A program made the position numbers and the translations under genes. The notes under the pieces are model-generated. The model searched no databases, was not told the origin of the DNA, and saw nothing but the letters and a program-made list of their open reading frames with translations. From positions 57,429 through 121,428 of the forward strand of contig CAMDTN010000003.1 in NCBI GenBank assembly GCA_945907755.1: DNA of 64,000 nucleotides, in the 5' to 3' direction. Origin of the DNA: Singulisphaera sp. GP187 (GTDB lineage: Bacteria; Planctomycetota; GCA-002687715). This document shows, piece by piece, positions 1 to 64,000 of the stretch (the first letter of the stretch is position 1; the number at the start of each line of letters is the position of its first letter).

Positions 1-39
1 CACCAGCGCCGCCGCCAACAAGAGAAGACATCATGCTGA
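1..39 (+). CDS. C-terminal tail of an upstream gene, possibly fliJ (partial)
   Basis: Twelve codons rich in Gln, Arg and Lys end in TGA at 37-39 and overlap the ATG of the next gene by 7 nt. A basic, Gln/Arg-rich tail just before a MotE-like gene fits FliJ, the export ATPase stalk protein. Only the tail is in the window, so the identity rests on context alone, and this frame is not the only open one here. Confidence 0.3.
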   Translation, partial: HQRRRQQEKTSC

Positions 40-770
40 ACAAAGCCCTGAAAGTCCTTGGTGTGATCATGATCGCGCAGCTCCTGTTCGTGGGACTGGT
101 GCATGTCTTCCTCAAAGTTCAGGGCAAGGACACGGACGAGTCCTACGGTGCGCTTCATCGCGTGCCAGTGTTAGGCGGCTTCTTTCCCGAGCAGGAGGTG
201 AAGCCCGTGCCACTGTCGCCAGAGGAACAGCGCGAGCGCCGCGCGCGTGAGAAACTGCTGGAAAGCCGCGAGTGCTTTCCGCTGCCGGCGGGCATGGAGC
301 CTGCTGAGCTCGAACAAATGCTGCGTGATGTCAAAGACTCGCGCACGCGCTACGAACACGGGCTGCTGGATGTGGAAAAGCAGCGCACGGACTTGGCGCG
401 GATGAAGACCGAACTCGAAACCGAGAAAGATTCGTTGGTGGCGCTGGGTTCGCAATTGGAGGAGAAAGCCAAAGACCTCCAGGCGGGCCGCGAAGAGCTT
501 GAATTCAGCACTAATCGCATTGCTTCGCAAGAGATGAAGAATCTGAAGGCGGCGGCGGTGCTGTACGAACAGATGGAACCTGCTGCCGCTGGGGCGATAT
601 TGGGTTCGCTGGGCCCAGATATCGCAGCGAAGATCTTGGCACAGATGTCGCCGCGCAAATCCGGCAAGTTGTTGGAAGTGCTGCCGACGCCACGCGCCAC
701 TGAAATCGCGCGGCGCATGCAGGCCATCGCACCGCCTGAAGACGCCACCAAACCCGCCGTGAAACGCTGA
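33..770 (+). CDS. MotE-like flagellar motility protein (membrane-anchored coiled coil with MgtE_N-like domain)
   Basis: The 245-residue protein has a single membrane segment at about residues 8-26. A Pro/charged linker follows, then a long helical coiled coil at about 90-170. Residues 174-218 form a compact helical domain (EQMEPAAAGAILGSLGPDIA and following) that resembles the MgtE N-terminal domain. This architecture is that of MotE, the chaperone for the MotC/MotB stator in other bacteria, which is often encoded between fliJ and stator or fliL genes. Two fliL genes follow directly, which supports a flagellar role. The ATG at 33 overlaps the upstream frame, as in a translationally coupled operon, although no strong Shine-Dalgarno is visible. 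The family call is based on architecture rather than close sequence identity. Confidence 0.7.
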   Translation: MLNKALKVLGVIMIAQLLFVGLVHVFLKVQGKDTDESYGALHRVPVLGGFFPEQEVKPVPLSPEEQRERRAREKLLESRECFPLPAGMEPAELEQMLRDVKDSRTRYEHGLLDVEKQRTDLARMKTELETEKDSLVALGSQLEEKAKDLQAGREELEFSTNRIASQEMKNLKAAAVLYEQMEPAAAGAILGSLGPDIAAKILAQMSPRKSGKLLEVLPTPRATEIARRMQAIAPPEDATKPAVKR

Positions 771-809
771 GCGTTCCAGTAAATGTCGCGCCGCTGCGCA
801 GGTATTTTG

Positions 810-850
810 GCCACCGCGTGGCGATGTTCTAGCCACCGCGTGGCGATGTT
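810..850 (+). repeat. Two 19-bp direct repeats
   Basis: A 19-bp unit (gccaccgcgtggcgatgtt) occurs at 810-828 and again at 832-850, separated by three bases, in the gap between the motE-like gene and fliL. Each copy contains a CCAC..GTGG inverted half-site. The 220-nt gap (771-990) otherwise holds only a GCCGATGA box at 881-888 that could be a sigma-28 -10 element for fliL. Confidence 0.6.
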
Positions 851-880
851 GCACGCGATCTTCAGAACATCTTCCCGTGC

Positions 881-888
881 GCCGATGA
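881..888 (+). promoter_or_regulatory. Possible sigma-28 -10 box upstream of fliL
   Basis: GCCGATGA matches seven of the eight bases of the FliA -10 consensus GCCGATAA and lies about 100 nt before the fliL start. The -35 region (TCAG at 862-865 with a 15-nt spacer) is poor. The call is weak alone and gains some support from similar boxes before flgM, flagellin and fliM. Confidence 0.25.
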
Positions 889-990
889 ACAACGCAGGAG
901 TCAGCGCCATCGCTGCACGACTGTGGCCCCGCTCATGGGCTGCTGCCACTCTAGGGGCATGGTCGGCAAGCGCGGGGTGCGTGTAGTTGC

Positions 991-1458
991 ATGAAGAAGA
1001 AAGCCATGATTTCAGGTGTCGGTGGACTTGTGGCCATCGCCGCCGTTGCGTTTGCCGTGGTGGGCAGCGCGGGCGTTCCGCATCTTCCCCCTGATTACAC
1101 AGCGCAGCGGGGCACTGAGAGCTACTACAGTGGCGAGCCGCGTTACGAAGACCTCGCACCTTTCATTGGCAACCTCAAGGGCTCGCGCTCGAAGCTCTTC
1201 GTGAAGGTGTCCATTACTGTGGTTTACCGCCTTGGGCCCGAATTGGCCGACGCCAAGTCGCTGTTCACAGAACGCAAAGCCATCATTGCCGATCGCCTGA
1301 ACTTCATCTTCGGTGCCAAGGGCTTTGAAGATGTCGAAGGCGCAGAGCATCGCGGTGCCATCAAGGAAGAAATCAAGACTCAGCTCCAAGCAGCGCTCTT
1401 CCCAGACAAGCGCGGCCGTGTGGAGGACATCCTCTACCGCGAGTTCTACATCCAGTGA
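991..1458 (+). CDS. fliL: FliL, flagellar basal body-associated protein (first copy)
   Basis: The 155-residue protein starts with a short cytoplasmic tail and a membrane helix (about residues 7-29), followed by a periplasmic domain. The end of that domain has the FliL pattern: a FVKVSITVVYRL strand, a helix with RLNFIFGAKGFEDVEGAEHR, an EEIKTQLQAAL helix and a terminal ILYREFYIQ strand. FliL surrounds or stabilises the MotAB stator and affects motor torque. The length is normal for the family. The TGA stop overlaps the GTG start of the next, paralogous gene, so the two are coupled. The ATG at 991 has no strong Shine-Dalgarno. Confidence 0.82.
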   Translation: MKKKAMISGVGGLVAIAAVAFAVVGSAGVPHLPPDYTAQRGTESYYSGEPRYEDLAPFIGNLKGSRSKLFVKVSITVVYRLGPELADAKSLFTERKAIIADRLNFIFGAKGFEDVEGAEHRGAIKEEIKTQLQAALFPDKRGRVEDILYREFYIQ

Positions 1459-1925
1459 AGAAACTGCTGCTGCCTAGCGTGGTCGTGCTGCTCCTATGCG
1501 CGGTGGCCATCCCGCTGCTCGGCGGTAAGGCCGAAGCAGGCTTGGCACCGGGACTCGAGCGCTTGCGTGGCGCTCCGGAGTGGTACGAAGGCGCGGATGC
1601 GCGCATCAGCGTGCCTGTGGTTGAAGTGCAACTGCAGGGCAAGGGCGCGCCTCGCTTGTTGTTGGGCGTGGCCTTCGATTGCCGTGGTGGTTTGGATACG
1701 CGCGCGCAGCCGACGCTGGACAAGATTGCAGTCCAACGCGTGCGTGATGCGCTGATGATGGAACTGGGCACCATGACGCCCGAGCAAGTGGGCGAGAGCT
1801 CGCGCGATCGCTTCGCACTGAAACGCCGCGTGCTGCCGCTGATCGAGCGCGCCGCCTTCGCGCATGCTGAAGCTCGCGTCACCCGTGTGCATTTTGAATC
1901 GCTGCTGTTCGCAGGCGGATCATAG
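1455..1925 (+). CDS. FliL-like protein (second copy)
   Basis: The 156-residue protein begins at a GTG that overlaps the stop of the first fliL. It has a hydrophobic N-terminal segment (residues 3-23) that could be a signal anchor or a cleaved signal peptide (KAEA boundary). The periplasmic part follows the FliL layout: a ISVPVVEVQLQG strand, a LDKIAVQRVRDALMMELGTM helix, a second helix and a VTRVHFESLLF strand. It lacks the conserved hydrophobic Phe-Tyr ending of the first copy, so it is a divergent paralogue. The tight overlap suggests that both are made in fixed ratio and may form a mixed periplasmic ring around the stator. Confidence 0.65.
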   Translation: MKKLLLPSVVVLLLCAVAIPLLGGKAEAGLAPGLERLRGAPEWYEGADARISVPVVEVQLQGKGAPRLLLGVAFDCRGGLDTRAQPTLDKIAVQRVRDALMMELGTMTPEQVGESSRDRFALKRRVLPLIERAAFAHAEARVTRVHFESLLFAGGS

Positions 1926-1938
1926 TTCGCGGGTGCCA

Positions 1939-1963
1939 CGCTGCGCTGACAATCAGCGCAGCG
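1939..1963. terminator. Bidirectional hairpin terminator
   Basis: A perfect 11-bp stem (left arm CGCTGCGCTGA at 1939-1949, right arm at 1953-1963) with a CAA loop lies between the convergent fliL-2 and sugar dehydrogenase genes. No clear T-run follows, but the position and stability fit a terminator that serves both strands. Confidence 0.7.
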
Positions 1964-1977
1964 CGGTAGGGGCGGGA

Positions 1978-3525
1978 TTACTGCAAGACCATCTGCACTG
2001 GGTTCGAGATCTGATCGATGGTGAGTGATGCTGCTGGGTCCAGTACCACGAACGCACCATGCAGGCTCAATCCGACCAACGGCAGGTAGACCGGGAGCAG
2101 CACGCTGCCCGTTGCAGTGCCGCCGGCACTCAAGATGCCGTAGTTGTTTGGGAACAATGGATTCGGCGTGCTCATTGCAAAGTTGAAGATGGCGTCCATG
2201 TTCAAGGGGATGTTCCGCCCATCGGGCAGCGGAATCCCGGGGATGCTGCCGCCGGACCACGCGAAGGCGAATGCCTTGTTGGGGTCTGACGCGCTGCTGA
2301 GCGTGAAGTTGATGGAAGTGCCCATGATGGGCGGTGTCGTGCGCGTCAGCGTTGCTGCGTAGGTGGGTGCCACGGGAACGATCTTGAATACTTCGCCGCC
2401 GTTCAAGTCGCAGATGTACATCTCGCCAGCCGCGTCCTGGCCGAAAGACGAGACTGAAGTGATGCTGGCCGCGCCCGCGGGATCCAACTGCACAGTGCGG
2501 TCTGTGAACGATCCGTAGCCAGCGACAGTCTTGCGCAGCGACCAGATCTTGTTGCTGCTGTTGTCAGCGAAGAAGTAAGTTCCCTCAAGTCCAGGAATGG
2601 CGTTGCCGCGATAGACATAACCACCGATGACGCAGAAACCGTTGGTGCCTTGGGCGTAGGCGTACAGCGGCGCCGTCATGGTCCCAATCGCAGCGCAGCC
2701 CGAAGTGTTGTAAGCGTTGTTGCCTTCGTAGCAGCGCCAACCGAAGTTCTTGCCGCCAGGAGTGCCCGCAGCCAGATAGTCGATTTCCTCAACGGCGTTT
2801 TGACCCACATCGCCGATCCACAGATCGCCGTTCCAGCGATCGAATGAAAAGCGCCACGGATTGCGCATGCCGTAGTGCATTACGGAATCGTGGCCTGCGG
2901 TGGCGCCGTAGTAGGGGTTGGATGGCGGGTTGGACCAGAACGGAGCCACTGGGTTGTCCACATCAATGCGCAGCATCTTGCCCAACTGCGAAGTCAGATT
3001 CTGGGCGTAGCCGTTGGGGTCGCCACCGCTGCCGCCATCACCCATGCCGATCCAAAGGTAGCCATCTGGTCCGAAGGCCAGCATGCCTCCGTTGTGATTC
3101 GAGAAGGGCTGTGCGACCGCGAACAGAGTCGTGCCCGCGGCGGTGGCTAGATCGGGGTTCGCTGGAGAACGCTGGTAGCGCACGATCTGCGTGTTGCCTG
3201 CGGCAGTGTTGTCCGTGAAATTCACGAAGAAGTAGCCGTTGGCGGCGTAGTTCGGGTGGAAGGCCATGCCGAGCACGCCGCGTTCGTTGCCGCTGACGCC
3301 CGCTGTGGGAATGGTCAAGAATGCAGTGGTTAGCAGCACTCCGTTCTTCACCAGCCGGATGCGTTGGCTGAGCTGTTCGATGACGAACACGCGTTCGAGG
3401 TCGCCCGGGGGCGAGCACACAAACACAGGGCGCACCAAGCCCGATGCGAATAACTGTGTGCCAAAGGACTGCGCTTGCAGCGGCAAGGTGGCCAAAGTGA
3501 GCAACAGGACAGCGACGATTTTCAT
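1978..3525 (-). CDS. Secreted PQQ-dependent sugar dehydrogenase-like protein (GSDH/sorbosone dehydrogenase family)
   Basis: The 515-residue protein starts at MKIVAVLLL, preferred over an upstream in-frame codon because it opens a clean signal peptide cleaved near LQAQ|S. Residues about 25-400 form a six-bladed beta-propeller typical of soluble glucose/sorbosone dehydrogenases. It shows FVIEQLSQRIRLVKNG, GVLGMAFHPNY, FSNHNGGMLAFGPDGYLWIG and MHYGMRNPWRFSFD, with the His after FSN in the catalytic position. Such enzymes oxidise aldoses with PQQ in the periplasm or outside the cell. Residues about 410-515 are an extra beta-rich domain (ending SLTIDQISNPVQMVLQ) that resembles the end of the secreted protein at 36056-37597. 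Substrate and cofactor use are inferred from family only. The gene faces away from the JAMM gene. Confidence 0.85.
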   Translation of the reverse strand: MKIVAVLLLTLATLPLQAQSFGTQLFASGLVRPVFVCSPPGDLERVFVIEQLSQRIRLVKNGVLLTTAFLTIPTAGVSGNERGVLGMAFHPNYAANGYFFVNFTDNTAAGNTQIVRYQRSPANPDLATAAGTTLFAVAQPFSNHNGGMLAFGPDGYLWIGMGDGGSGGDPNGYAQNLTSQLGKMLRIDVDNPVAPFWSNPPSNPYYGATAGHDSVMHYGMRNPWRFSFDRWNGDLWIGDVGQNAVEEIDYLAAGTPGGKNFGWRCYEGNNAYNTSGCAAIGTMTAPLYAYAQGTNGFCVIGGYVYRGNAIPGLEGTYFFADNSSNKIWSLRKTVAGYGSFTDRTVQLDPAGAASITSVSSFGQDAAGEMYICDLNGGEVFKIVPVAPTYAATLTRTTPPIMGTSINFTLSSASDPNKAFAFAWSGGSIPGIPLPDGRNIPLNMDAIFNFAMSTPNPLFPNNYGILSAGGTATGSVLLPVYLPLVGLSLHGAFVVLDPAASLTIDQISNPVQMVLQ

Positions 3526-3685
3526 GGGCAACTCTCGGCTGAGTAATGGACCGGAACTCATGCGGGATGACGGTCAGATCATACTGTGCCACCAAGGTCC
3601 GGGACAAACCCAATCTGGTCTCGCCTCCAACCTGCACGGCCAAAGGGGTTTCGCACTACAGTTTGCCCCGCGACGGGGGTCCATT

Positions 3686-4501
3686 TTGGCGTCACGCTTC
3701 GATCAAATCCATCACGAATACAGCGGTTTACAGCGGCGGCAGGCGTTGGTCTTGGGCCCCTGTGCGGTACTGGCTGCCGCTGCGGTGGTTCCTCAGGCGG
3801 ATAGTTGGGCGGCCACCATGGGCGCACTGCTGGCCACACTGGTTGGCGTTCCGTTGGTGCTGCACCGCGTGCTGCCGTTGTTTCTGCCGCCGTATCGCAC
3901 TTGGGCGCAGCGCGCGGGCGCCATCAAGCTCGAACTCGCGGGGCTGCGTGCGCACATGGCCGCAGTGTTTGGAAAGTATCGCGAGCGAGCGAAGGGCGAG
4001 CGCTTCAAGCAGGCCTACGATTTGTCGGGGCGTTCTGTGCGCGACCTCGAAGAGGCCTTGGCGGTGGGCATGTTTCGTGAAGGGCGCGAGGTATTCGTGA
4101 CAGCGTTCATGCGCGGCGGCGTGGCGCAGCGTGTCACAGCTTCCATCGGGTCGCCCTTCCGCTGTTCAGCGGCGGACGACCCCGCAAAGTGGGGCGGGCA
4201 TGTCGAGCGTCTCGGCTGCGACGAAATCCGCCAGTACCACAATCACCCACACCACCACGGTCACACGCGGCCTTCAGCAACCGATGCGCGTTCCACGGGA
4301 CAATTGCAACGCTTGTTGGGCCCGCACCGCAGCAAGTTGTGCTCGCTGATCATTTGTTGGAACGGATTGCAGGAGTGGCGCGTGTTCCAATATGACGCAG
4401 CGGGCCAGTACGCGCTGCACTTCGCCTTCGATGCGGCGCTGGATTCACAGGCGTCTCTGCCGAGGGTCCAAGGGGAACGCACCCAGCTTCCGCGTCGTTG
4501 A
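3686..4501 (+). CDS. Two-TM membrane protein with JAMM/JAB (Mov34/MPN-type) metalloprotease domain
   Basis: The protein of about 271 residues has two hydrophobic segments (ALVLGPCAVLAAAAVV and MGALLATLVGVPLVLHRVLP), a basic helical linker, and a C-terminal domain with the zinc motif HNHPHHHGHTRPSATD (codons at 4238-4285). The His-x-His, Ser-x-x-Asp spacing is that of JAMM isopeptidases, and PSATD is typical of prokaryotic JAB proteins. The Glu in REGREVF could be the catalytic glutamate. JAB enzymes cleave peptide or isopeptide bonds, for example of ubiquitin-like modifiers. The start is uncertain: TTG at 3686 is preferred because upstream codons, reachable from an ATG at 3560, look non-coding; a CCCCG/CGGGG hairpin sits at 3666-3678. 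The stop overlaps the start of the Mrr-like gene (TTGA), so the two look coupled. Confidence 0.7.
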   Translation: MASRFDQIHHEYSGLQRRQALVLGPCAVLAAAAVVPQADSWAATMGALLATLVGVPLVLHRVLPLFLPPYRTWAQRAGAIKLELAGLRAHMAAVFGKYRERAKGERFKQAYDLSGRSVRDLEEALAVGMFREGREVFVTAFMRGGVAQRVTASIGSPFRCSAADDPAKWGGHVERLGCDEIRQYHNHPHHHGHTRPSATDARSTGQLQRLLGPHRSKLCSLIICWNGLQEWRVFQYDAAGQYALHFAFDAALDSQASLPRVQGERTQLPRR

Positions 4502-5319
4502 CCACTTCGCCACCATCAACATCTGCTGGCGACCTGCAGGAACTCTTGCCGAGCGGCAAGGCGAACTTGTTGGGTAACCGCGCCCATTGGGCTTTTGTCT
4601 ATTTGAAGAAGGCGGGGCTGGTGGAGTCGCGCAAGCGTGGGATCTACTGCATCACTCCACGCGGCTTGGATGTTCTGGCGCAGCAGCCGACGCGCATTGA
4701 TTGCAAATACTTGGAGAAGTTCCCAGAGTTCATTGTCTTTAGAGACTTGCGGCATGATGAGGATGCTTCGGTTGCTGCAACTGCTGACCCACCGACTCAG
4801 GGGACGCCCGAGGAGACACTGGATGCCGCGCATCAAAGACTGAGCCTTGATCTTCAGAGCGAACTCCTCGACCAAGTGAAGAGTGCGTCGCCAGCGTTCT
4901 TCGAGCGCCTTGTGGTGGTACTCCTCGTTGGCATGGGCTATGGAGGCACGCTGCAAGACGCAGGCGCATCTGTGGGCAAGAGTGGCGATGGCGGCATCGA
5001 CGGGATCATCAAGGAGGATCGGCTGGGTCTGGATGTCATCTACATCCAAGCCAAGCGCTGGGAAGGGACTGTCGGGAGGCCCGAGATCCAGAAATTTGCC
5101 GGCGCACTGCAAGGCCAGCGCGCACGCAAGGGCGTGTTCATTACGACTTCGTCGTTTTCCAGTGACGCGCGCGATTACGTCAAGACCATCGACAGCAGGA
5201 TTGTGCTGATGGACGGCCCTGAGTTAGCGAAGCACATGCTGGATCACAACATCGGCGTATCGCCTGTGCGCTCCTACGAAGTGAAGCGCATCGACTCCGA
5301 TTTCTTCAGCGAAGAGTGA
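4498..5319 (+). CDS. Mrr-type restriction endonuclease with shortened N-terminal domain
   Basis: The 273-residue protein ends in a clear Mrr_cat domain of the PD-(D/E)XK fold. It contains FFERLVVVLLVGMGYGG, then SGDGGIDGII (catalytic Asp), VIYIQAKRW (the Q-x-K pair) and VGRPEIQKFAGALQG. The N-terminal winged-helix Mrr_N domain begins abruptly at LLPSGKANLLGNRAHWAFVYLKKAGL. In the family about 35-40 residues normally precede this point, and I find no trace of them upstream in frame. Mrr enzymes cleave foreign, often methylated, DNA. The TTG start lies inside the stop of the JAMM gene. Either the pair evolved as a coupled unit or a deletion fused the two genes and removed the Mrr N-terminus, which may impair recognition of DNA. 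Confidence 0.85.
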   Translation: MTTSPPSTSAGDLQELLPSGKANLLGNRAHWAFVYLKKAGLVESRKRGIYCITPRGLDVLAQQPTRIDCKYLEKFPEFIVFRDLRHDEDASVAATADPPTQGTPEETLDAAHQRLSLDLQSELLDQVKSASPAFFERLVVVLLVGMGYGGTLQDAGASVGKSGDGGIDGIIKEDRLGLDVIYIQAKRWEGTVGRPEIQKFAGALQGQRARKGVFITTSSFSSDARDYVKTIDSRIVLMDGPELAKHMLDHNIGVSPVRSYEVKRIDSDFFSEE

Positions 5320-5340
5320 GCGTGGACCGCAGGCGCCGGA

Positions 5341-6999
5341 CTACTTGTCCGACTTCGCGGCTTTGGGCGGTTTCTTTTCACCGAACCAATCCGTGTGGGC
5401 GCCGATGGTTTCGGGGCGCTTGTCCGCGTTGGCGGCGCGCAGGCCGAGCAGGAAAGCCATGCGCACAATGCGTTCGACCTTGGCCACTTCGATCTTGTCA
5501 GGATCGTCGCTGGTCATGTGATAGTCAGCGTGCTCGTCGTCGCAGAAGAAAACAACCGGCACGCCCTTCTTCGCGAAGTTGTAATGATCGCTGCGCGTGT
5601 AGAAGCGGTCGCCGTTGGCGAGATTCAGATCGAATGCTTGGCCTAGAAACGCCGCGTCGCGTGTGAGAGTGGAGTATTGCTTGTGGCGCCATGTGGGCGT
5701 GACGGAGATGGCCGTCGTGGGCACGCTCGCAGTGCTGCGTCCGATCATGTCGATGTTCACATTGGCGATGAGCTTCTCTAAAGGCCATGTCGGATTGTTG
5801 GCAAACCACTCCGAACCCCACAGCCCGAGTTCTTCACCAGACACCGACAAGAAAATAATGCTGCGGCGCGGGCGCTCGTCGCCTTTGAGTTGGCTGTACG
5901 CCTCAGCGATTTCCAGTATGGATGCTGTGCCGCTGCCGTTGTCGTCGGCACCATTGAACGCCTGACCATCTGGCGCCATGCCCACATGGTCCATGTGCGC
6001 GCTGTAAACAAGTGCTTCGTCGGCCACTGCGGTGTCGCGGCCTGGCAAATACGCTGCAACATTGGTGGCGGTGGACTTGCCTTCTTCGGCCTTCAGCACG
6101 ATGTGCAACTTGGTGGGCCCAGCGTGGGCTTGCACGCCACGATCCAACGCGTCTGCATCCACGCCCATTGCGGCGAGCAGTGCATCTGCGTCGGGGCCGC
6201 CGACGACCAGCACCGGGATCTTCGCGCGCGCCGTCATGCTCATTGCGCCCATGGCCGATTGCTTCATGCTCACTTCAGGCTTGCCCGGAAAGACCGCCAT
6301 CATGTTTGCGGCGGACAGAAACGGCTTGTTCAATTTGCGCGTGACGATGATGGCGCACTTGGCTCCGGCGGCGCTGAGCAAACTGGCGGCTTGGCGCACG
6401 GCGCCAAATTCCACCATCATGCCCTTCATCATGGCGTCGTTCACAGTCATGCCTTCATCGGCGCTGGTGTCCATCGGCACTGACACCACGGGAATGCACT
6501 TGGATAAATCCTTGCCTTCGAGGTCGCCCTTCTTGATGCGCCCGAGGAACAGCGGCTCTGCACTGACATCCAGTGCGGCTTCTGCGATGTCCTTAGGGAG
6601 CACCCACGCGCCATGCTGCGTGACAGGCTTGTCGTCGGCACCGAACACGCCCGAGCCCGCAAGCACGCTGCGAATGTGCACTGGATAGTGTTGCAGCCAC
6701 TGGCGCGGCGCGTCTGGCGCGTCGCTAGTCTTGTCGCCGAGCGGCTTCAATCCCAACGATTCAAAACGCTTGATGATGTAGTCGGCGGCTTTGCGCTGGC
6801 CAGCAGTGCCGGTGAGACGGCCTTCGTACGCATCGGACGCGAGCTCATTCAAGTGCGCAGCCAAGTCTGCTGCGAGAATGCTCTGCATGGCTTGCGGCGC
6901 GGCGTCGCGTGCGCCGTTGGCGGCCGCAGTGCCCCAATCTTGAGCAACGGCGGACAGCGCAAACAACGCAAGACAAGCGAACAGTCTGGTGATTCTCAT
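5341..6999 (-). CDS. Secreted M28-family zinc aminopeptidase with PA-like insert
   Basis: The 552-residue protein starts at MRITRLFACLALFALSAVAQ, a signal peptide; an in-frame ATG at 7014 is a less likely start. The metal ligands of M28 peptidases are all visible: SAHMDHVG (His335), NGADDNGSGT (Asp352), VSGEELGLWGS (Glu389-Glu390), NIDMIGR (Asp417) and a late SDHYNFAKKG His. Between the N-terminal part and the catalytic domain, about residues 110-300, lies an insert of the PA (protease-associated) type. The enzyme probably removes N-terminal residues from peptides outside the cytoplasm. A CGGAC/GTCCG hairpin overlaps its stop, opposite the end of the Mrr gene. Confidence 0.9.
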   Translation of the reverse strand: MRITRLFACLALFALSAVAQDWGTAAANGARDAAPQAMQSILAADLAAHLNELASDAYEGRLTGTAGQRKAADYIIKRFESLGLKPLGDKTSDAPDAPRQWLQHYPVHIRSVLAGSGVFGADDKPVTQHGAWVLPKDIAEAALDVSAEPLFLGRIKKGDLEGKDLSKCIPVVSVPMDTSADEGMTVNDAMMKGMMVEFGAVRQAASLLSAAGAKCAIIVTRKLNKPFLSAANMMAVFPGKPEVSMKQSAMGAMSMTARAKIPVLVVGGPDADALLAAMGVDADALDRGVQAHAGPTKLHIVLKAEEGKSTATNVAAYLPGRDTAVADEALVYSAHMDHVGMAPDGQAFNGADDNGSGTASILEIAEAYSQLKGDERPRRSIIFLSVSGEELGLWGSEWFANNPTWPLEKLIANVNIDMIGRSTASVPTTAISVTPTWRHKQYSTLTRDAAFLGQAFDLNLANGDRFYTRSDHYNFAKKGVPVVFFCDDEHADYHMTSDDPDKIEVAKVERIVRMAFLLGLRAANADKRPETIGAHTDWFGEKKPPKAAKSDK

Positions 7000-7057
7000 A
7001 GGGGCAGCTTCCATGCCACGCCTACGGGCTTCAAGGGGCGCAGCCCCCGCGCCCAGA

Positions 7058-8779
7058 TCAGCGCGCCGCTGGCGCAGAGCCTTCAACGACTGTCCAATAA
7101 CGATCGATGGCTAATGGGCCCAATTCCTGCACACTGCCGCCGGGCCAGCGAATGGTGAGCTTCTGGATGCTGCTTTCGGAACCGAGTCCGAAATGCAGAC
7201 GCGGATCGTTGCTGGAGGCATAGCTGCCGCCTGCCATGACTTCGCGCACTTGCGTGCCCTGAGTTGTTTGCAGCGTGATGCGCGCGCCCACAGCGGCGCG
7301 GTTGCATTGGATACCTTTGAGGCTGAAGCCGATCCAGTGGCCCGATGCAGCCGATTGGTTCTTGAACAGCCGCGCGCGGTCGATGTTGTGCATCACAAAC
7401 ATGTCTTGCCGGCCATCGTTGTCGTAATCGATGACCACCGAGCCGCGCCCGACGCGGGGTTCCGCCACATCGCCTTTTTGCGCCGCGCTGAGTTCGGTGA
7501 ATACAGCCTTGCCGTTATTAAATAGGACTTGGTGTGGCTGGCGATAGCGCGTGATCTCGTTCAAGTCCTGCGTGTCGTCCATCACATGGCCGTTGGCTGT
7601 AAAAATATCGAGGTCGCCGTCGTTGTCGAAGTCTGTCAGGTTGTTGCCGAAGCCGAGGTTGACCAGTGTGGGTGCGTGCAGCCCTGCAATGCGTGTGGCG
7701 TAGGTGAACTCTTCGCCGCTGCCCAAATAGAGCGCGTTCGTTTCCATGCTCAGGTTCGTGACATAGACATCGATGTTGCCGTCGTTGTTGACATCGCCGG
7801 TGGCCACGCCCATGCCCGCTTCGGTCTTGCCGTCGTCGTTGTGACTGCAACCCAGCCAAACGCCTTGTTCTTCAAACTTGCCGCCGCCGAGGTTGCGATA
7901 GAGCTGATTCGGCGTCGAATCGTTCGCCACATAGATGTCGGGCAATCCGTCGTTGCCCACGAAGTCGGCGATGCCGAGGCCCAAGCCTTTGCCATCGACA
8001 TCAACCAAACCGCTATCAGCGCTGGCATCTTCAAAGGTGCCGTCACCGCGGTTGCGATAGAAGCGATCTGCGGAGTGCCGGTACACATCGGGATGGCAGG
8101 TGGACACCTTGCCTTCAGTGAGCTTGCCGCAAGGCCGGTGCTTGGCCACAGTGAAATCGAGATAGTTCACGACGAAGATGTCCAAGTCGCCGTCGGGCTC
8201 GGCATCGAAGAAGGCGCCGCTAACGCTCCAGCTCGAGTCGCCAACGCCGGCGGCTGCAGTGACATCCGCAAATGTGCCATCGCCATTGTTGCGCAGCAGC
8301 ACATTGGCGCCGAAGTTCAGCAAGTACAGATCGGCGTCGCCATCGTTGTCGTAGTCGCCGGCGATGACACCTTGGCCATAACCGCTGCCGACTGCGTGCG
8401 CCTTCTCTGTGACATCATCAAAGCTGCCGTCGCCGCGATTGCGATAGAGCTTGTTGGTGCCGGGTTCGACGACGGTGTCAGTGCCGGGAATGCGCCCAGA
8501 TTCCAACACGTACAGGTCCATGTATCCGTCGCTGTCGAAATCCAACACCGCGGCACCGGCTCCCATGGTCTCAACGATGTACTTCTTGCCGCTGCCACCT
8601 GCGTGGTGCACAAAGTCAATGCGCGAGGCGCTGGTGACATCCGCGAACAGGCCACCAGCGCTTGGTGCCGCTGCGGCTGGCTTCGCCAATTCACTGGAAT
8701 TCGGAGTGGCGCTTTGGTCGGAACACGCGCAAAAAATAACGAGCAGCGCCGCAAGCGTGGCGTAGCGAGGAAGCAACAT
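7058..8779 (-). CDS. CRTAC1-family lipoprotein: FG-GAP/VCBS beta-propeller with ASPIC/UnbV C-terminus
   Basis: The 573-residue protein has a hydrophobic leader ending in a Cys (LVIFCAC, a loose lipobox). At least seven FG-GAP/VCBS blades follow, each with a DxDxDG-type calcium loop such as DFDSDGYMDLYV, DYDNDGDADLYL, DVNNDGNIDVYV and DFDNDGDLDIFT. The last 90 residues form an ASPIC/UnbV domain (GARITLQTTQGTQVREV, GGSYASSNDPRLHFGLG, KLTIRWPGGSVQEL). Such proteins are surface or periplasmic and presumably bind ligands in a calcium-stabilised propeller; their substrates are unknown. The start lies six bases after the end of the upstream TPR gene, and pairs of this kind are common in planctomycetes and acidobacteria. 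Confidence 0.9.
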   Translation of the reverse strand: MLLPRYATLAALLVIFCACSDQSATPNSSELAKPAAAAPSAGGLFADVTSASRIDFVHHAGGSGKKYIVETMGAGAAVLDFDSDGYMDLYVLESGRIPGTDTVVEPGTNKLYRNRGDGSFDDVTEKAHAVGSGYGQGVIAGDYDNDGDADLYLLNFGANVLLRNNGDGTFADVTAAAGVGDSSWSVSGAFFDAEPDGDLDIFVVNYLDFTVAKHRPCGKLTEGKVSTCHPDVYRHSADRFYRNRGDGTFEDASADSGLVDVDGKGLGLGIADFVGNDGLPDIYVANDSTPNQLYRNLGGGKFEEQGVWLGCSHNDDGKTEAGMGVATGDVNNDGNIDVYVTNLSMETNALYLGSGEEFTYATRIAGLHAPTLVNLGFGNNLTDFDNDGDLDIFTANGHVMDDTQDLNEITRYRQPHQVLFNNGKAVFTELSAAQKGDVAEPRVGRGSVVIDYDNDGRQDMFVMHNIDRARLFKNQSAASGHWIGFSLKGIQCNRAAVGARITLQTTQGTQVREVMAGGSYASSNDPRLHFGLGSESSIQKLTIRWPGGSVQELGPLAIDRYWTVVEGSAPAAR

Positions 8780-8784
8780 GCGGC

Positions 8785-9840
8785 CTACCTTCCTTGTTGC
8801 AGTAACTGGCGCGCGGCTTCTTCCGCGCGGTCGGCTTCTTCGCGCGCACCCAACAGGCGCAGCGCTTTGGACATCTGGAAAAACACCGTGGAACCTGGAG
8901 CTGTGCGGCGCAGAGTGTCCAGATGCGTCATTGCATCGCGCGCGCGACCGGCCTCCAGCAAGAGCTTGACCAACTCAATGCGCAGCGCGGCGTTGTTTTG
9001 GTTTATCTTGACCGCCGTCTCGGTGTACTCGATGCGTTCGTTCAGCGCGGCCAACGCTTTGAAGCGCGTGAATTCGGCCTTGGCTTCTTCCTTGCGCCCC
9101 AGTCTTTGCAACGCGCGCGATAGGTTCCAAAGCGCGCCCACATGCCCCGACACTTTTCCAAGCACTTGGCGCATAGTCACAATGGCGGCCTCGACAGCGC
9201 CTTCGCCCAATTGTGTGCGCCCCAGCAAGAACAACGCTTCAATGTTGCTCGGCTCCAGCGCGGTTGCCATTTGCAGCGCGGTCAGTGCGCCCTTGCTGTC
9301 GCTCACATCCGTGCGCGCCAAGCCAAGGCTGTACCACGCCTGAGCGTGCTTGGGGCTGTGTGCAACACACGCTTCAAAGTCGGCAATGGCGGGCGAATAC
9401 TCCGCGGCTTCCAAAGAGCACAGGCCGCGGTTGTAGAACCACACGCCGTAGTTGGGGTCGGTGCGTGGGCCGATGGTGAGTGCGCGAGTGAGCGCCTCAC
9501 GAGCAGCCAGCGGCTTGCCGTTATCCAAGAGGCATTTGGCGTAGGCCTGAAACCAAGCGCCCTTCGCTTGCGGCGCTGCGATGGCAATTTGCAGCCAGTT
9601 CTCGGCATCTTTGATCTTGTAGAGCTGGATGGCGCAGACGCCTACCCAATAGGCGAGTTCAGGAGTGGGCGCCGCGGAGTAAGCGGCCGTGTAGGCGACA
9701 GCAGCGGCTTCGTAGTTGCCGCGCTGGAAATGCTGCTGCCCTTCGGCGATGGTTGCCGCGACGGGCTGTTGCGATAGTGCAAGCGAGCAAAGAAAAACCA
9801 GTGTCAGGAAGGTGCGCACGCGCTGGACTGTATCAGCCAA
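8785..9840 (-). CDS. Secreted TPR-repeat protein
   Basis: The 351-residue protein has a short signal peptide (RTFLTLVFLCSLALSQ) and about eight tetratricopeptide units, for example GQQHFQRGNYEAAAVAYTAA, WYSLGLARTDVSDSKGALTA and LFLLGRTQLGEGAVEAAIVT. TPR arrays mediate protein-protein contacts. The start used here is a TTG at 9840; a GTG at 9819 would give an equally good signal peptide. The CRTAC1 gene follows after five bases, so the two are very probably cotranscribed and may form a periplasmic complex. No catalytic motif is visible. Confidence 0.8.
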   Translation of the reverse strand: MADTVQRVRTFLTLVFLCSLALSQQPVAATIAEGQQHFQRGNYEAAAVAYTAAYSAAPTPELAYWVGVCAIQLYKIKDAENWLQIAIAAPQAKGAWFQAYAKCLLDNGKPLAAREALTRALTIGPRTDPNYGVWFYNRGLCSLEAAEYSPAIADFEACVAHSPKHAQAWYSLGLARTDVSDSKGALTALQMATALEPSNIEALFLLGRTQLGEGAVEAAIVTMRQVLGKVSGHVGALWNLSRALQRLGRKEEAKAEFTRFKALAALNERIEYTETAVKINQNNAALRIELVKLLLEAGRARDAMTHLDTLRRTAPGSTVFFQMSKALRLLGAREEADRAEEAARQLLQQGR

Positions 9841-9891
9841 TGCGACCTACGGGCTTGAGCACGCGGGAGCACAGTGCGGCGCTGACTTCGA

Positions 9892-11523
9892 TCACAGCGT
9901 CTTCACCCAATTGCGAAAATCTTTGTCCAAGGCGTCGAAATCCACATCCTTGAAGGCCAGATCCACGGCGCCATCCAAGATCTTCCCAATCTCGTCGCCC
10001 ATCAGGCGCATCCTGCGCATCATCTTCTTGTCTTCGTCGCTGGTCTTGTCGTCCTTAGCGTCTTTCTCGTCTTGTTCCTTGTTGAAGACTTGGGTCTTGG
10101 CAACCAACTCTTTGTAGTACATGTCTGGAATGTCTTGCCAGCGTTTGTTCTTGGTCACCTTGCGCAAGAAATAAACCAGCGCCCAGCCTTGGGCGTATTT
10201 GAATCCGCCGTTGGTGTAGTACTCCGATTGGGGATAGCGCACCAATGATTTCACTGGGATCAGGTCGTTGCCTTTGCCCATGTGGTCCTTCAAGTGGCCG
10301 ACGCGCCAATCGAAGGTGTCGATCTTGACCGACTGCCCGCCAATGGTGGAGCCAGCAAAGTAGTCGCCGTGCCCTTCGTTGAACCACGAATGCGGCGCCA
10401 GATCACCTGCCGCATAGAAGATGTATTGGTGGAACGCCTCGTGATACATCACCGATTTGCAGTACTCGCGCGAGTTCTTCTTCGACTCGCCGGTGAAGCG
10501 CGTGAACAGAACCAATTCTTCTTTCTCGCTGTTCCAATAGCCGGCAGAGCCCTGCGGGCCGCCGTAGCCGTGGTAATCCGCTTGGTTTGAAAACACGCGC
10601 ACGGTGCTGATCTCGGTAATCGGTTTCAGCGGCGGGAACAGTTTCTCGTACACCTTGGCGCGAATGATCTCGATTTCCTTGCTGAGCTCTGTGAGGAAGC
10701 CCTTCTCGGGCTCATCGCTCAAGAAAACATAGTTTTTGCTGTCCGTTGCGTACCAGCCGGGATTGCCAGTGATGCTGGCGCGAATGGCTTCGCGCTTTGC
10801 GGGCCCTTCCAGTTTGGTGATGTCGCGATTGACCGTGGCGGCGCCTGGCTGGCCTTCCGGCGGAAACAGCTTGAAGCTCTGAATGCTCTTCAAGTAGATC
10901 TCTGCCCAGTTCTTCTTGTAGGTTTCTTCGAAGGCGGTGTAGACCACGCCCCATTCCACATTGTCGCCAGTGAACACAGCGACACAGATGGTCTGTGCGC
11001 GCGCGCCCCATTCCGCGCTCCAGCCCTTCAATGCACCCGCCTTGATGTCCTTCTTGGTGTAGCGCTTCGCGGCGCCTTCGTACTCGTTCTCAATCCACTC
11101 TTCCATGGACTTCGGTTCTGCCTTCTTGCCAAACCTGATCACGGCACCCTTGACTGCCTCCTCAACACTTCCCTCACTCACGGGCTTCACTTCTTCCGCG
11201 GGTTTGTTGGGCGCGGTTGTGGTGCCCGGCAGCGGCACTCGCAGAATGCGCAGCTCGGCCACCTGCGCTTCGTTGTATTGCTCGTAAGCCCCGCGGCGTT
11301 CAAGCTCGGCCATGTCCGGTTTCCAGCAACCCACGACATACTTCGTGCCGGTTTCCACCGTGGTGGACTTCCAACCTTTGATGGGGCGGATGCTGTAGCC
11401 CCACTCTTTGATCTTCTGCACATCGCCGAGTTCTGCTGGGCCTAGGAAAGCGAGAGGCGCAAGCACCAGAGCGAATAGGACGGCATTGCTGGGCAGTTTG
11501 ATGAACGGGCTCCTTGCGGGCAC
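9892..11523 (-). CDS. Secreted gluzincin-like metalloprotease (DUF1570-type)
   Basis: The 543-residue protein starts with a hydrophobic leader (LPSNAVLFALVLAPLAFLG). The last third carries SVMYHEAFHQYIFYAA, a HExxH zinc site, followed about 15 residues later by WFNEGHGDYFAG, whose Glu is the likely third ligand; this is the arrangement of DUF1570-type gluzincins. The tail is strongly charged (DEKDAKDDKTSDEDKK) and looks like a flexible linker before a final helix. Residues 30-280 have no recognised domain. The GTG start at 11523 lacks a Shine-Dalgarno, whereas an AAGGAG lies just inside the gene with no ATG, GTG or TTG properly spaced behind it, so the exact N-terminus is uncertain. Confidence 0.75.
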   Translation of the reverse strand: MPARSPFIKLPSNAVLFALVLAPLAFLGPAELGDVQKIKEWGYSIRPIKGWKSTTVETGTKYVVGCWKPDMAELERRGAYEQYNEAQVAELRILRVPLPGTTTAPNKPAEEVKPVSEGSVEEAVKGAVIRFGKKAEPKSMEEWIENEYEGAAKRYTKKDIKAGALKGWSAEWGARAQTICVAVFTGDNVEWGVVYTAFEETYKKNWAEIYLKSIQSFKLFPPEGQPGAATVNRDITKLEGPAKREAIRASITGNPGWYATDSKNYVFLSDEPEKGFLTELSKEIEIIRAKVYEKLFPPLKPITEISTVRVFSNQADYHGYGGPQGSAGYWNSEKEELVLFTRFTGESKKNSREYCKSVMYHEAFHQYIFYAAGDLAPHSWFNEGHGDYFAGSTIGGQSVKIDTFDWRVGHLKDHMGKGNDLIPVKSLVRYPQSEYYTNGGFKYAQGWALVYFLRKVTKNKRWQDIPDMYYKELVAKTQVFNKEQDEKDAKDDKTSDEDKKMMRRMRLMGDEIGKILDGAVDLAFKDVDFDALDKDFRNWVKTL

Positions 11524-11765
11524 TTGGACGCATGCGGGGGAACCCCGACTCCGTTCATTGAGGAACCGAGACGAAGTCGTGCCACCCGCGTGTCCGGGCC
11601 CATCATCTCACGGTTTAGTGCTCCCGTGCAGGTTTCCTTGGGGCCCGCCCAATTGCGCCATTCAGATTCAAGCGTCGCCGCGCACCTTCCGATGGTGATA
11701 CAGACCGTCCGTCTGATTGGGTCACCGCTACGACCCATTCCTACGCCGGTTGAAAGGCAGCTTTC

Positions 11766-13079
11766 ATGGACCCGCGACCCCCCGAGGCCTCCTCGGATTC
11801 ACAGCCCCGCCAGCCCCGCAAGATCGCCATCATCTCGGCGGAATACCCACCAGAGACCGCGGCGGGGGGCATCGGCACCTACGCGGCAACCGTGGCCCCA
11901 GCGTTGGCCCGGGCGGGCTGCGAAGTCACTGTGGTCTCGCGCAGCCTGAACGGCAGCGACAGTTTGGAACAGCGCGACGGCGTGCGACTCTTGCGTTTGG
12001 TGGACTTGGCCCCTCCGGAAGGGTTTTGGGCTGCCCCGTTTGAACAGGCACATGTGCGCGCGGCGCAGGATTACTACCAGCGGGCCTACACCGTTGCCGT
12101 CGCTTTCATGACCATGCCCGAATTGGCGGGCAACGAATTGATCGAAGTTGCGGACTGGGGCGGGGAAGGCGCGTTGCTGCGAGCGGCATTGGCAGACACG
12201 CCCATCGTGGTCCGCTTCCACACACCTGCGCGCTTGGTGGCTCGCTGGAATGGTGTGGGCCAAGGTGCAGACCGCGGTTTCTGGGATGCGCTGCACGCCC
12301 TGGAAACTATGGCGGTGTCCAACGCTTCGGCTTGGACTTGCCCCTCGCAATGGATGGCGCGCCCCTGCGAAGAACTCTTTGGGTTAGTGCCGGGCAGCGT
12401 GCAAGCCATTCCGAATCCGTTCGATGCTGCGGCATTTGCAGCAACGACAGGTGCTGCTGCTGCGATTGGGCACATATCGCCAAACGCCGTGCGCGGCAGC
12501 GACATTGTCACCATCGGTCGCGTGGAAGCGCGCAAGGGTGTGGTTGAAGGGGCACATGCCATCGCCAAAGTGTTGGCGCTGCTGCCCGAAGCGCGCTGGG
12601 TGTTGGCAGGGGCCGATACACGCACCGCACCGGACGGTGGCAGCATGGCGCGGTTCTTGCGCGCGTTGCTGCCCGAAGACTTGCGCGGGCGCGTCGTCGT
12701 GACGGGCTCGCTGCCACGCGAACAACTGCCTGCGTTGCTCAGCCACGCTGGGGTGGTTTTTCTGCCCTCGCGTCACGAGAATTTTCCATACACCTGCCTC
12801 GAAGCCATGGCTACCGGCGCGCCGGTGGTCGCGTCAAAGCACGGAGGCATGGCGGAGATGGTTCAGAATGGATGGAGCGGCTTGCTGAGCGACCCCGCAG
12901 ATGCCGACGCCACTGCAAAGGCGCTGTTGCGCGTGCTCCTGCAACCGTGCGTGGCCGAAACCCTCGGGCGCGGCGCTGCCGCCGCTGTGAAGCGTTTCGA
13001 CCCGGATGCAGTGGCCGCGCGGCTGCACGCGCAGTACGCAAACACTGTTGCTGCTGCCGCAGCGGAGGTGCGTTCATGA
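11766..13079 (+). CDS. GT4-family (GT-B) glycosyltransferase
   Basis: The 437-residue protein has the two Rossmann domains of family 4 transferases. The N-terminal one contains KIAIISAEYPPETAAGGIGT, the acceptor-side Gly-rich loop. The C-terminal one contains DIVTIGRVEARKGVVEG and the donor-binding SRHENFPYTCLEAMATG with the E-x7-E motif. It probably transfers a hexose from a nucleotide sugar to a growing glycan in the cytoplasm. GAAAGG lies nine bases before the ATG. Its stop overlaps the start of the triple-fusion gene (ATGA). Position next to the flg operon suggests a role in flagellar or surface glycan synthesis; acceptor and sugar are unknown. Confidence 0.88.
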   Translation: MDPRPPEASSDSQPRQPRKIAIISAEYPPETAAGGIGTYAATVAPALARAGCEVTVVSRSLNGSDSLEQRDGVRLLRLVDLAPPEGFWAAPFEQAHVRAAQDYYQRAYTVAVAFMTMPELAGNELIEVADWGGEGALLRAALADTPIVVRFHTPARLVARWNGVGQGADRGFWDALHALETMAVSNASAWTCPSQWMARPCEELFGLVPGSVQAIPNPFDAAAFAATTGAAAAIGHISPNAVRGSDIVTIGRVEARKGVVEGAHAIAKVLALLPEARWVLAGADTRTAPDGGSMARFLRALLPEDLRGRVVVTGSLPREQLPALLSHAGVVFLPSRHENFPYTCLEAMATGAPVVASKHGGMAEMVQNGWSGLLSDPADADATAKALLRVLLQPCVAETLGRGAAAAVKRFDPDAVAARLHAQYANTVAAAAAEVRS

Positions 13080-16000
13080 TCCCGTGCCGCATCCTCATCA
13101 GCGATGTGTGGTCCATTCACAACGCGGGGGACCGCGCCATCTTGGAAGCACTGCTGCTGGAACTGCGCCGCCGCTGGCCGCAAGCCAACATCACAGTGGC
13201 CGCGCGTTTCCCCGAAACTTGCACGGGCCTTGGGCCGGTGACAGTGCTGCGCGACCCGCTGGCCTTTGATGCCGCCGCATTGCAAGCACAGATCGCACAT
13301 CGTTACGGTTCCGATGCAGCGTTAGATGCCTTGTGCACTGCCATTGAGTCCGCAGATCTTGTGGTCAGCACCGGTGGATACTTCCTGAACGCATCGCCCA
13401 ACAACGCGTTCGAGTTTGTCTTTCTCTCACGATTACTGCGCTATCAACTTGCGCTCGATCGCGGCATCCCAGTGGCGCTGCTGGCGCAATCCTTTGGGCC
13501 ATTCACCACGCCGCAATTGCAACATGCCGCGCGCAGCACATTGGTGCGCGTGCCGCTGATCACCGCACGCGATGTCGATGGCTTCGCCGCTTTGCACTTC
13601 AGTGGCATCGCGCCGCAGTGCATGCTGACCGCCGACATGGCAGCTCTGTTGCCAGTGGCGCCAGAAGCTGAAGTCGACGCCGCAGTGCGGCGTTGGAACA
13701 TCCCGCCGGGCGCCTTCGCTATCAGCGTGCGCCAGTATCCAGGCACACCGGTGGGGGCCTTCGCCGCTGTGGCGCAAATCGCCGACCGCATTGTGGAAAA
13801 AACTGGACTACCGATTCTGCTGATCGGCACCACGGTGCCGCCGGCGCAGCACGCCGAAATCGTGCGCACGGAACGCGCACTGGGCAACGACGATTCGCTC
13901 GCGTTGGCCGAAGTGCTTGCAGCCATGCGTCACAAAGACCGCGCCGTGCTGGTGAACGAAGCGCTGCCGCCGCGCGTGCTGAAAGGTGTGCTGGGGCGTT
14001 GCCACGCATTCTTAGCCACGCGCATGCACGCGGCGATTCTGGCCACCACAGCGGGAACGCCCACGCTGGGTATTGCGTACGAACCCAAAGTGATCGGCTG
14101 GTTCGATCAGTTGGGGCTACCTCAGATGGTGCTGCCGTTGAGCGCCATGAATGCAGCCGAACTTGAATGCGGCACCAATGCACTGTTGGAGCAAGCGGCT
14201 GCGCTGCGCGCCCACTTGGAAATGGTGCGGCCTGAAGTGGAACTGCGCGCACGCATGAATTTCGATGCATTGGAACTGTTGTGTGCAGCGCTGCCTGAAC
14301 CAGCTGGCGCAAGCGTCGCGCCGTCAGCGGAGGCCCCGCCCGCTGCCGCGGACGCGCGCCAATCGTGGGAGAGCGAGAGCCATCACTACGACACGCTGCA
14401 CACGCGCTTGCGCAAAGTGGCGGAATTCGTCGATTCATTGCCCGGCACACGCGTGCTGGACATCGGCTGCAGTGCAGGCACTCTCGGTGCAGCGCTGCAA
14501 CCGCGTTGGACTTATCACGGCTGCGACATTTCCGCCTCGGCGGTGGCCAGTGCGCCGCGGGGCACTTGTGTGGCGTGGGATTTGGAAACCGGTTTGCCGC
14601 CCTTCGACGGCCAGCCCTACGACGTGATTACGGCGTCGGGCATCCTCGAATACATCGCCGATGTGCCCAAGTTGTTGCGCACGGCGCAGGCGCGCTTGAA
14701 ACTCGGCGGGTCCTTGGTGGTTTCGTACTTCAACATGCAGCATGTGTCGCGGCGCGGCACCAATGCCTTCCGTCACGAGCACTGGAAAAACAACTGGAGT
14801 GCGGCGCAGTTCCGCGAGCAGTTGGAACAAGCGGGGTTCAGTGTGGCCACAACCACCTTCAGCACGCGCGGCAACGCGAGTGCGCCAGATGTGCGCGACG
14901 AAGCCGCAGTGTTGGCCGCTGAAGCGGCGCAAGACTGGAGCGCAACCAACATCGACGACCTTGCGCACACACTGATCTACACATGCACATCGGTCGCGGC
15001 AACGCCCCATTGTGATGTCAGCGTCGTCATTCCAGCGTGGAACAGGCTGGATCTGCTGGCCCCAGTGCTGGAGGGCTTTGTTCGCGAAGCTACTGGAAAA
15101 TCCGTCGAGATCATCGTTGTGGACGACGGTTCGGAACCGCCGGTGGCCACGCTGCTGGCAGCAATGGGCCAGCCCGCATGCGTGCGCGTGGTGCGCCACG
15201 AAAAAAACAGCGGCCGCGGCGCAGCCTTGAACACGGGCTTTGCGCAAGCGCACGGTGACATCGTCATTGTGTGCGACAGCGACATCGTTCCAGAACCGAA
15301 CTTCATCGACGATCATGTGCGCTTTCATGCGCACCATCGCGACGCGAAGGCCACATGCTGCGGGGCCTTGGTATGGGGCGTGGATGCCGGCTTGCTCGGG
15401 CGACTCTTAGGAGCGCGCTCCAATCCGCGATTGGAAGGCGGTGATCTGGAAGGCGCAGATGCGCATGGCGCATTCGGTCCCGTGGGGCGTTCGTTGCCCT
15501 GGACTCAGTGGTACACCGACAATTGGTCGTTCAAGCGCGCGGGATTCAGCGCGGAAGAAATGCGCTTCGACAGCAGTTATCGCGCTTGGGGTTTTGAAGA
15601 CCTTGAACTTGGGCGCAGATTGGCGCTGAGCGGCGCTACCAACACGCTTATGAGCGCAGCTCGCGGGCGCCACCTGAAGCCCGCCACTTTTGACGGCTTG
15701 CGCTCGTGCTTCGCTCGTTCGGTGCCCAACTTGCTGTTGTTGGCCCAAGCCGCACCAACAGAATCGGCCGTGCGCGATTGGATGGGCTGCCGCTGCAGCA
15801 ATCCCAAGGCTCTGGCCGCAGCGGAAAATCTCGTTGCCGCGCACTGGCGCCGCTTGGAAACCCTCGAACGCAATTTCGGCATGTGGGACAGTGCGGTGCC
15901 GGAAGACATGCGCCGTTTCGTAGCCACGGCTCTCTCGGATGCGCTCTTCCGCATTGGCGTGGCGCGCGGTTTCGCGAACAACAATGACAGTGCCACGAGC

Positions 16001-16240
16001 GCGGCCAGCGCAGACCCAACGCCCTTCCTCATGGACTTCGCACCGTTGGCCACAGCATGCATGTTGCTGGGCATTGCGTTGGGCGACGAGGAACCGAGTT
16101 GGGATTTGATGCGGACAGAAGTCACCAACCTTCAGAAAGCCGCGCGCCAACCCGCTGCCTTCGAAATCAATTTCCTAAAACGCATTGCGTTGCATACCGA
16201 CGCGCACGTGGGGCAGGCTGCCTCAGCCGCCGGAGCCTGA
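13076..16240 (+). CDS. Three-domain glycan enzyme: polysaccharide pyruvyltransferase - methyltransferase - GT2 fusion
   Basis: The 1054-residue protein joins three activities. Residues 1 to about 400 are a pyruvyltransferase domain of the CsaB/AmsJ type (VWSIHNAGDRAILEALLLEL, LVVSTGGYFLN, ATRMHAAILATTAGTPTLGI). Residues about 420-620 are a class I SAM methyltransferase (VLDIGCSAGTLGAAL at about 460, ITASGILEYIADV). Residues about 647-875 are a GT2 (DVSVVIPAWNRLD, EIIVVDDGS, DIVIVCDSDIVPEPN, YRAWGFEDLELGRRLAL). The last 180 residues are helical with no known domain. The ATG at 13076 overlaps the GT4 stop. I infer that one polypeptide adds a sugar and decorates it with pyruvate ketal and a methyl group. 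All core motifs look intact, and no frame break is seen at the domain borders. Confidence 0.85.
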   Translation: MIPCRILISDVWSIHNAGDRAILEALLLELRRRWPQANITVAARFPETCTGLGPVTVLRDPLAFDAAALQAQIAHRYGSDAALDALCTAIESADLVVSTGGYFLNASPNNAFEFVFLSRLLRYQLALDRGIPVALLAQSFGPFTTPQLQHAARSTLVRVPLITARDVDGFAALHFSGIAPQCMLTADMAALLPVAPEAEVDAAVRRWNIPPGAFAISVRQYPGTPVGAFAAVAQIADRIVEKTGLPILLIGTTVPPAQHAEIVRTERALGNDDSLALAEVLAAMRHKDRAVLVNEALPPRVLKGVLGRCHAFLATRMHAAILATTAGTPTLGIAYEPKVIGWFDQLGLPQMVLPLSAMNAAELECGTNALLEQAAALRAHLEMVRPEVELRARMNFDALELLCAALPEPAGASVAPSAEAPPAAADARQSWESESHHYDTLHTRLRKVAEFVDSLPGTRVLDIGCSAGTLGAALQPRWTYHGCDISASAVASAPRGTCVAWDLETGLPPFDGQPYDVITASGILEYIADVPKLLRTAQARLKLGGSLVVSYFNMQHVSRRGTNAFRHEHWKNNWSAAQFREQLEQAGFSVATTTFSTRGNASAPDVRDEAAVLAAEAAQDWSATNIDDLAHTLIYTCTSVAATPHCDVSVVIPAWNRLDLLAPVLEGFVREATGKSVEIIVVDDGSEPPVATLLAAMGQPACVRVVRHEKNSGRGAALNTGFAQAHGDIVIVCDSDIVPEPNFIDDHVRFHAHHRDAKATCCGALVWGVDAGLLGRLLGARSNPRLEGGDLEGADAHGAFGPVGRSLPWTQWYTDNWSFKRAGFSAEEMRFDSSYRAWGFEDLELGRRLALSGATNTLMSAARGRHLKPATFDGLRSCFARSVPNLLLLAQAAPTESAVRDWMGCRCSNPKALAAAENLVAAHWRRLETLERNFGMWDSAVPEDMRRFVATALSDALFRIGVARGFANNNDSATSAASADPTPFLMDFAPLATACMLLGIALGDEEPSWDLMRTEVTNLQKAARQPAAFEINFLKRIALHTDAHVGQAASAAGA

Positions 16241-16371
16241 TGCCAAACCCTGCTTTCAGCGCGCGCTGCAATTGGTGCCCGCGCCAATAAACCGCAATTC
16301 CTGAAGGTCTTGCTTTGCGCCATGGCTCAGCACGGCCGTGGCAGCCGCAAAGTGAAATCTTGAAAGTTAAT

Positions 16372-16401
16372 TTGAAGCTCCTTCGCGCCAGTTTTCGATA
16401 A
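16372..16401 (+). promoter_or_regulatory. Possible promoter of the PseG-like gene
   Basis: In the 183-nt gap before the PseG-like gene, an AT-richer stretch contains TTGAAG at 16372-16377 and TTCGATAA at 16394-16401. It can be read as a sigma-70 promoter (18-nt spacer to CGATAA) or as a weak sigma-28 promoter (-10 TTCGATAA, 6/8). The start ATG is 22 nt downstream. Confidence 0.3.
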
Positions 16402-16423
16402 CGGCGCTGGAGTCCCATCAGTC

Positions 16424-17464
16424 ATGTCATCGCATTCCTTCGAAGTTCATTTCCGCACTGCTGCCCGTCGAGGCGGCAGCCTTGGTCCCGCGTTGCGCAC
16501 CGCCGCATTGGCCGATGGCATGCAACATGCGGATCTGCCTGTGCGCACCACGCTTGTTGCCAGTGCGCCTCCGGAAGTGCACGACCTGCTCTATATGCGC
16601 GTGCGCAACTTGGTGGCGCTGCCGGAAGAGTTCGTGTCGGACCTCGACGGCCATGGCTCCAGCGTGCCCGATGTGGTGATTGTCGATCCGATGCCGCCAG
16701 GCACGCCAGCGCACTCATTGATTCAAGCGGGCACAATTCTGGTGGAGCGTTTGGATGGCGCCATGTGCGACGACGACGGCCAGCCCATGGCGTGCCGCAT
16801 TCACCGCCGCGACGGCAGCGTCCGAGTGATCAGCGGCGAAGCGTCCATGCTGCTGGACCCTGCCTTGCCGCAATTGCGCGCGCAGCGCAAACCCAGTGGG
16901 CGCCCGCCTCGCGAATTGCTGATTCTTCTTGGCGCTGGGGCGCATCCCGTAGCCGAGCTGCGCATTGCCGAAGAACTCGCGCCCTTGGCGAAGACTTTCG
17001 AGCGCATCGACTTTGTGACGGGCTTCCACTCCACGACAGCGCACAGGCGCCAACTCGAACGATTGTTGCCAACGGCGCGCATCATCCCTGGCGCGCTGCG
17101 TCCTGCGGCGCTGCTCGCACGCGCGGATATTGCCATTGTTGCTGGTGCCGCTGTGGTGCGTGAAGCGGCGGTCTTAGGCACGCCCGCATTGCTGCTCAGT
17201 TGCGCAGACAAAGACCTCAGCGCCGACGCAGCCTTCGCGGCCCGCGGCAGTGCGCTGCACTGTGGGCACTTCGAAGCGCTCTATCCGCGCAAGCTTGCGC
17301 AGTTATTGCGCAGCCTCAGCGAGGACGACTTGGCGCGCATGGCCGCGCGCGGCCCAGAGATTAATGCCGGCAACGGATTGGTCACACTGCTGCGTGAATT
17401 GCGCTTGCAACCCGCAACAAAGCCCGCGAAGTTCTCTCGCAAAGTCAGCATCGCGACCAACTAG
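16424..17464 (+). CDS. PseG-like UDP-sugar hydrolase / GT28-type glycosyltransferase
   Basis: The 346-residue protein has a poorly conserved N-terminal half. Its C-terminal Rossmann domain has ADIAIVAGAAVVREAAVLGT, then PALLLSCADKDLSADAAF and a closing INAGNGLVTLLREL, which matches the PseG/MurG-like nucleotide-sugar binding fold. PseG releases UDP from the pseudaminic acid precursor that is used to modify flagellin in several bacteria. The other Pse enzymes are not in this window, so it may instead be a glycosyltransferase of the same fold. A GGAG sits about ten bases before the ATG. It is convergent with the GNAT gene, with no clear terminator between them. Confidence 0.6.
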   Translation: MSSHSFEVHFRTAARRGGSLGPALRTAALADGMQHADLPVRTTLVASAPPEVHDLLYMRVRNLVALPEEFVSDLDGHGSSVPDVVIVDPMPPGTPAHSLIQAGTILVERLDGAMCDDDGQPMACRIHRRDGSVRVISGEASMLLDPALPQLRAQRKPSGRPPRELLILLGAGAHPVAELRIAEELAPLAKTFERIDFVTGFHSTTAHRRQLERLLPTARIIPGALRPAALLARADIAIVAGAAVVREAAVLGTPALLLSCADKDLSADAAFAARGSALHCGHFEALYPRKLAQLLRSLSEDDLARMAARGPEINAGNGLVTLLRELRLQPATKPAKFSRKVSIATN

Positions 17465-17482
17465 GGCGCACCAAGACAACGC

Positions 17483-18463
17483 TCACATCGAATCGAAGCC
17501 TTTGAAATAGAGCGGCATGAGTCCGGGCGTTGTGTTGAGGCCGAAGAGTGTGACTTCTGCTGGCGCCGTGGTACTGGGCGTTGCGCCGCCGCACCGAGCG
17601 AAGAGATCCGCCGGGTTGAGCGCTTGCAGCATGCCGAGGGCCCCATGCACGATGGGAACGCCACGAGCTGCAATCAACTGCATGGTCTTGTGTTGGTGCG
17701 GGCCACCCATCAGCACGATGTTGTCGCGGCCATCCAGCGCGAAGCACGCGCGAGCCAATGCCAGCACCGCTTCAGGCACACCTGCCCATTCATGAATGCA
17801 GCCTTGCAAATCGTGCCCCTTGCCGCAAACCGCGTAGGCATCGGGCACGCCGGCAGTTCGGGCATGCACCAAAAGCGTCATGGCGGGAATGCGCAGCAGC
17901 TCTTCCCAGTGGGCAATGCTGCGCAGCGTTCCCACCGGTTCGGCGTCGTGCAGGCGCATGAGCGCTGCAATGTCGCGTTCGGTGGCGCGTCGAATGCGCG
18001 GGCCTGCGTCGGGCGCAATGGCAGCCGGAAGCAATGCCAGCCATTCGCAACCAGCACGCACGAAACCGGCGCGTTCATAAAGCCCAGGTTGCGTGGCCCA
18101 GAGGACCAGCACATCGATGCTGCGTGCGCGCGCTTCATCTTGCAGGCGGCGCAGGACTTGCGAGGCCAGCCCGCGGCCGCGTTGCGCTGGGTCTGTGGCC
18201 ACAGCACCAATGACGCCGACGCGCAGCAGCCCCATAGGTGTGCGCAAGCGCTGCACGAACAGGGCCGCATGAGCACTGATCATGCCGTCGCATTCGGCCA
18301 CCATGCGTAGCGCACGCGCGCGGCGTCCCAAGAGCAGCGGGCAATCGTCCGTGGCACTGATGCTGGCGTCGGGGCGCAACCATGAATCCAGAATTGGAGC
18401 GAAGCAGCCTTGTTCCGTTGGCGCGAGCTCGCGCACAACGCACTTGGCTACGGTGGACGGCAT
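17483..18463 (-). CDS. GNAT-family N-acetyltransferase (two-domain, Eis-like)
   Basis: The 326-residue protein has an N-terminal GNAT domain with a strong acetyl-CoA motif A (GVIGAVATDPAQRGRGLASQ) and the LYERAGFVRAG motif. A second, degenerate GNAT-like half starts near PRIRRATERDIAAL. The ATG overlaps the flgL stop in a TGATG junction, so its translation is coupled to flgL and it is the last gene of the long flagellar operon. This position suggests that it acetylates a flagellar protein or a flagellar sugar precursor; no substrate can be named. Many bacteria encode FliW and CsrA after flgL, and neither is found here. Confidence 0.8.
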   Translation of the reverse strand: MPSTVAKCVVRELAPTEQGCFAPILDSWLRPDASISATDDCPLLLGRRARALRMVAECDGMISAHAALFVQRLRTPMGLLRVGVIGAVATDPAQRGRGLASQVLRRLQDEARARSIDVLVLWATQPGLYERAGFVRAGCEWLALLPAAIAPDAGPRIRRATERDIAALMRLHDAEPVGTLRSIAHWEELLRIPAMTLLVHARTAGVPDAYAVCGKGHDLQGCIHEWAGVPEAVLALARACFALDGRDNIVLMGGPHQHKTMQLIAARGVPIVHGALGMLQALNPADLFARCGGATPSTTAPAEVTLFGLNTTPGLMPLYFKGFDSM

Positions 18464-19929
18464 CACAACCAATTCAGCAGCGACAGTTGCTGCACACGGG
18501 TGGCCATCATCAGCGACGCGTTGTACAGGCCTTCTTGCTGCTTCAAGTTGATCATGACTTCGGCCATGTCCACATCGGCCTCGCTACTGCGCAGGCTCTC
18601 AAGAGTGACATCCAAGTCGGCGAGGCGCTCGCCCGTGCGCTCGATCTGCGACGACCGCCCGCCCAAACGAGCGATAGCCGAGCTGAGCGTGCCAGTGCCG
18701 CGATCCAAATCGGCCATGGCGCTGTTCAGTTGCGCGCTCACTTCCGCCGGCGGCAGCGTGCTATTGCTGAGGATGTCGCGAATGGCGAGCAGTGCGTCGA
18801 ACACATTCGAGCTGGTGCCATAGCGCACTTCGGTGGTGCCGCTGCGGTTGATGCCGCGAGCGTCCACATGCAGCACCGCGCCGGTTTCGCTGTCCACAAC
18901 TTGCTGGGCGTTGTTGCTGAAATCAATGGCCACACTGGTGACGCCACCGTCGGTTGACATCGTGCCGCGGCCATTCACGCCGACGCTGGCATTGCTGAGG
19001 CTGGGTGTCAGTGCGGACACATCCACAAACAGCTTCTCGCCGTTGGCCCCGGTGACTTCTAAATTGGTTTCGCTGCCAGTGAAAGTTTGCGCAGGGCCGC
19101 CGTTCAGGCTGATGCTGCCGGCGCCGGTGGCATCGGTGCTCAAGACAATGGATGCACCGCTGCCGAGAACCGTGTCGGCTGCAACGGACGAAACGCCGGG
19201 CTTAAGGCCGGTTATCGGATCGGTGCCGTTCGCCGTTGGTGTGGCGCCAAATAGTGTTTGCGTATGCCGCAACAGCAAGCGGTCGAAGCCGGTGCCCGAA
19301 TCTGAGCCCGCTCCTACGAGCGCACCTGTGGTGCCGTTGAAAGTTGTGGCGCTGCGCGGGCCCGACGCGAACACTTCGCTGCCAGGCAGCGTGAGTTCGT
19401 GAAAAACCGAAGGCGCCACTTCCACCGCGTAACTGCTGTTGTCTCCGGCATAGCTGACGCGCTGCAAGCCGTCGCTGCCCGTGACCATGCGGTAGGGCAC
19501 GGTGCTGCTGCGCGTGCCTGCGAATAAGTGCCGTCCATCGATTTGTGTGTTGGCCGCAGTGAGAACATTGCCCAAGATGGCTTCTAATTCGGCGGCGATA
19601 GCGGCGCGGTCGCCGGGGGCCATCGTGCCGTTGGCGCCTTGCACCGCTAGTTCGCGGGCACGCGACAGCGAATCAGTGATGTCGCTGAGCGCAGCAGTGG
19701 AGCTATCGAGGTAAGCCTGCCCGCGTTCGCCCGCAGAGATATGTCGTGAAATAGCTTCGCGCTGCGCGGTCAAGTCCATCACGCGGCGCGTGGCGGCGGG
19801 GTCGTCCGATGGCCGTTGCAAACGCTGGCCGGTGGTCAGCTGCGTCTGGCTCTTGAACATCTGCCCATAGTTGCGAAACACAGAGTTGCGCAACTGGCCC
19901 AAGACTTCATTGAGTGAGATGCGTTCCAT
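18463..19929 (-). CDS. flgL: FlgL, flagellar hook-filament junction protein (HAP3)
   Basis: The 488-residue protein has the flagellin-like N-terminal helices (MERISLNEVLGQLRNSVFRNYGQMF, with TGQRLQRPSDDPAATRRVM in its first 50 residues). It ends in the matching C-terminal helix EADVDMAEVMINLKQQEGLY, finishing at LLNWL. It forms the second junction ring between hook and filament. It is longer than the enterobacterial protein (about 317 residues) because of an enlarged beta-rich central part. It lies two bases after flgK, and its TGA overlaps the ATG of the GNAT gene. Confidence 0.95.
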   Translation of the reverse strand: MERISLNEVLGQLRNSVFRNYGQMFKSQTQLTTGQRLQRPSDDPAATRRVMDLTAQREAISRHISAGERGQAYLDSSTAALSDITDSLSRARELAVQGANGTMAPGDRAAIAAELEAILGNVLTAANTQIDGRHLFAGTRSSTVPYRMVTGSDGLQRVSYAGDNSSYAVEVAPSVFHELTLPGSEVFASGPRSATTFNGTTGALVGAGSDSGTGFDRLLLRHTQTLFGATPTANGTDPITGLKPGVSSVAADTVLGSGASIVLSTDATGAGSISLNGGPAQTFTGSETNLEVTGANGEKLFVDVSALTPSLSNASVGVNGRGTMSTDGGVTSVAIDFSNNAQQVVDSETGAVLHVDARGINRSGTTEVRYGTSSNVFDALLAIRDILSNSTLPPAEVSAQLNSAMADLDRGTGTLSSAIARLGGRSSQIERTGERLADLDVTLESLRSSEADVDMAEVMINLKQQEGLYNASLMMATRVQQLSLLNWL

Positions 19930-19931
19930 AA

Positions 19932-22271
19932 TCAGCGTGCCATGTCGAGCAGGACGTCGTTGACTTCCTGCATGGTTTGCAGATAGCGGCCTGCTACCTG
20001 GTAAAGCTGCTGGAACTGCTCCATCAGAAGCAATTCTTCATCCAAGTTCACGCCAGATTCGCTTTCGCGTTTGGCTTCGAGCGATTCCAACACCAAAGAC
20101 TGGGTGTCCAATGCGGTGGCCGAGCGCGCCGATTCGCCGCCCAATTCGGTGACCAAGCTGCGATAGAAGGAATCGGCGGTGGAATTGCCGAGGCCTTCGA
20201 TTTGAGTGTCCTGCAACGCCATCATGCGCAGCAAGTTGCCGTTGTTGCTGCTGCCGGCGTCCAGTCCAGCGCTGAACATCGTGGGGTCTGCTTCCAGCGC
20301 GGCGTTGACACCAATGTTGGTGGCGTCGGAGCCGGTGAAGAAAGCATTAAGGCCGATAGCGGCCAGCACATCGGCGCTGTCGCCGTCGGCCACGAGATCA
20401 ATGCTGAAGCGTTCACCCGAAGCACTGTCCAGATTGCCGGGGCCGAAGCGGATCTTGGTGCCGTCGATCAGCCCGAGTTCGCTATCAGGCGTGTATCCCT
20501 GGCCCACATCCAGTACTCCAACGATTTGGCCCGTGGCCGCGTCGCGCGCTTCCACTTGCAAGCCCGGCGTCACACCGATGGTGCCAGCGCCAAGTGGCGT
20601 GAACACCAGCGTGCGCGATGTCCCCGCATAGGTGCCGCTGGTCTTCACTGTCACGCTGTGATCGGAACCGGTCTCTAAGGCGGTGGACAAACCCAGCAAC
20701 GCGGCAGGCGCACCTACGCCGTCGGTGATTTTCAAAGTTGAGGTGGTGCCGTTGCTGTTCGAGCGCAACACGATGCGGCCATCCACCACAGATGCCGTGG
20801 CGCCCGATAACTGCGCATTCATCGTGGCGGCTACTTCTTGCAGAGTGGCAGCAGCGGGCACGGCGAATGATGCTGGGTTGAAGCTGATGGTTTGCGGCGT
20901 GCCGCCATCCACAGCGACGGTCATGGCCGCAGCGCTGGACAGATTGATTGGGCCAGTCGCGCCCACGAGGCTCGCTTCGGCCGCGCCGAATGTGCGCCCG
21001 AGGTTTTCTTGCGGCAACACACGGTTGCTGAAATCGAAGCGCTTGTTGCTGGCAGATTGCAATCGCAGCGTGCCAGTGGGATCGACCACCGCATCCAGCC
21101 CTGGAATGTTGTCCAGTGCAGTCTTCAGATCGCCCACGGTCATGCTGTTCGGGTCGATGACAATGCGCGTGCGCGTGACCACACCGGTTGCGGTGTCGGT
21201 CATGTTCACCACCAACTCGCCTTGACTGATGTCGAAGGGCAAGCCCGCTGTTGCCAAGCGGTCGTCACTGACAGTGCCGGAGCCATTCACATCCACGAAG
21301 GGCGTGGTACTGGCGAGTTGCGAGAAGCCACCCGCAGGCGGCACGCCGGTGGAGTGGCGCTTGTTGAACTCGAAGATCATGTTGCCGGCCAGTTTGTTCA
21401 GCGACTGCATGCGCTCTGCAGTGCTCTGCCCGGCGAGGTCCATGAGGGCGCGGAGTTTGCCGCTCTTAGGGCGGAACGCCGCACTCCCGCGCAGCGCTTT
21501 CACTTCGAAGCCGTCGCTGGCGAGACCGGTGTCTTTGATGTCCAAATCCACCACGCCTTGAGGGCTGACCAAGAGCGTTCCGCCGCTGACCACATTCAAG
21601 CGGCCTGATGCATCGCGACGCGCTTGCACATCCACATGGTCGGCGAGTTCGCGCAACAGTTGTTCTTGGCGGTCCAGCAGACCGGGTGCGACTTGACCGT
21701 TGATGCGGTTCGCGGCGATCTGGTCGTTCACCCCGGCAATTTGGTGCGCGAGGTTGTTGACGGTGTCGACTTCGGCAGCCGCAGCCGCTTCGAACGAAGC
21801 GCCGATGCCGCCGAGTTGCTGTTGCAACAATTGGAACGAATCCGCGAGCCCGCGTCCCGATTGCAACACGGAAGTGCGCAGTCCTGAATCGTCCGGATCG
21901 CTTGAAAGGGCAGATAAGGAACCTTGGAAGTGCGCCATCACGCTGGCGAGACCGTTAGGCCCCGGCTCTTGGAACACGCCTTCCAATTCCAACAGATACG
22001 CGCGCACTGTGCCTTGGCGGCTGACTTCGCTGCCTTGCGCCCGCAAGCGCCCGAACAGCAAGTCGTCGCTGACGCGCTCCACCGCGCTCAAGTCCACGCC
22101 GCGTCCAATCCAGAGGTTGCCGCTGCTGGAAGTGGGGCTGAGCGAGCTCAGTTGCACGCGCTGGCGGGTGTAGCCCGGCGTGGTGGCGTTGGTCAGATTG
22201 TGGCCGATCACTTGCAGCGCGCGTTGCGCAGTGGTGATGGCGGAAAGAGCGGTTTGGAATCCGATGCTCAT
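19932..22271 (-). CDS. flgK: FlgK, flagellar hook-associated protein 1
   Basis: The 779-residue protein starts at MSIGFQTALSAITTAQRALQ, which carries the axial-protein motif QVIGHNLTNATTPGYTRQRV. It ends with the matching C-terminal helix EELLLMEQFQQLYQVAGRYL. FlgK forms the first hook-filament junction ring. It is over 200 residues longer than the E. coli protein. The extra length lies in the surface-exposed middle, where several beta domains (for example LVGATGPINLSSAAAMTVAV) resemble repeated hook-protein folds. The ATG follows the stop of the FlgN-like gene after one base. Confidence 0.95.
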   Translation of the reverse strand: MSIGFQTALSAITTAQRALQVIGHNLTNATTPGYTRQRVQLSSLSPTSSSGNLWIGRGVDLSAVERVSDDLLFGRLRAQGSEVSRQGTVRAYLLELEGVFQEPGPNGLASVMAHFQGSLSALSSDPDDSGLRTSVLQSGRGLADSFQLLQQQLGGIGASFEAAAAAEVDTVNNLAHQIAGVNDQIAANRINGQVAPGLLDRQEQLLRELADHVDVQARRDASGRLNVVSGGTLLVSPQGVVDLDIKDTGLASDGFEVKALRGSAAFRPKSGKLRALMDLAGQSTAERMQSLNKLAGNMIFEFNKRHSTGVPPAGGFSQLASTTPFVDVNGSGTVSDDRLATAGLPFDISQGELVVNMTDTATGVVTRTRIVIDPNSMTVGDLKTALDNIPGLDAVVDPTGTLRLQSASNKRFDFSNRVLPQENLGRTFGAAEASLVGATGPINLSSAAAMTVAVDGGTPQTISFNPASFAVPAAATLQEVAATMNAQLSGATASVVDGRIVLRSNSNGTTSTLKITDGVGAPAALLGLSTALETGSDHSVTVKTSGTYAGTSRTLVFTPLGAGTIGVTPGLQVEARDAATGQIVGVLDVGQGYTPDSELGLIDGTKIRFGPGNLDSASGERFSIDLVADGDSADVLAAIGLNAFFTGSDATNIGVNAALEADPTMFSAGLDAGSSNNGNLLRMMALQDTQIEGLGNSTADSFYRSLVTELGGESARSATALDTQSLVLESLEAKRESESGVNLDEELLLMEQFQQLYQVAGRYLQTMQEVNDVLLDMAR

Positions 22272-22272
22272 G

Positions 22273-22818
22273 TCAGAGCTCCGTGCTGATGACGCGGCGC
22301 ACCGGAGGCAGCATGCTGCTCTGGGCACTGCGGTTGTAGGTAACGGGTTCGTCGCCGCCGCCGAAGACGGTGTGCACGATGGCGCGGTGCAAGTCCAGGC
22401 CGCAGCGCACCACTGCGGCGTTCGCGCGGTTCACCGCGCGAATCGCTTCCAGTGCAACAACCAGTGCGCTGCGTGCTGTGCTGAAGCGCTCGCGGTCTTG
22501 CGGCAAGGTGATGCTTTCCAGTTGGGTCAAGCGGATGCGATCTGCGCCCATGTTCAAGCGGCGGCCCACGGCCGTGAACACGCGCAGGCGGCGGCGCGTG
22601 AGTTCTTCGAGGCGCGCGAGTAGCGGGGAGGCGCCTTTCAAGCAGGCCTCCAAGCCCGGCATGTCTTGCACGCGCAACGCTTCGCGCTGTGCTTGCAACA
22701 CCAATAGCAGTTCTTGCTGCAAGGTGGTTTCATCCTCCATCCACGCCATCAACAGATCCACATCCGCGCTGGCAAGAGAGGTGGCAACGGTTCCGATCAC
22801 AGGGGCAGTAATGTTCAT
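22273..22818 (-). CDS. FlgN-like export chaperone for FlgK/FlgL
   Basis: The 181-residue, largely helical protein starts at MNITAPVIG, nine bases after a strong AAAGGAG. It has the long-helix pattern of FlgN (LMAWMEDETTLQQELLLVLQ, LLARLEELTRRRLRVFTAVG, ALEAIRAVNRANAAVVRCGL). FlgN keeps FlgK and FlgL unfolded for export. Position directly before flgK supports the role, although sequence similarity within this family is always low. Its start overlaps the stop of the flgJ-like gene (ATGA). Confidence 0.75.
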   Translation of the reverse strand: MNITAPVIGTVATSLASADVDLLMAWMEDETTLQQELLLVLQAQREALRVQDMPGLEACLKGASPLLARLEELTRRRLRVFTAVGRRLNMGADRIRLTQLESITLPQDRERFSTARSALVVALEAIRAVNRANAAVVRCGLDLHRAIVHTVFGGGDEPVTYNRSAQSSMLPPVRRVISTEL

Positions 22819-23096
22819 TTGCGTGGCTCCTTTACGGCATCTGCGTCCATGGTTTGCAAGATGGATTCCCGCAAACCGGTGCCGCCGCCATCGCACAATT
22901 GCTGCGCAAGGTGTTCGTCGAACAGGCCTTCGTAAACAGAACTGCCCGGCCCGCCGCCAAAGAGGCCTTCAGGCAAGCTCTGGCGCATCTCTTTCACCAG
23001 CAGCGACATGAACACGCATTCCAACTGCTCTGCCGCTTCCTCGCGGCCCTGCACTGGTGCGCGCGACGGGTCGATGTTCAGTGGTTGAATGCTCAT
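22815..23096 (-). CDS. FlgJ-like rod-binding protein (N-terminal domain only)
   Basis: The 93-residue protein contains the rod-capping domain of FlgJ: AAEQLECVFMSLLVKEMRQS, the Gly-rich FGGGPGSSVYEGLFDEHLAQ and a final helix. It lacks the muramidase domain of enterobacterial FlgJ, as in many non-proteobacterial flagella where another enzyme opens the wall. It overlaps flgI upstream and the FlgN-like gene downstream by ATGA junctions. Confidence 0.88.
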   Translation of the reverse strand: MSIQPLNIDPSRAPVQGREEAAEQLECVFMSLLVKEMRQSLPEGLFGGGPGSSVYEGLFDEHLAQQLCDGGGTGLRESILQTMDADAVKEPRK

Positions 23097-24187
23097 TGCA
23101 CGATCAACTCCGCTTGCAGTGCGCCTTGTTCTTTCAACATCTGGAAGATGGTGATCAAATCCAATGGCGACACACCTAAGGCTTTCAACGCTGCCGCCAG
23201 TTCGCCTGCGCCCACGGCGCCAGGAAGCATGCGGATGGGCGTGCTGTTTTCGGTGATGGACACATCGCTCTTCGGAATCACTTCCGTGCTGCCGGAATTG
23301 TTGAAGGGGTTCGGTTGCGAGACATCGAAGGCCTCCTTCACCGAAATAGACAGGTTTGAGTGCGTGATGGCCACCGGGAGCACCACCACATCGCCGCCAG
23401 CCACAATGGTGCCGCTGCGTTCGTTGATGACTACGCTGGCGCGCGGGGTGACGCGCACTTTCAATTCACCCAGCTTGGCCACGCATCCGACAACATCGCG
23501 GCGATCGGCTTCGCTCAGTTTGATTTCGATGGCAAGGCCATCCACCGCACGCGCGCTGCCGGGCAAGATTTTGTTGATTTCTTCAGCAAGGTTCTTCGCC
23601 GTTTCATAGCTGGCTTTGCGCAAGTGCATCACCACTTTGCCGTCTGGTGCCAGTATTTTCTGTTGCACTTCCAATTCCACGATGGCGCCGCCAGGGATGC
23701 GCCCTGCGGTGGGGTGATTGATGGTTTCCTTGCTGCCAGTGGCGCCGGAAGCTGATACCGCGCCGGTCAGCACGGGGCCTTCAGCGATGGCATACACCGT
23801 GCGGTTGTCGAAACCCACCAATTGCGTGGCCACCAATTGGCCGCCGCGCAAAGAGCTGGCGTCGCCCATGCTGGCAACAGTGATGTCGATGCGTGCGCCG
23901 GTGCGCGTGAAGGGCGGGAGCGTCGCCGTGACCATCACCACGCCCAAGTTGTCGGGGTTGATCTGCGCGGGCAAGAAATTGTTGCCCAAGCGTTTCAGCA
24001 GGTTCGCCGCCATTTGGCGCGCGGCAACGCCGCGATCGCCAGTGCCGTTCAAACCCACCACCAGCCCGATGCCGCGGATCTGGTTGTCGCGCACGCCGGA
24101 GATCTCCACGAGGTCGCGGATTCTGGCTTGCGCGCCAACAGTGGCGCAGAGGGCGAGCAAAAGTGCAGCAATAGTCGTAATGCGCAT
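23093..24187 (-). CDS. flgI: FlgI, flagellar P-ring protein
   Basis: The 364-residue protein starts at MRITTIAALLLALCATVGAQ, a signal peptide cleaved near AQA|R. The mature part has the FlgI signature IRDLVEISGVRDNQIRGIGL, then VVGLNGTGDRG, and ends at TIFQMLKEQGALQAELIVQ. It forms the periplasmic P-ring around the rod. Length is typical. It lies ten bases after flgH and overlaps flgJ by ATGA. Confidence 0.97.
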   Translation of the reverse strand: MRITTIAALLLALCATVGAQARIRDLVEISGVRDNQIRGIGLVVGLNGTGDRGVAARQMAANLLKRLGNNFLPAQINPDNLGVVMVTATLPPFTRTGARIDITVASMGDASSLRGGQLVATQLVGFDNRTVYAIAEGPVLTGAVSASGATGSKETINHPTAGRIPGGAIVELEVQQKILAPDGKVVMHLRKASYETAKNLAEEINKILPGSARAVDGLAIEIKLSEADRRDVVGCVAKLGELKVRVTPRASVVINERSGTIVAGGDVVVLPVAITHSNLSISVKEAFDVSQPNPFNNSGSTEVIPKSDVSITENSTPIRMLPGAVGAGELAAALKALGVSPLDLITIFQMLKEQGALQAELIVQ

Positions 24188-24197
24188 GAGGTGTTTC

Positions 24198-24782
24198 TCA
24201 GAACGGCCAGACATGGTCAACGAGTTCCGACAACCAACCCTTATTGGTGGCGCGGCTCAAGGGGCCATCGCCCTCGTAAACAATCGAAGCGTTGGCGATG
24301 TTCTCGCTCATGACGCTGTTGAATCCGGTGATGTCATAGGGGCGCACCACTCCTGTGATGCGCACCGTCTTCTTCTCTTTGTCCATGATGACTTGGCGGC
24401 GGCCTTCGATGATCAAGTTGCCATTGGGCTGGACATCGATGACCACCACGGAAAGGCGCGTCTGAAAGCTGCCTTCCTTGTCGTACTGGCCGTCGCCGCT
24501 GAACTCGCGCGTGTTCGTGGCGCTCATGCCTGGCAGTGTGCCGAAGGCGTTGGGCAGCACAGCAAAGCTGCTCAGCGCCGCGTTCAGCGAGCCGCTCTTG
24601 CCGAAGTCCGATTGCTCTTTGTTCTTGATGGTCTGCTTTTCAGAGATCATCACCATCAGCAAGTCGCCGACTTGGCGCGCGATGGCGTCGCTGGTTAGCG
24701 ACGGCATCGGACGCGTGGCGTTCCAAAGTGATTGCGCCGGCAGCGTGGCGGCCAGCAGCAAGATGAGCGAGGCGAGTTTCAT
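24198..24782 (-). CDS. flgH: FlgH, flagellar L-ring protein, without the usual lipoprotein cysteine
   Basis: The 194-residue protein has the FlgH core (ARQVGDLLMVMISEKQTIKN, FSGDGQYDKEGSFQTRLSVV, NGNLIIEGRRQVIMDKEKKT, VRITGVVRPYDI) and builds the outer-membrane L-ring. Its signal peptide (MKLASLILLLAATLPAQS) contains no Cys near the cleavage site, whereas FlgH of proteobacteria is a lipoprotein anchored at that residue. The mature ring is therefore probably not lipid-anchored through its own N-terminus. It overlaps flgA by ATGA. Confidence 0.95.
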   Translation of the reverse strand: MKLASLILLLAATLPAQSLWNATRPMPSLTSDAIARQVGDLLMVMISEKQTIKNKEQSDFGKSGSLNAALSSFAVLPNAFGTLPGMSATNTREFSGDGQYDKEGSFQTRLSVVVIDVQPNGNLIIEGRRQVIMDKEKKTVRITGVVRPYDITGFNSVMSENIANASIVYEGDGPLSRATNKGWLSELVDHVWPF

Positions 24783-25756
24783 GGTGATTGCTCCTTTGTG
24801 GGCGTCAGTTGCACGCGCACGGTGCGGCTGTCGATGACTTCTGCTGAAAGCACTCTGTTGCCGGGGCGCGTTTTTACCGACACGCGTTCGCCCGTGGCGC
24901 CGTCGCCTTGCACCAGACCTTCACCGCGCACGGTGAGTCGTCCGCTGACGATCTCGATGACCACAGGGTCGCCACGCACAACGGCGGGTGGGCGGCGGAA
25001 ATCGGACAGTTGCAGCGCGCGGCCAACTTCGATGCGGCCCTTGGGCAGCAGGCCGATCACAATTTGAGGCGCATCGATAGGTGCTGGCGGCAAGGCTGCG
25101 GATGGCATTTGCACTAACTTCACATCGTCGCTGCTGAGGGCGCGACCAGGCAGCAGCATGCGTGCCGCCACCAGCACGCGCACTTCGGTGGCCAGCAGCA
25201 GTTCCACTTCCACTGCAGGCCCCGGTGCGCCATCGACGACAGCACGCACTTGCACGCGCACGCGCGCAGGCAGAGGATCGCTGGTGCTCACCACGGCGCG
25301 GAAACTGGTGCAAAACCTGCCAGCGGGGGCGCGCAGTGCCGCAGGGGCGGCAGCCAGCGAAAGGCGCGCATCGGCTGTGCCCAAGCGTTCTGCCACGGCA
25401 CGGCGTGCGAGCAAACCCACTTCCTCGCTAGACAAACGCACTTCATCAGTTTGCACGCGACAAGCGTCGGCGCCAGTGATGCGCACGCGCAAGTTCGGTG
25501 CCGCGCGAAGCAGCAGGGCGCTCACTGTTTCGCGAGTGAGGATGCGGCCTTCGCCAGGCGCGGGCGCGGTGCCTAGGACCAAGTTGTGCGCCGCGAGCAA
25601 GCGCTCGGGGTCGTCGGCATATAGGTCGGCAATGTCGACCAAGCGCAGTTGCAAACCGCGCGCGTTGGCATCGGCACGCAGGTGCACCACCAAATCCGTA
25701 GTGTCGGGGCTCACGCCGCCGCTCAAGATTCCGAGGATGAGTGCGATGAGGGTCAT
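24779..25756 (-). CDS. flgA: FlgA, P-ring assembly chaperone (SAF domain)
   Basis: The 325-residue protein has a short hydrophobic leader, a variable N-terminal half and a C-terminal SAF/FlgA domain (ATEVRVLVAARMLLPGRALS, PKGRIEVGRALQLSDFRRPP, VVRGDPVVIEIVSGRLTVRG and VSVKTRPGNRVLSAEVIDSR). FlgA helps FlgI assemble into the P-ring. It lies between flgG and flgH and overlaps flgH by ATGA, three bases after flgG. Confidence 0.92.
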   Translation of the reverse strand: MTLIALILGILSGGVSPDTTDLVVHLRADANARGLQLRLVDIADLYADDPERLLAAHNLVLGTAPAPGEGRILTRETVSALLLRAAPNLRVRITGADACRVQTDEVRLSSEEVGLLARRAVAERLGTADARLSLAAAPAALRAPAGRFCTSFRAVVSTSDPLPARVRVQVRAVVDGAPGPAVEVELLLATEVRVLVAARMLLPGRALSSDDVKLVQMPSAALPPAPIDAPQIVIGLLPKGRIEVGRALQLSDFRRPPAVVRGDPVVIEIVSGRLTVRGEGLVQGDGATGERVSVKTRPGNRVLSAEVIDSRTVRVQLTPTKEQSP

Positions 25757-25759
25757 GGT

Positions 25760-26539
25760 TTAGCGGCTCAGGTTGTTGGCAGTGTTCAGCATCTCGTCAG
25801 CAACTTTGATGGCCTTCGAGTTGGTCTCGAAAGCGCGCTGGGCGAGGATCAACGAGATGAGTTCATTGGCAACATCAACATTGGAACGCTCGGTGTAGCC
25901 GTGCATCAGCGTGCCGGCGCCATTGGTGCCAGGCTGCACGGTTTGCGGGTCGCCCGAGTTGGCCGTGACCTGATAAAGGTTGCCGCCCGATGACGACAGC
26001 CCCGCAGGGTTTACGAAACGGATCAGTTTCAATTGGCCGATCTGGTTTGTTGCTTCGCCCTGTTGATAACTGACGGTGCCGTCCGCCGTGATGTCGATGC
26101 GCACCGCTTCTTGGGGGATGTTCAGCCCCGGTACCAGCTTGAGGCCTTGCGCTGTCACCAAGTCGCCGTTGGCGTCTTTGAAGAAGCGCCCGTCGCGCGA
26201 GAACAAGCGCTCGCCGCCCAAGCCCTGCAATTCGAAGAAGCCGTCACCAGAGATAGCCACATCGAAGTTGCCGCCGGTTTGCGACATGGTGCCAGGCGTG
26301 AACACTTTGGTGGTGCTCACCAAGCGACTGCCGCTGCCCACTTGCGCGCCCGCCATGCCAGAGCCGTTGGCGTTCATGGCGCCGGGCTGCTGCAAGGTGG
26401 TGTACAGCAAGTCTTCGAAGTGCGTCATGCTGCGCTTGAAGCCCGAGGTCTGCACATTGGCCAAGTTGTTGGCAATGACATCCAGCTCGGATTGTTGGGC
26501 CTGCATTCCAGAGGCCGCGGTGTACATAGCTTTAATCAT
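25760..26539 (-). CDS. flgG: FlgG, distal rod protein
   Basis: The 259-residue protein starts MIKAMYTAASGMQAQQSELD and has the axial motif VIANNLANVQTSGFKRSMTHF. The central NFDVAISGDGFFELQ and the C-terminal ERSNVDVANELISLILAQRA followed by FETNSKAIKVADEML are characteristic. Length (260) is exactly that of the family. The gene sits 20 bases after flgF. Confidence 0.98.
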   Translation of the reverse strand: MIKAMYTAASGMQAQQSELDVIANNLANVQTSGFKRSMTHFEDLLYTTLQQPGAMNANGSGMAGAQVGSGSRLVSTTKVFTPGTMSQTGGNFDVAISGDGFFELQGLGGERLFSRDGRFFKDANGDLVTAQGLKLVPGLNIPQEAVRIDITADGTVSYQQGEATNQIGQLKLIRFVNPAGLSSSGGNLYQVTANSGDPQTVQPGTNGAGTLMHGYTERSNVDVANELISLILAQRAFETNSKAIKVADEMLNTANNLSR

Positions 26540-26559
26540 GGTGTGTTTCCTCGCCGGGC

Positions 26560-27273
26560 TCAGCCGCGGCCGATTAATTTCTCGTAGCTGCGGTTAAGAA
26601 CGCTGATGACCCGTTGTGCGGATTCGAATTCGCGGTTGGCGGCGATCATGCCCACCAAGCCAGCCACGCCGCGCTCGGCGGGCATTTCCAACATGCGCCC
26701 TTTCACCATGGCTTCGTCCACATTGGTGAGCGCAGCGCCGGAGGGATTCAAGAACAAGGTGTCGCCTGCGCGTTCCAGCGCGCTGCGGTCGGCCACATCG
26801 GCGACACGCAAAGCGCCCAGCACTTGGCCGTCTTGCATCAGAGTGCCGCCGTCGCGGATTTCCACCGGGCCGCCATCAGGCTGCCCTTGCAGCGAACCGG
26901 AGGCTCCTTGCACGGCGTAGCCAGCGCGGGTCACCAGCGTGCCGCTAGCATTCAGCATGAAATCGCCATTGCGTGTCAGAGCTGCGCCTTGGGGTGTGTC
27001 CACTACGAAGAAGCCATTGCCGGAAATGGCTGCAGCCAAGGGCGATTGCGAAACGGTCATGATCCCGCCTTGGAATGAGGTTGTTTCTTTCACCTCAACC
27101 AGCGAGGCCTCGCGGCCCAGTTCTCTGTCGAGATCCGTGGAGAACGCGCGCACCGCCATCCCGCGGGGCACATATCCAGGCGTGTTTGCGTTCACCGCGT
27201 TGGCGGTTGCGATTTCCAACTGCGTCATGCATGCGGCCATGCTGGATGCAGCGGCGTGGAATCCATCGTTCAT
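26560..27273 (-). CDS. flgF: FlgF, proximal rod protein
   Basis: The 237-residue protein starts at MNDGFHAAASSMAACMTQLE, with GGAG about nine bases upstream. It shows the rod-protein layout: IATANAVNANTPGYVPRGMA, then SPLAAAISGNGFFVVDTPQG and a C-terminal MIAANREFESAQRVISVLN helix. The paralogue downstream is clearly FlgG, so this one is assigned to FlgF. It is separated from the upstream glycosyltransferase by a 260-nt gap that may hold a secondary promoter; a TTGACA at 27494-27499 (- strand) has no good -10 partner. Confidence 0.92.
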   Translation of the reverse strand: MNDGFHAAASSMAACMTQLEIATANAVNANTPGYVPRGMAVRAFSTDLDRELGREASLVEVKETTSFQGGIMTVSQSPLAAAISGNGFFVVDTPQGAALTRNGDFMLNASGTLVTRAGYAVQGASGSLQGQPDGGPVEIRDGGTLMQDGQVLGALRVADVADRSALERAGDTLFLNPSGAALTNVDEAMVKGRMLEMPAERGVAGLVGMIAANREFESAQRVISVLNRSYEKLIGRG

Positions 27274-27533
27274 GCGAGTCTCCGGGCCCAGAGTGGACAG
27301 GCCCCGCACATGTGCACAGCAAGTGCAGTGCCGTGGCGTGGCGTCGCAACGCACGAATGATGCAAGTCGTTGTTGCAGCCCAGCTCACTGGTTTTCCGCT
27401 GCTTTGCAGCAGCGCCAATGTGACGCAATTCACTACAGTTGCGCGCTCCAAGGCTTGCGGACGAGCTGCGCATCCGCTGCAATTCCCGGCGAGTGTCAAC
27501 CCATGAGCAGGCGCTGTCCAGCATGCGGCGGCC

Positions 27534-29645
27534 TCAAGCGGGGGCGAGTGCGACCTTGTCCAGTGCAGGATCGAAGGGCGTTTGCAGCAGCTTGGCCACA
27601 TCCACTTGCGCGCCGTAGGGCAGCGCTGGGTCCAAGTTCCATTTTTGCTTGAACACTTCCCAGTTGTCCAGCAGCAAACGGTTGTAGTCGATGTTCGCGG
27701 TCTTGGAGGTGCGGCTGCCGAGGTGGCGGATGAAGCAATCTTTGGCGATGCGCAATTGCCAACCTGCGCGGCGCGCACGGATGCAATAGTCGTCGTCCTC
27801 GAAGCCCCAGCGGCCATAGCGTTCGTCGATGCCGCCGATCTGATCGATGACTTCGCGGCGGCACAGCATGAAGAACAGAATCAAACGCGAGGTGTAGCCA
27901 TGCTCGCCCTTGCGCGCGTTGTGGAAAGTGTTGGCGAAGGCGTCGAGTGTGGTCTGCGGACCAGGAAGCAAGTTCGATTTCTGCCCGCCGCTGACGTAGT
28001 CGCTCATAGGTCCGACGATGCCCACATCTTTCCACGCGCCGAGGTGGCCCAGCAGAATGCTGCGCCAATTGGGCGTGAAGATGACATCGTTGTCGCAGAA
28101 CAGGATGTTGTCGCCGCGCACATTCTCGAGGGCGCGATTGCGTGCGGCAGGGGCGCCAATGTTGCGGCCCATTTCCATGAGGCGCACATCACTCTGTTGG
28201 CGCAGCCATTGCAAGCTGCCGTCGGTGCTGCCGTTGTCGACAATGATCAGTTCCATCGGGCCGTCGGTGTGCTTGCGCAACGACGACAGCGCTTCCTTCA
28301 CATGGGGGAAGCCGTTGAGGTTGGGAATGACCACGCTCGTGAGGCCCTTGGACAAGTCTGCCCCGCCGCGCGCTTCCGCCGGCGTGAAGCCAAGTTCTGC
28401 AGCCAATTGACCGCGCAAGCATTCATGCGTGCTGATGCGTTGCGTCTTGGCGCCCATGTCGCGCAGGAAAGTGTCGGCGGCTTCGCGCACTGAGGGCAGT
28501 GGCGAACTCTGCGCCAAGCGCACTTGGCTGGCTAGTTCTTGCACCAGGGGTTCGTCGGTTTCCAGCTTGCGGCGCACGGCGGCCCAGAAGACTGCGTCGG
28601 GAGCAGTGGGCTGAAAGATCAACTTGGGTTCGCGGTGTTTGCGCCACATGCGGTGCGTGTTCACGCCCAACAAGAATTGGCGGCGCATGTAGCGGTCGAT
28701 GTCCAAGTCGTGGTCGTGGTGCGCCACAATTTGCGGGTCGAAGAACACGCGCAGGTCGCACTGCTGCTGCAAGCGCCAGCCGAGTTCTGAATCTTCGCAA
28801 ATGGGGTGTGGGAAGTTTGCGTCGAAGCCACCCACTGCATCCAAGCAGCGCCGCGGAATGGACAGATTGCAGGTGTAGAAGAAGCGCCAGTCATTCAGCG
28901 CATTCGGCTTCATCTGGGTGTATTCGAAGAGCAGATTGGTGCGCTGCATCAATTGAGTGAAAGGGTGCGCCAGCTTTTCTGGCAAGAAATCGAAGCGGCC
29001 CAGCACGGCCATGTCGGTGGTGCTTTCCAATTGGCGCAGCAAGTGGCGCCGCAGTACATCGGGTGCCAGCACAGCGTCGTCGTTCAGAATCAGCACCCAA
29101 GGGGCTTTGGCCTTTGCTAACGCAAGATTGCGCGCAGTGGCGGGGCCCGCGTTGGCTTGGCGCAGCAATTCCACCTTGAAGGGCAGCGTTTTCGCAGTGA
29201 TAGCCGCCGGGGTGGGCGAGCCGTCGTCAACCACAACCACTTCGAAGGCCGATGGCGCCAAGTCCTGCTGGGCGAGGGAGTCGAGCAGGTTGTTCAGTGC
29301 ACCGTTGCGTTGGTAGGTGGGCACGATCACGGAAAGGAACGGGTCTGCGTCGCTGCGGCTGACGCTGCGCTGTTGGGCGTCGCACTGTGCCAACACCTCC
29401 GCAAGATTGCTGAGTGCGTCGTTGTCCGCGGAATCCAAGCGCAGCGCAGTGCGGAACGCAGTGACTGCGTCGTCGTTGCGCCCCATGGTCCAGGCAACCG
29501 CACCGAGGTCGTTCCAAGCGCGGCTCCATGACGAGTCGGCTTCGACCGCCGCCAAAAAATGGCGCATCGCTTCTTCAAGATTGTTTGCTCGAAATGCCGC
29601 CTCGCCTTGCGCGGCGCATGCTTGTGCTGTTGTGCGTGGGTCCAT
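27534..29645 (-). CDS. TPR - GT2 - GT2 glycosyltransferase embedded in the flagellar operon
   Basis: The 703-residue protein has two TPR units (about residues 8-85: GEAAFRANNLEEAMRHFLAA, AWNDLGAVAWTMGRNDDAVT). A first GT2 domain covers about 103-330 (LSVIVPTYQRNG, EVVVVDDGS, WVLILNDDAVLAPD). A second covers about 435-690 (SVVIPNLNGF, ELIIVDNGSTDGSLQWL, NILFCDNDVIFTPNWR, RYGRWGFEDDDYCIRARRAG). The start is the ATG at 29645. It lies between flgE and flgF on the same strand in an otherwise purely flagellar operon. I infer that it glycosylates an exported axial protein such as flagellin or hook protein, the TPRs holding the substrate. Sugar donors are unknown. Confidence 0.88.
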   Translation of the reverse strand: MDPRTTAQACAAQGEAAFRANNLEEAMRHFLAAVEADSSWSRAWNDLGAVAWTMGRNDDAVTAFRTALRLDSADNDALSNLAEVLAQCDAQQRSVSRSDADPFLSVIVPTYQRNGALNNLLDSLAQQDLAPSAFEVVVVDDGSPTPAAITAKTLPFKVELLRQANAGPATARNLALAKAKAPWVLILNDDAVLAPDVLRRHLLRQLESTTDMAVLGRFDFLPEKLAHPFTQLMQRTNLLFEYTQMKPNALNDWRFFYTCNLSIPRRCLDAVGGFDANFPHPICEDSELGWRLQQQCDLRVFFDPQIVAHHDHDLDIDRYMRRQFLLGVNTHRMWRKHREPKLIFQPTAPDAVFWAAVRRKLETDEPLVQELASQVRLAQSSPLPSVREAADTFLRDMGAKTQRISTHECLRGQLAAELGFTPAEARGGADLSKGLTSVVIPNLNGFPHVKEALSSLRKHTDGPMELIIVDNGSTDGSLQWLRQQSDVRLMEMGRNIGAPAARNRALENVRGDNILFCDNDVIFTPNWRSILLGHLGAWKDVGIVGPMSDYVSGGQKSNLLPGPQTTLDAFANTFHNARKGEHGYTSRLILFFMLCRREVIDQIGGIDERYGRWGFEDDDYCIRARRAGWQLRIAKDCFIRHLGSRTSKTANIDYNRLLLDNWEVFKQKWNLDPALPYGAQVDVAKLLQTPFDPALDKVALAPA

Positions 29646-29728
29646 GGTTTTTCCGTGTGTGTTTGCGAGGGACTGCGCTGGCGCCGACCGAGGCGGGCGA
29701 TGCGACGCCAGCGTGAAGCCCTCAAGGA

Positions 29729-31669
29729 TCAGACGAGGTTGACGAGCTCCTGCAAGACTTCGTCGGCGGTAGTGATGATGCGGGCGTTCGCTTGGAATCC
29801 GCGCTGTGCCTCGATGAGGCGCACGAATTCTTCTGCGATGTCCACATTCGAGCCTTCGAGCGTGCCAGCCACGATGCTGCCGGCAGACGCTGTTTGGGCG
29901 GAGGTGATGACTGGGTCGCCGCTGTTGCCGCTGATCTGCCACAGGCTGTCGCCCACGGAAGACAAGCCGGCGCTGTTCTCGAACAGCGCGACGCCGATGT
30001 CGTCCAGATCCAAGATCTGGCCGTTGCTGTAGAAGCCTTCGATGATGCCGTCGCCGCGAACGGCTACGGACGACAACGAACCGGCGGTGTAGCCGTCAGC
30101 CACGCCGAACACCGAGCCAGGCAGACCGAACTGAGTCATGCCGCTGGTTTGGCCAGCAGTGCCGAAGTCGAGGCTCAGGTTCTGCACGCCAGGCACCGTG
30201 TTCCACTGCACTTGCAGCAGATTCGGCGGCACCATGTTCAGTGTGCCGTTCTGGTCGAAGCCGAGGCCGCTGATGGTTGGCGTGATCACCGTGCCTTCGA
30301 GCGGGTCCACCGAAGCGGTCACATCCCATGTGCCGTCGTCGCGGCGCGCGAAAGCAAAGCTGACCGCATGGGCCTGGCCCGCGCTGTCGTAAACCGTGGT
30401 GGTCACCGTTTCGGCGTCCGGGTCTGCGCCTTGTGTGATGGTGCGGAAGAAATTGCTGGACCAATTGCTGCGCCCAACGGAGGCGGGCAGATCTTGAATC
30501 GTGATGGTGAGCGCTGCCTCACCAGTGGCGTTCGCCAGCATACTGATGGTGCCGTCGGTGTTCAGCGTTGCAGTGGCGCCGCCTGTGCCCGAGTTGAACA
30601 TAGTGTTCATCTTGCCGAGGAGCGCACCGAGCGTGGTGCCGTCTTGGCCCACGCCGGAGCCGAACACAAAGATGCCGCTGACCGGAGTGCCGTCAGGGCG
30701 TGAACCAGTGATGCGGATCTGATCGCCCGGCACATAGTTGATGGTGTTGGTGGACAAATCGCTCAGCAGCGTTGTGCTGTTGGCAACGGATTCCGTGCCC
30801 ACAGCCGCGACGCCGATGGACGCCGGAGCGAACATCGCGGTGGCGCCAGTGGACAGCGGATCGATGAATACATTTTGAGCCGCGCCCGAGCCGTTGGTTT
30901 GCAGCACCAGCGAGCCGCCGCTGTCAACAGCCGTGATGCCAGTGGCCTGCGCATTCACCGCAGTGGCGATTTCTGCTGCAGTCATGGCACCAGGCACAGC
31001 AGGCACAGGCAAAGTGATGATCTGCGTGGCACCGAAGTTGGCGCGCAGCAGCAGTGTTTCGCCGCCGACGAGCGCATAGGGCCCGGCGTTGCCGGTGAGG
31101 CGTGCGGGTTGGAAATCCCTGAAAGGCTGGTCGGTGGTGAGCAATTCCGACAGCGGGCCTGAGACCACTGCGGGCAAGTTGCCCTGCAGTTCCACATTGG
31201 TGCTCGCCTGCGCAGGGATCACCGTGTTCAGTTGAATCCTGATGTCTTGGCCGCTGGTGTTCTGCACGCGGAACCCCGTGCGCAGGTCGACGAAGTTGTC
31301 ATTGGCATCCACACCGAATGCACCCACGCGGGTGTAGAAGTTTTGGTTGCCGTCGCTGACCACGAAGTAGCCTTCGCCCTGCAGGCCGAGGTCCAAGCTG
31401 CGGCCGGTGTTCAACAAGCTGCCTTGCACCATGCGCACATCAACGCTGCCGATGCCGGCGCCGCTACCGATTTCGGATGGGTTTCTGCCGCCAGAGAGCC
31501 CCGTGGGGCCCGAGGCCGGGCGATACGCCTGGCCGAACATCTCGACGAACGACACGCGCGAGGCCTTGAAGCCGTTGGTGTTGGCGTTCGCCAAGTTGTT
31601 ACCGATGACATCGAGGTACTTCTGGTTCACGCGAAGACCGGACAGAGCTGAGACAAGTGCGTTTTGCAT
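29729..31669 (-). CDS. flgE: FlgE, flagellar hook protein
   Basis: The 646-residue protein starts MQNALVSALSGLRVNQKYLD with the axial motif VIGNNLANANTNGFKASRVS. It continues with LNTGRSLDLGLQGEGYFVVS and ends SNVDIAEEFVRLIEAQRGFQ plus a terminal helix. It forms the flexible hook. It is larger than the E. coli protein (about 400), with extra surface beta domains at about residues 200-400. AGGAACC precedes the ATG. The glycosyltransferase follows downstream after an 83-nt gap. Confidence 0.97.
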   Translation of the reverse strand: MQNALVSALSGLRVNQKYLDVIGNNLANANTNGFKASRVSFVEMFGQAYRPASGPTGLSGGRNPSEIGSGAGIGSVDVRMVQGSLLNTGRSLDLGLQGEGYFVVSDGNQNFYTRVGAFGVDANDNFVDLRTGFRVQNTSGQDIRIQLNTVIPAQASTNVELQGNLPAVVSGPLSELLTTDQPFRDFQPARLTGNAGPYALVGGETLLLRANFGATQIITLPVPAVPGAMTAAEIATAVNAQATGITAVDSGGSLVLQTNGSGAAQNVFIDPLSTGATAMFAPASIGVAAVGTESVANSTTLLSDLSTNTINYVPGDQIRITGSRPDGTPVSGIFVFGSGVGQDGTTLGALLGKMNTMFNSGTGGATATLNTDGTISMLANATGEAALTITIQDLPASVGRSNWSSNFFRTITQGADPDAETVTTTVYDSAGQAHAVSFAFARRDDGTWDVTASVDPLEGTVITPTISGLGFDQNGTLNMVPPNLLQVQWNTVPGVQNLSLDFGTAGQTSGMTQFGLPGSVFGVADGYTAGSLSSVAVRGDGIIEGFYSNGQILDLDDIGVALFENSAGLSSVGDSLWQISGNSGDPVITSAQTASAGSIVAGTLEGSNVDIAEEFVRLIEAQRGFQANARIITTADEVLQELVNLV

Positions 31670-31704
31670 GGAAGGTTCCTTGCTTTCTTAGAGGGGTTGT
31701 TTGT

Positions 31705-32256
31705 TCAGAGCGCCACTGCGTCGTTCACAGACAGCGCGGAGTTGGGGGTTGACGCAGGGGTGTTCGCTGCGCCATTGGAGGAGCCGCCGCCAGTACCAGT
31801 ACCGCCACCAGTACCAGTGCCGCCGCCCGAGAGGGGCGTGCTGATGATCACGATGTTGCCGGCGGGGATCACATGACCGTCCACCTCAACCATCACGCCT
31901 TCTTCAGCGAAGTACACGCTCTGAACCGTGCCGCGCGCTTGGACGCCGGTGATCGGATCGATGTACTCCACCGTCTTGCCTACAAGCGCTGCGCCCTGCG
32001 ACAGGCCGCCCAACACCAACTGCGCTTCTTGCGCGGCCAAGATGTTGCGCAGCAAGCCGCTGGTGGATTGCTGCTCTTCCAATTGGCTGAAAGTCGCCAA
32101 CTGCGCGAGGAACTGCTCGTTCTTCACGGGCTCAAAAGGGTCTTGCGATTTCAACTGGTGCACCAGCAATTGCAGAAACTGGGACTTGTTCACATCCGAG
32201 GCGCCGAGGGCCTGCGAGATGGGGCTGGAGTTATTGCTGACGGCTTCGATAGGCAT
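31705..32256 (-). CDS. flgD: FlgD, hook assembly scaffold/cap protein
   Basis: The 183-residue protein contains the FlgD core motif NKSQFLQLLVHQLKSQDPFE followed by PVKNEQFLAQLATFSQLEEQ, and a Tudor/Fn3-like region (LVGKTVEYIDPITGVQARGT). After that domain a low-complexity linker GGGTGTGGGTGTGGGSS leads to a short unstructured tail instead of a second folded domain. It caps the growing hook. It lies between fliK and flgE, as in most hook operons. Confidence 0.95.
   Translation of the reverse strand: MPIEAVSNNSSPISQALGASDVNKSQFLQLLVHQLKSQDPFEPVKNEQFLAQLATFSQLEEQQSTSGLLRNILAAQEAQLVLGGLSQGAALVGKTVEYIDPITGVQARGTVQSVYFAEEGVMVEVDGHVIPAGNIVIISTPLSGGGTGTGGGTGTGGGSSNGAANTPASTPNSALSVNDAVAL
31793..31829. 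repeat. Short tandem repeat encoding the Gly-Thr linker of FlgD
   Basis: Imperfect repeats of ACCAGTACC/GCCGCC triplets code for the Gly-Thr-Gly-rich linker of FlgD. Slippage here would change linker length by whole codons. Confidence 0.5.
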
Positions 32257-32267
32257 GGGTGTGGTCC

Positions 32268-34142
32268 TCAGATCACCAAGTCGAGGCCGTGTTGGGCCGC
32301 AACTGGGCTGTGTTTGGTGCCGCGCGGCGTTTGCTGCGAGGCCTTCGTTTCGTTGCCATTAGCGCTGCGGGTGTGCGCTCTCTGTTCGTGACTTGCACTG
32401 TCGCGTTGCTGCGTCGTGCGCTCATGCGCGTTGCGCGGCTGCGCGTCGTCTTGCGAGCGAATGTCCACACTGGCGACGCTCAGCCCGGCTTCTTGCAAAG
32501 TGGATTTCAGCCCGTGCAGGTCCTGTTGCAGCGCGTCCGCCACATCCGCGTTGCGCGCGGTGATGCGAGCGTGCAGCGCACCTTGGTGCAAGAGCATGCG
32601 CACATGCACTTCGCCCAGTGCGGGTGGGTCCAAGATGATGGTCACCTCGGGCCGCGCCTCGGACATGTGCAGGCGCACTTGTTCAACGGCTTGTGCGCGT
32701 TCTTGCGTGCTCAGTGCGGGGACTTCAACCACGGCACTGGCCAACACAAGTGCATCCACCTTTGCGCTCGGCATTGGTGCCCCAGGAATATGTGCCGAAC
32801 CAAGCGGGGCGGCGTTGATGGTGCTGCGGCCTTCCGGATGAGTGGCCACGCTTGCGGCTGCATTTGCAGGAGTGCCCGTGGTGGTTGCACGCAGTCCGCG
32901 GAGCGCGAGAGCTTGCTCTTCCGCATCCATTGTTCCGCTGTTGGTGCCTATAGCCGCCGCGAAGGAAGTGTGTTCAGCCGAGGTGTTCAGCGTGCCGGGC
33001 TCGCCGAGCACTAGTGCCGTTTCATCGCCGACCTCTGTGGATGGCGCTGCGTTGCTATTGGCAGACGCGGTGTTTGTCGAAGGGCGCTGCGATGTGCCGC
33101 CTGCCACGACGCGCTGCGAAGTCGATTGCGCGGCGACATTGCGCGCGGTTGTGCTGCCCGCCAGTGCGTTTGTCTGTGTGGACGCGGCGTTCAGGGCCGT
33201 TGCAACGGGGGAGGCCGTGCCGTCAACGATTGCGCGCGTCGCGTTGTCTGCGGCCGCGCTCGTGATTCCATGTGCTGCCCCAGCGGATGCTGCGTTTGCA
33301 GAGGTCCCGCTCGCCGTTCCAACAGCGGCGGCGTTTGCAGAGGCCTCAGCGCCATTCAGCGCGTTCGGCTGGCCACCGTCCGCAGAGTTCGCGTTGCTGC
33401 CCATGCCAATTTCCTGTGCTGCGGCGCTGGCTCCCTGCGCCGCACCTGCACTAGTGCCCATTTGATTTGCGCTGGTGTTGTGGGCATGCGTGGTCGTGGC
33501 GTCTGCCGCAGTGTTGGCTGCCGCTGTGGTCGATGCCGCGCTTGCAGTTGCGAGCGATGCCACCCCGGCGACACCACCGAGCGCAGCGTTTGCAGCGCCA
33601 GCAACACTGGCGCTGGGCGCGAAGGTTGCGGTGCTCGTGGCGCTGTTGAGGAAAGCAGCTACTCCTGCGGCGCCACGGAGCGCTGCTTCGGGGTTGCGTC
33701 CATATTCGATGCTGCTGTTCGGCGTACTGATCACCGCATTGGCCGTGGCTGTGTTTCCAGCGGCATTCTCGTCAGCCAACTGCATCGCCGCATCCGTCCC
33801 CGCGAAGGGCTCCTGGGTCACAGAGCCGCCGCTGCTTGCCGCCGCTGCAGCAGCGTCGCGCCCCACCGCCTCTTGTCCATTGGTGCCAAGTTCAAATGCG
33901 TTGTTGTTTTCCGCAGGCCCTTCGGCCCTGCGGGTGTCGCTCGCTTCGCGGCGCGTGCTGGATTCCGCCGCTAACTCGGCGGCGAAGTCTGCCCCCTCTT
34001 CGCGAACCTCGGAGCGACCCGTAGCGCGGGCGGTCGCCGCTTGGCTGCTGCGAATGGAGGCGGCGCGCTGTTGGGCATCAGCGCGTTCGGCCTGCGCAGC
34101 AGCGGCGGGGGCTTGGTTCAGGGTTGGAATGGAGAGTCTCAT
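32268..34142 (-). CDS. fliK: FliK, hook-length control protein
   Basis: The 624-residue protein starts at MRLSIPTLNQ; an ATG twelve bases upstream is also possible. Residues 1 to about 480 are very rich in Ala, Thr, Asn, Ser and Gly and almost certainly unfolded, as expected for a molecular ruler. The C-terminal Flg_hook domain has the switch-protein pattern VRLHMSEARPEVTIILDPPA, LGEVHVRMLLHQGALHARIT and GLKSTLQEAGLSVASVDIRS. FliK measures the hook and switches export specificity through FlhB, which is also encoded here. It is the first gene of the long flg operon; the 350-nt region upstream to flgM is shared with the divergent promoter. Confidence 0.92.
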   Translation of the reverse strand: MRLSIPTLNQAPAAAAQAERADAQQRAASIRSSQAATARATGRSEVREEGADFAAELAAESSTRREASDTRRAEGPAENNNAFELGTNGQEAVGRDAAAAAASSGGSVTQEPFAGTDAAMQLADENAAGNTATANAVISTPNSSIEYGRNPEAALRGAAGVAAFLNSATSTATFAPSASVAGAANAALGGVAGVASLATASAASTTAAANTAADATTTHAHNTSANQMGTSAGAAQGASAAAQEIGMGSNANSADGGQPNALNGAEASANAAAVGTASGTSANAASAGAAHGITSAAADNATRAIVDGTASPVATALNAASTQTNALAGSTTARNVAAQSTSQRVVAGGTSQRPSTNTASANSNAAPSTEVGDETALVLGEPGTLNTSAEHTSFAAAIGTNSGTMDAEEQALALRGLRATTTGTPANAAASVATHPEGRSTINAAPLGSAHIPGAPMPSAKVDALVLASAVVEVPALSTQERAQAVEQVRLHMSEARPEVTIILDPPALGEVHVRMLLHQGALHARITARNADVADALQQDLHGLKSTLQEAGLSVASVDIRSQDDAQPRNAHERTTQQRDSASHEQRAHTRSANGNETKASQQTPRGTKHSPVAAQHGLDLVI

Positions 34143-34316
34143 CACCCCATGCATTGCACATGCCGTGCCGGGTCGCAGAAAACGCAGCGCTTGCAACCGA
34201 ATGCGCACTAATGGAGTTGGCGCAAAGCAGGAAAGGGCAATGGGTTATGGATGGGAGGAGATGGGTTTGCTGGGTGGGGAATGGGGCCAAAGGGACTCAA
34301 GGGCGCTGATTAGCTC

Positions 34317-34363
34317 AGGAAAACCTTTCCTTTGGGCCGATACTGGAGGAAGAGCTTTCCTCC
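34317..34363 (+). other. Two short hairpins flanking the flgM -10 box
   Basis: AGGAAA (34317-34322) pairs with TTTCCT (34326-34331) around a 3-nt loop, and GGAGGAA (34345-34351) pairs with TTCCTCC (34357-34363) around a 5-nt loop. The GCCGATAC box lies exactly between them, in the divergent fliK/flgM region. They may be protein-binding palindromes or, for the second, a structure in the flgM leader. Confidence 0.4.
34319..34343 (+). promoter_or_regulatory. Possible sigma-28 promoter of flgM
   Basis: GCCGATAC at 34336-34343 matches seven of eight bases of the FliA -10 box. The best -35 candidate is GAAA at 34319-34322, with a short 13-nt spacer. The start codon is about 150 nt downstream. FlgM is a classic member of the sigma-28 regulon. 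Confidence 0.45.
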
Positions 34364-34491
34364 CTTCTGTTCCTTCATGGACAAAAAACGTTCACCGGTT
34401 CAAGAAGGCAGGGCGGGCTCCGAATATGAAACTGTTGGACTGGAATCACACCTGCCTCCGAGGGGCGGCAGACCGGGTTCCGGGAAAGTGA

Positions 34492-34797
34492 ATGAACATG
34501 GATATCTCAAAGATCTCAGCGAATGCAGCAGCGATGATGGGGAGCAACGGCGTCCCGTCTGATGCTGCAAGTGCAGCGCGTGCGAACTCGGCCGCGAAAG
34601 CGGCCGGCGGCGATGACAGCTACACGGGTTCCGTTGCCGCGAAGAGTGTGGCCCAAAAGGTCGCGCAACTGAAGGCGGATGCGGACGGCGAAGTGCGCGA
34701 AGACATCGTGGTTGCCTTCAGTGCGCTGATGGGCTCGGGTGCACTCGACACACCTGATGCCGCCGAACGTGCCGCCAGCGCAATGCTGCGCGGCTGA
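34492..34797 (+). CDS. FlgM-like anti-sigma-28 factor
   Basis: The 101-residue protein has a disordered Ala/Ser/Asn-rich N-terminal half. Its C-terminal segment VAQKVAQLKADADGEVREDI, then VVAFSALMGSGALDTPDAAE and RAASAMLRG, follows the FlgM pattern of sigma-binding helices. FlgM holds FliA inactive until the hook is finished, and is then exported. Small size, composition and location next to flagellin and divergent from fliK fit. Identity at the sequence level is modest. A weak GGGA Shine-Dalgarno precedes the ATG at 34492; the ATG two codons later is an alternative. Confidence 0.7.
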   Translation: MNMDISKISANAAAMMGSNGVPSDAASAARANSAAKAAGGDDSYTGSVAAKSVAQKVAQLKADADGEVREDIVVAFSALMGSGALDTPDAAERAASAMLRG

Positions 34798-34822
34798 GTT
34801 TCAATTCCAACCGCCTAACACT

Positions 34823-34875
34823 CGCACATCGCAACTGATGTGCGCTAAACGAGCCGACTCGCAAGAGCCGGCTCG
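34823..34875 (+). terminator. Tandem hairpins after flgM
   Basis: The first hairpin has a perfect 8-bp stem (CGCACATC at 34823-34830 with GATGTGCG at 34837-34844). Six bases later a second one pairs CGAGCCG (34850-34856) with CGGCTCG (34869-34875), then CTC with GAG across one mismatch, closed by a GCAA tetraloop. There is no T-run, so they may terminate flgM transcription or protect the 3' end. Confidence 0.55.
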
Positions 34876-34999
34876 CGCCATTTGATCCATGCCCGCCGCC
34901 TTGCCGGCTTTTCTCTGGGAATGTCGATCACCGCGTCTCAGCCCGTTATGCAGCGCAACCGCGCAGCTTCTGAGTGTGTGATTCTTCGACACTTATTTT

Positions 35000-35026
35000 T
35001 AAGACGATTCTTCATGTGCCCGATAG
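35000..35026 (+). promoter_or_regulatory. Sigma-28 (FliA) promoter of the flagellin gene
   Basis: TAAG at 35000-35003, a 15-nt spacer and CCCGATAG at 35019-35026 match the FliA consensus TAAA-N15-GCCGATAA with one mismatch in the -35 and two in the -10. The spacing is exact, and the flagellin start is 84 nt downstream. fliA itself is in this window. Confidence 0.75.
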
Positions 35027-35109
35027 TCACGCATGGCTGGGGCGCGTAGCTGGTCTTGATGGACTGGACGAACGCCCCTTGGAATTGGTGACTGGAAGGA
35101 GTGCCTCAC

Positions 35110-35934
35110 ATGGGTCTTCGCATCGGAACAAATGTGTCCTCATTGACCGCGCAGCGCAACCTCGCTCGCGCATCTGAAGCCCTCGGCCGCAACTACACGC
35201 ACTTGTCCACCGGCAAGCGCGTCGCCAGTGCATCTGACGATGCCGCGGGATTGTCCATCTCTTCGCGTCTGTCAGCGCAAATCCGCGGCCTCGACCAGGC
35301 TGTGCGGAATACGAACGACGGTGTTTCGATGGTGCAAACCGCGGAAGGTGGGTTGGCGGAAATCGACAACGCCCTCAGCCGCATGCGCGAACTGAGCGTT
35401 CAAGCCAACAACGGCACGCTGTCTGGCGCTGACAGGGACAACCTGCAGGCTGAGTTCACACAGCTCAGCAGCTTGGTTGACCAAGTCGCGAACAGCACCT
35501 CGTTCAACGGCACCAGCCTGTTGAATGTGGCGGCGGCGGTGACCTTGCAAGTTGGCTCTGGCACGACCGCAGGTGTGGACACCATGAGTGTGTCCACCGT
35601 GTCGGTAACCGCCTCCAGCTTGAGCATCAGCGCGCTGAACATCGGCTCCACAGGCGACGCGTCGGCGGCCATCGCGGCCCTCGACACTGCCATGCAGTCG
35701 GTCAGCAGCTCGCGCAGTCAGTTCGGCGCGGTTCAGAACCGCCTCTCGGCCGTGGCGAGCTCGCTCACCGTGCGCAGTGAGAATCTCAGCGCCGCCAACA
35801 GCCGCATCATTGATGTGGACGTTGCCCGCGAAACCGCCGAGATGACCAAGAACAGCATCCTGCAGCAGGCCGCGATCAGCGTGCTCGCTCAGGCCAACGC
35901 ACAACCTCAGGCGGCCCTCCGCCTGATTGGTTGA
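35110..35934 (+). CDS. fliC: Flagellin (FliC)
   Basis: The 274-residue protein starts at [20 protein letters not shown], eight bases after a strong GGAAGGAG; a GTG nine bases upstream is ignored for that reason. Hallmark segments are [40 protein letters not shown] and the C-terminal [20 protein letters not shown] ending QALRLIG-like (PQAALRLIG). It is a short flagellin: the D0/D1 helices are joined by only about 60 variable residues, rich in Ser and Thr, which are possible glycosylation sites. It has its own sigma-28 promoter and terminator and so is monocistronic. No fliS, fliD, fliW or csrA lies beside it. Confidence 0.97.
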
Positions 35935-36007
35935 TGTGAGTCTCCCATGATCGCCCGCACGCTTCGATCGTGAAGCGTGCACTCTCTCCTCGAGATAATC
36001 GCCGTGT

Positions 36008-36032
36008 AGCCGGGACCTTGTGGGTCCCGGCT
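36008..36032. terminator. Strong hairpin terminator after flagellin
   Basis: A perfect 10-bp stem (AGCCGGGACC at 36008-36017, GGTCCCGGCT at 36023-36032) with a TTGTG loop is followed by CACTTTATTT on the + strand. It lies between the convergent flagellin and secreted-protein genes and can serve both. Confidence 0.88.
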
Positions 36033-36055
36033 CACTTTATTTGGCGGCGCGCGAA

Positions 36056-37597
36056 CTAGTCGATGACCGTGATGCGCAGGCCTTCGGTGAGCCAGTAGGT
36101 GTTGAGGCTTGGAGAATAGAGCGCGGCTTGTAAATACACCTGCGCTCCCACGGGGCTCGGGAGCGGCGTCGCAGGCGGGATGGGCAACGGAATGAGCTGC
36201 GCTGGTGTTGCAGCGCTGAGTGTCAACGGCCATTGGAGAAAAGCGGTCAGTGGGTCCACATTGAAAGTCAGACCCGTGTAAGGGGGACCAAGCACGATGG
36301 GCGCTGGAGGGATCGCGAAATCCAACCACACCAAACCGACGCCATCGGTAGGGAAGGTGCCTGTGCCGCGGACACCTACAGCAAAGGTGGCCGCGCCTGC
36401 TCGCGGCAACAGATAGGTATTAGGCGTGCTGTTGGCGATGTCCCAAGCAACATCAAATGCCGCCGCTGCGCCGCCTAGGCTGGTGGCGGGTCCGAATTCG
36501 GACGGGTTTTCCGCGACAGCGCAACCGCTGACCACGCCCCAGCCGCCACTGGGCCCTCCGGACAGTTTCACTTCCGCACCTGTGGGTGGGCGGTGCATCA
36601 CATCCATCGCGTTGGGCCCATAGAACTCGCGCGACGCGTAGATGCTGCCAGTGAAGCGCTCCACCGCCACGCTGTTGCGCGCATAGCTGCCGCCGCTGAT
36701 GTACGACACCGCGCCCGCTGGCACTGTGACCAATGCGAAGTTCTGTGTGGATGGGCCAGTGGGCCCCAGCAATCCGGCAATCAGCGTGCCATTCGTGCGC
36801 GTGGCTAGCGACAGCACATAGTGCGGCACAGTGGCCAGCAGCACAGGCCCCGCAGCCACTGCAGGAGGCAGCGTTGTCGGCAGCGGCACGCTATAGATGC
36901 GCGATTGCCCCGCAGCCGGAGAATTGATCATCGCGAAATACGCGGTGGTCTGATCGGGGCTCACGCACAGCGCGTTGATGGCGCCTGCGGGCACTGCGGT
37001 CAGTTGCAACGGGAACAAGTTCACGCCGTATTCGGTGTAAAAACCCAGCGGCGTACCGCTCGCGGCGGTGAACCCATTGCCGTTCACACCGCGGATGGCG
37101 AACAACAAGCGGTGCTTCAAGTTTGCCGCGGCGGGGTCTGGCAGCACCACAATCTGATCAATGCTGCCGAAGGGCGTGGTGGTGCCAGAGCCAACGGCCG
37201 TGCCAACCACGATGGGCAAAGTCGTTGCTGCAACGCCCGCGAGGGACACCAAGTGCAGTTGCACTTGCGAGCCCGTGGGGCTGATCTCGCCCACGGCAAG
37301 ACCACCACTCGGGAGCGAAGGACTACGCGGCATCCACGCAATGCTGTTAGTGCCGATGCGTGCGGCGCTGGAACCCGCGCCAGTCAGGGTGGCGGGGAGA
37401 TTCGTGACCTGCAGCGGCGTCTGATCGGCCAAGCGTGGATGCAACATCCAAATGCCGCCATTCCCGGCGAAAGGCGCCGCCGCGGTGGGCAGGCCATTCA
37501 CTTTGAAACTGCTCACCGCCAACCAACCGTCCCACGAACTCGGTGGCTGAGCCGTCAACAGGGCGCACAGAAAGAGCACTAATGCAATGATCCGCAT
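36056..37597 (-). CDS. Secreted protein of unknown function, beta-propeller-like with C-terminal beta domain
   Basis: The 513-residue protein starts with a signal peptide (MRIIALVLFLCALLTAQPPS). The body has repeated beta-strand patterns with short Gly/Pro turns (GGLAVGEISPTGSQVQLHLV, AINALCVSPDQTTAYFAMIN, AGPVLLATVPHYVLSLATRT) that resemble a propeller without recognisable metal or cofactor sites. The last 100 residues (TGLTFNVDPLTAFLQWPLTL to TYWLTEGLRITVID) resemble the tail of the sugar dehydrogenase at 1978-3525. I do not recognise the family. It probably acts outside the cytoplasm; the shared tail may be a sorting or attachment domain. Confidence 0.7.
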   Translation of the reverse strand: MRIIALVLFLCALLTAQPPSSWDGWLAVSSFKVNGLPTAAAPFAGNGGIWMLHPRLADQTPLQVTNLPATLTGAGSSAARIGTNSIAWMPRSPSLPSGGLAVGEISPTGSQVQLHLVSLAGVAATTLPIVVGTAVGSGTTTPFGSIDQIVVLPDPAAANLKHRLLFAIRGVNGNGFTAASGTPLGFYTEYGVNLFPLQLTAVPAGAINALCVSPDQTTAYFAMINSPAAGQSRIYSVPLPTTLPPAVAAGPVLLATVPHYVLSLATRTNGTLIAGLLGPTGPSTQNFALVTVPAGAVSYISGGSYARNSVAVERFTGSIYASREFYGPNAMDVMHRPPTGAEVKLSGGPSGGWGVVSGCAVAENPSEFGPATSLGGAAAAFDVAWDIANSTPNTYLLPRAGAATFAVGVRGTGTFPTDGVGLVWLDFAIPPAPIVLGPPYTGLTFNVDPLTAFLQWPLTLSAATPAQLIPLPIPPATPLPSPVGAQVYLQAALYSPSLNTYWLTEGLRITVID

Positions 37598-37613
37598 GAT
37601 GCGCAGATCCTAC

Positions 37614-37651
37614 CGCCTCGAATGGCCTTACGCGTTGCAGCGCTCGAGGCG
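37614..37651 (-). terminator. Hairpin at the end of the export operon
   Basis: CGCCTCGA (37614-37621) pairs perfectly with TCGAGGCG (37644-37651) around a 22-nt loop. It lies just after the last gene of the fliO-to-lipoprotein operon and before the next - strand gene. The loop is long and no T-run follows, so the call is tentative. Confidence 0.4.
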
Positions 37652-37662
37652 CGGAGCGCGGT

Positions 37663-38301
37663 CTACCAGGTGGCGACCAGGCGCGCGCTGGCGTACGCAC
37701 TGAAGCGTGCTGGCGACAGCAAGATCGTGCGCCATCCATTCACAGTGTCGGCGGCGTGGTCGAGGGCGGTGTCGTGCCAGTTGTGCACATCGCGAGCGCA
37801 GCGCGCGTCGCCGGCATCGAACAGCGCACTGGTGGACCACACAACGTCGCCGGCTCCTGAAGACACCAGGTTCAATTGCAGGCCTAAGAGCATTGGCTCG
37901 TAGGCGCGATAGCGCGTGACCACACCGTAGAGCACTGCATCAGCATGATGCTCGCGCGAAACTCTGACCAGCGCTTCTTTGTCGATGGTGCCCGAATGCA
38001 GGAAGCGTTCTTCTTCCTCGTTGGTGAGGATCTTTGCATCGGCATGGAACACTTCGAAGGGTTGGCGCCGCTGAATCTCGTCGACCACGCTCTGCATCAC
38101 GGCACGAGATTCCACAGGATGGCCGGTGAGATCTTGAAAGGGCACTACAACCACGCGGCGGATCTTGTGCCCGTCGATGGTGGGGCTGCGCCATGCTGCC
38201 GGAATGCGCTCGGCATCCGGCGTTGATTCCTCGGCAGCGCCAAACATTGCGCAAGCGCCCAAGAGGCAGCCAACCACAAGCAGCGCGGCAAAGCGCATCA
38301 C
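37663..38301 (-). CDS. Outer-membrane lipoprotein of the LpoB/CsgG/FlgO-like fold
   Basis: The 212-residue protein has a clear lipobox (VVGCLLGAC at about residues 9-17). It then shows an alpha/beta domain with IRRVVVVPFQDLTGHPVESR, AVMQSVVDEIQRRQPFEVFH and HADAVLYGVVTRYRAYEPML. This is the pattern of the LpoB/CsgG/FlgO superfamily of periplasmic lipoproteins. It ends the export operon and overlaps the preceding lipoprotein gene by ATGA. As FlgH lacks a lipid anchor here, this lipoprotein might hold the L-ring or another outer-membrane collar, as FlgO and FlgP do in Vibrio. That role is inferred from position only. Confidence 0.65.
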   Translation of the reverse strand: MMRFAALLVVGCLLGACAMFGAAEESTPDAERIPAAWRSPTIDGHKIRRVVVVPFQDLTGHPVESRAVMQSVVDEIQRRQPFEVFHADAKILTNEEEERFLHSGTIDKEALVRVSREHHADAVLYGVVTRYRAYEPMLLGLQLNLVSSGAGDVVWSTSALFDAGDARCARDVHNWHDTALDHAADTVNGWRTILLSPARFSAYASARLVATW

Positions 38302-38765
38302 TTGTTGTCTCCGCCGCGGGCGAGGTCTGCCAACTTCAAGCGCAGCATCTCCTGTTCCAGCTTCAGTCGAGCAATGCGTGCCTTCACGACTTCTTCAGTG
38401 AGAGCCTTCTGTTCGGTGACAGAGCGCTCTAACAGCGTGCGCAGTTGCAGCAATTCGGCATCGTTGCACTTCGAAAGTTCTTGCGCTGCTGTGGCGCGGG
38501 TTTCTGCATCAATCACAGCCTTCTCAAGTTCCGCCACGCGGGCCTTCAGTGTGCTGTTCTCGCGCGACTTCTCATCCAGAAGTTGCAGCGTGGTTGGCTG
38601 CGTCGCGCGGGCTGCGTCGCTGATGCCCACCGTGGGGCCTTCCTTCAGATAGTCCGTGCCATGGACATCGCCCAAGTTTGCACCCAAGGGCAAGGCGTTG
38701 GTGTCAGGTGTGCTAGCGCAGGCGCAGAAGAACACAGTGAGAGCACAGAGGCTTAGGAGTTTCAT
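38298..38765 (-). CDS. Coiled-coil lipoprotein of the flagellar operon, function unknown
   Basis: The 155-residue protein starts at MKLLSLCALTVFFCACASTP, a lipoprotein signal peptide with the modified Cys in CAC. Residues about 65-150 form a long heptad-rich coiled coil (QLLDEKSRENSTLKARVAEL, LEQEMLRLKLADLARGG). It overlaps both neighbours by ATGA. It could span from the outer membrane into the periplasm beside the basal body. No family is recognised. Confidence 0.6.
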   Translation of the reverse strand: MKLLSLCALTVFFCACASTPDTNALPLGANLGDVHGTDYLKEGPTVGISDAARATQPTTLQLLDEKSRENSTLKARVAELEKAVIDAETRATAAQELSKCNDAELLQLRTLLERSVTEQKALTEEVVKARIARLKLEQEMLRLKLADLARGGDNK

Positions 38766-39007
38766 GGCGTGGGTTCTTCCGCGGCGTCGTCGCCGCCATA
38801 GAGGCAATCGAAACGGGTGACACGCCCGCAAGCACAAGTGACTTCAACGCCTTCCACCAAGTCGCCTTGGCGCACAAAGCGGATGGACGCAGAGCCCCCG
38901 CCGACAGCGCAAGTGTCTTGCTGCTGGCCTGCAACAGAATGCGCTGCGGCCAGAATCGGGCTGGTCATCAAGCGCACCGCAGATGCTTTCAGCACATTGC
39001 GCGCCAT
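38762..39007 (-). CDS. Small Cys-rich protein between fliA and a lipoprotein gene
   Basis: The 81-residue protein starts at MARNVLKASAVRL, two bases after fliA. Its C-terminal half has QGDLVEGVEVTCACGRVTRF followed by DCLYGGDD, a CxC..C cluster that might bind zinc or an iron-sulfur centre. A further Cys is at DTCAVGG. No known family is recognised. ATGA overlap with the next gene and position after fliA suggest a flagellar regulatory or assembly role. Confidence 0.5.
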   Translation of the reverse strand: MARNVLKASAVRLMTSPILAAAHSVAGQQQDTCAVGGGSASIRFVRQGDLVEGVEVTCACGRVTRFDCLYGGDDAAEEPTP

Positions 39008-39009
39008 GG

Positions 39010-39873
39010 TCAAGCTTCCGCGTTGTTTTCTGCGACGGCCTTGCGCGTGGGAGTGCTGCGCGCGGCGACCGGTTGGGCAGCGATTGGTTGGGCAGCAATC
39101 GTGCGTTCGGCAGGGTCAGGCTTGTCCGACAACTTGCTGTTCAACAGCGCCAAGGCGCGCGAGTGCAGTTGGCTGACACGCGATTCGGTGATGCCTAACA
39201 CCGCGCCGATTTCTTTCAGGCGCAGTTCTTCGGCGTAATACAGCACGATGACGCGGCGTTCGCGTTCGGGCAGTTGTTGAATGGCTGCGGCCAAGCGCAC
39301 CTTCATTTCACGCTGTGCGGCTTCATCTGCGGGGTTTGGGGAAGTGGGCAAGCTCACGCAATCCATGAGGCGCGCGGGCCCATCGTCACCACCACCAGAA
39401 CCGGCGTTGTCTTCCAACGACAACATGGCCATGCCATGCGCGTGCACCAGCGACTCTTCCACCTGCTCTAGGGTGAGCCCCGTTTCGGTAGCAAGTTCTT
39501 CGGGCGTGGCGCGGCGTCCGATGCGTTCTTCGACGCTGCGTTCGGCGCGGTCCAGCAATTTCACGCGGTCGCGCCGGCTGCGCGGCACCACATCGTGTTT
39601 GCGCAATTCGTCCAAGATGGCACCACGGATATTCACGAAGGCGTGCGTCTTGAAGGATGCTCCGCGCGCGGGGCTGTAGCTGGTTGCGGCGTTCATCAAA
39701 CCCAACACGCCGACATCAAACAAGTCGTCGCGGTCGAGGGTCGTGGGCAAGCGCAGTGGTAGGCGGCCCAACACATGGTGCACCAATGGCAAATAATCAG
39801 TGACCAATTTGTTGCGCTGCTCGTGCGTCAACACGGTGGCGGCACCATAGGCTTCCAGCGCGTGAGCGTTCAT
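39010..39873 (-). CDS. fliA: FliA, RNA polymerase sigma-28 factor
   Basis: The 287-residue protein has region 2 (LDRDDLFDVGVLGLMNAATS, FKTHAFVNIRGAILDELRKH), region 3 (EERIGRRATPEELATETGLT) and region 4 (QLPERERRVIVLYYAEELRL, KEIGAVLGITESRVSQLHSR). It lacks region 1.1, as all FliA do. It directs late flagellar transcription, and the CCGATA-type boxes upstream of flagellin, flgM and fliM in this window are its likely targets. About 30 extra C-terminal residues include a QPIAAQPVAARS repeat not normal for FliA. It overlaps the preceding small membrane protein by ATGA. Confidence 0.95.
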   Translation of the reverse strand: MNAHALEAYGAATVLTHEQRNKLVTDYLPLVHHVLGRLPLRLPTTLDRDDLFDVGVLGLMNAATSYSPARGASFKTHAFVNIRGAILDELRKHDVVPRSRRDRVKLLDRAERSVEERIGRRATPEELATETGLTLEQVEESLVHAHGMAMLSLEDNAGSGGGDDGPARLMDCVSLPTSPNPADEAAQREMKVRLAAAIQQLPERERRVIVLYYAEELRLKEIGAVLGITESRVSQLHSRALALLNSKLSDKPDPAERTIAAQPIAAQPVAARSTPTRKAVAENNAEA

Positions 39874-40136
39874 CGGTCACCGCCTGGTCGCGCTTCGCGG
39901 ACTAATACTGGCGCGAGGTGGCGCCCTACGAACGAGCCAATCCAGCGGCCTAAGACCAACCCGATGACGAAGGCAATGCCGCCGCGCAGTAACGCAGTGG
40001 GTGCCTCGACACCCATGGAGATGCCCAAGACGAACACAAAAGTCAGTGCAACCGTGCCGCACCAACAGGCGCAGATTTTTGCAATGGCGGCACTCACGGG
40101 TGCCAAGGGAGTGTGGGGTTGGTCGGTCTCAAGCAT
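39870..40136 (-). CDS. Small two-TM protein between flhA and fliA
   Basis: The 88-residue protein has two hydrophobic segments (CWCGTVALTFVFVLGISMGV and GGIAFVIGLVLGRWIGSFVG) joined by a short loop, with a basic tail. No family is recognised. In many bacteria flhF and flhG (flagellar number and placement) occupy this position; neither is present here. It overlaps fliA by ATGA. Confidence 0.55.
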   Translation of the reverse strand: MLETDQPHTPLAPVSAAIAKICACWCGTVALTFVFVLGISMGVEAPTALLRGGIAFVIGLVLGRWIGSFVGRHLAPVLVREARPGGDR

Positions 40137-40216
40137 TGGACGGTCACGCTCGTGCTGGAGGGCTCGGGCGTTCTTTCACCCCATCGGCTGGAAAAGGTGT
40201 GCGGCATGAGGTCATT

Positions 40217-42355
40217 TCAGGCAGGGCTCGGGATGACGCGGCGCGGCGGCGCAGCAGAGCGGGCTGGGGCGACAGGTGCAACTTGCTCCGCAGCTTGGAT
40301 TTGCACTACGCCAACGGCGTCCACTCCAGGGGCGGAAACCACTTCGCCATAGGACAGCACCGGGATGGGCGGTTTCAGGTGCGCGAACAAACCGGCCAGA
40401 TGGCGGCGCAGCGGTGCGCGCACCACCAACACAGGGTCGCGGCCTGAAGCTTGCGCTTCGGCGTAGCGCGCGAGCACGGCGTCTTGCAGTTGTTGCAAGC
40501 CAACGGCACCAAGGCCGGAGCCATCGCCATGGAATGCCTCCAGCAGCATCTGCTCGGTCTGCGGCGCCACCGTGATGGCTTCGATGCGTCCACCCGTGCG
40601 TCCGTGGATCTCGCAAAGTGTGCGGGCGATGCGCGCGCGCACCAGTTCGGTCAACTGGTCTGCGTCCTTCACGGTCTTGCCGTGGTCGGCGAGCACTTCC
40701 AACACCTGCGCCAACTGCCGGATTGGCACGCGCTCTTTCAACAGCCCAGCGAGCACGCGCTGCACCTGGCCCACATTCATGATGTCGGGAATGAGCTCCG
40801 CCACCACGGTGGGGTTGGATTCCTTCACGCGGTCCACCATGCTCTGCGCATCTTCGCGCGACAAGATTTCGTGCGCGTGATCCTTGATGATTTCGGTGAG
40901 GTGTGTGACGAGGACGGATTCCGGGTCGACCACCGTGTAGCCCATCAGTTCGGCGTCGCTCTTGCGCGACACAGGAATCCATGTTGCTGGCAGCCCGAAG
41001 GTTGGGTCCTTCGTATTGATGCCTTGCAGTTTCTCGCGCACATGGCCTGGATTCATGGCCAGTACATGTTCGGGATACAACTCGCCACGGCCCACTTCTT
41101 GGCCGCCAACGAGCACTCGGTAACGGTTGGGCTCCAGCACCAAGTTGTCGCGCATGCGGATGGGCGGCACCACAAAGCCATGCTGCTGTGCGAATTGCTT
41201 GCGCACCATCGCGATGTGGTCCAGCAAGTTGCCGCGGCGCTGTTCGTTCACCAGCGGGATCAAGCGGTAGCCGATCTCGATGCCCATGCGATCGACTTTC
41301 AACAAGTCTTGCAGTGCTTCCGGCGTGAGCTCGGCGGCGTTTTCAGGTTCCGGTTTTTCTTCAACAGGCTTGGGCGCAGCGGCAGCCTTCATGGCCTTGT
41401 CTGCGTAGCTCGCAACAAAGAACAAGCAACCGGAAAGCAGCACGAAAGGCAGCAGCGGCATGCCGGGCACTAATCCCACCAACAGTGTCAAGGTGGCGGC
41501 GAGGCGCATGGCTGCGGGGTGCAGCAAGAATTGGTCCACCATTTCCACGGAGAGCTTTTCTTTGGTGCGCGCCTTGGTCACCAGCAAACCCGAAGCGATG
41601 GAAATCAGCAGCGCGGGGATCTGCGTCACCAAGCCGTCACCGATGGTGAGAATGGCGTACTTGTGCAGCGCATCCATGATGCCCATGTCTTTGGAGATAC
41701 CGAGGCCCACGCCGCCCAAGATGTTGACAGCGATGATGATCAACCCGGCAACCGCGTCGCCGCGCACGAATTTTCCGGCACCGTCCATGGCGCCGTAGAA
41801 CTCTGCTTCGGCGCTCACCGCTTCGCGCCGGCTGCGCGCAGTGGCTTCGTCGATCAAACCGGCGTTCAAATCGGCATCAATGGCCATCTGCTTGCCGGGC
41901 ATGGCGTCCAACGTGAAACGCGCGGCCACTTCGCTGATGCGGTTACTACCTTTGGTGATCACGACGAATTGCACGACCATCAGAATCATGAAGATCACGG
42001 CACCGATGAGCAGGTTGCCGCCCACCACGAAATCGCCGAAGGCTTGAATCACTTCGCCGGCGTTGCCCTTCATCAGGATCAAACGCGTGCTGGCCACATT
42101 CAAAGCCAAGCGGAACAGCGTCAGGAACAGCAACAATGAAGGGAAGGTGCTGAACTCCAGCGGCTGCTTCAGCGTCAGCGTCATCAGCAGCACCATCAGC
42201 GATGCCGCGAGGTTGAAGGTGATGGCCAAGTCCAACAGGAACTGCGGTAGCGGCACCAGTAACACGAACAACAGCACGATCATCCCCAGTGCCAGCAGCT
42301 TGTCTGCATGGCGGGTGATCGGCAGTGGACCGGTAGGAAGTGGGGCGGTGCTCAT
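40217..42355 (-). CDS. flhA: FlhA, flagellar type III export gate
   Basis: The 712-residue protein starts at MSTAPLPTG, overlapping the flhB stop by ATGA. The N-terminal half has about eight membrane helices and the FHIPEP signature region (LEFSTFPSLLLFLTLFRLAL, NVASTRLIL). It includes the loop RFTLDAMPGKQMAIDADLNA and GLIDEATARSRREAVSAEAE. The cytoplasmic half (about 330-680) forms the substrate-docking ring (SVLVTHLTEIIKDHAHEILS). It uses proton motive force to drive export. A Pro/Ala-rich tail of about 30 residues follows. Confidence 0.97.
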   Translation of the reverse strand: MSTAPLPTGPLPITRHADKLLALGMIVLLFVLLVPLPQFLLDLAITFNLAASLMVLLMTLTLKQPLEFSTFPSLLLFLTLFRLALNVASTRLILMKGNAGEVIQAFGDFVVGGNLLIGAVIFMILMVVQFVVITKGSNRISEVAARFTLDAMPGKQMAIDADLNAGLIDEATARSRREAVSAEAEFYGAMDGAGKFVRGDAVAGLIIIAVNILGGVGLGISKDMGIMDALHKYAILTIGDGLVTQIPALLISIASGLLVTKARTKEKLSVEMVDQFLLHPAAMRLAATLTLLVGLVPGMPLLPFVLLSGCLFFVASYADKAMKAAAAPKPVEEKPEPENAAELTPEALQDLLKVDRMGIEIGYRLIPLVNEQRRGNLLDHIAMVRKQFAQQHGFVVPPIRMRDNLVLEPNRYRVLVGGQEVGRGELYPEHVLAMNPGHVREKLQGINTKDPTFGLPATWIPVSRKSDAELMGYTVVDPESVLVTHLTEIIKDHAHEILSREDAQSMVDRVKESNPTVVAELIPDIMNVGQVQRVLAGLLKERVPIRQLAQVLEVLADHGKTVKDADQLTELVRARIARTLCEIHGRTGGRIEAITVAPQTEQMLLEAFHGDGSGLGAVGLQQLQDAVLARYAEAQASGRDPVLVVRAPLRRHLAGLFAHLKPPIPVLSYGEVVSAPGVDAVGVVQIQAAEQVAPVAPARSAAPPRRVIPSPA

Positions 42356-43443
42356 GAGGCGGCTCCGGCAGCAGAGCGGCGCGCTCCGTGCTTGCGATTG
42401 CGATAGACCCACGCGAGGACTTTGGCCACGGCGCGGAAGAGTTCTTCAGGGATGGTGCGACCGACTTTCACGCTGCGGTAAAGCTGACGGGCCAGTGGCG
42501 GTTCACTTTTCACCGGCACGCCTGCGCGTGTGGCGATGTCAACGATTTTGAGGGCCATGAAATCCATGCCCTTGGCTACGACGCGCGGCGCGTTGTCTTT
42601 GCCGTTCTCGTAGCGCAACGCAACGGCATAGTGCGTCGGATTGCGCACGACCACAGTGGCCTTCTTCACATCTTCGAACATGCGACTGCGCGCCATCTGG
42701 CGCTGGATCTGACGGATGCGGGCTTTGATCTTCGGGTCGCCATCAGATTGCCGGTGCTCTTCTTTGACCTCTTCCTTGGTCATCATCATGTCTTTGGCGT
42801 GGCGGAAGCGCTGCCAAAACACATCGATGAGCGCCAGCGCCAACATGAAGGCCGCGGTGCGCAGCCCAAGATCCAGCGTGGTTTCAGCGACAAATGCTGC
42901 TTGTGCGCCCAGGCCGCACTCCGAGGCGTAGCGCGCATCCATCAACAAAGTGTCCAGTGCTGACCAGCACACACCCACCAACGCGGCGCACTTCACCATC
43001 GAAATGGCCACCGACATGATGCTGCGCGTTGAAAACAAGCGCTTGAATCCAGTGATCGGATTCAGCTTGTTCATGTCCGGCTGCACGCGCTCCATGTTGA
43101 AAGAGAAACCCACTTGCATGTGGGCTGCGACCAGCGAAGCGGCCACCACAGTCAGCAGCAGCGGCATCAGAATCATGATGCCTGTGCCGAAACTGTCGGC
43201 CAGCACGCTGCCAATGTTGGTTGGGTTCACGGAACGGAATGCTTGCAACGAGAAGGCTCGTTCGAACAGTGCGCTCAATTCTGCGGCCGCATTGCCGCCG
43301 CCCATTTTCATGGCCCAGAGCACCAACAGCAGCAACAGCGCGCCGCCGAGTTCCCGCGAATACGCAATCTGCCCCTTCTGTGCGGCGTCTTCCAAGCGCT
43401 TGAAGGTGGCGTCCTCTGTCCGTTCTTGTGCGCTGTCGCTCAT
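42352..43443 (-). CDS. flhB: FlhB, export gate and substrate-specificity switch
   Basis: The 363-residue protein starts at MSDSAQERTEDATFKRLEDA, in a TAATG junction with fliR. It has four membrane helices and a cytoplasmic domain with the autocleavage site NPTH (in VVVRNPTHYAVALRYENG). Cleavage there, together with FliK, switches export from hook to filament proteins. The C-terminus RVVAKGMDFMALKIVDIATR and VPVKSEPPLARQLYRSVKVG are typical. Confidence 0.97.
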   Translation of the reverse strand: MSDSAQERTEDATFKRLEDAAQKGQIAYSRELGGALLLLLVLWAMKMGGGNAAAELSALFERAFSLQAFRSVNPTNIGSVLADSFGTGIMILMPLLLTVVAASLVAAHMQVGFSFNMERVQPDMNKLNPITGFKRLFSTRSIMSVAISMVKCAALVGVCWSALDTLLMDARYASECGLGAQAAFVAETTLDLGLRTAAFMLALALIDVFWQRFRHAKDMMMTKEEVKEEHRQSDGDPKIKARIRQIQRQMARSRMFEDVKKATVVVRNPTHYAVALRYENGKDNAPRVVAKGMDFMALKIVDIATRAGVPVKSEPPLARQLYRSVKVGRTIPEELFRAVAKVLAWVYRNRKHGARRSAAGAAS

Positions 43444-44234
43444 TAGGAAGCGCCTCCGGCGAAGGTCATCAATTGTTCGCCTGCGCGATCGAGGAACACT
43501 CCGAAGCTGGTCGAGAAATCTGGCAGGAACAGGAACATCAGGCCAAAGCCGGCCAACAAGCGGATGGGATAGCTCGCTTCCAACACGTGCAGCGCGGGGG
43601 CCACTTTGGCAAGCAGCGCGATGCACGCGGTAACGATCATCAGAATCAGCAACGCAGGCCCCGCCATGCGGAATGCTGCGGTCACCATGTCGCTACTGAA
43701 GGCCATCAAGCCGTCGATGAGGCTCTCGGTGAAAACGAACGAGCCCGGAGGCACATGTTCGTACGAATGCAGCAGCGCGGCCAACACCAACTTGTGCCCG
43801 CCGGCGCAGAAGAACAGCACGAAGGACAGCGACTGCCACAGATTGGCCACGGGCGTTTGCGACGCCTTGGTCATCGGGTCCAACTGCGAGGCCATGTTCA
43901 ATCCCATTTCGCTGGCCACGAGCCCGCCCGCTGTGCGCACGGCTTCAAACACCAAGGACATGGTGAAGCCGAGCAGCAATCCGAACAGAACTTCGCGCAT
44001 CACCAACAGCGTGGCATTAAACACATCTTGCGGCAGAGGAGGGGCCTCCATGTCCGCCCGCGCAGCGGCGGCAGAGAAACCCAGCACCGATGCCAAGCCC
44101 AGTTTCACGAAGCGCGCGCCAGCGCCCTGACCAAACACCGGCAGCACCCAGAAAATGGCCAACGCCCGCAGCACATGCAGCAGCGGGCCAGCCAGTAGGC
44201 GTTCGAGTTCAGTGTTGGTGACAGGTAAATCCAC
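43443..44234 (-). CDS. fliR: FliR, export gate protein
   Basis: The 263-residue protein has about six membrane segments and the family motifs FWVLPVFGQGAGARFVKLGL, REVLFGLLLGFTMSLVFEAV and GGLVASEMGLNMASQLDPMT. With FliP and FliQ it makes the helical export channel. Its TAA overlaps the flhB ATG. It lies seven bases after fliQ. Confidence 0.96.
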   Translation of the reverse strand: MDLPVTNTELERLLAGPLLHVLRALAIFWVLPVFGQGAGARFVKLGLASVLGFSAAAARADMEAPPLPQDVFNATLLVMREVLFGLLLGFTMSLVFEAVRTAGGLVASEMGLNMASQLDPMTKASQTPVANLWQSLSFVLFFCAGGHKLVLAALLHSYEHVPPGSFVFTESLIDGLMAFSSDMVTAAFRMAGPALLILMIVTACIALLAKVAPALHVLEASYPIRLLAGFGLMFLFLPDFSTSFGVFLDRAGEQLMTFAGGAS

Positions 44235-44241
44235 AGCGGCC

Positions 44242-44505
44242 TTACAGCGTGCTCATTTGCGCGAAGGTCGCGCGTGTGAAGCCCAAGATGGTTTCGATCA
44301 TCCAAGGCATCAGCAGCACCAGAGTCAGTGCCACTGCGAGCATCTTGGGAATCTGCGACAGCGTTTGCTCTTGCACCGATGTTGCGGCTTGCACGATGGC
44401 GACCACCAACCCCACCACCAGCCCGACGATCAGCACCGGCGCCGCTAGCAGCATCGTCGTCCACAAAGTTTCGCGGGCAATGCCCACTACAGATTCAGGG
44501 GTCAT
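44242..44505 (-). CDS. fliQ: FliQ, export gate protein
   Basis: The 87-residue protein starts at MTPESVVGIARETLWTTMLL with an AAAGG upstream. It has two membrane hairpin segments (APVLIVGLVVGLVVAIVQAA, then TSVQEQTLSQIPKMLAVALT, VLLMPWMIETILGF). Length and motif are those of the family. It lies eleven bases after fliP. Confidence 0.95.
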   Translation of the reverse strand: MTPESVVGIARETLWTTMLLAAPVLIVGLVVGLVVAIVQAATSVQEQTLSQIPKMLAVALTLVLLMPWMIETILGFTRATFAQMSTL

Positions 44506-44516
44506 GGTTGTGCCTT

Positions 44517-45338
44517 TCAGCTTTGGAAGCTCACGAACAACGAGCGCACCACCAAATCCCAGCCGTCCACCAGGACGAACAACAAGATCTTGAAGGGCGT
44601 GGAGATAATCACGGGTGGCAACATGAACATGCCCATGCTGAGCAGCACGCTGGCCACCACCAGATCCACAATCAGGAAGGGCAGATAGACGAGGAAGCCC
44701 ATTTGGAATGCGGTGCGCAATTCGGACAGCGCGTAGGCGGGGATGAGGATGCGCAGCGGCAAATCGTTGGCCGTTTCTGGCACTGGCGTTTGCGTCAGCT
44801 CGACCATCATCAGCAAGTCTTCGTCGCGCGTTTGCGCGGACAGAAACTGCGCCAGCTCGTTGCCCGCTAAGTCTGTGGCCACCGAGAGTTTCATTTCCTT
44901 GGCCAAGTAGGGCTGCAGCGCTTTGTCGTTCACCGCTTGAATCACGGGGTTCATGATCACGAGGGTCAAGAAGAATGAGATTCCCAGCAGTACTTGATTG
45001 GGCGGTAGTTCGGGCACGCTCAAGGCGCGGCGCACGAAGGACAGCACGATGATGATGCGCGTGAAGCAAGTCACGGTCATCAACAGCGCGGGCGCCAAGG
45101 CCAGCAATGTCAGCACCAGTGCGATTTGCACCGGAGGCGACAGGTCGTCCAGCACATCGCCGCCCGTGCCGAGAGCATCGGCGGCTTCCATCATGGCGCT
45201 CAGTGGCGCGGGCGCGCTCGGATCGGCGCTAACGGCAGCGCTTGGTGTGGGTGTGGCGGTGCTGGCTGGAATGCCGGCTTCTTGCGCAGTTGCAAAGGCA
45301 CAGCACAGCAGCAATGTTGCGAGGATGCGTGGCATCAT
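44517..45338 (-). CDS. fliP: FliP, export gate protein
   Basis: The 273-residue protein has a cleavable signal peptide (MMPRILATLLLCCAFATAQ) and a low-complexity Ala/Pro/Ser segment. The FliP body follows: TVTCFTRIIIVLSFVRRALS, NQVLLGISFFLTLVIMNPVI, LRILIPAYALSELRTAFQMG and MLPPVIISTPFKILLFVLVD. A good GGAGG lies seven bases before the first ATG and overlaps the fliO end. Confidence 0.97.
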   Translation of the reverse strand: MMPRILATLLLCCAFATAQEAGIPASTATPTPSAAVSADPSAPAPLSAMMEAADALGTGGDVLDDLSPPVQIALVLTLLALAPALLMTVTCFTRIIIVLSFVRRALSVPELPPNQVLLGISFFLTLVIMNPVIQAVNDKALQPYLAKEMKLSVATDLAGNELAQFLSAQTRDEDLLMMVELTQTPVPETANDLPLRILIPAYALSELRTAFQMGFLVYLPFLIVDLVVASVLLSMGMFMLPPVIISTPFKILLFVLVDGWDLVVRSLFVSFQS

Positions 45339-45340
45339 GT

Positions 45341-46087
45341 TCAGGCCTCCAGTTCCACGCTTTGTTCGCGTTCGAGTAAATGACGGAATGCGGCGGGCAC
45401 GCGCTCGGGACGGCCTGCCGCGCGGGTGACGCGCACTGCTGCCTGCGCGGTCACGACGGCTTCGGCATCGGGCACCGGCGCTGAAGCAATGCGCTCGGCT
45501 ACGGCGGCTGCAACCGGCGCGGTTTGAACGGTCTGCACTGCCTCGGGAGCGCTGCCCAGTTCGTCAACGGTGTAGTCCGCGATCAAGTTCACGCCTTCGC
45601 CACCTGATGCAATCAGCAGCGTGCGGCCTTCGAAGGCCACCACATACAGCGCCTTCTTCGGGCCCAGCGAGAGCACATCTTGCAGCTTCAGTTGTTGCTT
45701 GCGGCTGGCTGGCAGCATGCGCGCTTTGCGCATGAACTTGGCGGCCAGGAACAGCGCGCCCACCAATCCGCCTAATAGCGCGATACCAATGACCAGCGCC
45801 TGCACCGGCGAAGTGCCCGATTCCGAAGCCGCCGCTTTTGCGGTGGGCTTGGGGAATGCACGCGGTGTTGGCGCTGCCGTTGTCGGTGTTGCCGTGGTCT
45901 GCGTTGCCACGGCGGCATTGGTTTGGGGCGCCACAATTGCGCGCGGTGCGGCGGGCTCGTTCATGTTGCGCATGACGAGCGTGACGCCGAACAGCAACAG
46001 CGCCATCGCGCCGAAACCCAGCAACAGTTTGGGCACAGCACCGCGCAGAGCAATGCGGCTGGCGATGCGATTTGTAAAAGCTGGCAT
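45341..46087 (-). CDS. fliO: FliO-like export gate assembly protein
   Basis: The 248-residue protein starts at MPAFTNRIASR, chosen because a GGGAGG lies eight bases upstream of it; an ATG two codons earlier is too close. It has a first hydrophobic segment (VPKLLLGFGAMALLLFGVTL), an Ala/Thr/Pro linker and a second membrane segment (ALVIGIALLGGLVGALFLAA). A FliO-type cytoplasmic domain follows (KLQDVLSLGPKKALYVVAFE, GRTLLIASGGEGVNLIADY). It assists FliP ring assembly. A further 70 variable residues follow. It is the first gene of the export operon. Confidence 0.85.
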   Translation of the reverse strand: MPAFTNRIASRIALRGAVPKLLLGFGAMALLLFGVTLVMRNMNEPAAPRAIVAPQTNAAVATQTTATPTTAAPTPRAFPKPTAKAAASESGTSPVQALVIGIALLGGLVGALFLAAKFMRKARMLPASRKQQLKLQDVLSLGPKKALYVVAFEGRTLLIASGGEGVNLIADYTVDELGSAPEAVQTVQTAPVAAAVAERIASAPVPDAEAVVTAQAAVRVTRAAGRPERVPAAFRHLLEREQSVELEA

Positions 46088-46329
46088 GTCCATGCCCTCC
46101 CGTGTGAGCAAGCCCTGTGCCACGGCAAGTTTTTCCTGCCCCTGCCGCATTTCGCAACACTCGCAGCGGGCCGCGCACTTGGGGAGGCGCAGCGGTCGAC
46201 GAAGTGTGAGCCCCCTCTGTCGCGAAGTTGGGCAGTGTTGCGTCTTGCGACGCTGGGCTGTGCTGCGTCGCGCTTTGCGTCACTGCTGCCGATTCAAGTG
46301 TGCTTCGCTCTCTGGTCGATGAAGCCGCA

Positions 46330-46518
46330 ATGTCGGGCTCCAAAGCAGCACAGCGCCACTGGATCGGCGTGCTCTTCGAATGCTGCGGTGTTTACTCGCG
46401 CCTCTGGCGCACCGACGCGCAGCAGGAGTATCGCGGTGCTTGTCCGCGGTGCACGCGTTCGGTTCGCTTAGTGGTTGCGCCCGGCGGCTCCGACGCCCGC
46501 ATCTTCCGCGCTAGCTGA
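46330..46518 (+). CDS. Small zinc-ribbon protein (62 aa)
   Basis: The 62-residue protein MSGSKAAQRHWIGVLFECCG... has two Cys pairs (Cys18-Cys19 and CPRC at 38-41) in a VYSRLWRTDAQQEYRGACPR context and ends GGSDARIFRAS. From memory, planctomycetal genomes hold a family of such short proteins with the same FxCC..CPRC plan; its function is unknown. The coding sequence runs opposite to the kinase gene and the two stop regions overlap by 8 nt. Evidence for coding is the motif pattern only; no strong Shine-Dalgarno is seen. Confidence 0.65.
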   Translation: MSGSKAAQRHWIGVLFECCGVYSRLWRTDAQQEYRGACPRCTRSVRLVVAPGGSDARIFRAS

Positions 46519-49500
46519 GCCGTTCCCATGGGATGTAGGGCGGAATCAGCGCCAAGTCCACTGGGCTGAGCCCTGCGCGCAAGCAACGCCACACGGGGCG
46601 GTGATACAAGGGCAACACAATTGCTTCGCGAGACAGCAGCGCTTCGAATTCCTCGTACAGCTCGCGGCGGGCCAACGCGTCGGCTTCAGAGCGTGCTGCG
46701 GTCAGCAGGCGTTCTATTTCAGGGTTGTTCACAAACGGTGACAGCAAGCCGCTGCCTGGCAAGAACAGTCCGTGCGCAAAACTGTCGGGGTCTGGGAACT
46801 CGGCCAGCCAACGCCCCAACACCAAATCAGCACTGCCCTCATGCAACAAACGGAAGAAGTCTCTGGCGCTGGGTTCGACCAAACGCACGCGCACTCCTTG
46901 GGCACGCAAAGCGCCGAACAATGCAGCCGCCACTCCACGTAATTGTCCGTCGGGCAGCGGGGCCACTAACGCCGACAGTTCTTGTTGCAGCAAGATTTCG
47001 GGCACTTCGTCGACCTCTACCGGGGGAGGCACTTGTTGCGGCACCGCACCAGCCATGCCTGGCGGGATGATGCCGAACGCACGCACTGCGCGGCGCGGAA
47101 TGATTTGCGTGAGCACTCCGGGCAATGACACCATGCGCATCAAACTGCGGCGCGCTGCACTGCTTGCCAGCGGGCCACTGCGAGAATTTGCTGTCAAGAA
47201 CACCGTATTCAATCCGGGAACTTCGTGGAAACCGGCAGATGTCGCTGCATTGGTGCGCAGCGCTTCAGCATCGGTGGCGCCTAAGTTCGACACCATCGCC
47301 CACGCGCCACTGCGAAAACCTTCGAGTGCATCTTGCGCGCGCACGCCGAAGCGGAACTCCAAGGCCTGCACGCCGGGGACATCGCGGCGCCAACCTGTGT
47401 GAGCAGCAAGTTCCAACATGCGTCCGGCTTCCCACGCACGCACGCGGAAGGGGCCCGTGCCGATGGGCATGTAATTGCGACTAGGCGCCACTGTGAGTTC
47501 CGGCAGGATTGCCGTGGAGATGTGGGTCAGCAGCACCGGGAAATGCGGCACCGGTTGCGACAATTCCACAACGAGTTCGTGATCCGAAAGCAATTGCAAT
47601 CCGGCCAGTGCGCGTTGGCGCCCTTGCATGCACTCGTGTGCGCCGCGCACAACATCCAGAATGCAGCCGCTGTCCTTTGACGCGCTGAGCAGGCGCTCGA
47701 AACTGGCGCGCACATCGCGGGTAGTCAATTCGCGCCCGTCATGAAAGCGCACATCTTCGCGCAACTTGATGCGCCAGCGCAACGCGCCCGCTTCGGGTTC
47801 GACGCTGCGTGCCAAGTGTGCGCCCACTGAAGAGCCCCAATGCACTCGCGTGAGCGTGTCGTAGATGCAAGGCAACACCTCCAAGGCGGCGAGGCCGTGG
47901 GCCACGGCGGGGTCCAGGGAAGCGAGTTTTTGCGGCAGCGGCACAGCGATGCGCCCGCTGCGGCGCCGCACCAGTGTTGAAGACGATTCTTCCGCAGCTT
48001 TCCAAGCGAGGCTGTAGTCCAGCGTGCTGCCGCGCAAGCGCAAGCCGCGCACCGTGGCGCCGGACACGATCAGGGTGCTGCCATGGAACAGTGGGGCCAC
48101 GAACGCGTCGCGTCGCAATGCGTCTTCGAAAGCGGCATAGGAACGACTGCGCTCGCCGGCGTCGTGCAAACTGCGCCCTTGCTTGATGTGCGCATCCAGT
48201 TCTTTGCTGCCGCACCAGGCGCGCAACAGTCCGCGCTGCGAATCGAAAAGGCTGCCTGCGAATGTGTCCGGGTCGTCGTGGTCGGCCACCCAACGGCGCA
48301 GCACCAGATCGAATCGCTTGGGCGATTCCATCGCGCTCAAGTAGCCCGCCATGTCGCGCGTGCCCACATGCACTTCAAAGCCGGCGGCCTTCCATTGCGC
48401 CAGCAACCCTTCCAGTAGCGGCCGGTGTTGGTCTAACCACAAAGGGTGAACTGCTGCGCGAAGTTGCAGCGGCACGGCGACACCGTTGTCGATCAACTGG
48501 CGGCGCACAGTGGCTGGGTCGAGAGTAAAAGTTCGGCGGTTTTGGTCGAAGCCCAGAAACCCCGGCGGCAAGATGCCTCCGGCGGGCAACATCTTGCCGC
48601 TGGGCACACCACTTTGCAGCGCACTGACATCCGTGGCCGCGAGGAAATTGCGGCGCAATTCTGCATCGGCGAAGGCGCCACTGTTGGCGCGCAGCACCAC
48701 AAACCAAGTTGAACGATCGCTGCTCTCCAGCGTGCGCACGCCCAAACGCGGATGGGTGAGCACACCCGCGAGGTCTGCCGCGGACAACTCGCGCACCACA
48801 TCCAAGCGGTTGGACTTCAAGCCTTGCGCCATGCTGGCCGACGCCATGCCCGGGCGAAACTCCAGCGCATCCAAGAGCGGTTTCTGTTCGCCCCAGTGTC
48901 CATCGAAGCGCATCAAACGCACCAACGCTGGTTCCCACGATGCAATTTGAAAGCGCCCGGTTCCAGTGAATCCCTGCCCGTTTGCACTGGGCAGCGCGAT
49001 GCCAAGATCTGGTCCGGCCAACAGCGCAGGCAAGATGGGCAGCGGTTCCTTCAGCGTGATCTGCACGACATCTGCCGAAGGTGCGTGAATGCAATTGTGC
49101 TCAAGCGCGCCCAGTTCCGCGCGAATCCAGCCATCAGAATTCGCGATGGCGTGCTCTAACGAGGTTTTGACTGCGGCGGCATCCAGCACACGGCCGTCAT
49201 GAAAACGCACTCCAGAGCGCACCATGATTTCGTAGCGCAGGCCGTCGGCCGACACCGCAAAGCCGAGTGCGAGGTTGGGGGCCACGCGCCCGTGATCGCC
49301 CGGCAAGAACAACGTCTCGTGAATGTGCGAAAGCACTTCAGTGTTGTCACGCGTGCGTGCATGGGCTGGGTCTTGCGCGAGGTCCGGCGACGACAATGCC
49401 ACCGTGAGCGTTCCACCAGTCCGCGATTCTTCGGCGTTCTCTGCACTGGCGGCCGTTGCGGCAGTGCCGCGCAAGATGGCGAGGTTCGATGCCAAGCGTT

Positions 49501-52000
49501 CCAGCCTCGCCGCAAGGCCAATGACCTTCTCGTGCGCAGCTTGTGCCAACGCAGCGCGCCCCCGTGCCACAGCGGCTTCGACATCTTCCATGCGCCGCAA
49601 CACGAACGCACTTTCGGCGCGCAAGAGTTCTGCTTCCGCTCGTGTTTCCGGAGGTCCTGAGGCCACCAAGCGCACGCAATCCTGCGCCGCTTCGTAGGCA
49701 GCGGTGTCGTCGCCATCCGCATGGGCGGAACGCGCCAGCAGCAACAGTGCGCGCGTCTTGCGCGTGTCGTCGCCATGCAGTGCGGCAGTGCTCACCAGCG
49801 CTTGGGCCGCCCTGCGTGCACTTGCTGCGTGGCCAAGGCGCAGTTCCGATTCGGCAAAATGTTCTGCGCGCCGCAACAGCACGCCGGTGGCTTGGCCTGC
49901 GATGGCGTGTTCCACCACCAACGCGAGTGTCGCGGTGCTGGGTTCACCGGCGCGGGCATCCAACTGCTCTGCGGCACGCAGATGAATCAGGCGGCGGCGG
50001 CGCAGCGGCAGCCCTGCGGCCAGCACCGAGCGCATCACCGACGAAGGCATCACTAACCACTCTTCGCCATCGCGGGTGATCTCTTGCAAGTGGCCGCGGT
50101 CAATCAAAGGTGCCAGCGTGCGGTCGGTAGGCTCCGCCCCCAACACAGCACTTAGCGTTTCCAGTGGAAAGTCGTGCCCCAGAACGGCCGCTGCTTGCAG
50201 CAATTCGCGTGCGTCATCGGGCAAGTCGCTGATGCGTTGCTCCACCACATGCCGAACGCTCAACGGCCAGTCTTGTGGCGCGACGCCGGTGCTGGCCACG
50301 AAATGGCCGGCAGCGTTGCGCACCAATGCGCTGGATTCGAGTTGCGTGCGAAGGATTTCGAGCGTGAAGAACGGATTGCCATCGGTGACCGCATACAGCT
50401 TCTCGACAAAGCCATCGTCTTCCATGCTGCCGCCGAGAAACCCTTCGACCAGCAGGCGAAAACTGCCGCGGTCCAGCGGCCCTAGACGCAACGCGCTGAA
50501 ATGTTCTTTGCCCGCGAATGCTGCTTGCAGGCGCGCCGCAAGAGCGCGCGGATCGCGGCCGCTCTCGATGACAGACACGACGAAGAGGACCGGCAGGTGG
50601 GCCAGCCGCAACATCAAGTTGCTAAAGAGTTCGGTGGGCACCGCTGCGGTGTGGCAGTCGTCCAAGTGCAGCACCATCGGCATGCCTGCCAGCGCGAAGA
50701 GGCGTCCGAGCGCTTCGGCCAGTGGTACAGGTGTGCTGCCGCCCGCCCATGTGGGCCCCGTGCCGCTTTCGGATTCGCCAGTGTCCGACCAATCCAGCGA
50801 TGGCAGTGCCGCGCGCAGCGTCGGCCTCAGCGCGCGCAGTTGTGCTTCGGCTTGCGGGCGCAAGCTGTGCAATTCAATGGTGAAGTTGCGCACCAATTGT
50901 GCCCATGCGGCTTCAGCATCACCGCTGAAGCGCGTTTCTACGAACAGTGCGCGGCGAGTGCGCACTTGCTCGGCGAACTCTGAAACCAAGCGCGAGCGCC
51001 CCGTGCCAGGATCGCCGCTGAGTAAACACAGTTGCGCGTTGCTTGTACAAGCACTGTCGAAAGCGGCGGCGAGCGCGGTGTATTCCTTTTCGCGCCCAAC
51101 GAACACACCCAGTGCTTGCGTGTCGTTGGCTTGTTTTTGCGGGCGTTTGAGCAACTGAGACGACAGCGCGTCGCCGCTGAGCCGCTGCTGCGCGGCGCGC
51201 AAGCCAGAAGCAATCAGTGCAGCGTGGGCTGGGCGGTCTTCCTTGCGCTTGGCGAGGCACGCGAGGATCAGTTGTTCCAATTCGTGGTCGAGGCTTAGGC
51301 CCGAGCGTGCAAACGAGCGCGGCACTTCGTGCAAGATGCGATGCAGCACAGCATCTTGTTCGCCGCGGAAGGGTGGGCGCCCCAAGATGGACTCATACAG
51401 CAGCACACCCAGCGCGTACAAGTCTGCGGACGCATCCACTTCTTCGCCGCGCACCTGTTCGGGGGACAGGTAAGCCAATGTGCCGATCATGAAGCCGCTG
51501 CGCGTGATGTGCGCGTCGCCGCGGCTGCGAGCAAGGCCGAAGTCCATAACGCGCGCGCGCAGGCGGCCGCCCTCTTCGCGCGACACCATGACATTGCCGG
51601 GTTTCAAATCGCGGTGCAGCACGCCGTGGGCATGGCAATAGGCAACGGCCTCTGCTACTTGCACGCCGGTTTCCAAAACATCGCCGAGGGCGAGGTCGCC
51701 GTTCTTCACATGGTCGCGCAGGGTGGTTCCTGGCAGCAGCGGCATCACAAACCACACGCCTTCGTCGTCGCGCCCTAAGTCGTGCACGGGCACGATGCCG
51801 GGATGGTCCATGCGGGCCACCGTGCGCGCTTCGCGCAACACGCGCTCTTCGGCTTCAGGAGTGAGCGTTGAGCGCGGCACGATCTTCACAGCGACATCGC
51901 GTTCCAACAGTAGGTCGCGCGCGGCGTACACCACGCCCATGCCGCCTCGGCCAAGCTCCGAGACCACGCGATATCTACCTTGTAGGGTCCTGCCAATCAT
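46511..52000 (-). CDS. Ser/Thr protein kinase - AAA-type ATPase - two SBP_bac_5 domains (giant fusion)
   Basis: The 1829-residue protein has an N-terminal Hanks-type kinase (residues about 10-265) with every catalytic residue: the Gly loop GRGGMGVVY, Lys39, Glu57, HRD at 129-131, Asn136 and DFG at 153-155. Residues about 298-850 are an AAA_16-type ATPase region with FVGREKEYTALAAAF, a Walker A GDPGTGRSR (Arg in place of the usual Lys) and Walker B MVLHLDD, then helical TPR-like repeats. Residues about 860-1340 and 1347-1829 are two oligopeptide/nickel-type substrate-binding domains (SBP_bac_5; both with VRFHDGR, and FDLVLRRWVADHDDPDTFAG / ADLVLGRWLAEFPDPDSFAH). There is no signal peptide or membrane segment, so the binding domains must be cytoplasmic. 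I infer a kinase controlled by binding of a small ligand, perhaps a peptide. Confidence 0.9.
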   Translation of the reverse strand: MIGRTLQGRYRVVSELGRGGMGVVYAARDLLLERDVAVKIVPRSTLTPEAEERVLREARTVARMDHPGIVPVHDLGRDDEGVWFVMPLLPGTTLRDHVKNGDLALGDVLETGVQVAEAVAYCHAHGVLHRDLKPGNVMVSREEGGRLRARVMDFGLARSRGDAHITRSGFMIGTLAYLSPEQVRGEEVDASADLYALGVLLYESILGRPPFRGEQDAVLHRILHEVPRSFARSGLSLDHELEQLILACLAKRKEDRPAHAALIASGLRAAQQRLSGDALSSQLLKRPQKQANDTQALGVFVGREKEYTALAAAFDSACTSNAQLCLLSGDPGTGRSRLVSEFAEQVRTRRALFVETRFSGDAEAAWAQLVRNFTIELHSLRPQAEAQLRALRPTLRAALPSLDWSDTGESESGTGPTWAGGSTPVPLAEALGRLFALAGMPMVLHLDDCHTAAVPTELFSNLMLRLAHLPVLFVVSVIESGRDPRALAARLQAAFAGKEHFSALRLGPLDRGSFRLLVEGFLGGSMEDDGFVEKLYAVTDGNPFFTLEILRTQLESSALVRNAAGHFVASTGVAPQDWPLSVRHVVEQRISDLPDDARELLQAAAVLGHDFPLETLSAVLGAEPTDRTLAPLIDRGHLQEITRDGEEWLVMPSSVMRSVLAAGLPLRRRRLIHLRAAEQLDARAGEPSTATLALVVEHAIAGQATGVLLRRAEHFAESELRLGHAASARRAAQALVSTAALHGDDTRKTRALLLLARSAHADGDDTAAYEAAQDCVRLVASGPPETRAEAELLRAESAFVLRRMEDVEAAVARGRAALAQAAHEKVIGLAARLERLASNLAILRGTAATAASAENAEESRTGGTLTVALSSPDLAQDPAHARTRDNTEVLSHIHETLFLPGDHGRVAPNLALGFAVSADGLRYEIMVRSGVRFHDGRVLDAAAVKTSLEHAIANSDGWIRAELGALEHNCIHAPSADVVQITLKEPLPILPALLAGPDLGIALPSANGQGFTGTGRFQIASWEPALVRLMRFDGHWGEQKPLLDALEFRPGMASASMAQGLKSNRLDVVRELSAADLAGVLTHPRLGVRTLESSDRSTWFVVLRANSGAFADAELRRNFLAATDVSALQSGVPSGKMLPAGGILPPGFLGFDQNRRTFTLDPATVRRQLIDNGVAVPLQLRAAVHPLWLDQHRPLLEGLLAQWKAAGFEVHVGTRDMAGYLSAMESPKRFDLVLRRWVADHDDPDTFAGSLFDSQRGLLRAWCGSKELDAHIKQGRSLHDAGERSRSYAAFEDALRRDAFVAPLFHGSTLIVSGATVRGLRLRGSTLDYSLAWKAAEESSSTLVRRRSGRIAVPLPQKLASLDPAVAHGLAALEVLPCIYDTLTRVHWGSSVGAHLARSVEPEAGALRWRIKLREDVRFHDGRELTTRDVRASFERLLSASKDSGCILDVVRGAHECMQGRQRALAGLQLLSDHELVVELSQPVPHFPVLLTHISTAILPELTVAPSRNYMPIGTGPFRVRAWEAGRMLELAAHTGWRRDVPGVQALEFRFGVRAQDALEGFRSGAWAMVSNLGATDAEALRTNAATSAGFHEVPGLNTVFLTANSRSGPLASSAARRSLMRMVSLPGVLTQIIPRRAVRAFGIIPPGMAGAVPQQVPPPVEVDEVPEILLQQELSALVAPLPDGQLRGVAAALFGALRAQGVRVRLVEPSARDFFRLLHEGSADLVLGRWLAEFPDPDSFAHGLFLPGSGLLSPFVNNPEIERLLTAARSEADALARRELYEEFEALLSREAIVLPLYHRPVWRCLRAGLSPVDLALIPPYIPWERLS

Positions 52001-52081
52001 GGTTTTGCCGTGGCGTCATCGTCCCCGTTGTTGCGCGGGCATGTCAAGTAGGCCCGAACCAGTGGCTGCGGCGGACAAAGG

Positions 52082-53980
52082 CTACAAATCCAGCGCGACG
52101 ACACTTTCCGCACGGTTCATCACAAAATCGAAGCGCGCCGAGGCATCGCGGCCCATCAGTTCGGAAATGGTTTTCTCCGCGGCCAACGGCTCGGTGATTT
52201 CCACTCGCAGCAAGCGGCGCTGCGCTGGGTCCAGCGTGGTCTCCCACAGCGTCTCTGCCGGCATTTCACCGAGGCCTTTGAAGCGCGTGATCTCGGCCTT
52301 GCCGCGATGCTTCGCAAGGATGCGGTCGCGGTCGGCGTCGTCGGCGGCCCAGTGAGTTTCGCGCCCAATGTTCACGCGGTACAGCGGCGGTTGCGCAATG
52401 AACAAGCGCCCGTTGCGGATCAGTGCCGGAAGCATGCGATAAAAAAAGGTGAGCAGCAGTGTGGTGATGTGATGCCCATCGCTGTCGGCGTCGGCCAACA
52501 AGATGACGCGCCCATAGCGCAGCTTCTCGAGGTCGAAGTGTTCGCCGATGCCGCAGCCGAGTGCAGTCACAAGATCGCAGAGCTCTTTGTTCTCCATCGC
52601 TTTCTTGGGCGTCAAGCCTTCGACATTCAGCACCTTGCCGCGCAAGGGCAAGATGGCTTGATTGGTGCGGTCGCGGCCTTGCTTGGCCGATCCACCAGCG
52701 CTGTCGCCTTCCACCAAGAACAATTCGGTGTCGACGCCATCGGTGCTGATGCAATCGCTGAGCTTGCCTGGCAAGTTCAGCCGATGGCGCGCCGAAGTCT
52801 TGCGCTTCACCTCCGCCGAAGCCGCGCGACTGGCCGCACGCGCCCGCGCTGCCAAGATGATGCGCGCGACGATGGTTTCCGCCGTGCTGCGGTTGTGGTT
52901 CAGCCAATGTTCCAAGTCTTGGCGCACACGGCCTTCCACCACAGCCTGCACTTCCGTGTTGTTCAGACGGTCTTTGGTTTGGCCTTGGAATTGCGGCTCT
53001 TCCACGAACAAAGAGAGAATGACGGTGATGCCCTCGCGGATGTCTTCGGCCGTCAGTTCCACGCCGCGTGGCAGCATGTTGTGCGTTTCAATGACATTGC
53101 GCAGTGCCTTCAACAAGGCCGAGCGCAAACCGTTTTCGTGGGTGCCGCCGCTGCCAGTGGGAATGCCGTTCACATAACTGCGCACAGATTCAGCGGTGGA
53201 TTCGGTCCACACCAGTGCGACTTCCATGCGCGGGTCGGATTCAGAACGCAGCAAGAACGGCTCGGCATGCACCGCCACCGCTTTGCTTTCTGCCAACAGC
53301 TTCTTCAGATAGTCGGCCAAGCCTTCTGCGTGCTCGAACTTCTCGTCGCTGCCGCTGCCTTCGTTGATGCACCGGAAGGTAACGCCGCGGTGCAAATAGC
53401 TGGCGACTTCCATGCGCTCGCGCAGAAGCGCCGCATCGAAGCGCGTGTCTTTGAAAATCTCTGGGTCGGCGCGGAAGGCAATGGTGGTTCCGGTGCCGCG
53501 TGCGGGGCCGGCTTGTTGCAGCTTGCCCTTGGGCTTGCCGCGACAAAACTCCATCTCCCACGCCATGCTCTCGCGCTTCACACGCACATGCAGCCATTCC
53601 GACAAGGCATTCACCACACTCGCGCCCACGCCATGCAAGCCGCCCGAAGTGCGGTACGAATTGCGCTCGAACTTGCCGCCGCTGTGCAGCGTGCACAGGA
53701 TGGTCTCCACCGCGCTTTTCCCCGTCTTCGGGTGTGCATCCACAGGGATACCGCGGCCGTCGTCGCTGACAGTGACAGTGCGTTGGTCCTTCGACAGCGT
53801 CAGCGTGATGGACTGCGCGTGGCCATTCATGGCCTCGTCGATGGAGTTGTCAAGAATTTCCCAGGCCAAGTGATGCAGCCCCGTGCGATCAATCCCGCCG
53901 ATGTACATGCTGGGCCGCTTGCGCACTGGCTCAAGGCCTTCCAACACGGCAATGTCTTTGGCGCTGTAATCACTGGCCAT
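52082..53980 (-). CDS. parE: DNA topoisomerase IV subunit B / gyrase B-like (ParE)
   Basis: The 632-residue protein has the GHKL ATPase (EILDNSIDEAMNG with the catalytic Glu and Asn45, VSDDGRGIPVD, GGLHGVGASVVNAL), the transducer domain and the TOPRIM domain (LVEGDSAGGSAKQGRDR, ILPLRGKVLNVE, ADADSDGHHITTLL). It relaxes or decatenates DNA together with the A subunit encoded one base upstream. The short length, without a GyrB insert, favours ParE. Which of gyrase or topo IV it is cannot be settled from the sequence alone. Confidence 0.93.
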   Translation of the reverse strand: MASDYSAKDIAVLEGLEPVRKRPSMYIGGIDRTGLHHLAWEILDNSIDEAMNGHAQSITLTLSKDQRTVTVSDDGRGIPVDAHPKTGKSAVETILCTLHSGGKFERNSYRTSGGLHGVGASVVNALSEWLHVRVKRESMAWEMEFCRGKPKGKLQQAGPARGTGTTIAFRADPEIFKDTRFDAALLRERMEVASYLHRGVTFRCINEGSGSDEKFEHAEGLADYLKKLLAESKAVAVHAEPFLLRSESDPRMEVALVWTESTAESVRSYVNGIPTGSGGTHENGLRSALLKALRNVIETHNMLPRGVELTAEDIREGITVILSLFVEEPQFQGQTKDRLNNTEVQAVVEGRVRQDLEHWLNHNRSTAETIVARIILAARARAASRAASAEVKRKTSARHRLNLPGKLSDCISTDGVDTELFLVEGDSAGGSAKQGRDRTNQAILPLRGKVLNVEGLTPKKAMENKELCDLVTALGCGIGEHFDLEKLRYGRVILLADADSDGHHITTLLLTFFYRMLPALIRNGRLFIAQPPLYRVNIGRETHWAADDADRDRILAKHRGKAEITRFKGLGEMPAETLWETTLDPAQRRLLRVEITEPLAAEKTISELMGRDASARFDFVMNRAESVVALDL

Positions 53981-53981
53981 T

Positions 53982-56339
53982 TCAGTTGCCCTCCCCAGTG
54001 CGTGGTGCTTCGCGCACGACGCTGGTGAACCCGCCGGTCTTCATCAACTCTCTGCCCGCGCCACCGCGTCCGGTGGGCGTGTACTTCGCAGAGCTGATGG
54101 TTTGCTCTGCACCGCGCGTGGTTTGCACGCGCATCAGATCGCGCTCGCCGCGGCTGGCCATGAAGCCCAGCACCACATCGTCATCACCGAGTTTGATGTA
54201 GATGACGCCTTTGCCAGGCCCGGCCAAGAAGGCCACTTCGGATGCAGGTGCCAGCAGCGCGCGCCCGCCCTTGGTGGCGGCGATGACGATTTCCGAACCG
54301 TCAATCAATTCCACGCCCAAGACTTTCGCCGCAGCAGCGGGCTTCATGAAGCGACGGCCACTGCGCGTGCTGGGTTCGGTAAATCCGCCCAGCGGAAAGC
54401 GCACGGAGTAACCATCGCTGGTGAGCGCGAGCCCATGACGCGGCGGTTCCGTGTCGGCACCCGGCGCGCCGATGTCGCCGCACTGCGTTGCGTCCAGCGA
54501 CAGCGCCGCCACGATGCGTTCGCCATCGTCCAGCTTGAAAAACTTCTGCACCGGTTCGCCGTGGCCGCTGCTGGCAGGCATGTCTGCGATGCGCGCGGTG
54601 TAGCAAGTGCCGCGGTCGCTGAAAAACGCCACGGTGGCCCGAGTGCTGCCAAGCACCACTGCAAGAATCTCGTCGCCTTGGCGCAGGCGCGTCTTCCCAA
54701 GGTCTTTCACTTCGCGTTGGCGTTTCACCCAGCCGTCGCGCGTCAGCAACACCACCGCTTCTTCATCCACGATGAAGTCTTCGGCCTTCAGCTCGGGCTC
54801 TTCTTCGGCGGTTTCGATGAGCGTGCGGCGCACGCACAACGGGTCTTGCTTCCATTTCTCGGCCAGCGCTTCCAGCTCGCCGCGCACCAGTTTCCAGCGC
54901 GCTGCGGTGTCGCCTAAGAGTTTCTTCACGGCCTTGGCGCGCGACCACTTGGCATCCAACTCTTCGCGGATGACCAAGATTTCCAAACGCGCAAGGCGGT
55001 ACAGGCGCAGTTCCAAAATGGCGTCGGTTTGCAATTCGTCGAGGCCGAAACGCTTCATGATCTGCTGCGCGGAGTCTGCCTTGCCTTCGGACTTGCGGAT
55101 GATCTTCAAGATCTCGTCCAAGGCGTCGAACACTTTCTCTAAGCCCTGCAACACATGCAGGCGCGTTTCCAGCGCGCGCAGTTCGTCTTGCAACTTGCGC
55201 GTTTGCACTTCCAAGCGGAAATCCAAGAAGTGCCCCAGCACTTCGCGCAGCCCGATGCGTTCGGGACGGCAAACATCTGCCTTCGAAGTTGGGATCAAAC
55301 AAGTCAGGTTCACGCTGAAATTGGTTTGTAGCGGGGTGTGCTTGAACAGCCACGCCATGACCATGGAAGTGTCCGCCTCGCGGCGCAGTTCCAGTTCGAT
55401 GCGCACATCGTCGGCGGACAAGTCGCGCACATCCAACAATTGCGGCAGCTTCTTGGTGGCCACCACTTCTGCGATGGTCTCCACCAGAGTGCTCTTGTTC
55501 ACGCAGTAGGGGATGGAAGTGATGATGACGGTTTTCGAGCCGCGAGTTTCTTCACCCTCTTCGTGGATGGCGCGCACTTTCAGCGAGCCGCTGCCGGTGC
55601 GCACGATTTCGCGCCATTCCTCGGCGCTGTTCAGCACCCAGCCTCCAGTGGGGAAGTCTGGGCCGCGAATGATTTTCGCCAGTTGGGCCGGCGTGATGTC
55701 GCGATCATCCAACATTTTCAGGGTGCCGCGCAGCACTTCCAGCGGGTTGTGCGGAGGAATGCTGGTGGCCATGCCCACCGCGATGCCAGTGCAACCATTC
55801 ACCAACAGATTGGGAAAGCTCGCAGGCAGCACCACTGGTTCTTCGCGCGTGGCGTCGTAGTTGGCGCGCTTCGGCACAGTGTCTTGCGACAGTTCATCGA
55901 GCAGCCCGCCGGCAGGCGCGGCCAAGCGGCATTCCGTGTAGCGCATGGCAGCGGCAGAGTCGCCATCGAGGCTGCCGAAATTGCCGTGGCCATCCACCAG
56001 CGGCAGGCGTAACGAAAAATCCTGCGCGAGACGCACCAGCGCTTCATAAATGGCATCGCCACCGTGCGGGTGGTAGTTGCCCATGACATCGCCAACGATT
56101 TTCGAACACTTGCGCGGCTTGGCCTTTGAGTCCAAGCCTTGTTCGTGCATGGTGTGCAGAATGCGCCGCTGCACGGGCTTCAAGCCGTCACGCACATCCG
56201 GCAACGCGCGCGCGGTGATGACGCTGAGCGCGTAGTTCAGGTAGCGCTCTTCCGTCGCCGTGTGCAGCGCAACGGTTTGCACGCCGCCTTCACGGAACAG
56301 CCCGTCTTGCTGATCCGCTGCCTTCTTCTTCCTAGCCAC
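53982..56339 (-). CDS. parC: DNA topoisomerase IV subunit A / gyrase A-like (ParC)
   Basis: The 785-residue protein has the winged-helix breakage domain ([53 protein letters not shown]) with the catalytic Tyr134 in AMRYTECRL, a coiled-coil gate and a C-terminal beta-pinwheel with [12 protein letters not shown]-type blades. The pinwheel has no clear GyrA box, which favours ParC. In the quinolone-contact helix the residue that matches E. coli GyrA Ser83 is Asp95 and Asp87 is Glu99. The two subunits form an operon with a one-base gap; the kinase fusion follows 81 bases later. Confidence 0.93.
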
Positions 56340-56452
56340 GCGATTCCCCCTTGCGCAAACCCCAAGTTCGTGCTCGACAGCCCGCCGAGCGCAGGGATTA
56401 TAGGTGCAACGCTTGGGCTTGCTCGTTGCGGCGCAGCGGCGAGAATCAGCAC

Positions 56453-57229
56453 ATGGCCAGCGCTATCGAAACCCCCATGAAACGCGTGTTGGTGACCGGC
56501 GCTTCGCGGGGCATCGGCGCTGCGGTGGCTCACCATTTCTTGGAAGAGCACTGGGAAGTGGCGCTGTGCGCGCGCAGCGTGTCAGGGTTGCAGAAAGTGG
56601 CCTTGGCGGCGGGGCTGTCGCGGGGCAAGGCCCGCTGTGTGCCCTGCGATTTGTCCAACCGCGGTGCGAGCGATGCGGCCATGGCGTCGTTGCTGGCAGA
56701 TTGGAGCGCGCTGGACGGCATCGTGCTGGCTCACGCCTTGAACATCGCGACGCCGCTCGCTGGCTCGCTCGCCGATTTCGAGCGCATGATCGAAACCGAC
56801 CTCACTGGGCCGCTGCGTTTGTTGCGCCAACTGATTCCCGCACTGCAACCTGGATCGCGCATCGTCTTGATCGGTTCCGTGCTCGGGCGCTTCGGGGTGC
56901 CGGGGCAGCATGGCTATTGCGCCGCCAAGGCAGGGCTCGCCGGCCTCGCTCGGGGGCTGGCGCTGGATTTAGCCCCGCGCGGCATCACGGTGAATTGCCT
57001 GCAACCCGGTTGGGTGGACACCGACATGGCGCGCGCGGCCATCGACGCACAGTGCGGCAGCATGGGCATGAGTGCTGTCGAAGCCCGCGCCTTCTTCGAA
57101 GCGCAACTTCCTTTGAAGCGCTTTTTGACGCCCAAAGAGGTGGCGGGGCATGTGCGCTGGCTGTTCAGCCCAGCGGCTGCGGGGCTCACCGGCCAAGTGC
57201 TGAATCACGACTGTGGCACTTTGGCGTAG
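56453..57229 (+). CDS. SDR-family oxidoreductase (FabG-like)
   Basis: The 258-residue protein, started at [12 protein letters not shown], has the NAD(P)-binding [16 protein letters not shown], the catalytic Ser in [12 protein letters not shown], Tyr and Lys in [20 protein letters not shown], and [16 protein letters not shown]. It ends with the FabG-type [20 protein letters not shown]. It reduces or oxidises a keto/hydroxy substrate, perhaps a 3-oxoacyl thioester. It is divergent from parC; a weak 112-nt region separates them. Confidence 0.9.
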
Positions 57230-57246
57230 GCGCTGGGCCCCCGCAC

Positions 57247-57263
57247 TGTCGCGTTATGCGACA
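57247..57263 (+). other. Short hairpin between the SDR gene and fliM
   Basis: TGTCGC (57247-57252) pairs with GCGACA (57258-57263) around a GTTAT loop. It is just after the SDR stop and just before the fliM promoter region, so it may terminate SDR transcription or be a binding site. Confidence 0.3.
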
Positions 57264-57264
57264 T

Positions 57265-57292
57265 GAAGAGGAAAGCAGTTCCGGACCGATAG
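57265..57292 (+). promoter_or_regulatory. Possible sigma-28 promoter of fliMN
   Basis: ACCGATAG at 57285-57292 matches six of eight bases of the FliA -10 box and has the same CCGATA core as the flagellin promoter. GAAG at 57265-57268, with a 16-nt spacer, is a weak -35. The fliM start is 26 nt downstream of the box, a suitable distance. Confidence 0.45.
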
Positions 57293-57317
57293 ATGCTCTG
57301 GCAGACGCCATACATCC

Positions 57318-58304
57318 ATGCCGGAAGCACCACTCTCCTCACTTGAGATCGACCAGTTACTCACCGTCTTCAAAGGGCGGCGACGCAAGAGCGATCTGCC
57401 TGCCGATGTGACCTCGCTGGACTTGAATCGCCCGGTGCCCATCCCCAAGGGCATCTTCGAAACGCTGCAAGTGCGCCACGAGCAGGCGGCGCGCGCCACC
57501 CGAGCAGGCTTGCGCGAGATATTGCGCCGCAACCTTGGCGTGCGTTTGGTGCAACTGAAACTGGATCGCTTCGCCAGCTTCAAAGAAGCGCTGCCCGAGC
57601 CGTCTTGCGGGTTTGTGGTGGAAATGCTGCCACTGCGTCAGCCGGGTTATTTACTGCTGGACTACCCATTCGTATTTGCCGCGCTCGATCGCGTTCTGGG
57701 TGGGCAAGGGAGCACCGAAGGCGAAGCACGCGAACTCACCAGCACAGAAACATCTGTGCTCACAGAATTGTTGGGCATCATCATTAACGAGCAGGTCACG
57801 GTGTGGTCGCGTTGGTTGAAGCTGACGCCGCGCGTGCTGCGCAGCACCAGTGTGCCGCGCTACTTCCGCGAGGCGCGCGCCGACGACCCGGTGTTGGTCG
57901 CGACCTACGCTCTGGAAGGCTTTGCAGACGGGGCCAACTTTTGCTTCGCCTTGCCGTTGCCCGGGCTGGAACCGCACTTGCAGTGTGCGCCCAAGCAAGA
58001 ACAAGATGCGGCGCGCACTGCAGCGCCGGTAGCGCGTGACACCATGCTGCGTGCGTTGAATGATGTTGCGCTGAATCTGTCGGTGCGCCTTGGCGGCGCG
58101 TCGCTGAGTGTGAACGATGTGCTGCAACTGGAGCCGGGCGATGTGCTCGTGCTGGACAGCGGCCCGTCGCGTCCGCTGCAATTGTTGGTGGAAGGTTTGC
58201 CCCGCTTTCACGGGCACCTGCACAGCAGTGGTGGTCGCCTTGTATTCCGTGTTGGCAGCGAGCTGGATAGCCCGGCCAACACGACTCCGTCCGAAGGAAA
58301 ATGA
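57318..58304 (+). CDS. fliM: FliM, flagellar motor switch protein
   Basis: The 328-residue protein starts MPEAPLSSLEIDQLLTVFKG, whose EIDQLL is the CheY-P binding motif. The middle CheC-like domain (GYLLLDYPFVFAALDRVLGG, TETSVLTELLGIIINEQ) and a C-terminal SPOA domain (SVRLGGASLSVNDVLQLEPG, DVLVLDSGPSRPLQLLVEG) complete it. FliM forms the C-ring and binds CheY to change rotation. A second SPOA protein, FliN, follows after three bases. Confidence 0.95.
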   Translation: MPEAPLSSLEIDQLLTVFKGRRRKSDLPADVTSLDLNRPVPIPKGIFETLQVRHEQAARATRAGLREILRRNLGVRLVQLKLDRFASFKEALPEPSCGFVVEMLPLRQPGYLLLDYPFVFAALDRVLGGQGSTEGEARELTSTETSVLTELLGIIINEQVTVWSRWLKLTPRVLRSTSVPRYFREARADDPVLVATYALEGFADGANFCFALPLPGLEPHLQCAPKQEQDAARTAAPVARDTMLRALNDVALNLSVRLGGASLSVNDVLQLEPGDVLVLDSGPSRPLQLLVEGLPRFHGHLHSSGGRLVFRVGSELDSPANTTPSEGK

Positions 58305-58307
58305 ACC

Positions 58308-58667
58308 ATGCCGCTGAATGAATCCATCGAATCGGAGAAAACCAATGTCAGCTCTGCCTTGTTTCCAGAATTGGCTGCGGGGGCGGCTTGCGGCCCAAAT
58401 GCGGGTGCGGCGGGTAACAACCTCGGGCTGATCTTGGATGTCGAAGTGCCTGTCACCGTAGTGCTCGGCAGCGTGCGTAAGTCGCTGGCCGAAGTACTGT
58501 CACTATGCGAAGGCCAAGTGATCGAATTGGATCGCGTGGCCGGAGAGCCCGTGGACTTGCTGGTGAATGGCAAGTTGGTGGCGCGTGGCGAAGTGGTGGT
58601 GGTCGACGAACGCTACGGCCTGCGCGTGTCGCAAATCGTTGCGCCCACAGAGCGCTTGCGCCGCTAA
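58308..58667 (+). CDS. fliN: FliN, flagellar motor switch protein
   Basis: The 119-residue protein has a variable 40-residue lead and a SPOA domain with the family pattern LGLILDVEVPVTVVLGSVRK, SLAEVLSLCEGQVIELDRVA, GEPVDLLVNGKLVARGEVVV and VDERYGLRVSQIV. It builds the lower C-ring. It is cotranscribed with fliM. Confidence 0.97.
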   Translation: MPLNESIESEKTNVSSALFPELAAGAACGPNAGAAGNNLGLILDVEVPVTVVLGSVRKSLAEVLSLCEGQVIELDRVAGEPVDLLVNGKLVARGEVVVVDERYGLRVSQIVAPTERLRR

Positions 58668-58676
58668 GGCGGCCTT

Positions 58677-58695
58677 GCCGCGCGCTGCGCGCGGC
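58677..58695 (+). terminator. GC-rich hairpin after fliN
   Basis: GCCGCGCGC (58677-58685) and GCGCGCGGC (58687-58695) are perfect inverted repeats around one base, giving a seven-pair stem with a GCTGC loop in practice. It lies ten bases after the fliN stop. There is no T-run. Confidence 0.5.
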
Positions 58696-58706
58696 CGCAA
58701 AGCGCT

Positions 58707-58718
58707 TGACCTTGGTCA
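58707..58718 (+). promoter_or_regulatory. Small palindrome in the promoter region of the next gene
   Basis: TGACC (58707-58711) and GGTCA (58714-58718) form a perfect inverted repeat with a two-base spacer. It overlaps a TTGACC that could be a -35 element for the gene that starts at 58743, so it may be an operator. The -10 is poor (AAGATG). Confidence 0.25.
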
Positions 58719-58742
58719 GGGGCGTGACAAGATGCGCCCACC

Positions 58743-59129
58743 GTGCCCTACGACATCATCAATGCGGCCATTTTTCTCCTGATCTTGGTGGCAGCGGCGT
58801 TGCATCACCAACGCCTCCGGCATGTGAAGCTGATGAAGTTGTGCTTCGTGCTGGACCTCGCTCTACTCATTGCGGTCGAATTCTTGCGCGACAAGCCCAG
58901 TGCGGTGGCGAAAGCCATCGGCACAATGACGCATGTCGAGCGCAATAATATGGTGCTGGCCATTCACATCGCGTTCTCGGTGCTGGTATTGGTGCTGTGG
59001 GTGGTGCAACTGGTGCGCGGCTCTCAGGTGCTGCGCGGCAATGCATCAATGCTGCCGTCCCACGCGCGCTGGGCCAAATACTTCTTGCTCGTCCGCGCCG
59101 GCAATGTGATTACCGCCTTCATGGTCTGA
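58743..59129 (+). CDS. Small membrane protein of unknown function (three to four TM helices)
   Basis: The 128-residue protein starts at a GTG. It has hydrophobic segments at the N-terminus (INAAIFLLILVAAALHH), a middle one (LMKLCFVLDLALLIAVEFL), VLAIHIAFSVLVLVLWVVQL and a terminal one (YFLLVRAGNVITAFMV). His-Lys-rich and Arg-rich loops lie between them. The pattern of a His after helices 1 and 3 resembles the DUF420 type but without clear identity. It is convergent with the next gene, whose end is 18 nt away. Confidence 0.55.
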   Translation: MPYDIINAAIFLLILVAAALHHQRLRHVKLMKLCFVLDLALLIAVEFLRDKPSAVAKAIGTMTHVERNNMVLAIHIAFSVLVLVLWVVQLVRGSQVLRGNASMLPSHARWAKYFLLVRAGNVITAFMV

Positions 59130-59147
59130 GCCCTTCGCGCAGCCACG

Positions 59148-59558
59148 CTATTCTTCCACCGGGCTGTTGGGTTGCGCGGGCGCACTCTCTGCTCTTTCCT
59201 GAATCTCGCGGCGGATCCGCGGTACGGTGATCCACTCTTCATGGGCGGCGAGCAAGAGCACTACGGCGGCCCAGACCCACAAGCCTAGCTTGTCGAGGAA
59301 GAATGCGCATAGGGCGAAAGCGACGCTGAATGCGCCCGCAACCGCGAGACAACCCCACTTGCATCCCAAACGAGATGCGTCCATAGCTCTTGCTTGTTCC
59401 ACCCCTTCGGACGCCGTGCGTTCTTGGCGATATGCGTCGAGTTTGCCTGGAACCACGCCTAATAACATCCCTGCACCCATGAAGACTAAGAGCCAATCAG
59501 AAGAGCTGATGCCGACGGCAATCTGGCCGCACCCCAAAATGCAGTAGTAGATGAGCAC
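59148..59558 (-). CDS. Hypothetical membrane protein
   Basis: About 136 residues from a GTG start (VLIYYCILGCGQIAVGI). Two pairs of hydrophobic segments are visible: the first with LLVFMGAGMLLGVVPG, the second with CLAVAGAFSVAFALCAFFLD and LGLWVWAAVVLLLAAHEEW. A basic/acidic tail ends in PNSPVEE. The start is uncertain, because the frame stays open upstream without a good ATG and the next 350 bases upstream belong mostly to another gene. No family is recognised. Confidence 0.45.
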   Translation of the reverse strand: MLIYYCILGCGQIAVGISSSDWLLVFMGAGMLLGVVPGKLDAYRQERTASEGVEQARAMDASRLGCKWGCLAVAGAFSVAFALCAFFLDKLGLWVWAAVVLLLAAHEEWITVPRIRREIQERAESAPAQPNSPVEE

Positions 59559-59644
59559 TCCGCGTAGCCGCTTGGCTCTGCGGCTCAGTATGGGGCTCGT
59601 TCCTCGTTCGCTGGCATGGAGGCGGGATTCTACAGCCGCAGGAA

Positions 59645-60652
59645 TCAGTCGGCAGGTTTGAAGTCGCGCTGCCACTGGGCCAGCGCGGCGCCAAGGCGAG
59701 CGCGCAATGTGGTTTCGTCGGCATCGGGAGCCAACACATTCACAAGGCCAAGGCGCCCGCAGTGCACCACATGGGTGCGTAACGGTGCAGCGAGGCGCAC
59801 ATACAGGCCATGGCGTGGCATTTGCGGATGCGATTTCAGCGCGGCCAAAGTTTGCAGCGCGGGGTCGCCGCCGTTGGTCAAGGCCGCCATAACTAGGGCT
59901 GGGCAAGCACCAGTTTCTAACTGGCGCACCAATTCGCCAGTATCGGCGAGGCGCACCACCGTGGCATCGGGCAATACGCGGTGCAGCATTGCGGCGCTGT
60001 TTTCATCGCCAATGCAATAGACCAGCACGCGTTGCGCATCGTTGGATTGCGGTGCGGCGGCTGCCGCTTCGGGAAACCAACTCTGCGGCACCAACAGCAC
60101 CGCATGGTGTTGTTGCTCGCCCTCGTTGAGGCGGAGTTCTGTGCGTAGCCAAGTGCCTGCGCCCAGCGGATCGCTGCGCCCTTCAAAGGCGGCGTTATCG
60201 ACGAATAGCGTCCCGCCAGGCTGCAAGTCTTTGTAGGGTTCGATGGCGTCAGCCGTTTGCGCCAACGCGGCTAATGGCGCTGCGAGGGTAGCGGCCAAGC
60301 CAGCGAGGATGTCGCGTTCTTTGTCGTTGAAGGCTCGTGGCGGTGCAGCAGCGGTGTGCGTTGCGGCGGGACGCTGCGCGGCCAATGCGTGCCGTGCAAC
60401 GGCTTCGTCCAACAGCAACAGAGCTGGTGCGTGTTCGCTGCGGCCAAGACTCGCCACCACGGCGCGTGCGGGCAACTGGGCCCGCGCGGCATTGGCATCC
60501 AGCGTTGCAGTGGCGTCGGCGCTCAGCGTGAGCTCGCAGTGGAGAGAATCTCGTAGCGCCTGCGCCAAGTGTGGCAACAGATCGGCCAACGCTGTGGCGT
60601 GATCGCGCGAGTGCTGAAGCGTGGTGTCGTCCATGCTGCTGTTGTGGCGCAT
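59645..60652 (-). CDS. Probable CheC/FliM-like domain protein with degenerate receiver domain
   Basis: The 335-residue protein has an N-terminal region (about 20-215) whose layout recalls the FliM/CheC middle domain: a LPHLAQALRDSLHCELTLS start, PALLLLDEAVARHALA, the FNDKERDILAGLAATLAAPL helix and LRTELRLNEGEQQHHAVLLV strands. Residues about 220-330 look like a receiver fold (VLVYCIGDENSAAMLHRVL, VVRLADTGELVRQL, ALVMAAL, GLYVRLAAPL). The phosphoacceptor Asp is absent (ALVMAAL in that strand), so it would be a pseudo-receiver. Proximity to fliMN suggests a motor or chemotaxis role. An ATG six codons downstream (60634) is an alternative start. The fold assignment is by pattern only. Confidence 0.5.
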   Translation of the reverse strand: MRHNSSMDDTTLQHSRDHATALADLLPHLAQALRDSLHCELTLSADATATLDANAARAQLPARAVVASLGRSEHAPALLLLDEAVARHALAAQRPAATHTAAAPPRAFNDKERDILAGLAATLAAPLAALAQTADAIEPYKDLQPGGTLFVDNAAFEGRSDPLGAGTWLRTELRLNEGEQQHHAVLLVPQSWFPEAAAAAPQSNDAQRVLVYCIGDENSAAMLHRVLPDATVVRLADTGELVRQLETGACPALVMAALTNGGDPALQTLAALKSHPQMPRHGLYVRLAAPLRTHVVHCGRLGLVNVLAPDADETTLRARLGAALAQWQRDFKPAD

Positions 60653-60712
60653 GCAAATGCGTCACTGCATCATGCTCGGACTTCACGCAGCGGACATGAG
60701 CTGCGCCGCCGA

Positions 60713-62056
60713 CTATCTTTGCGCTGGAGCGGGGTAAACCGGCAGAGAACGATGGCCGGCTTTGTCCACGGCTTCTACAGCGAACAGCCAATCGTCCTTA
60801 GAGCGTTCAATAACGATGGCAGTCGTGCCTGCGGGCACCATGCGGCGTTCGTTCTTGTCCCAGTCGGGCTCGTGGGTGCGGCGCATGTTCACGGCATAGC
60901 TTGCGATGTCGGCTTCCGGTGAAGCCTCCCATCGCAATTCGGTGTGCGGCGACAGCCCAGCGGTGAGCATGCGCACTTGCCGCAGCGCTGCGGGCGCCAA
61001 GGCCAGTTCGTGAATAGCGATGGCGTTCACCATAGCCACCTTGGCCATGAATTTGTAGTCGAGTGCTTCGGGCAAGTCGCCGAAGGGGCGCCCTTCAATG
61101 CTGCGCACATCTTGGTGCTGGCGCTCGTAGTTCTCGTGGCACTCTGTGAAGCGCACTGCGGCGCAACCAACATCGTTGAAGCTCTTGTGGTCGCCGCCGC
61201 GCAAGTAGCGGTCTTGGCGGAAGATCATGCGCACATCGAAATCCGCTATGCGGCCCTGAGCATGCTCGCGCACATAGCGCGCCAGTTGGCGGCTGGGTGC
61301 GTCGTTGTCGCTGCCAATAATGGTTTGGGCTGGGCGGCCGCGCTCGCTGAGCGGGCCCGAGGGCACGCCCTCGCTAAACAAGCGCACGAAATTGTTTTCG
61401 CGCTGGCCCGACGAACCGATGACGCCACCGACAATGTCGTTGGTCAACATGGCGCTGACACGCACGCCTTGTTCTTTCAATTGCTTCGCATGCGCCCCCG
61501 AACCCAGCAGCCCTTGTTCCTCGCCGGAGTAGGCGACGAAAAGAATCGTGGCGCGCGGTTGCAGGAACACCAACGCTTCGGCGCACTGCAGCATGACGGC
61601 TACACCCGAGGCGTCGTCGTTGGCGCCGGGGGCATCCGCATTCGCATCCATGGGTTCTGAAGCGCGGCTGTCGTAATGGCCCGACACAATCACCACGCGC
61701 TCCGTTTCTGTGCCGCGCAGTGTCGCCACCACATTTTCCACTGTTGCCCCTTGCGGCACTCGCGGCCCGGGCGGCAGCGTGAAAGCTTCGACGCCCACAG
61801 TCATGCGCCCGTCGCTGCGCTCAGCGATTTGGCGCATCCGCTGCACCAACCAATCGCGTGCCGCGCCGATGCCGCGCTTTTCATCGGTGCGCGACGACAG
61901 CGTGTGGCGCGTGCCGCAGGCCACCAACGCGCGCACATCCGCTTCCATGGTTGCAGGAGCGATGGCCGCGAGGCGGCGGTCGATTTCCGGAAGCTGCGGC
62001 GCCACTTGCGCGCAGAGGGAGGACGCAATGAATAGAAGCAGCAGGCTGGTGCGCAT
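60713..62056 (-). CDS. Secreted M28-family zinc peptidase with C-terminal beta domain
   Basis: The 447-residue protein starts at MRTSLLLLFIASSLCAQ (an ATG at 62065 would add three residues). M28 ligands are SGHYDSRAS (His), APGANDDASGVAV (Asp), AYSGEEQGLLGSGA (Glu-Glu), IIGSDNDAPS (Asp) and a late GGDHKSFNDVG His. The last 90 residues form an Fn3-like domain (LRWEASPEADIASYAVNMRR). It is distinct from the first M28 enzyme, as it has no PA insert. It follows ubiE after 23 bases. Confidence 0.88.
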   Translation of the reverse strand: MRTSLLLLFIASSLCAQVAPQLPEIDRRLAAIAPATMEADVRALVACGTRHTLSSRTDEKRGIGAARDWLVQRMRQIAERSDGRMTVGVEAFTLPPGPRVPQGATVENVVATLRGTETERVVIVSGHYDSRASEPMDANADAPGANDDASGVAVMLQCAEALVFLQPRATILFVAYSGEEQGLLGSGAHAKQLKEQGVRVSAMLTNDIVGGVIGSSGQRENNFVRLFSEGVPSGPLSERGRPAQTIIGSDNDAPSRQLARYVREHAQGRIADFDVRMIFRQDRYLRGGDHKSFNDVGCAAVRFTECHENYERQHQDVRSIEGRPFGDLPEALDYKFMAKVAMVNAIAIHELALAPAALRQVRMLTAGLSPHTELRWEASPEADIASYAVNMRRTHEPDWDKNERRMVPAGTTAIVIERSKDDWLFAVEAVDKAGHRSLPVYPAPAQR

Positions 62057-62079
62057 GCTGGGCATCTTAGTCGCGAGGC

Positions 62080-62829
62080 TTAGTGGGTGCGTTTGGTGGC
62101 GCGGTGCAGGGCGACGGCGCCCATCATCAGCGGCCAGCTTTCGACATGCGCGAAACCAACCGTGCGCACCACGTGTTCCAGAGCCTTGCGATCGGGGAAG
62201 TGGTCCGTGGAGCAAGCGAGGTAGCGATATGCCTCGCGGTCGGCGCCACTGAGGCGCGCTTGCAGTGGCATCACCAAATGGCGATGCAGGAAAAAGAGGC
62301 CGCGCACGGGAGCAAAGGATGGCCTGGACATGTCGAGGCACACGAATGTGCCCCCGGGCTTCAGGATTCGCAACACTTCATGCAGCGCGGCTTGCAGGTC
62401 GCTGCAGTTCCTGAGGCACCAGCCCATGGCGACCACATCCGCCGAAGCCGAGGGAAGTTCCGTGGCGCACGCATTGCCAAGGCGGAACTCCAACTGGACG
62501 AGCCCTTCAGCCGCGCGTTTCTGCTCGGCTTGCTCCAGCATGTTGGCGGACAGATCAACTCCCGTGACGCGACCCTCGGTGCCGACGATGTGGGCGAACA
62601 GGAGGGCCAGTTCACCCGTGCCGGTACCGAGGTCCACCACTTGTTTCCCCGATGCCGCACCGGACCGCTCCACGAGGAGCTTGCGCCAGCGTGCATCGCG
62701 GCCGAAACTAATCCGGCTGTTCAGCCGGTCGTACGGCGCCGCGATGCGGTCGAACATAGAGCGCACATAGCGTTCTTTTTGTTCGCCTGCGAGGCGTGCA
62801 CCGGTTCGAGCATCGAGAGTAGTGGACAT
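62080..62829 (-). CDS. UbiE/MenG demethylmenaquinone/ubiquinone C-methyltransferase
   Basis: The 249-residue protein starts at MSTTLDARTGARL. It has the UbiE opening VRSMFDRIAAPYDRLNSRIS, SAM-binding VVDLGTGTGELALLF and VTGVDLSANMLEQAEQK, and the family tail VMPLQARLSGADREAYRYLA followed by CSTDHFPDRKALEHVV. It makes the last C-methylation of menaquinone or ubiquinone. Start codons of this gene and of the + strand glutaredoxin-like gene overlap if that gene begins at its first ATG. Confidence 0.92.
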   Translation of the reverse strand: MSTTLDARTGARLAGEQKERYVRSMFDRIAAPYDRLNSRISFGRDARWRKLLVERSGAASGKQVVDLGTGTGELALLFAHIVGTEGRVTGVDLSANMLEQAEQKRAAEGLVQLEFRLGNACATELPSASADVVAMGWCLRNCSDLQAALHEVLRILKPGGTFVCLDMSRPSFAPVRGLFFLHRHLVMPLQARLSGADREAYRYLACSTDHFPDRKALEHVVRTVGFAHVESWPLMMGAVALHRATKRTH

Positions 62830-63190
62830 GACATCAGATACTACGCCCCAAGGTTCCAGCGGCAACGAACGGCATTTTCTGTCACGCATTTTTTCTGGGA
62901 ATGCTGCGCGGGCCCCACTCGTGCAGGTGACATTGATATCGCGCAATATGTGCCCGCTGTGTGACGAGGCGCGGGAAACGCTGCTGCTGCTCAGCAACCA
63001 ACTAGGCTTCGAGATTGTGGAGCAGAAGATCGATCATGACCAAGTGCTGGAAGACCGCTACGGGCTGGAAGTGCCTGTGGTTCTTGTGGATGGGGCGCGC
63101 CATGCCTTTGGATCGGTGAACCCTCAGCGCCTGCAAACTGCAGTGGAAAGTGCGCGCCGCCAACGCGGCCCAACGCAGCGTCCCGAGTAG
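62828..63190 (+). CDS. Glutaredoxin-like protein (DUF836/CPxC type)
   Basis: The 120-residue frame carries a thioredoxin-fold core VTLISRNMCPLCDEARETLL with a CPLC redox motif, a YGLEVPVVLVDG cis-Pro segment and a final helix. Such proteins are thiol oxidoreductases. If translation starts at the ATG at 62828 it would overlap the ubiE start and leave no room for either promoter. A GTG at 62921 would give a 89-residue protein of normal family length and is a good alternative; the sequence before it looks like a leader. Confidence 0.75.
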   Translation: MTSDTTPQGSSGNERHFLSRIFSGNAARAPLVQVTLISRNMCPLCDEARETLLLLSNQLGFEIVEQKIDHDQVLEDRYGLEVPVVLVDGARHAFGSVNPQRLQTAVESARRQRGPTQRPE

Positions 63191-63217
63191 GATCGCGCGC
63201 GCAAAGGAGCTCGCATC

Positions 63218-63664
63218 ATGGTGAAGAACCCCCCGGAAGGCTGTCAGCGCATCATCCCTTACTTGGCCTATGCGGACGCCGCCACGGCCATCGACTACCT
63301 CTGCCGCGTTTTCGGATTCACCGAACGCATGCGCATGCCCATGCCTGATGGGCGCGTGGGCCACGCGGAACTGGATTTGGAAGGCGACTGTTTGATGCTG
63401 GCCAGCGCAGGCCCCGAGATGAACATGGTCAGCGCGCGCGGCCTGCCCGGACTTCACGCTCTGATGGCGGTGTATGTCACCGATGTTGACGCGCACTATG
63501 CGCGCGCGTGCGCGCAAGGCGCGACCATCTTGCAAGAGTTGACCACGCAGTTCTATGGCGATCGTTCGTATCGCGCTGTGGATTGCGAAGGGCAGTGCTG
63601 GACTTTCGCCACTCATGTGAAAGACCCGACGCCCGAAGAACTCGCCGCCGGTTGCGGCGGCTGA
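63218..63664 (+). CDS. VOC/glyoxalase-family protein (PhnB-like)
   Basis: The 148-residue protein has the VOC pattern IIPYLAYADAATAIDYLCRV, FGFTERMRMPMPDGRVGHAE, VYVTDVDAHYARACAQGATI and SYRAVDCEGQCWTFATHVKD, typical of PhnB-like members that often bind no defined substrate. A perfect AAAGGAG lies nine bases before the ATG. Its stop is directly followed, in the same frame, by a mutarotase remnant. Confidence 0.88.
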   Translation: MVKNPPEGCQRIIPYLAYADAATAIDYLCRVFGFTERMRMPMPDGRVGHAELDLEGDCLMLASAGPEMNMVSARGLPGLHALMAVYVTDVDAHYARACAQGATILQELTTQFYGDRSYRAVDCEGQCWTFATHVKDPTPEELAAGCGG

Positions 63665-63910
63665 CTTGCACTCCGCAAGATCAGCATCCAATCCCTGCGC
63701 ATCTACCGGGGCGGGAACCGCCTCTATATGGTGATTGAGGCAGACGACGATTTTGATCCTGCGCGCTATCAGGCGTATGCGCAGGAACCGCGAGCCGAAG
63801 CATGGGACGCGCTGATGCGTCGATTTCAACAACCGGCGCCCTTCGCAAAATAGGGAGAGTGGTGGGCGCCGCTCGAAGAGATCTTCGACATCAATGCCTC
63901 TGCGCACTGA
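63665..63910 (+). pseudogene. C-terminal remnant of an L-rhamnose mutarotase (RhaM)-like gene
   Basis: Directly after the VOC stop and in the same frame, codons read KISIQSLRIYRGGNRLYMVI, then EADDDFDPARYQAYAQ, a TAG at 63851-63853, and GEWWAPLEEIFDINASAH before TGA. This is the second half of an L-rhamnose mutarotase-type protein (DUF718): the strand, the ExxDF region and the W-x-P-L-E-E-V/I-F ending. The first half and start codon are missing and an in-frame stop breaks it. It has probably been left by a deletion. It could be read as a fusion to the VOC protein only by readthrough. Confidence 0.7.
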
Positions 63911-63925
63911 AGGCGCGCTGCCGCG

Positions 63926-64000
63926 TCAGCGCTTGAGGCGCTGGGCGTCGCAATCGATTTCGAGCAGCACCACGGGCTGCGCTTCGTCGATGTCGAACTG
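63926..64000 (-). CDS. C-terminal end of a gene entering from the right edge (partial)
   Basis: Reading the - strand, an open frame ends with QFDIDEAQPVVLLEIDCDAQ, then RLKR and TGA at 63926-63928. Only 24 codons are visible, so no function can be given. The acidic then basic ending is typical of real coding sequence. It is convergent with the mutarotase remnant, 15 nt away. Confidence 0.45.
   Translation of the reverse strand, partial: QFDIDEAQPVVLLEIDCDAQRLKR

Follow-up and report, generated by a model that had tools for sequence, protein, structure and literature searches.

An open reading frame beside a flagellar gene cluster was found to encode P0001, a protein in which a polysaccharide pyruvyltransferase (PST), a class I SAM methyltransferase (MT) and a GT2 glycosyltransferase were joined in one frame, all three domains being intact and conserved in a second genome of the genus. 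We lean towards the view that P0001 is a multifunctional enzyme of the flagellar locus, which would add a sugar to a flagellar glycan and cap it with methyl and pyruvate. The window referred to below is the whole stretch of DNA that was analysed, 64,000 nucleotides in length.

Fusion Gene and Domain Composition

The P0001 gene occupied positions 13076-16240 of the forward strand and coded for 1054 aa. A sequence-only reading of this DNA had described three domains with core motifs in a frame uninterrupted over 1054 codons, coupled by ATGA to a GT4 gene. Both statements held: the frame contained zero stops, the motifs were located, the domains were matched by Pfam families and the stop of the GT4 gene at 11766-13079 overlapped the ATG of P0001 by 4 nt as ATGA. 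All three Pfam matches were far over the curated cut-offs. PF04230 was matched at residues 16-336 (E 1.3e-28, 101.2 bits against a cut-off of 25.3), the match spanning positions 1-279 of the 280 of the profile, i.e. nearly the entire domain, while PF13489 (Methyltransf_23) was matched at residues 447-591 (E 4.3e-18, 66 bits against a cut-off of 27) and PF00535 (Glycos_transf_2) at residues 649-756 (E 8e-25, 88 bits). The NCBIfam equivalog cut-offs were not reached, as P0001 scored 93 of the 213 bits required for CsaB and 101 of the 370 bits required for EpsD. A fourth region, absent from the earlier reading, was a conserved helical C-terminal domain at about residues 765-1023 that was covered by no Pfam family. 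P0001 was the sole PF04230 match of its genome. The repeats flanking the gene were short chance matches only, and a plasmid search returned zero records covering 80% of the query. The features of the gene and of its surroundings were as follows:

11766-13079, forward strand: GT4 glycosyltransferase, translationally coupled (ATGA) to the fusion (Pfam; overlap kept in G002)
13076-16240, forward strand: P0001, pyruvyltransferase, methyltransferase, GT2 and helical C-terminal domain
13076-14290, forward strand: PF04230 PST module, residues 1-405 (Pfam, PEP-site residues)
14291-14389, forward strand: Ala/Pro-rich interdomain linker, residues 406-438 (sequence; pLDDT <50 at 411-439)
14390-14995, forward strand: class I SAM MT module, residues 439-640 (PF13489)
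14996-15355, forward strand: GT2 core, GT-A, chondroitin-synthase-like, residues 641-760 (PF00535; closest solved structures 2z86/2z87)
15356-16237, forward strand: remainder of the GT-A fold, then the helical C-terminal domain, residues 761-1054 (alignment; helices 872-1023)
16424-17464, forward strand: GT-B-fold protein of the PseG / UDP-GlcNAc epimerase / MurG type, 346 aa
17483-18472, reverse strand: GNAT acetyltransferase, adjoining flgL across the order (synteny in G005, G006, G007 and G010)
18463-22328, reverse strand: flgL and flgK, the end of the flagellar cluster nearest the fusion
27534-29942, reverse strand: TPR-GT2-GT2 protein between flgE and flgF (conserved in G001, G002 and G005)
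35101-35934, forward strand: flagellin, 277 aa

Conservation and Deletion within the Genus

The same fusion, with an identity of about 60%, was carried by another MAG of the genus (G002:C32, SXUL01000070.1, Planctomycetia); it began at the same first Met, was collinear with P0001 up to residue 1021, at which point the contig ended, and retained the 4-nt overlap with the GT4 gene. An assembly error, a frameshift, a contig join or chance was ruled out by this independent fusion. Between the genome of the window (G000) and G002, identities were 60% for the PST, 71% for the MT, 59% for the GT2 and 54% for the C-terminal module. The uncorrected pN and pS values were 0.23-0.35 and 0.59-0.76, respectively, with pS exceeding pN in every module, these ratios being indicative only because the synonymous changes were near saturation.

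In a further genome of the genus (G001:C11, SIAO01000016.1, Baikal-deep-G176), ~4.7 kb corresponding to window positions 9729 to 14444 was absent, and the sequence was collinear on either side. The deletion, placed at about 3974-4159 of L038 with a junction known from one MAG contig, removed the GT4 and the PST together with a 543-aa gene and the N-terminal part of the MT. The remnant MT-GT2-C-terminal frame was open over 601 codons and was 61-73% identical to the window. No PF04230 match was found elsewhere in the G001 genome, and flgKL and the remaining flagellar cluster were retained. Hence, the PST was dispensable and pyruvylation was not required for the flagellum. As G002, with the intact fusion, was the more distant of the three genomes, a deletion in G001 would be the simpler reading.

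Such a loss, together with the confinement of the fusion to one genus, could also be expected if P0001 were a product of domain shuffling or decay, a recent fusion in a variable and dispensable glycan locus whose trifunctionality was never selected. We regard this as very improbable, since the modules remained 54-71% identical between G000 and G002, with pN below pS and with the motifs intact.

Catalytic Residues and Predicted Structure

The PEP-site residues N16/G18/D19, R165, R219, R316, H318 and K338 were present in the PST module, and N16, G18, R165, R316, H318 and K338 were among the positions that proved invariant when six diverse PF04230 modules were aligned. For CsaB, mutagenesis was reported to show that R148, H308 and K328 are critical for the binding of PEP, and docking indicated the same for R306 (PMC10435577). 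The counterparts of R148, R306, H308 and K328 in P0001 were R165, R316, H318 and K338, respectively, matched by motif and spacing and not by alignment, and the H-to-K spacing was 20 in both proteins. The PF04230 family is marked by the motifs N-x-G-D and R-x-x-x-(S/T) (PMC10629545). The former was found as N16-A-G-D19, and the latter was altered, reading R165-DVD-G169 in P0001, with Gly for Ser/Thr, and R-DVE-G in G002.

The altered motif would fit a PST-like module that is merely GT-B-like or binding and performs no ketal-pyruvyl transfer, leaving the protein functionally an MT-GT2. Moreover, PF04230 enzymes have a GT-B-like fold (PMC10629545), and the module N-terminal to MT-GT2 in the fusions of two other planctomycetes (G224 and G124, described below) was a GT4, that is, a GT-B glycosyltransferase. 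Loss of pyruvyl transfer was nevertheless considered improbable, given that the PEP-binding residues of CsaB had counterparts that were invariant in the six diverse members.

The SAM motif I of the MT module was VLDIGCSAG (460-468). In the GT2 module, DDGS (683-686), DSD (734-736, the DxD motif), WGFED (838-842, with the ED base) and H866 were located, the last two extending past the core to about residue 868; the DDGS, DSD, WGFED and C-terminal His motifs were invariant or conservatively replaced in seven sequences. The nearest solved relatives of the GT2 were the E. coli K4 chondroitin polymerase (2z86/2z87), then bacterial GT2 enzymes and polypeptide GalNAc-transferases, and the donor sugar is left undefined by the likeness to chondroitin polymerase.

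An AlphaFold model of P0001, built from a 15-row alignment, had a mean pLDDT of 81 and consisted of separate folded modules with a disordered linker at 411-439, the pTM of 0.54 making the relative placement of the modules unreliable. The C-terminal region was modeled as a set of helices of at most 26 residues each rather than a single long coiled coil. When the entire model was submitted to Foldseek, GT-A matches alone were returned among the top 50, so that this search gave no confirmation of the PST and MT folds. A search of the PST module profile against the PDB gave noise and a 27-residue match to Pvg1p (5ax7, E 0.1), which was discarded.

Flagellar Neighbourhood

The fusion gene bordered the flagellar cluster on its flgL side, just beyond the flgL-GNAT pair. 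The gene order was GNAT, flgL, flgK, flgN, flgI, flgH, flgA, flgG, flgF, TPR-GT2-GT2, flgE, flgD, fliK and flagellin, followed by a sigma factor, flhA and flhB. The genome had three short flagellins, and the flagellin gene of this cluster was 19 kb away from the fusion. The genes on the fusion side ran opposite to flgL-flgK and may represent a separate unit.

Glycan genes, namely the GNAT and GT-B genes by flgL and the double-GT2 gene by flgF, were linked to flagellar genes and conserved across genera. A genome of another genus (G005) kept GT2-GT2, flgF, flgG, flgA, flgI, flgN, flgK, flgL, the GNAT and the GT-B protein, and flgL was followed by the GNAT also in G006, G007 and G010. The double-GT2 gene by flgF, inserted between flgE and flgF and conserved throughout the family, was 52-81% identical in G001, G002 and G005, which makes four genomes with that of the window. 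The flagellar linkage of the fusion gene itself was seen within the genus only. No glycan Pfam matches were obtained for the G005 genes past the PseG-like gene or for the G006 genes near flgL, an FGE-sulfatase domain being present in G006 only.

The GT-B protein at 16424-17464 gave a TIGR03590 (PseG-like) match with E 5.7e-7, far under the cut-off, and its model (pLDDT 72) led in Foldseek to UDP-GlcNAc 2-epimerases and MurG. A pseudaminic or legionaminic acid pathway, hinted at by this PseG-like neighbour, was rejected. No NeuB/PseI synthase was found in the genome (MAG 97% complete), the sole NeuB match being a DAHP synthase by sequence, and zero PF01973 matches were obtained; without a NulO synthase, the standard pseudaminate pathway was unlikely.

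Related Fusions in Planctomycetota

Among 392 Planctomycetota genomes, the PST-MT-GT2 order was found in two of the three genomes of the genus and nowhere else. A GTDB-wide peptide-pattern scan, which reaches close relatives only, gave no PST-MT-GT2 protein outside the genus, and none was found by literature searches; the same domain order is possible in distant proteins of other phyla. The architecture had been described earlier as non-standard, and this stands for the exact order, but has to be narrowed in view of other multi-module PST fusions and of a known GT2-MT fusion acting on flagellin.

In two genomes of unrelated families, G224 and G124, GT4-MT-GT2 proteins of 1103 and 1229 aa, respectively, were encoded between flgE and flgF. 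Further, a genome of a distant family (G078:C2, L080:1011-9182) encoded a 2723-aa PST-FkbM MT-GT9-TPR-GT2-GT4-TPR protein that adjoined a TPR protein and flgL-flgK-flgI. Its PF04230 score was weak (35.5 bits), and the protein was not found in six relatives of its family. The rough chance of a single PST gene lying within 10 kb of flgKL was about 0.5% (20 kb of 4 Mb). As about 17 long PST frames were inspected, the G078 case supports a flagellar role without proving it. No flagellar genes were present in the stretches fetched around a 1399-aa PST-GT2-GT4 protein of G202 and a 1519-aa GT2-PST-polysaccharide deacetylase-radical SAM protein of G042 (G042:C52, L074:482-5038). The planctomycete glycan fusions were several and apparently of independent origin.

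In four genomes of another planctomycete family (f32), a GT2 and a C-terminal domain of the P0001 type (39-50% identity; 39-48% over about 220-240 aa in one comparison) were fused to another GT2-TPR. They adjoined a homolog of the double-GT2 gene of the window, as well as GT and dual-methyltransferase genes, and none of the flagellar genes tested for was found in about 20 kb. Hence, the pairing of these two GT proteins exists away from flagellar genes too.

The f32 loci are in keeping with a role of P0001 in a surface polysaccharide, an LPS-like glycan or a glycolipid, the gene standing beside the flagellar cluster by chance; in that case too, a terminal sugar would be added, methylated and pyruvylated by the three modules, as happens in O-antigens and exopolysaccharides with pyruvate caps. 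Characterised PF04230 enzymes serve secondary cell wall polymers, capsules, O-antigens and exopolysaccharides (PMC10435577, PMC10629545, PMC6801904), and the M28 peptidase, ASPIC and TPR genes flanking the locus were not flagellar. Such a role was judged rather unlikely, though worth serious consideration: the annotated neighbours (part of the genes being annotated) included no Wzx, Wzy or ABC exporter, the GNAT and GT-B neighbours were kept by flgL in another genus, and parallel GT/MT fusions occurred in flagellar loci of unrelated families.

Proposed Function of P0001

A flagellar role of P0001 was supported by its position beside flgL-GNAT, by the synteny in G005, by the conserved double-GT2 gene next to flgF and by the GT/MT fusions in flagellar loci of unrelated families (G224, G124 and G078). 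It was opposed by the loss in G001, by the f32 relatives away from the flagellar genes tested for, by the motif change at G169 and by the opposite direction of transcription. A terminal sugar modification of flagellin or of a surface polysaccharide, as put forward earlier, was therefore plausible, the flagellar context being the better supported and the product being a prediction.

As to the substrates, the order of the steps, the sharing of one glycan and the flagellar target, we infer the following scheme. The glycan would be carried probably by flagellin, the hook or a hook-associated protein, and its inner or earlier sugars would come from the coupled GT4 and the double-GT2 protein linked to flgE/flgF. 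The GT2 module, a GT-A enzyme with a nucleotide-sugar active site, would add a sugar to the growing glycan. The same or a neighbouring terminal sugar would be O-methylated by the MT module and would receive pyruvate from PEP as a ketal through the PST module, resulting in a capped glycan end that is methylated, pyruvylated and negatively charged.

A bolder proposal is made only tentatively, namely that the last sugar of a flagellar glycan is transferred, methylated and pyruvylated by a single chain, which would make this the first demonstrated pyruvylated flagellar glycan, and that planctomycetes repeatedly evolved modular single-chain glycan-finishers (PST or GT4 with MT and GTs) at flgE-flgF or flgL. 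Repeated non-orthologous MT/GT/PST fusions at flagellar positions would mean that modified flagellar glycans are made in the swimming cells of planctomycetes by proteins that resemble assembly lines.

Comparison with Known Systems

The type B GT2 of C. difficile (CDR20291_0242), which combines PF00535 and PF08241 and whose proposed task is to attach rhamnose to flagellin and methylate it (PMC5207246), resembled P0001 in domain content, with a GT2 and a methyltransferase in one chain in a flagellar locus. It has no PST module, and its function is backed by mutants and mass spectrometry, whereas that of P0001 was read from sequence. In the multifunctional FgtA (PA1091) of Pseudomonas aeruginosa, too, a flagellin GT2 is joined to a further transferase with a modifying role, but this is a phosphotransferase instead of a methyl- and pyruvyltransferase (PMC11833859).

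With CsaB, Pvg1p and WbbZ, P0001 shared PF04230, N-x-G-D, the PEP-site Arg, R-x-H and the Lys; it differed from them in the altered R-x-x-x-(S/T), and no MT and GT2 fusion of these enzymes is known. WbbZ of Klebsiella O1b provides a precedent for a terminal pyruvate cap (PMC10629545). For the PF04230 (WcaK) genes of the Citrobacter flag-2 loci, a role in the pyruvylation of flagellin glycans was proposed (PMC6993521); as in the P0001 locus, PF04230, GT2 and methyltransferases are found there in a flagellar glycosylation region, but as separate genes and in Enterobacterales. The 2723-aa protein of G078 also held PST, MT and GTs in one chain by flgKL, although its MT belonged to another family (FkbM), it had extra GT families and it was not an ortholog. 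The chain terminators of Klebsiella O7 and of the E. coli WbdD type are comparable as terminal modifiers (methyltransferase-kinase) fused to or complexed with polymerising GTs; in contrast to P0001, they form methyl-phosphate instead of pyruvate caps, contain a coiled-coil molecular ruler and belong to an ABC-transporter O-antigen pathway (PMC11231755).

GT2-MT fusions acting on flagellin, PST genes in flagellar loci and PST-GT fusions are already known. The parts of P0001 are familiar, but its domain combination looks new. A full-text literature search returned no paper dedicated to flagellar glycosylation in Planctomycetota, and the process appears undescribed in this phylum. With predicted transferring and capping activities in one chain, P0001 would lend itself naturally to studies of how sugar transfer and pyruvylation are coupled.

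Other Observations

Fusions of a nitroreductase with a pyruvyltransferase were observed at L075:177-2585 (G050) and L107:1660-3891 (G323), and in L072 (G119) a pyruvyltransferase was joined to a domain resembling the F420 hydrogenase beta-subunit. In the window, the reverse strand at 46511-52000, between the flagellar genes and gyrB/gyrA, encoded a protein of 1828 aa in which a Ser/Thr kinase and an AAA_16 ATPase were combined with two stretches of extracellular solute-binding protein family 5.
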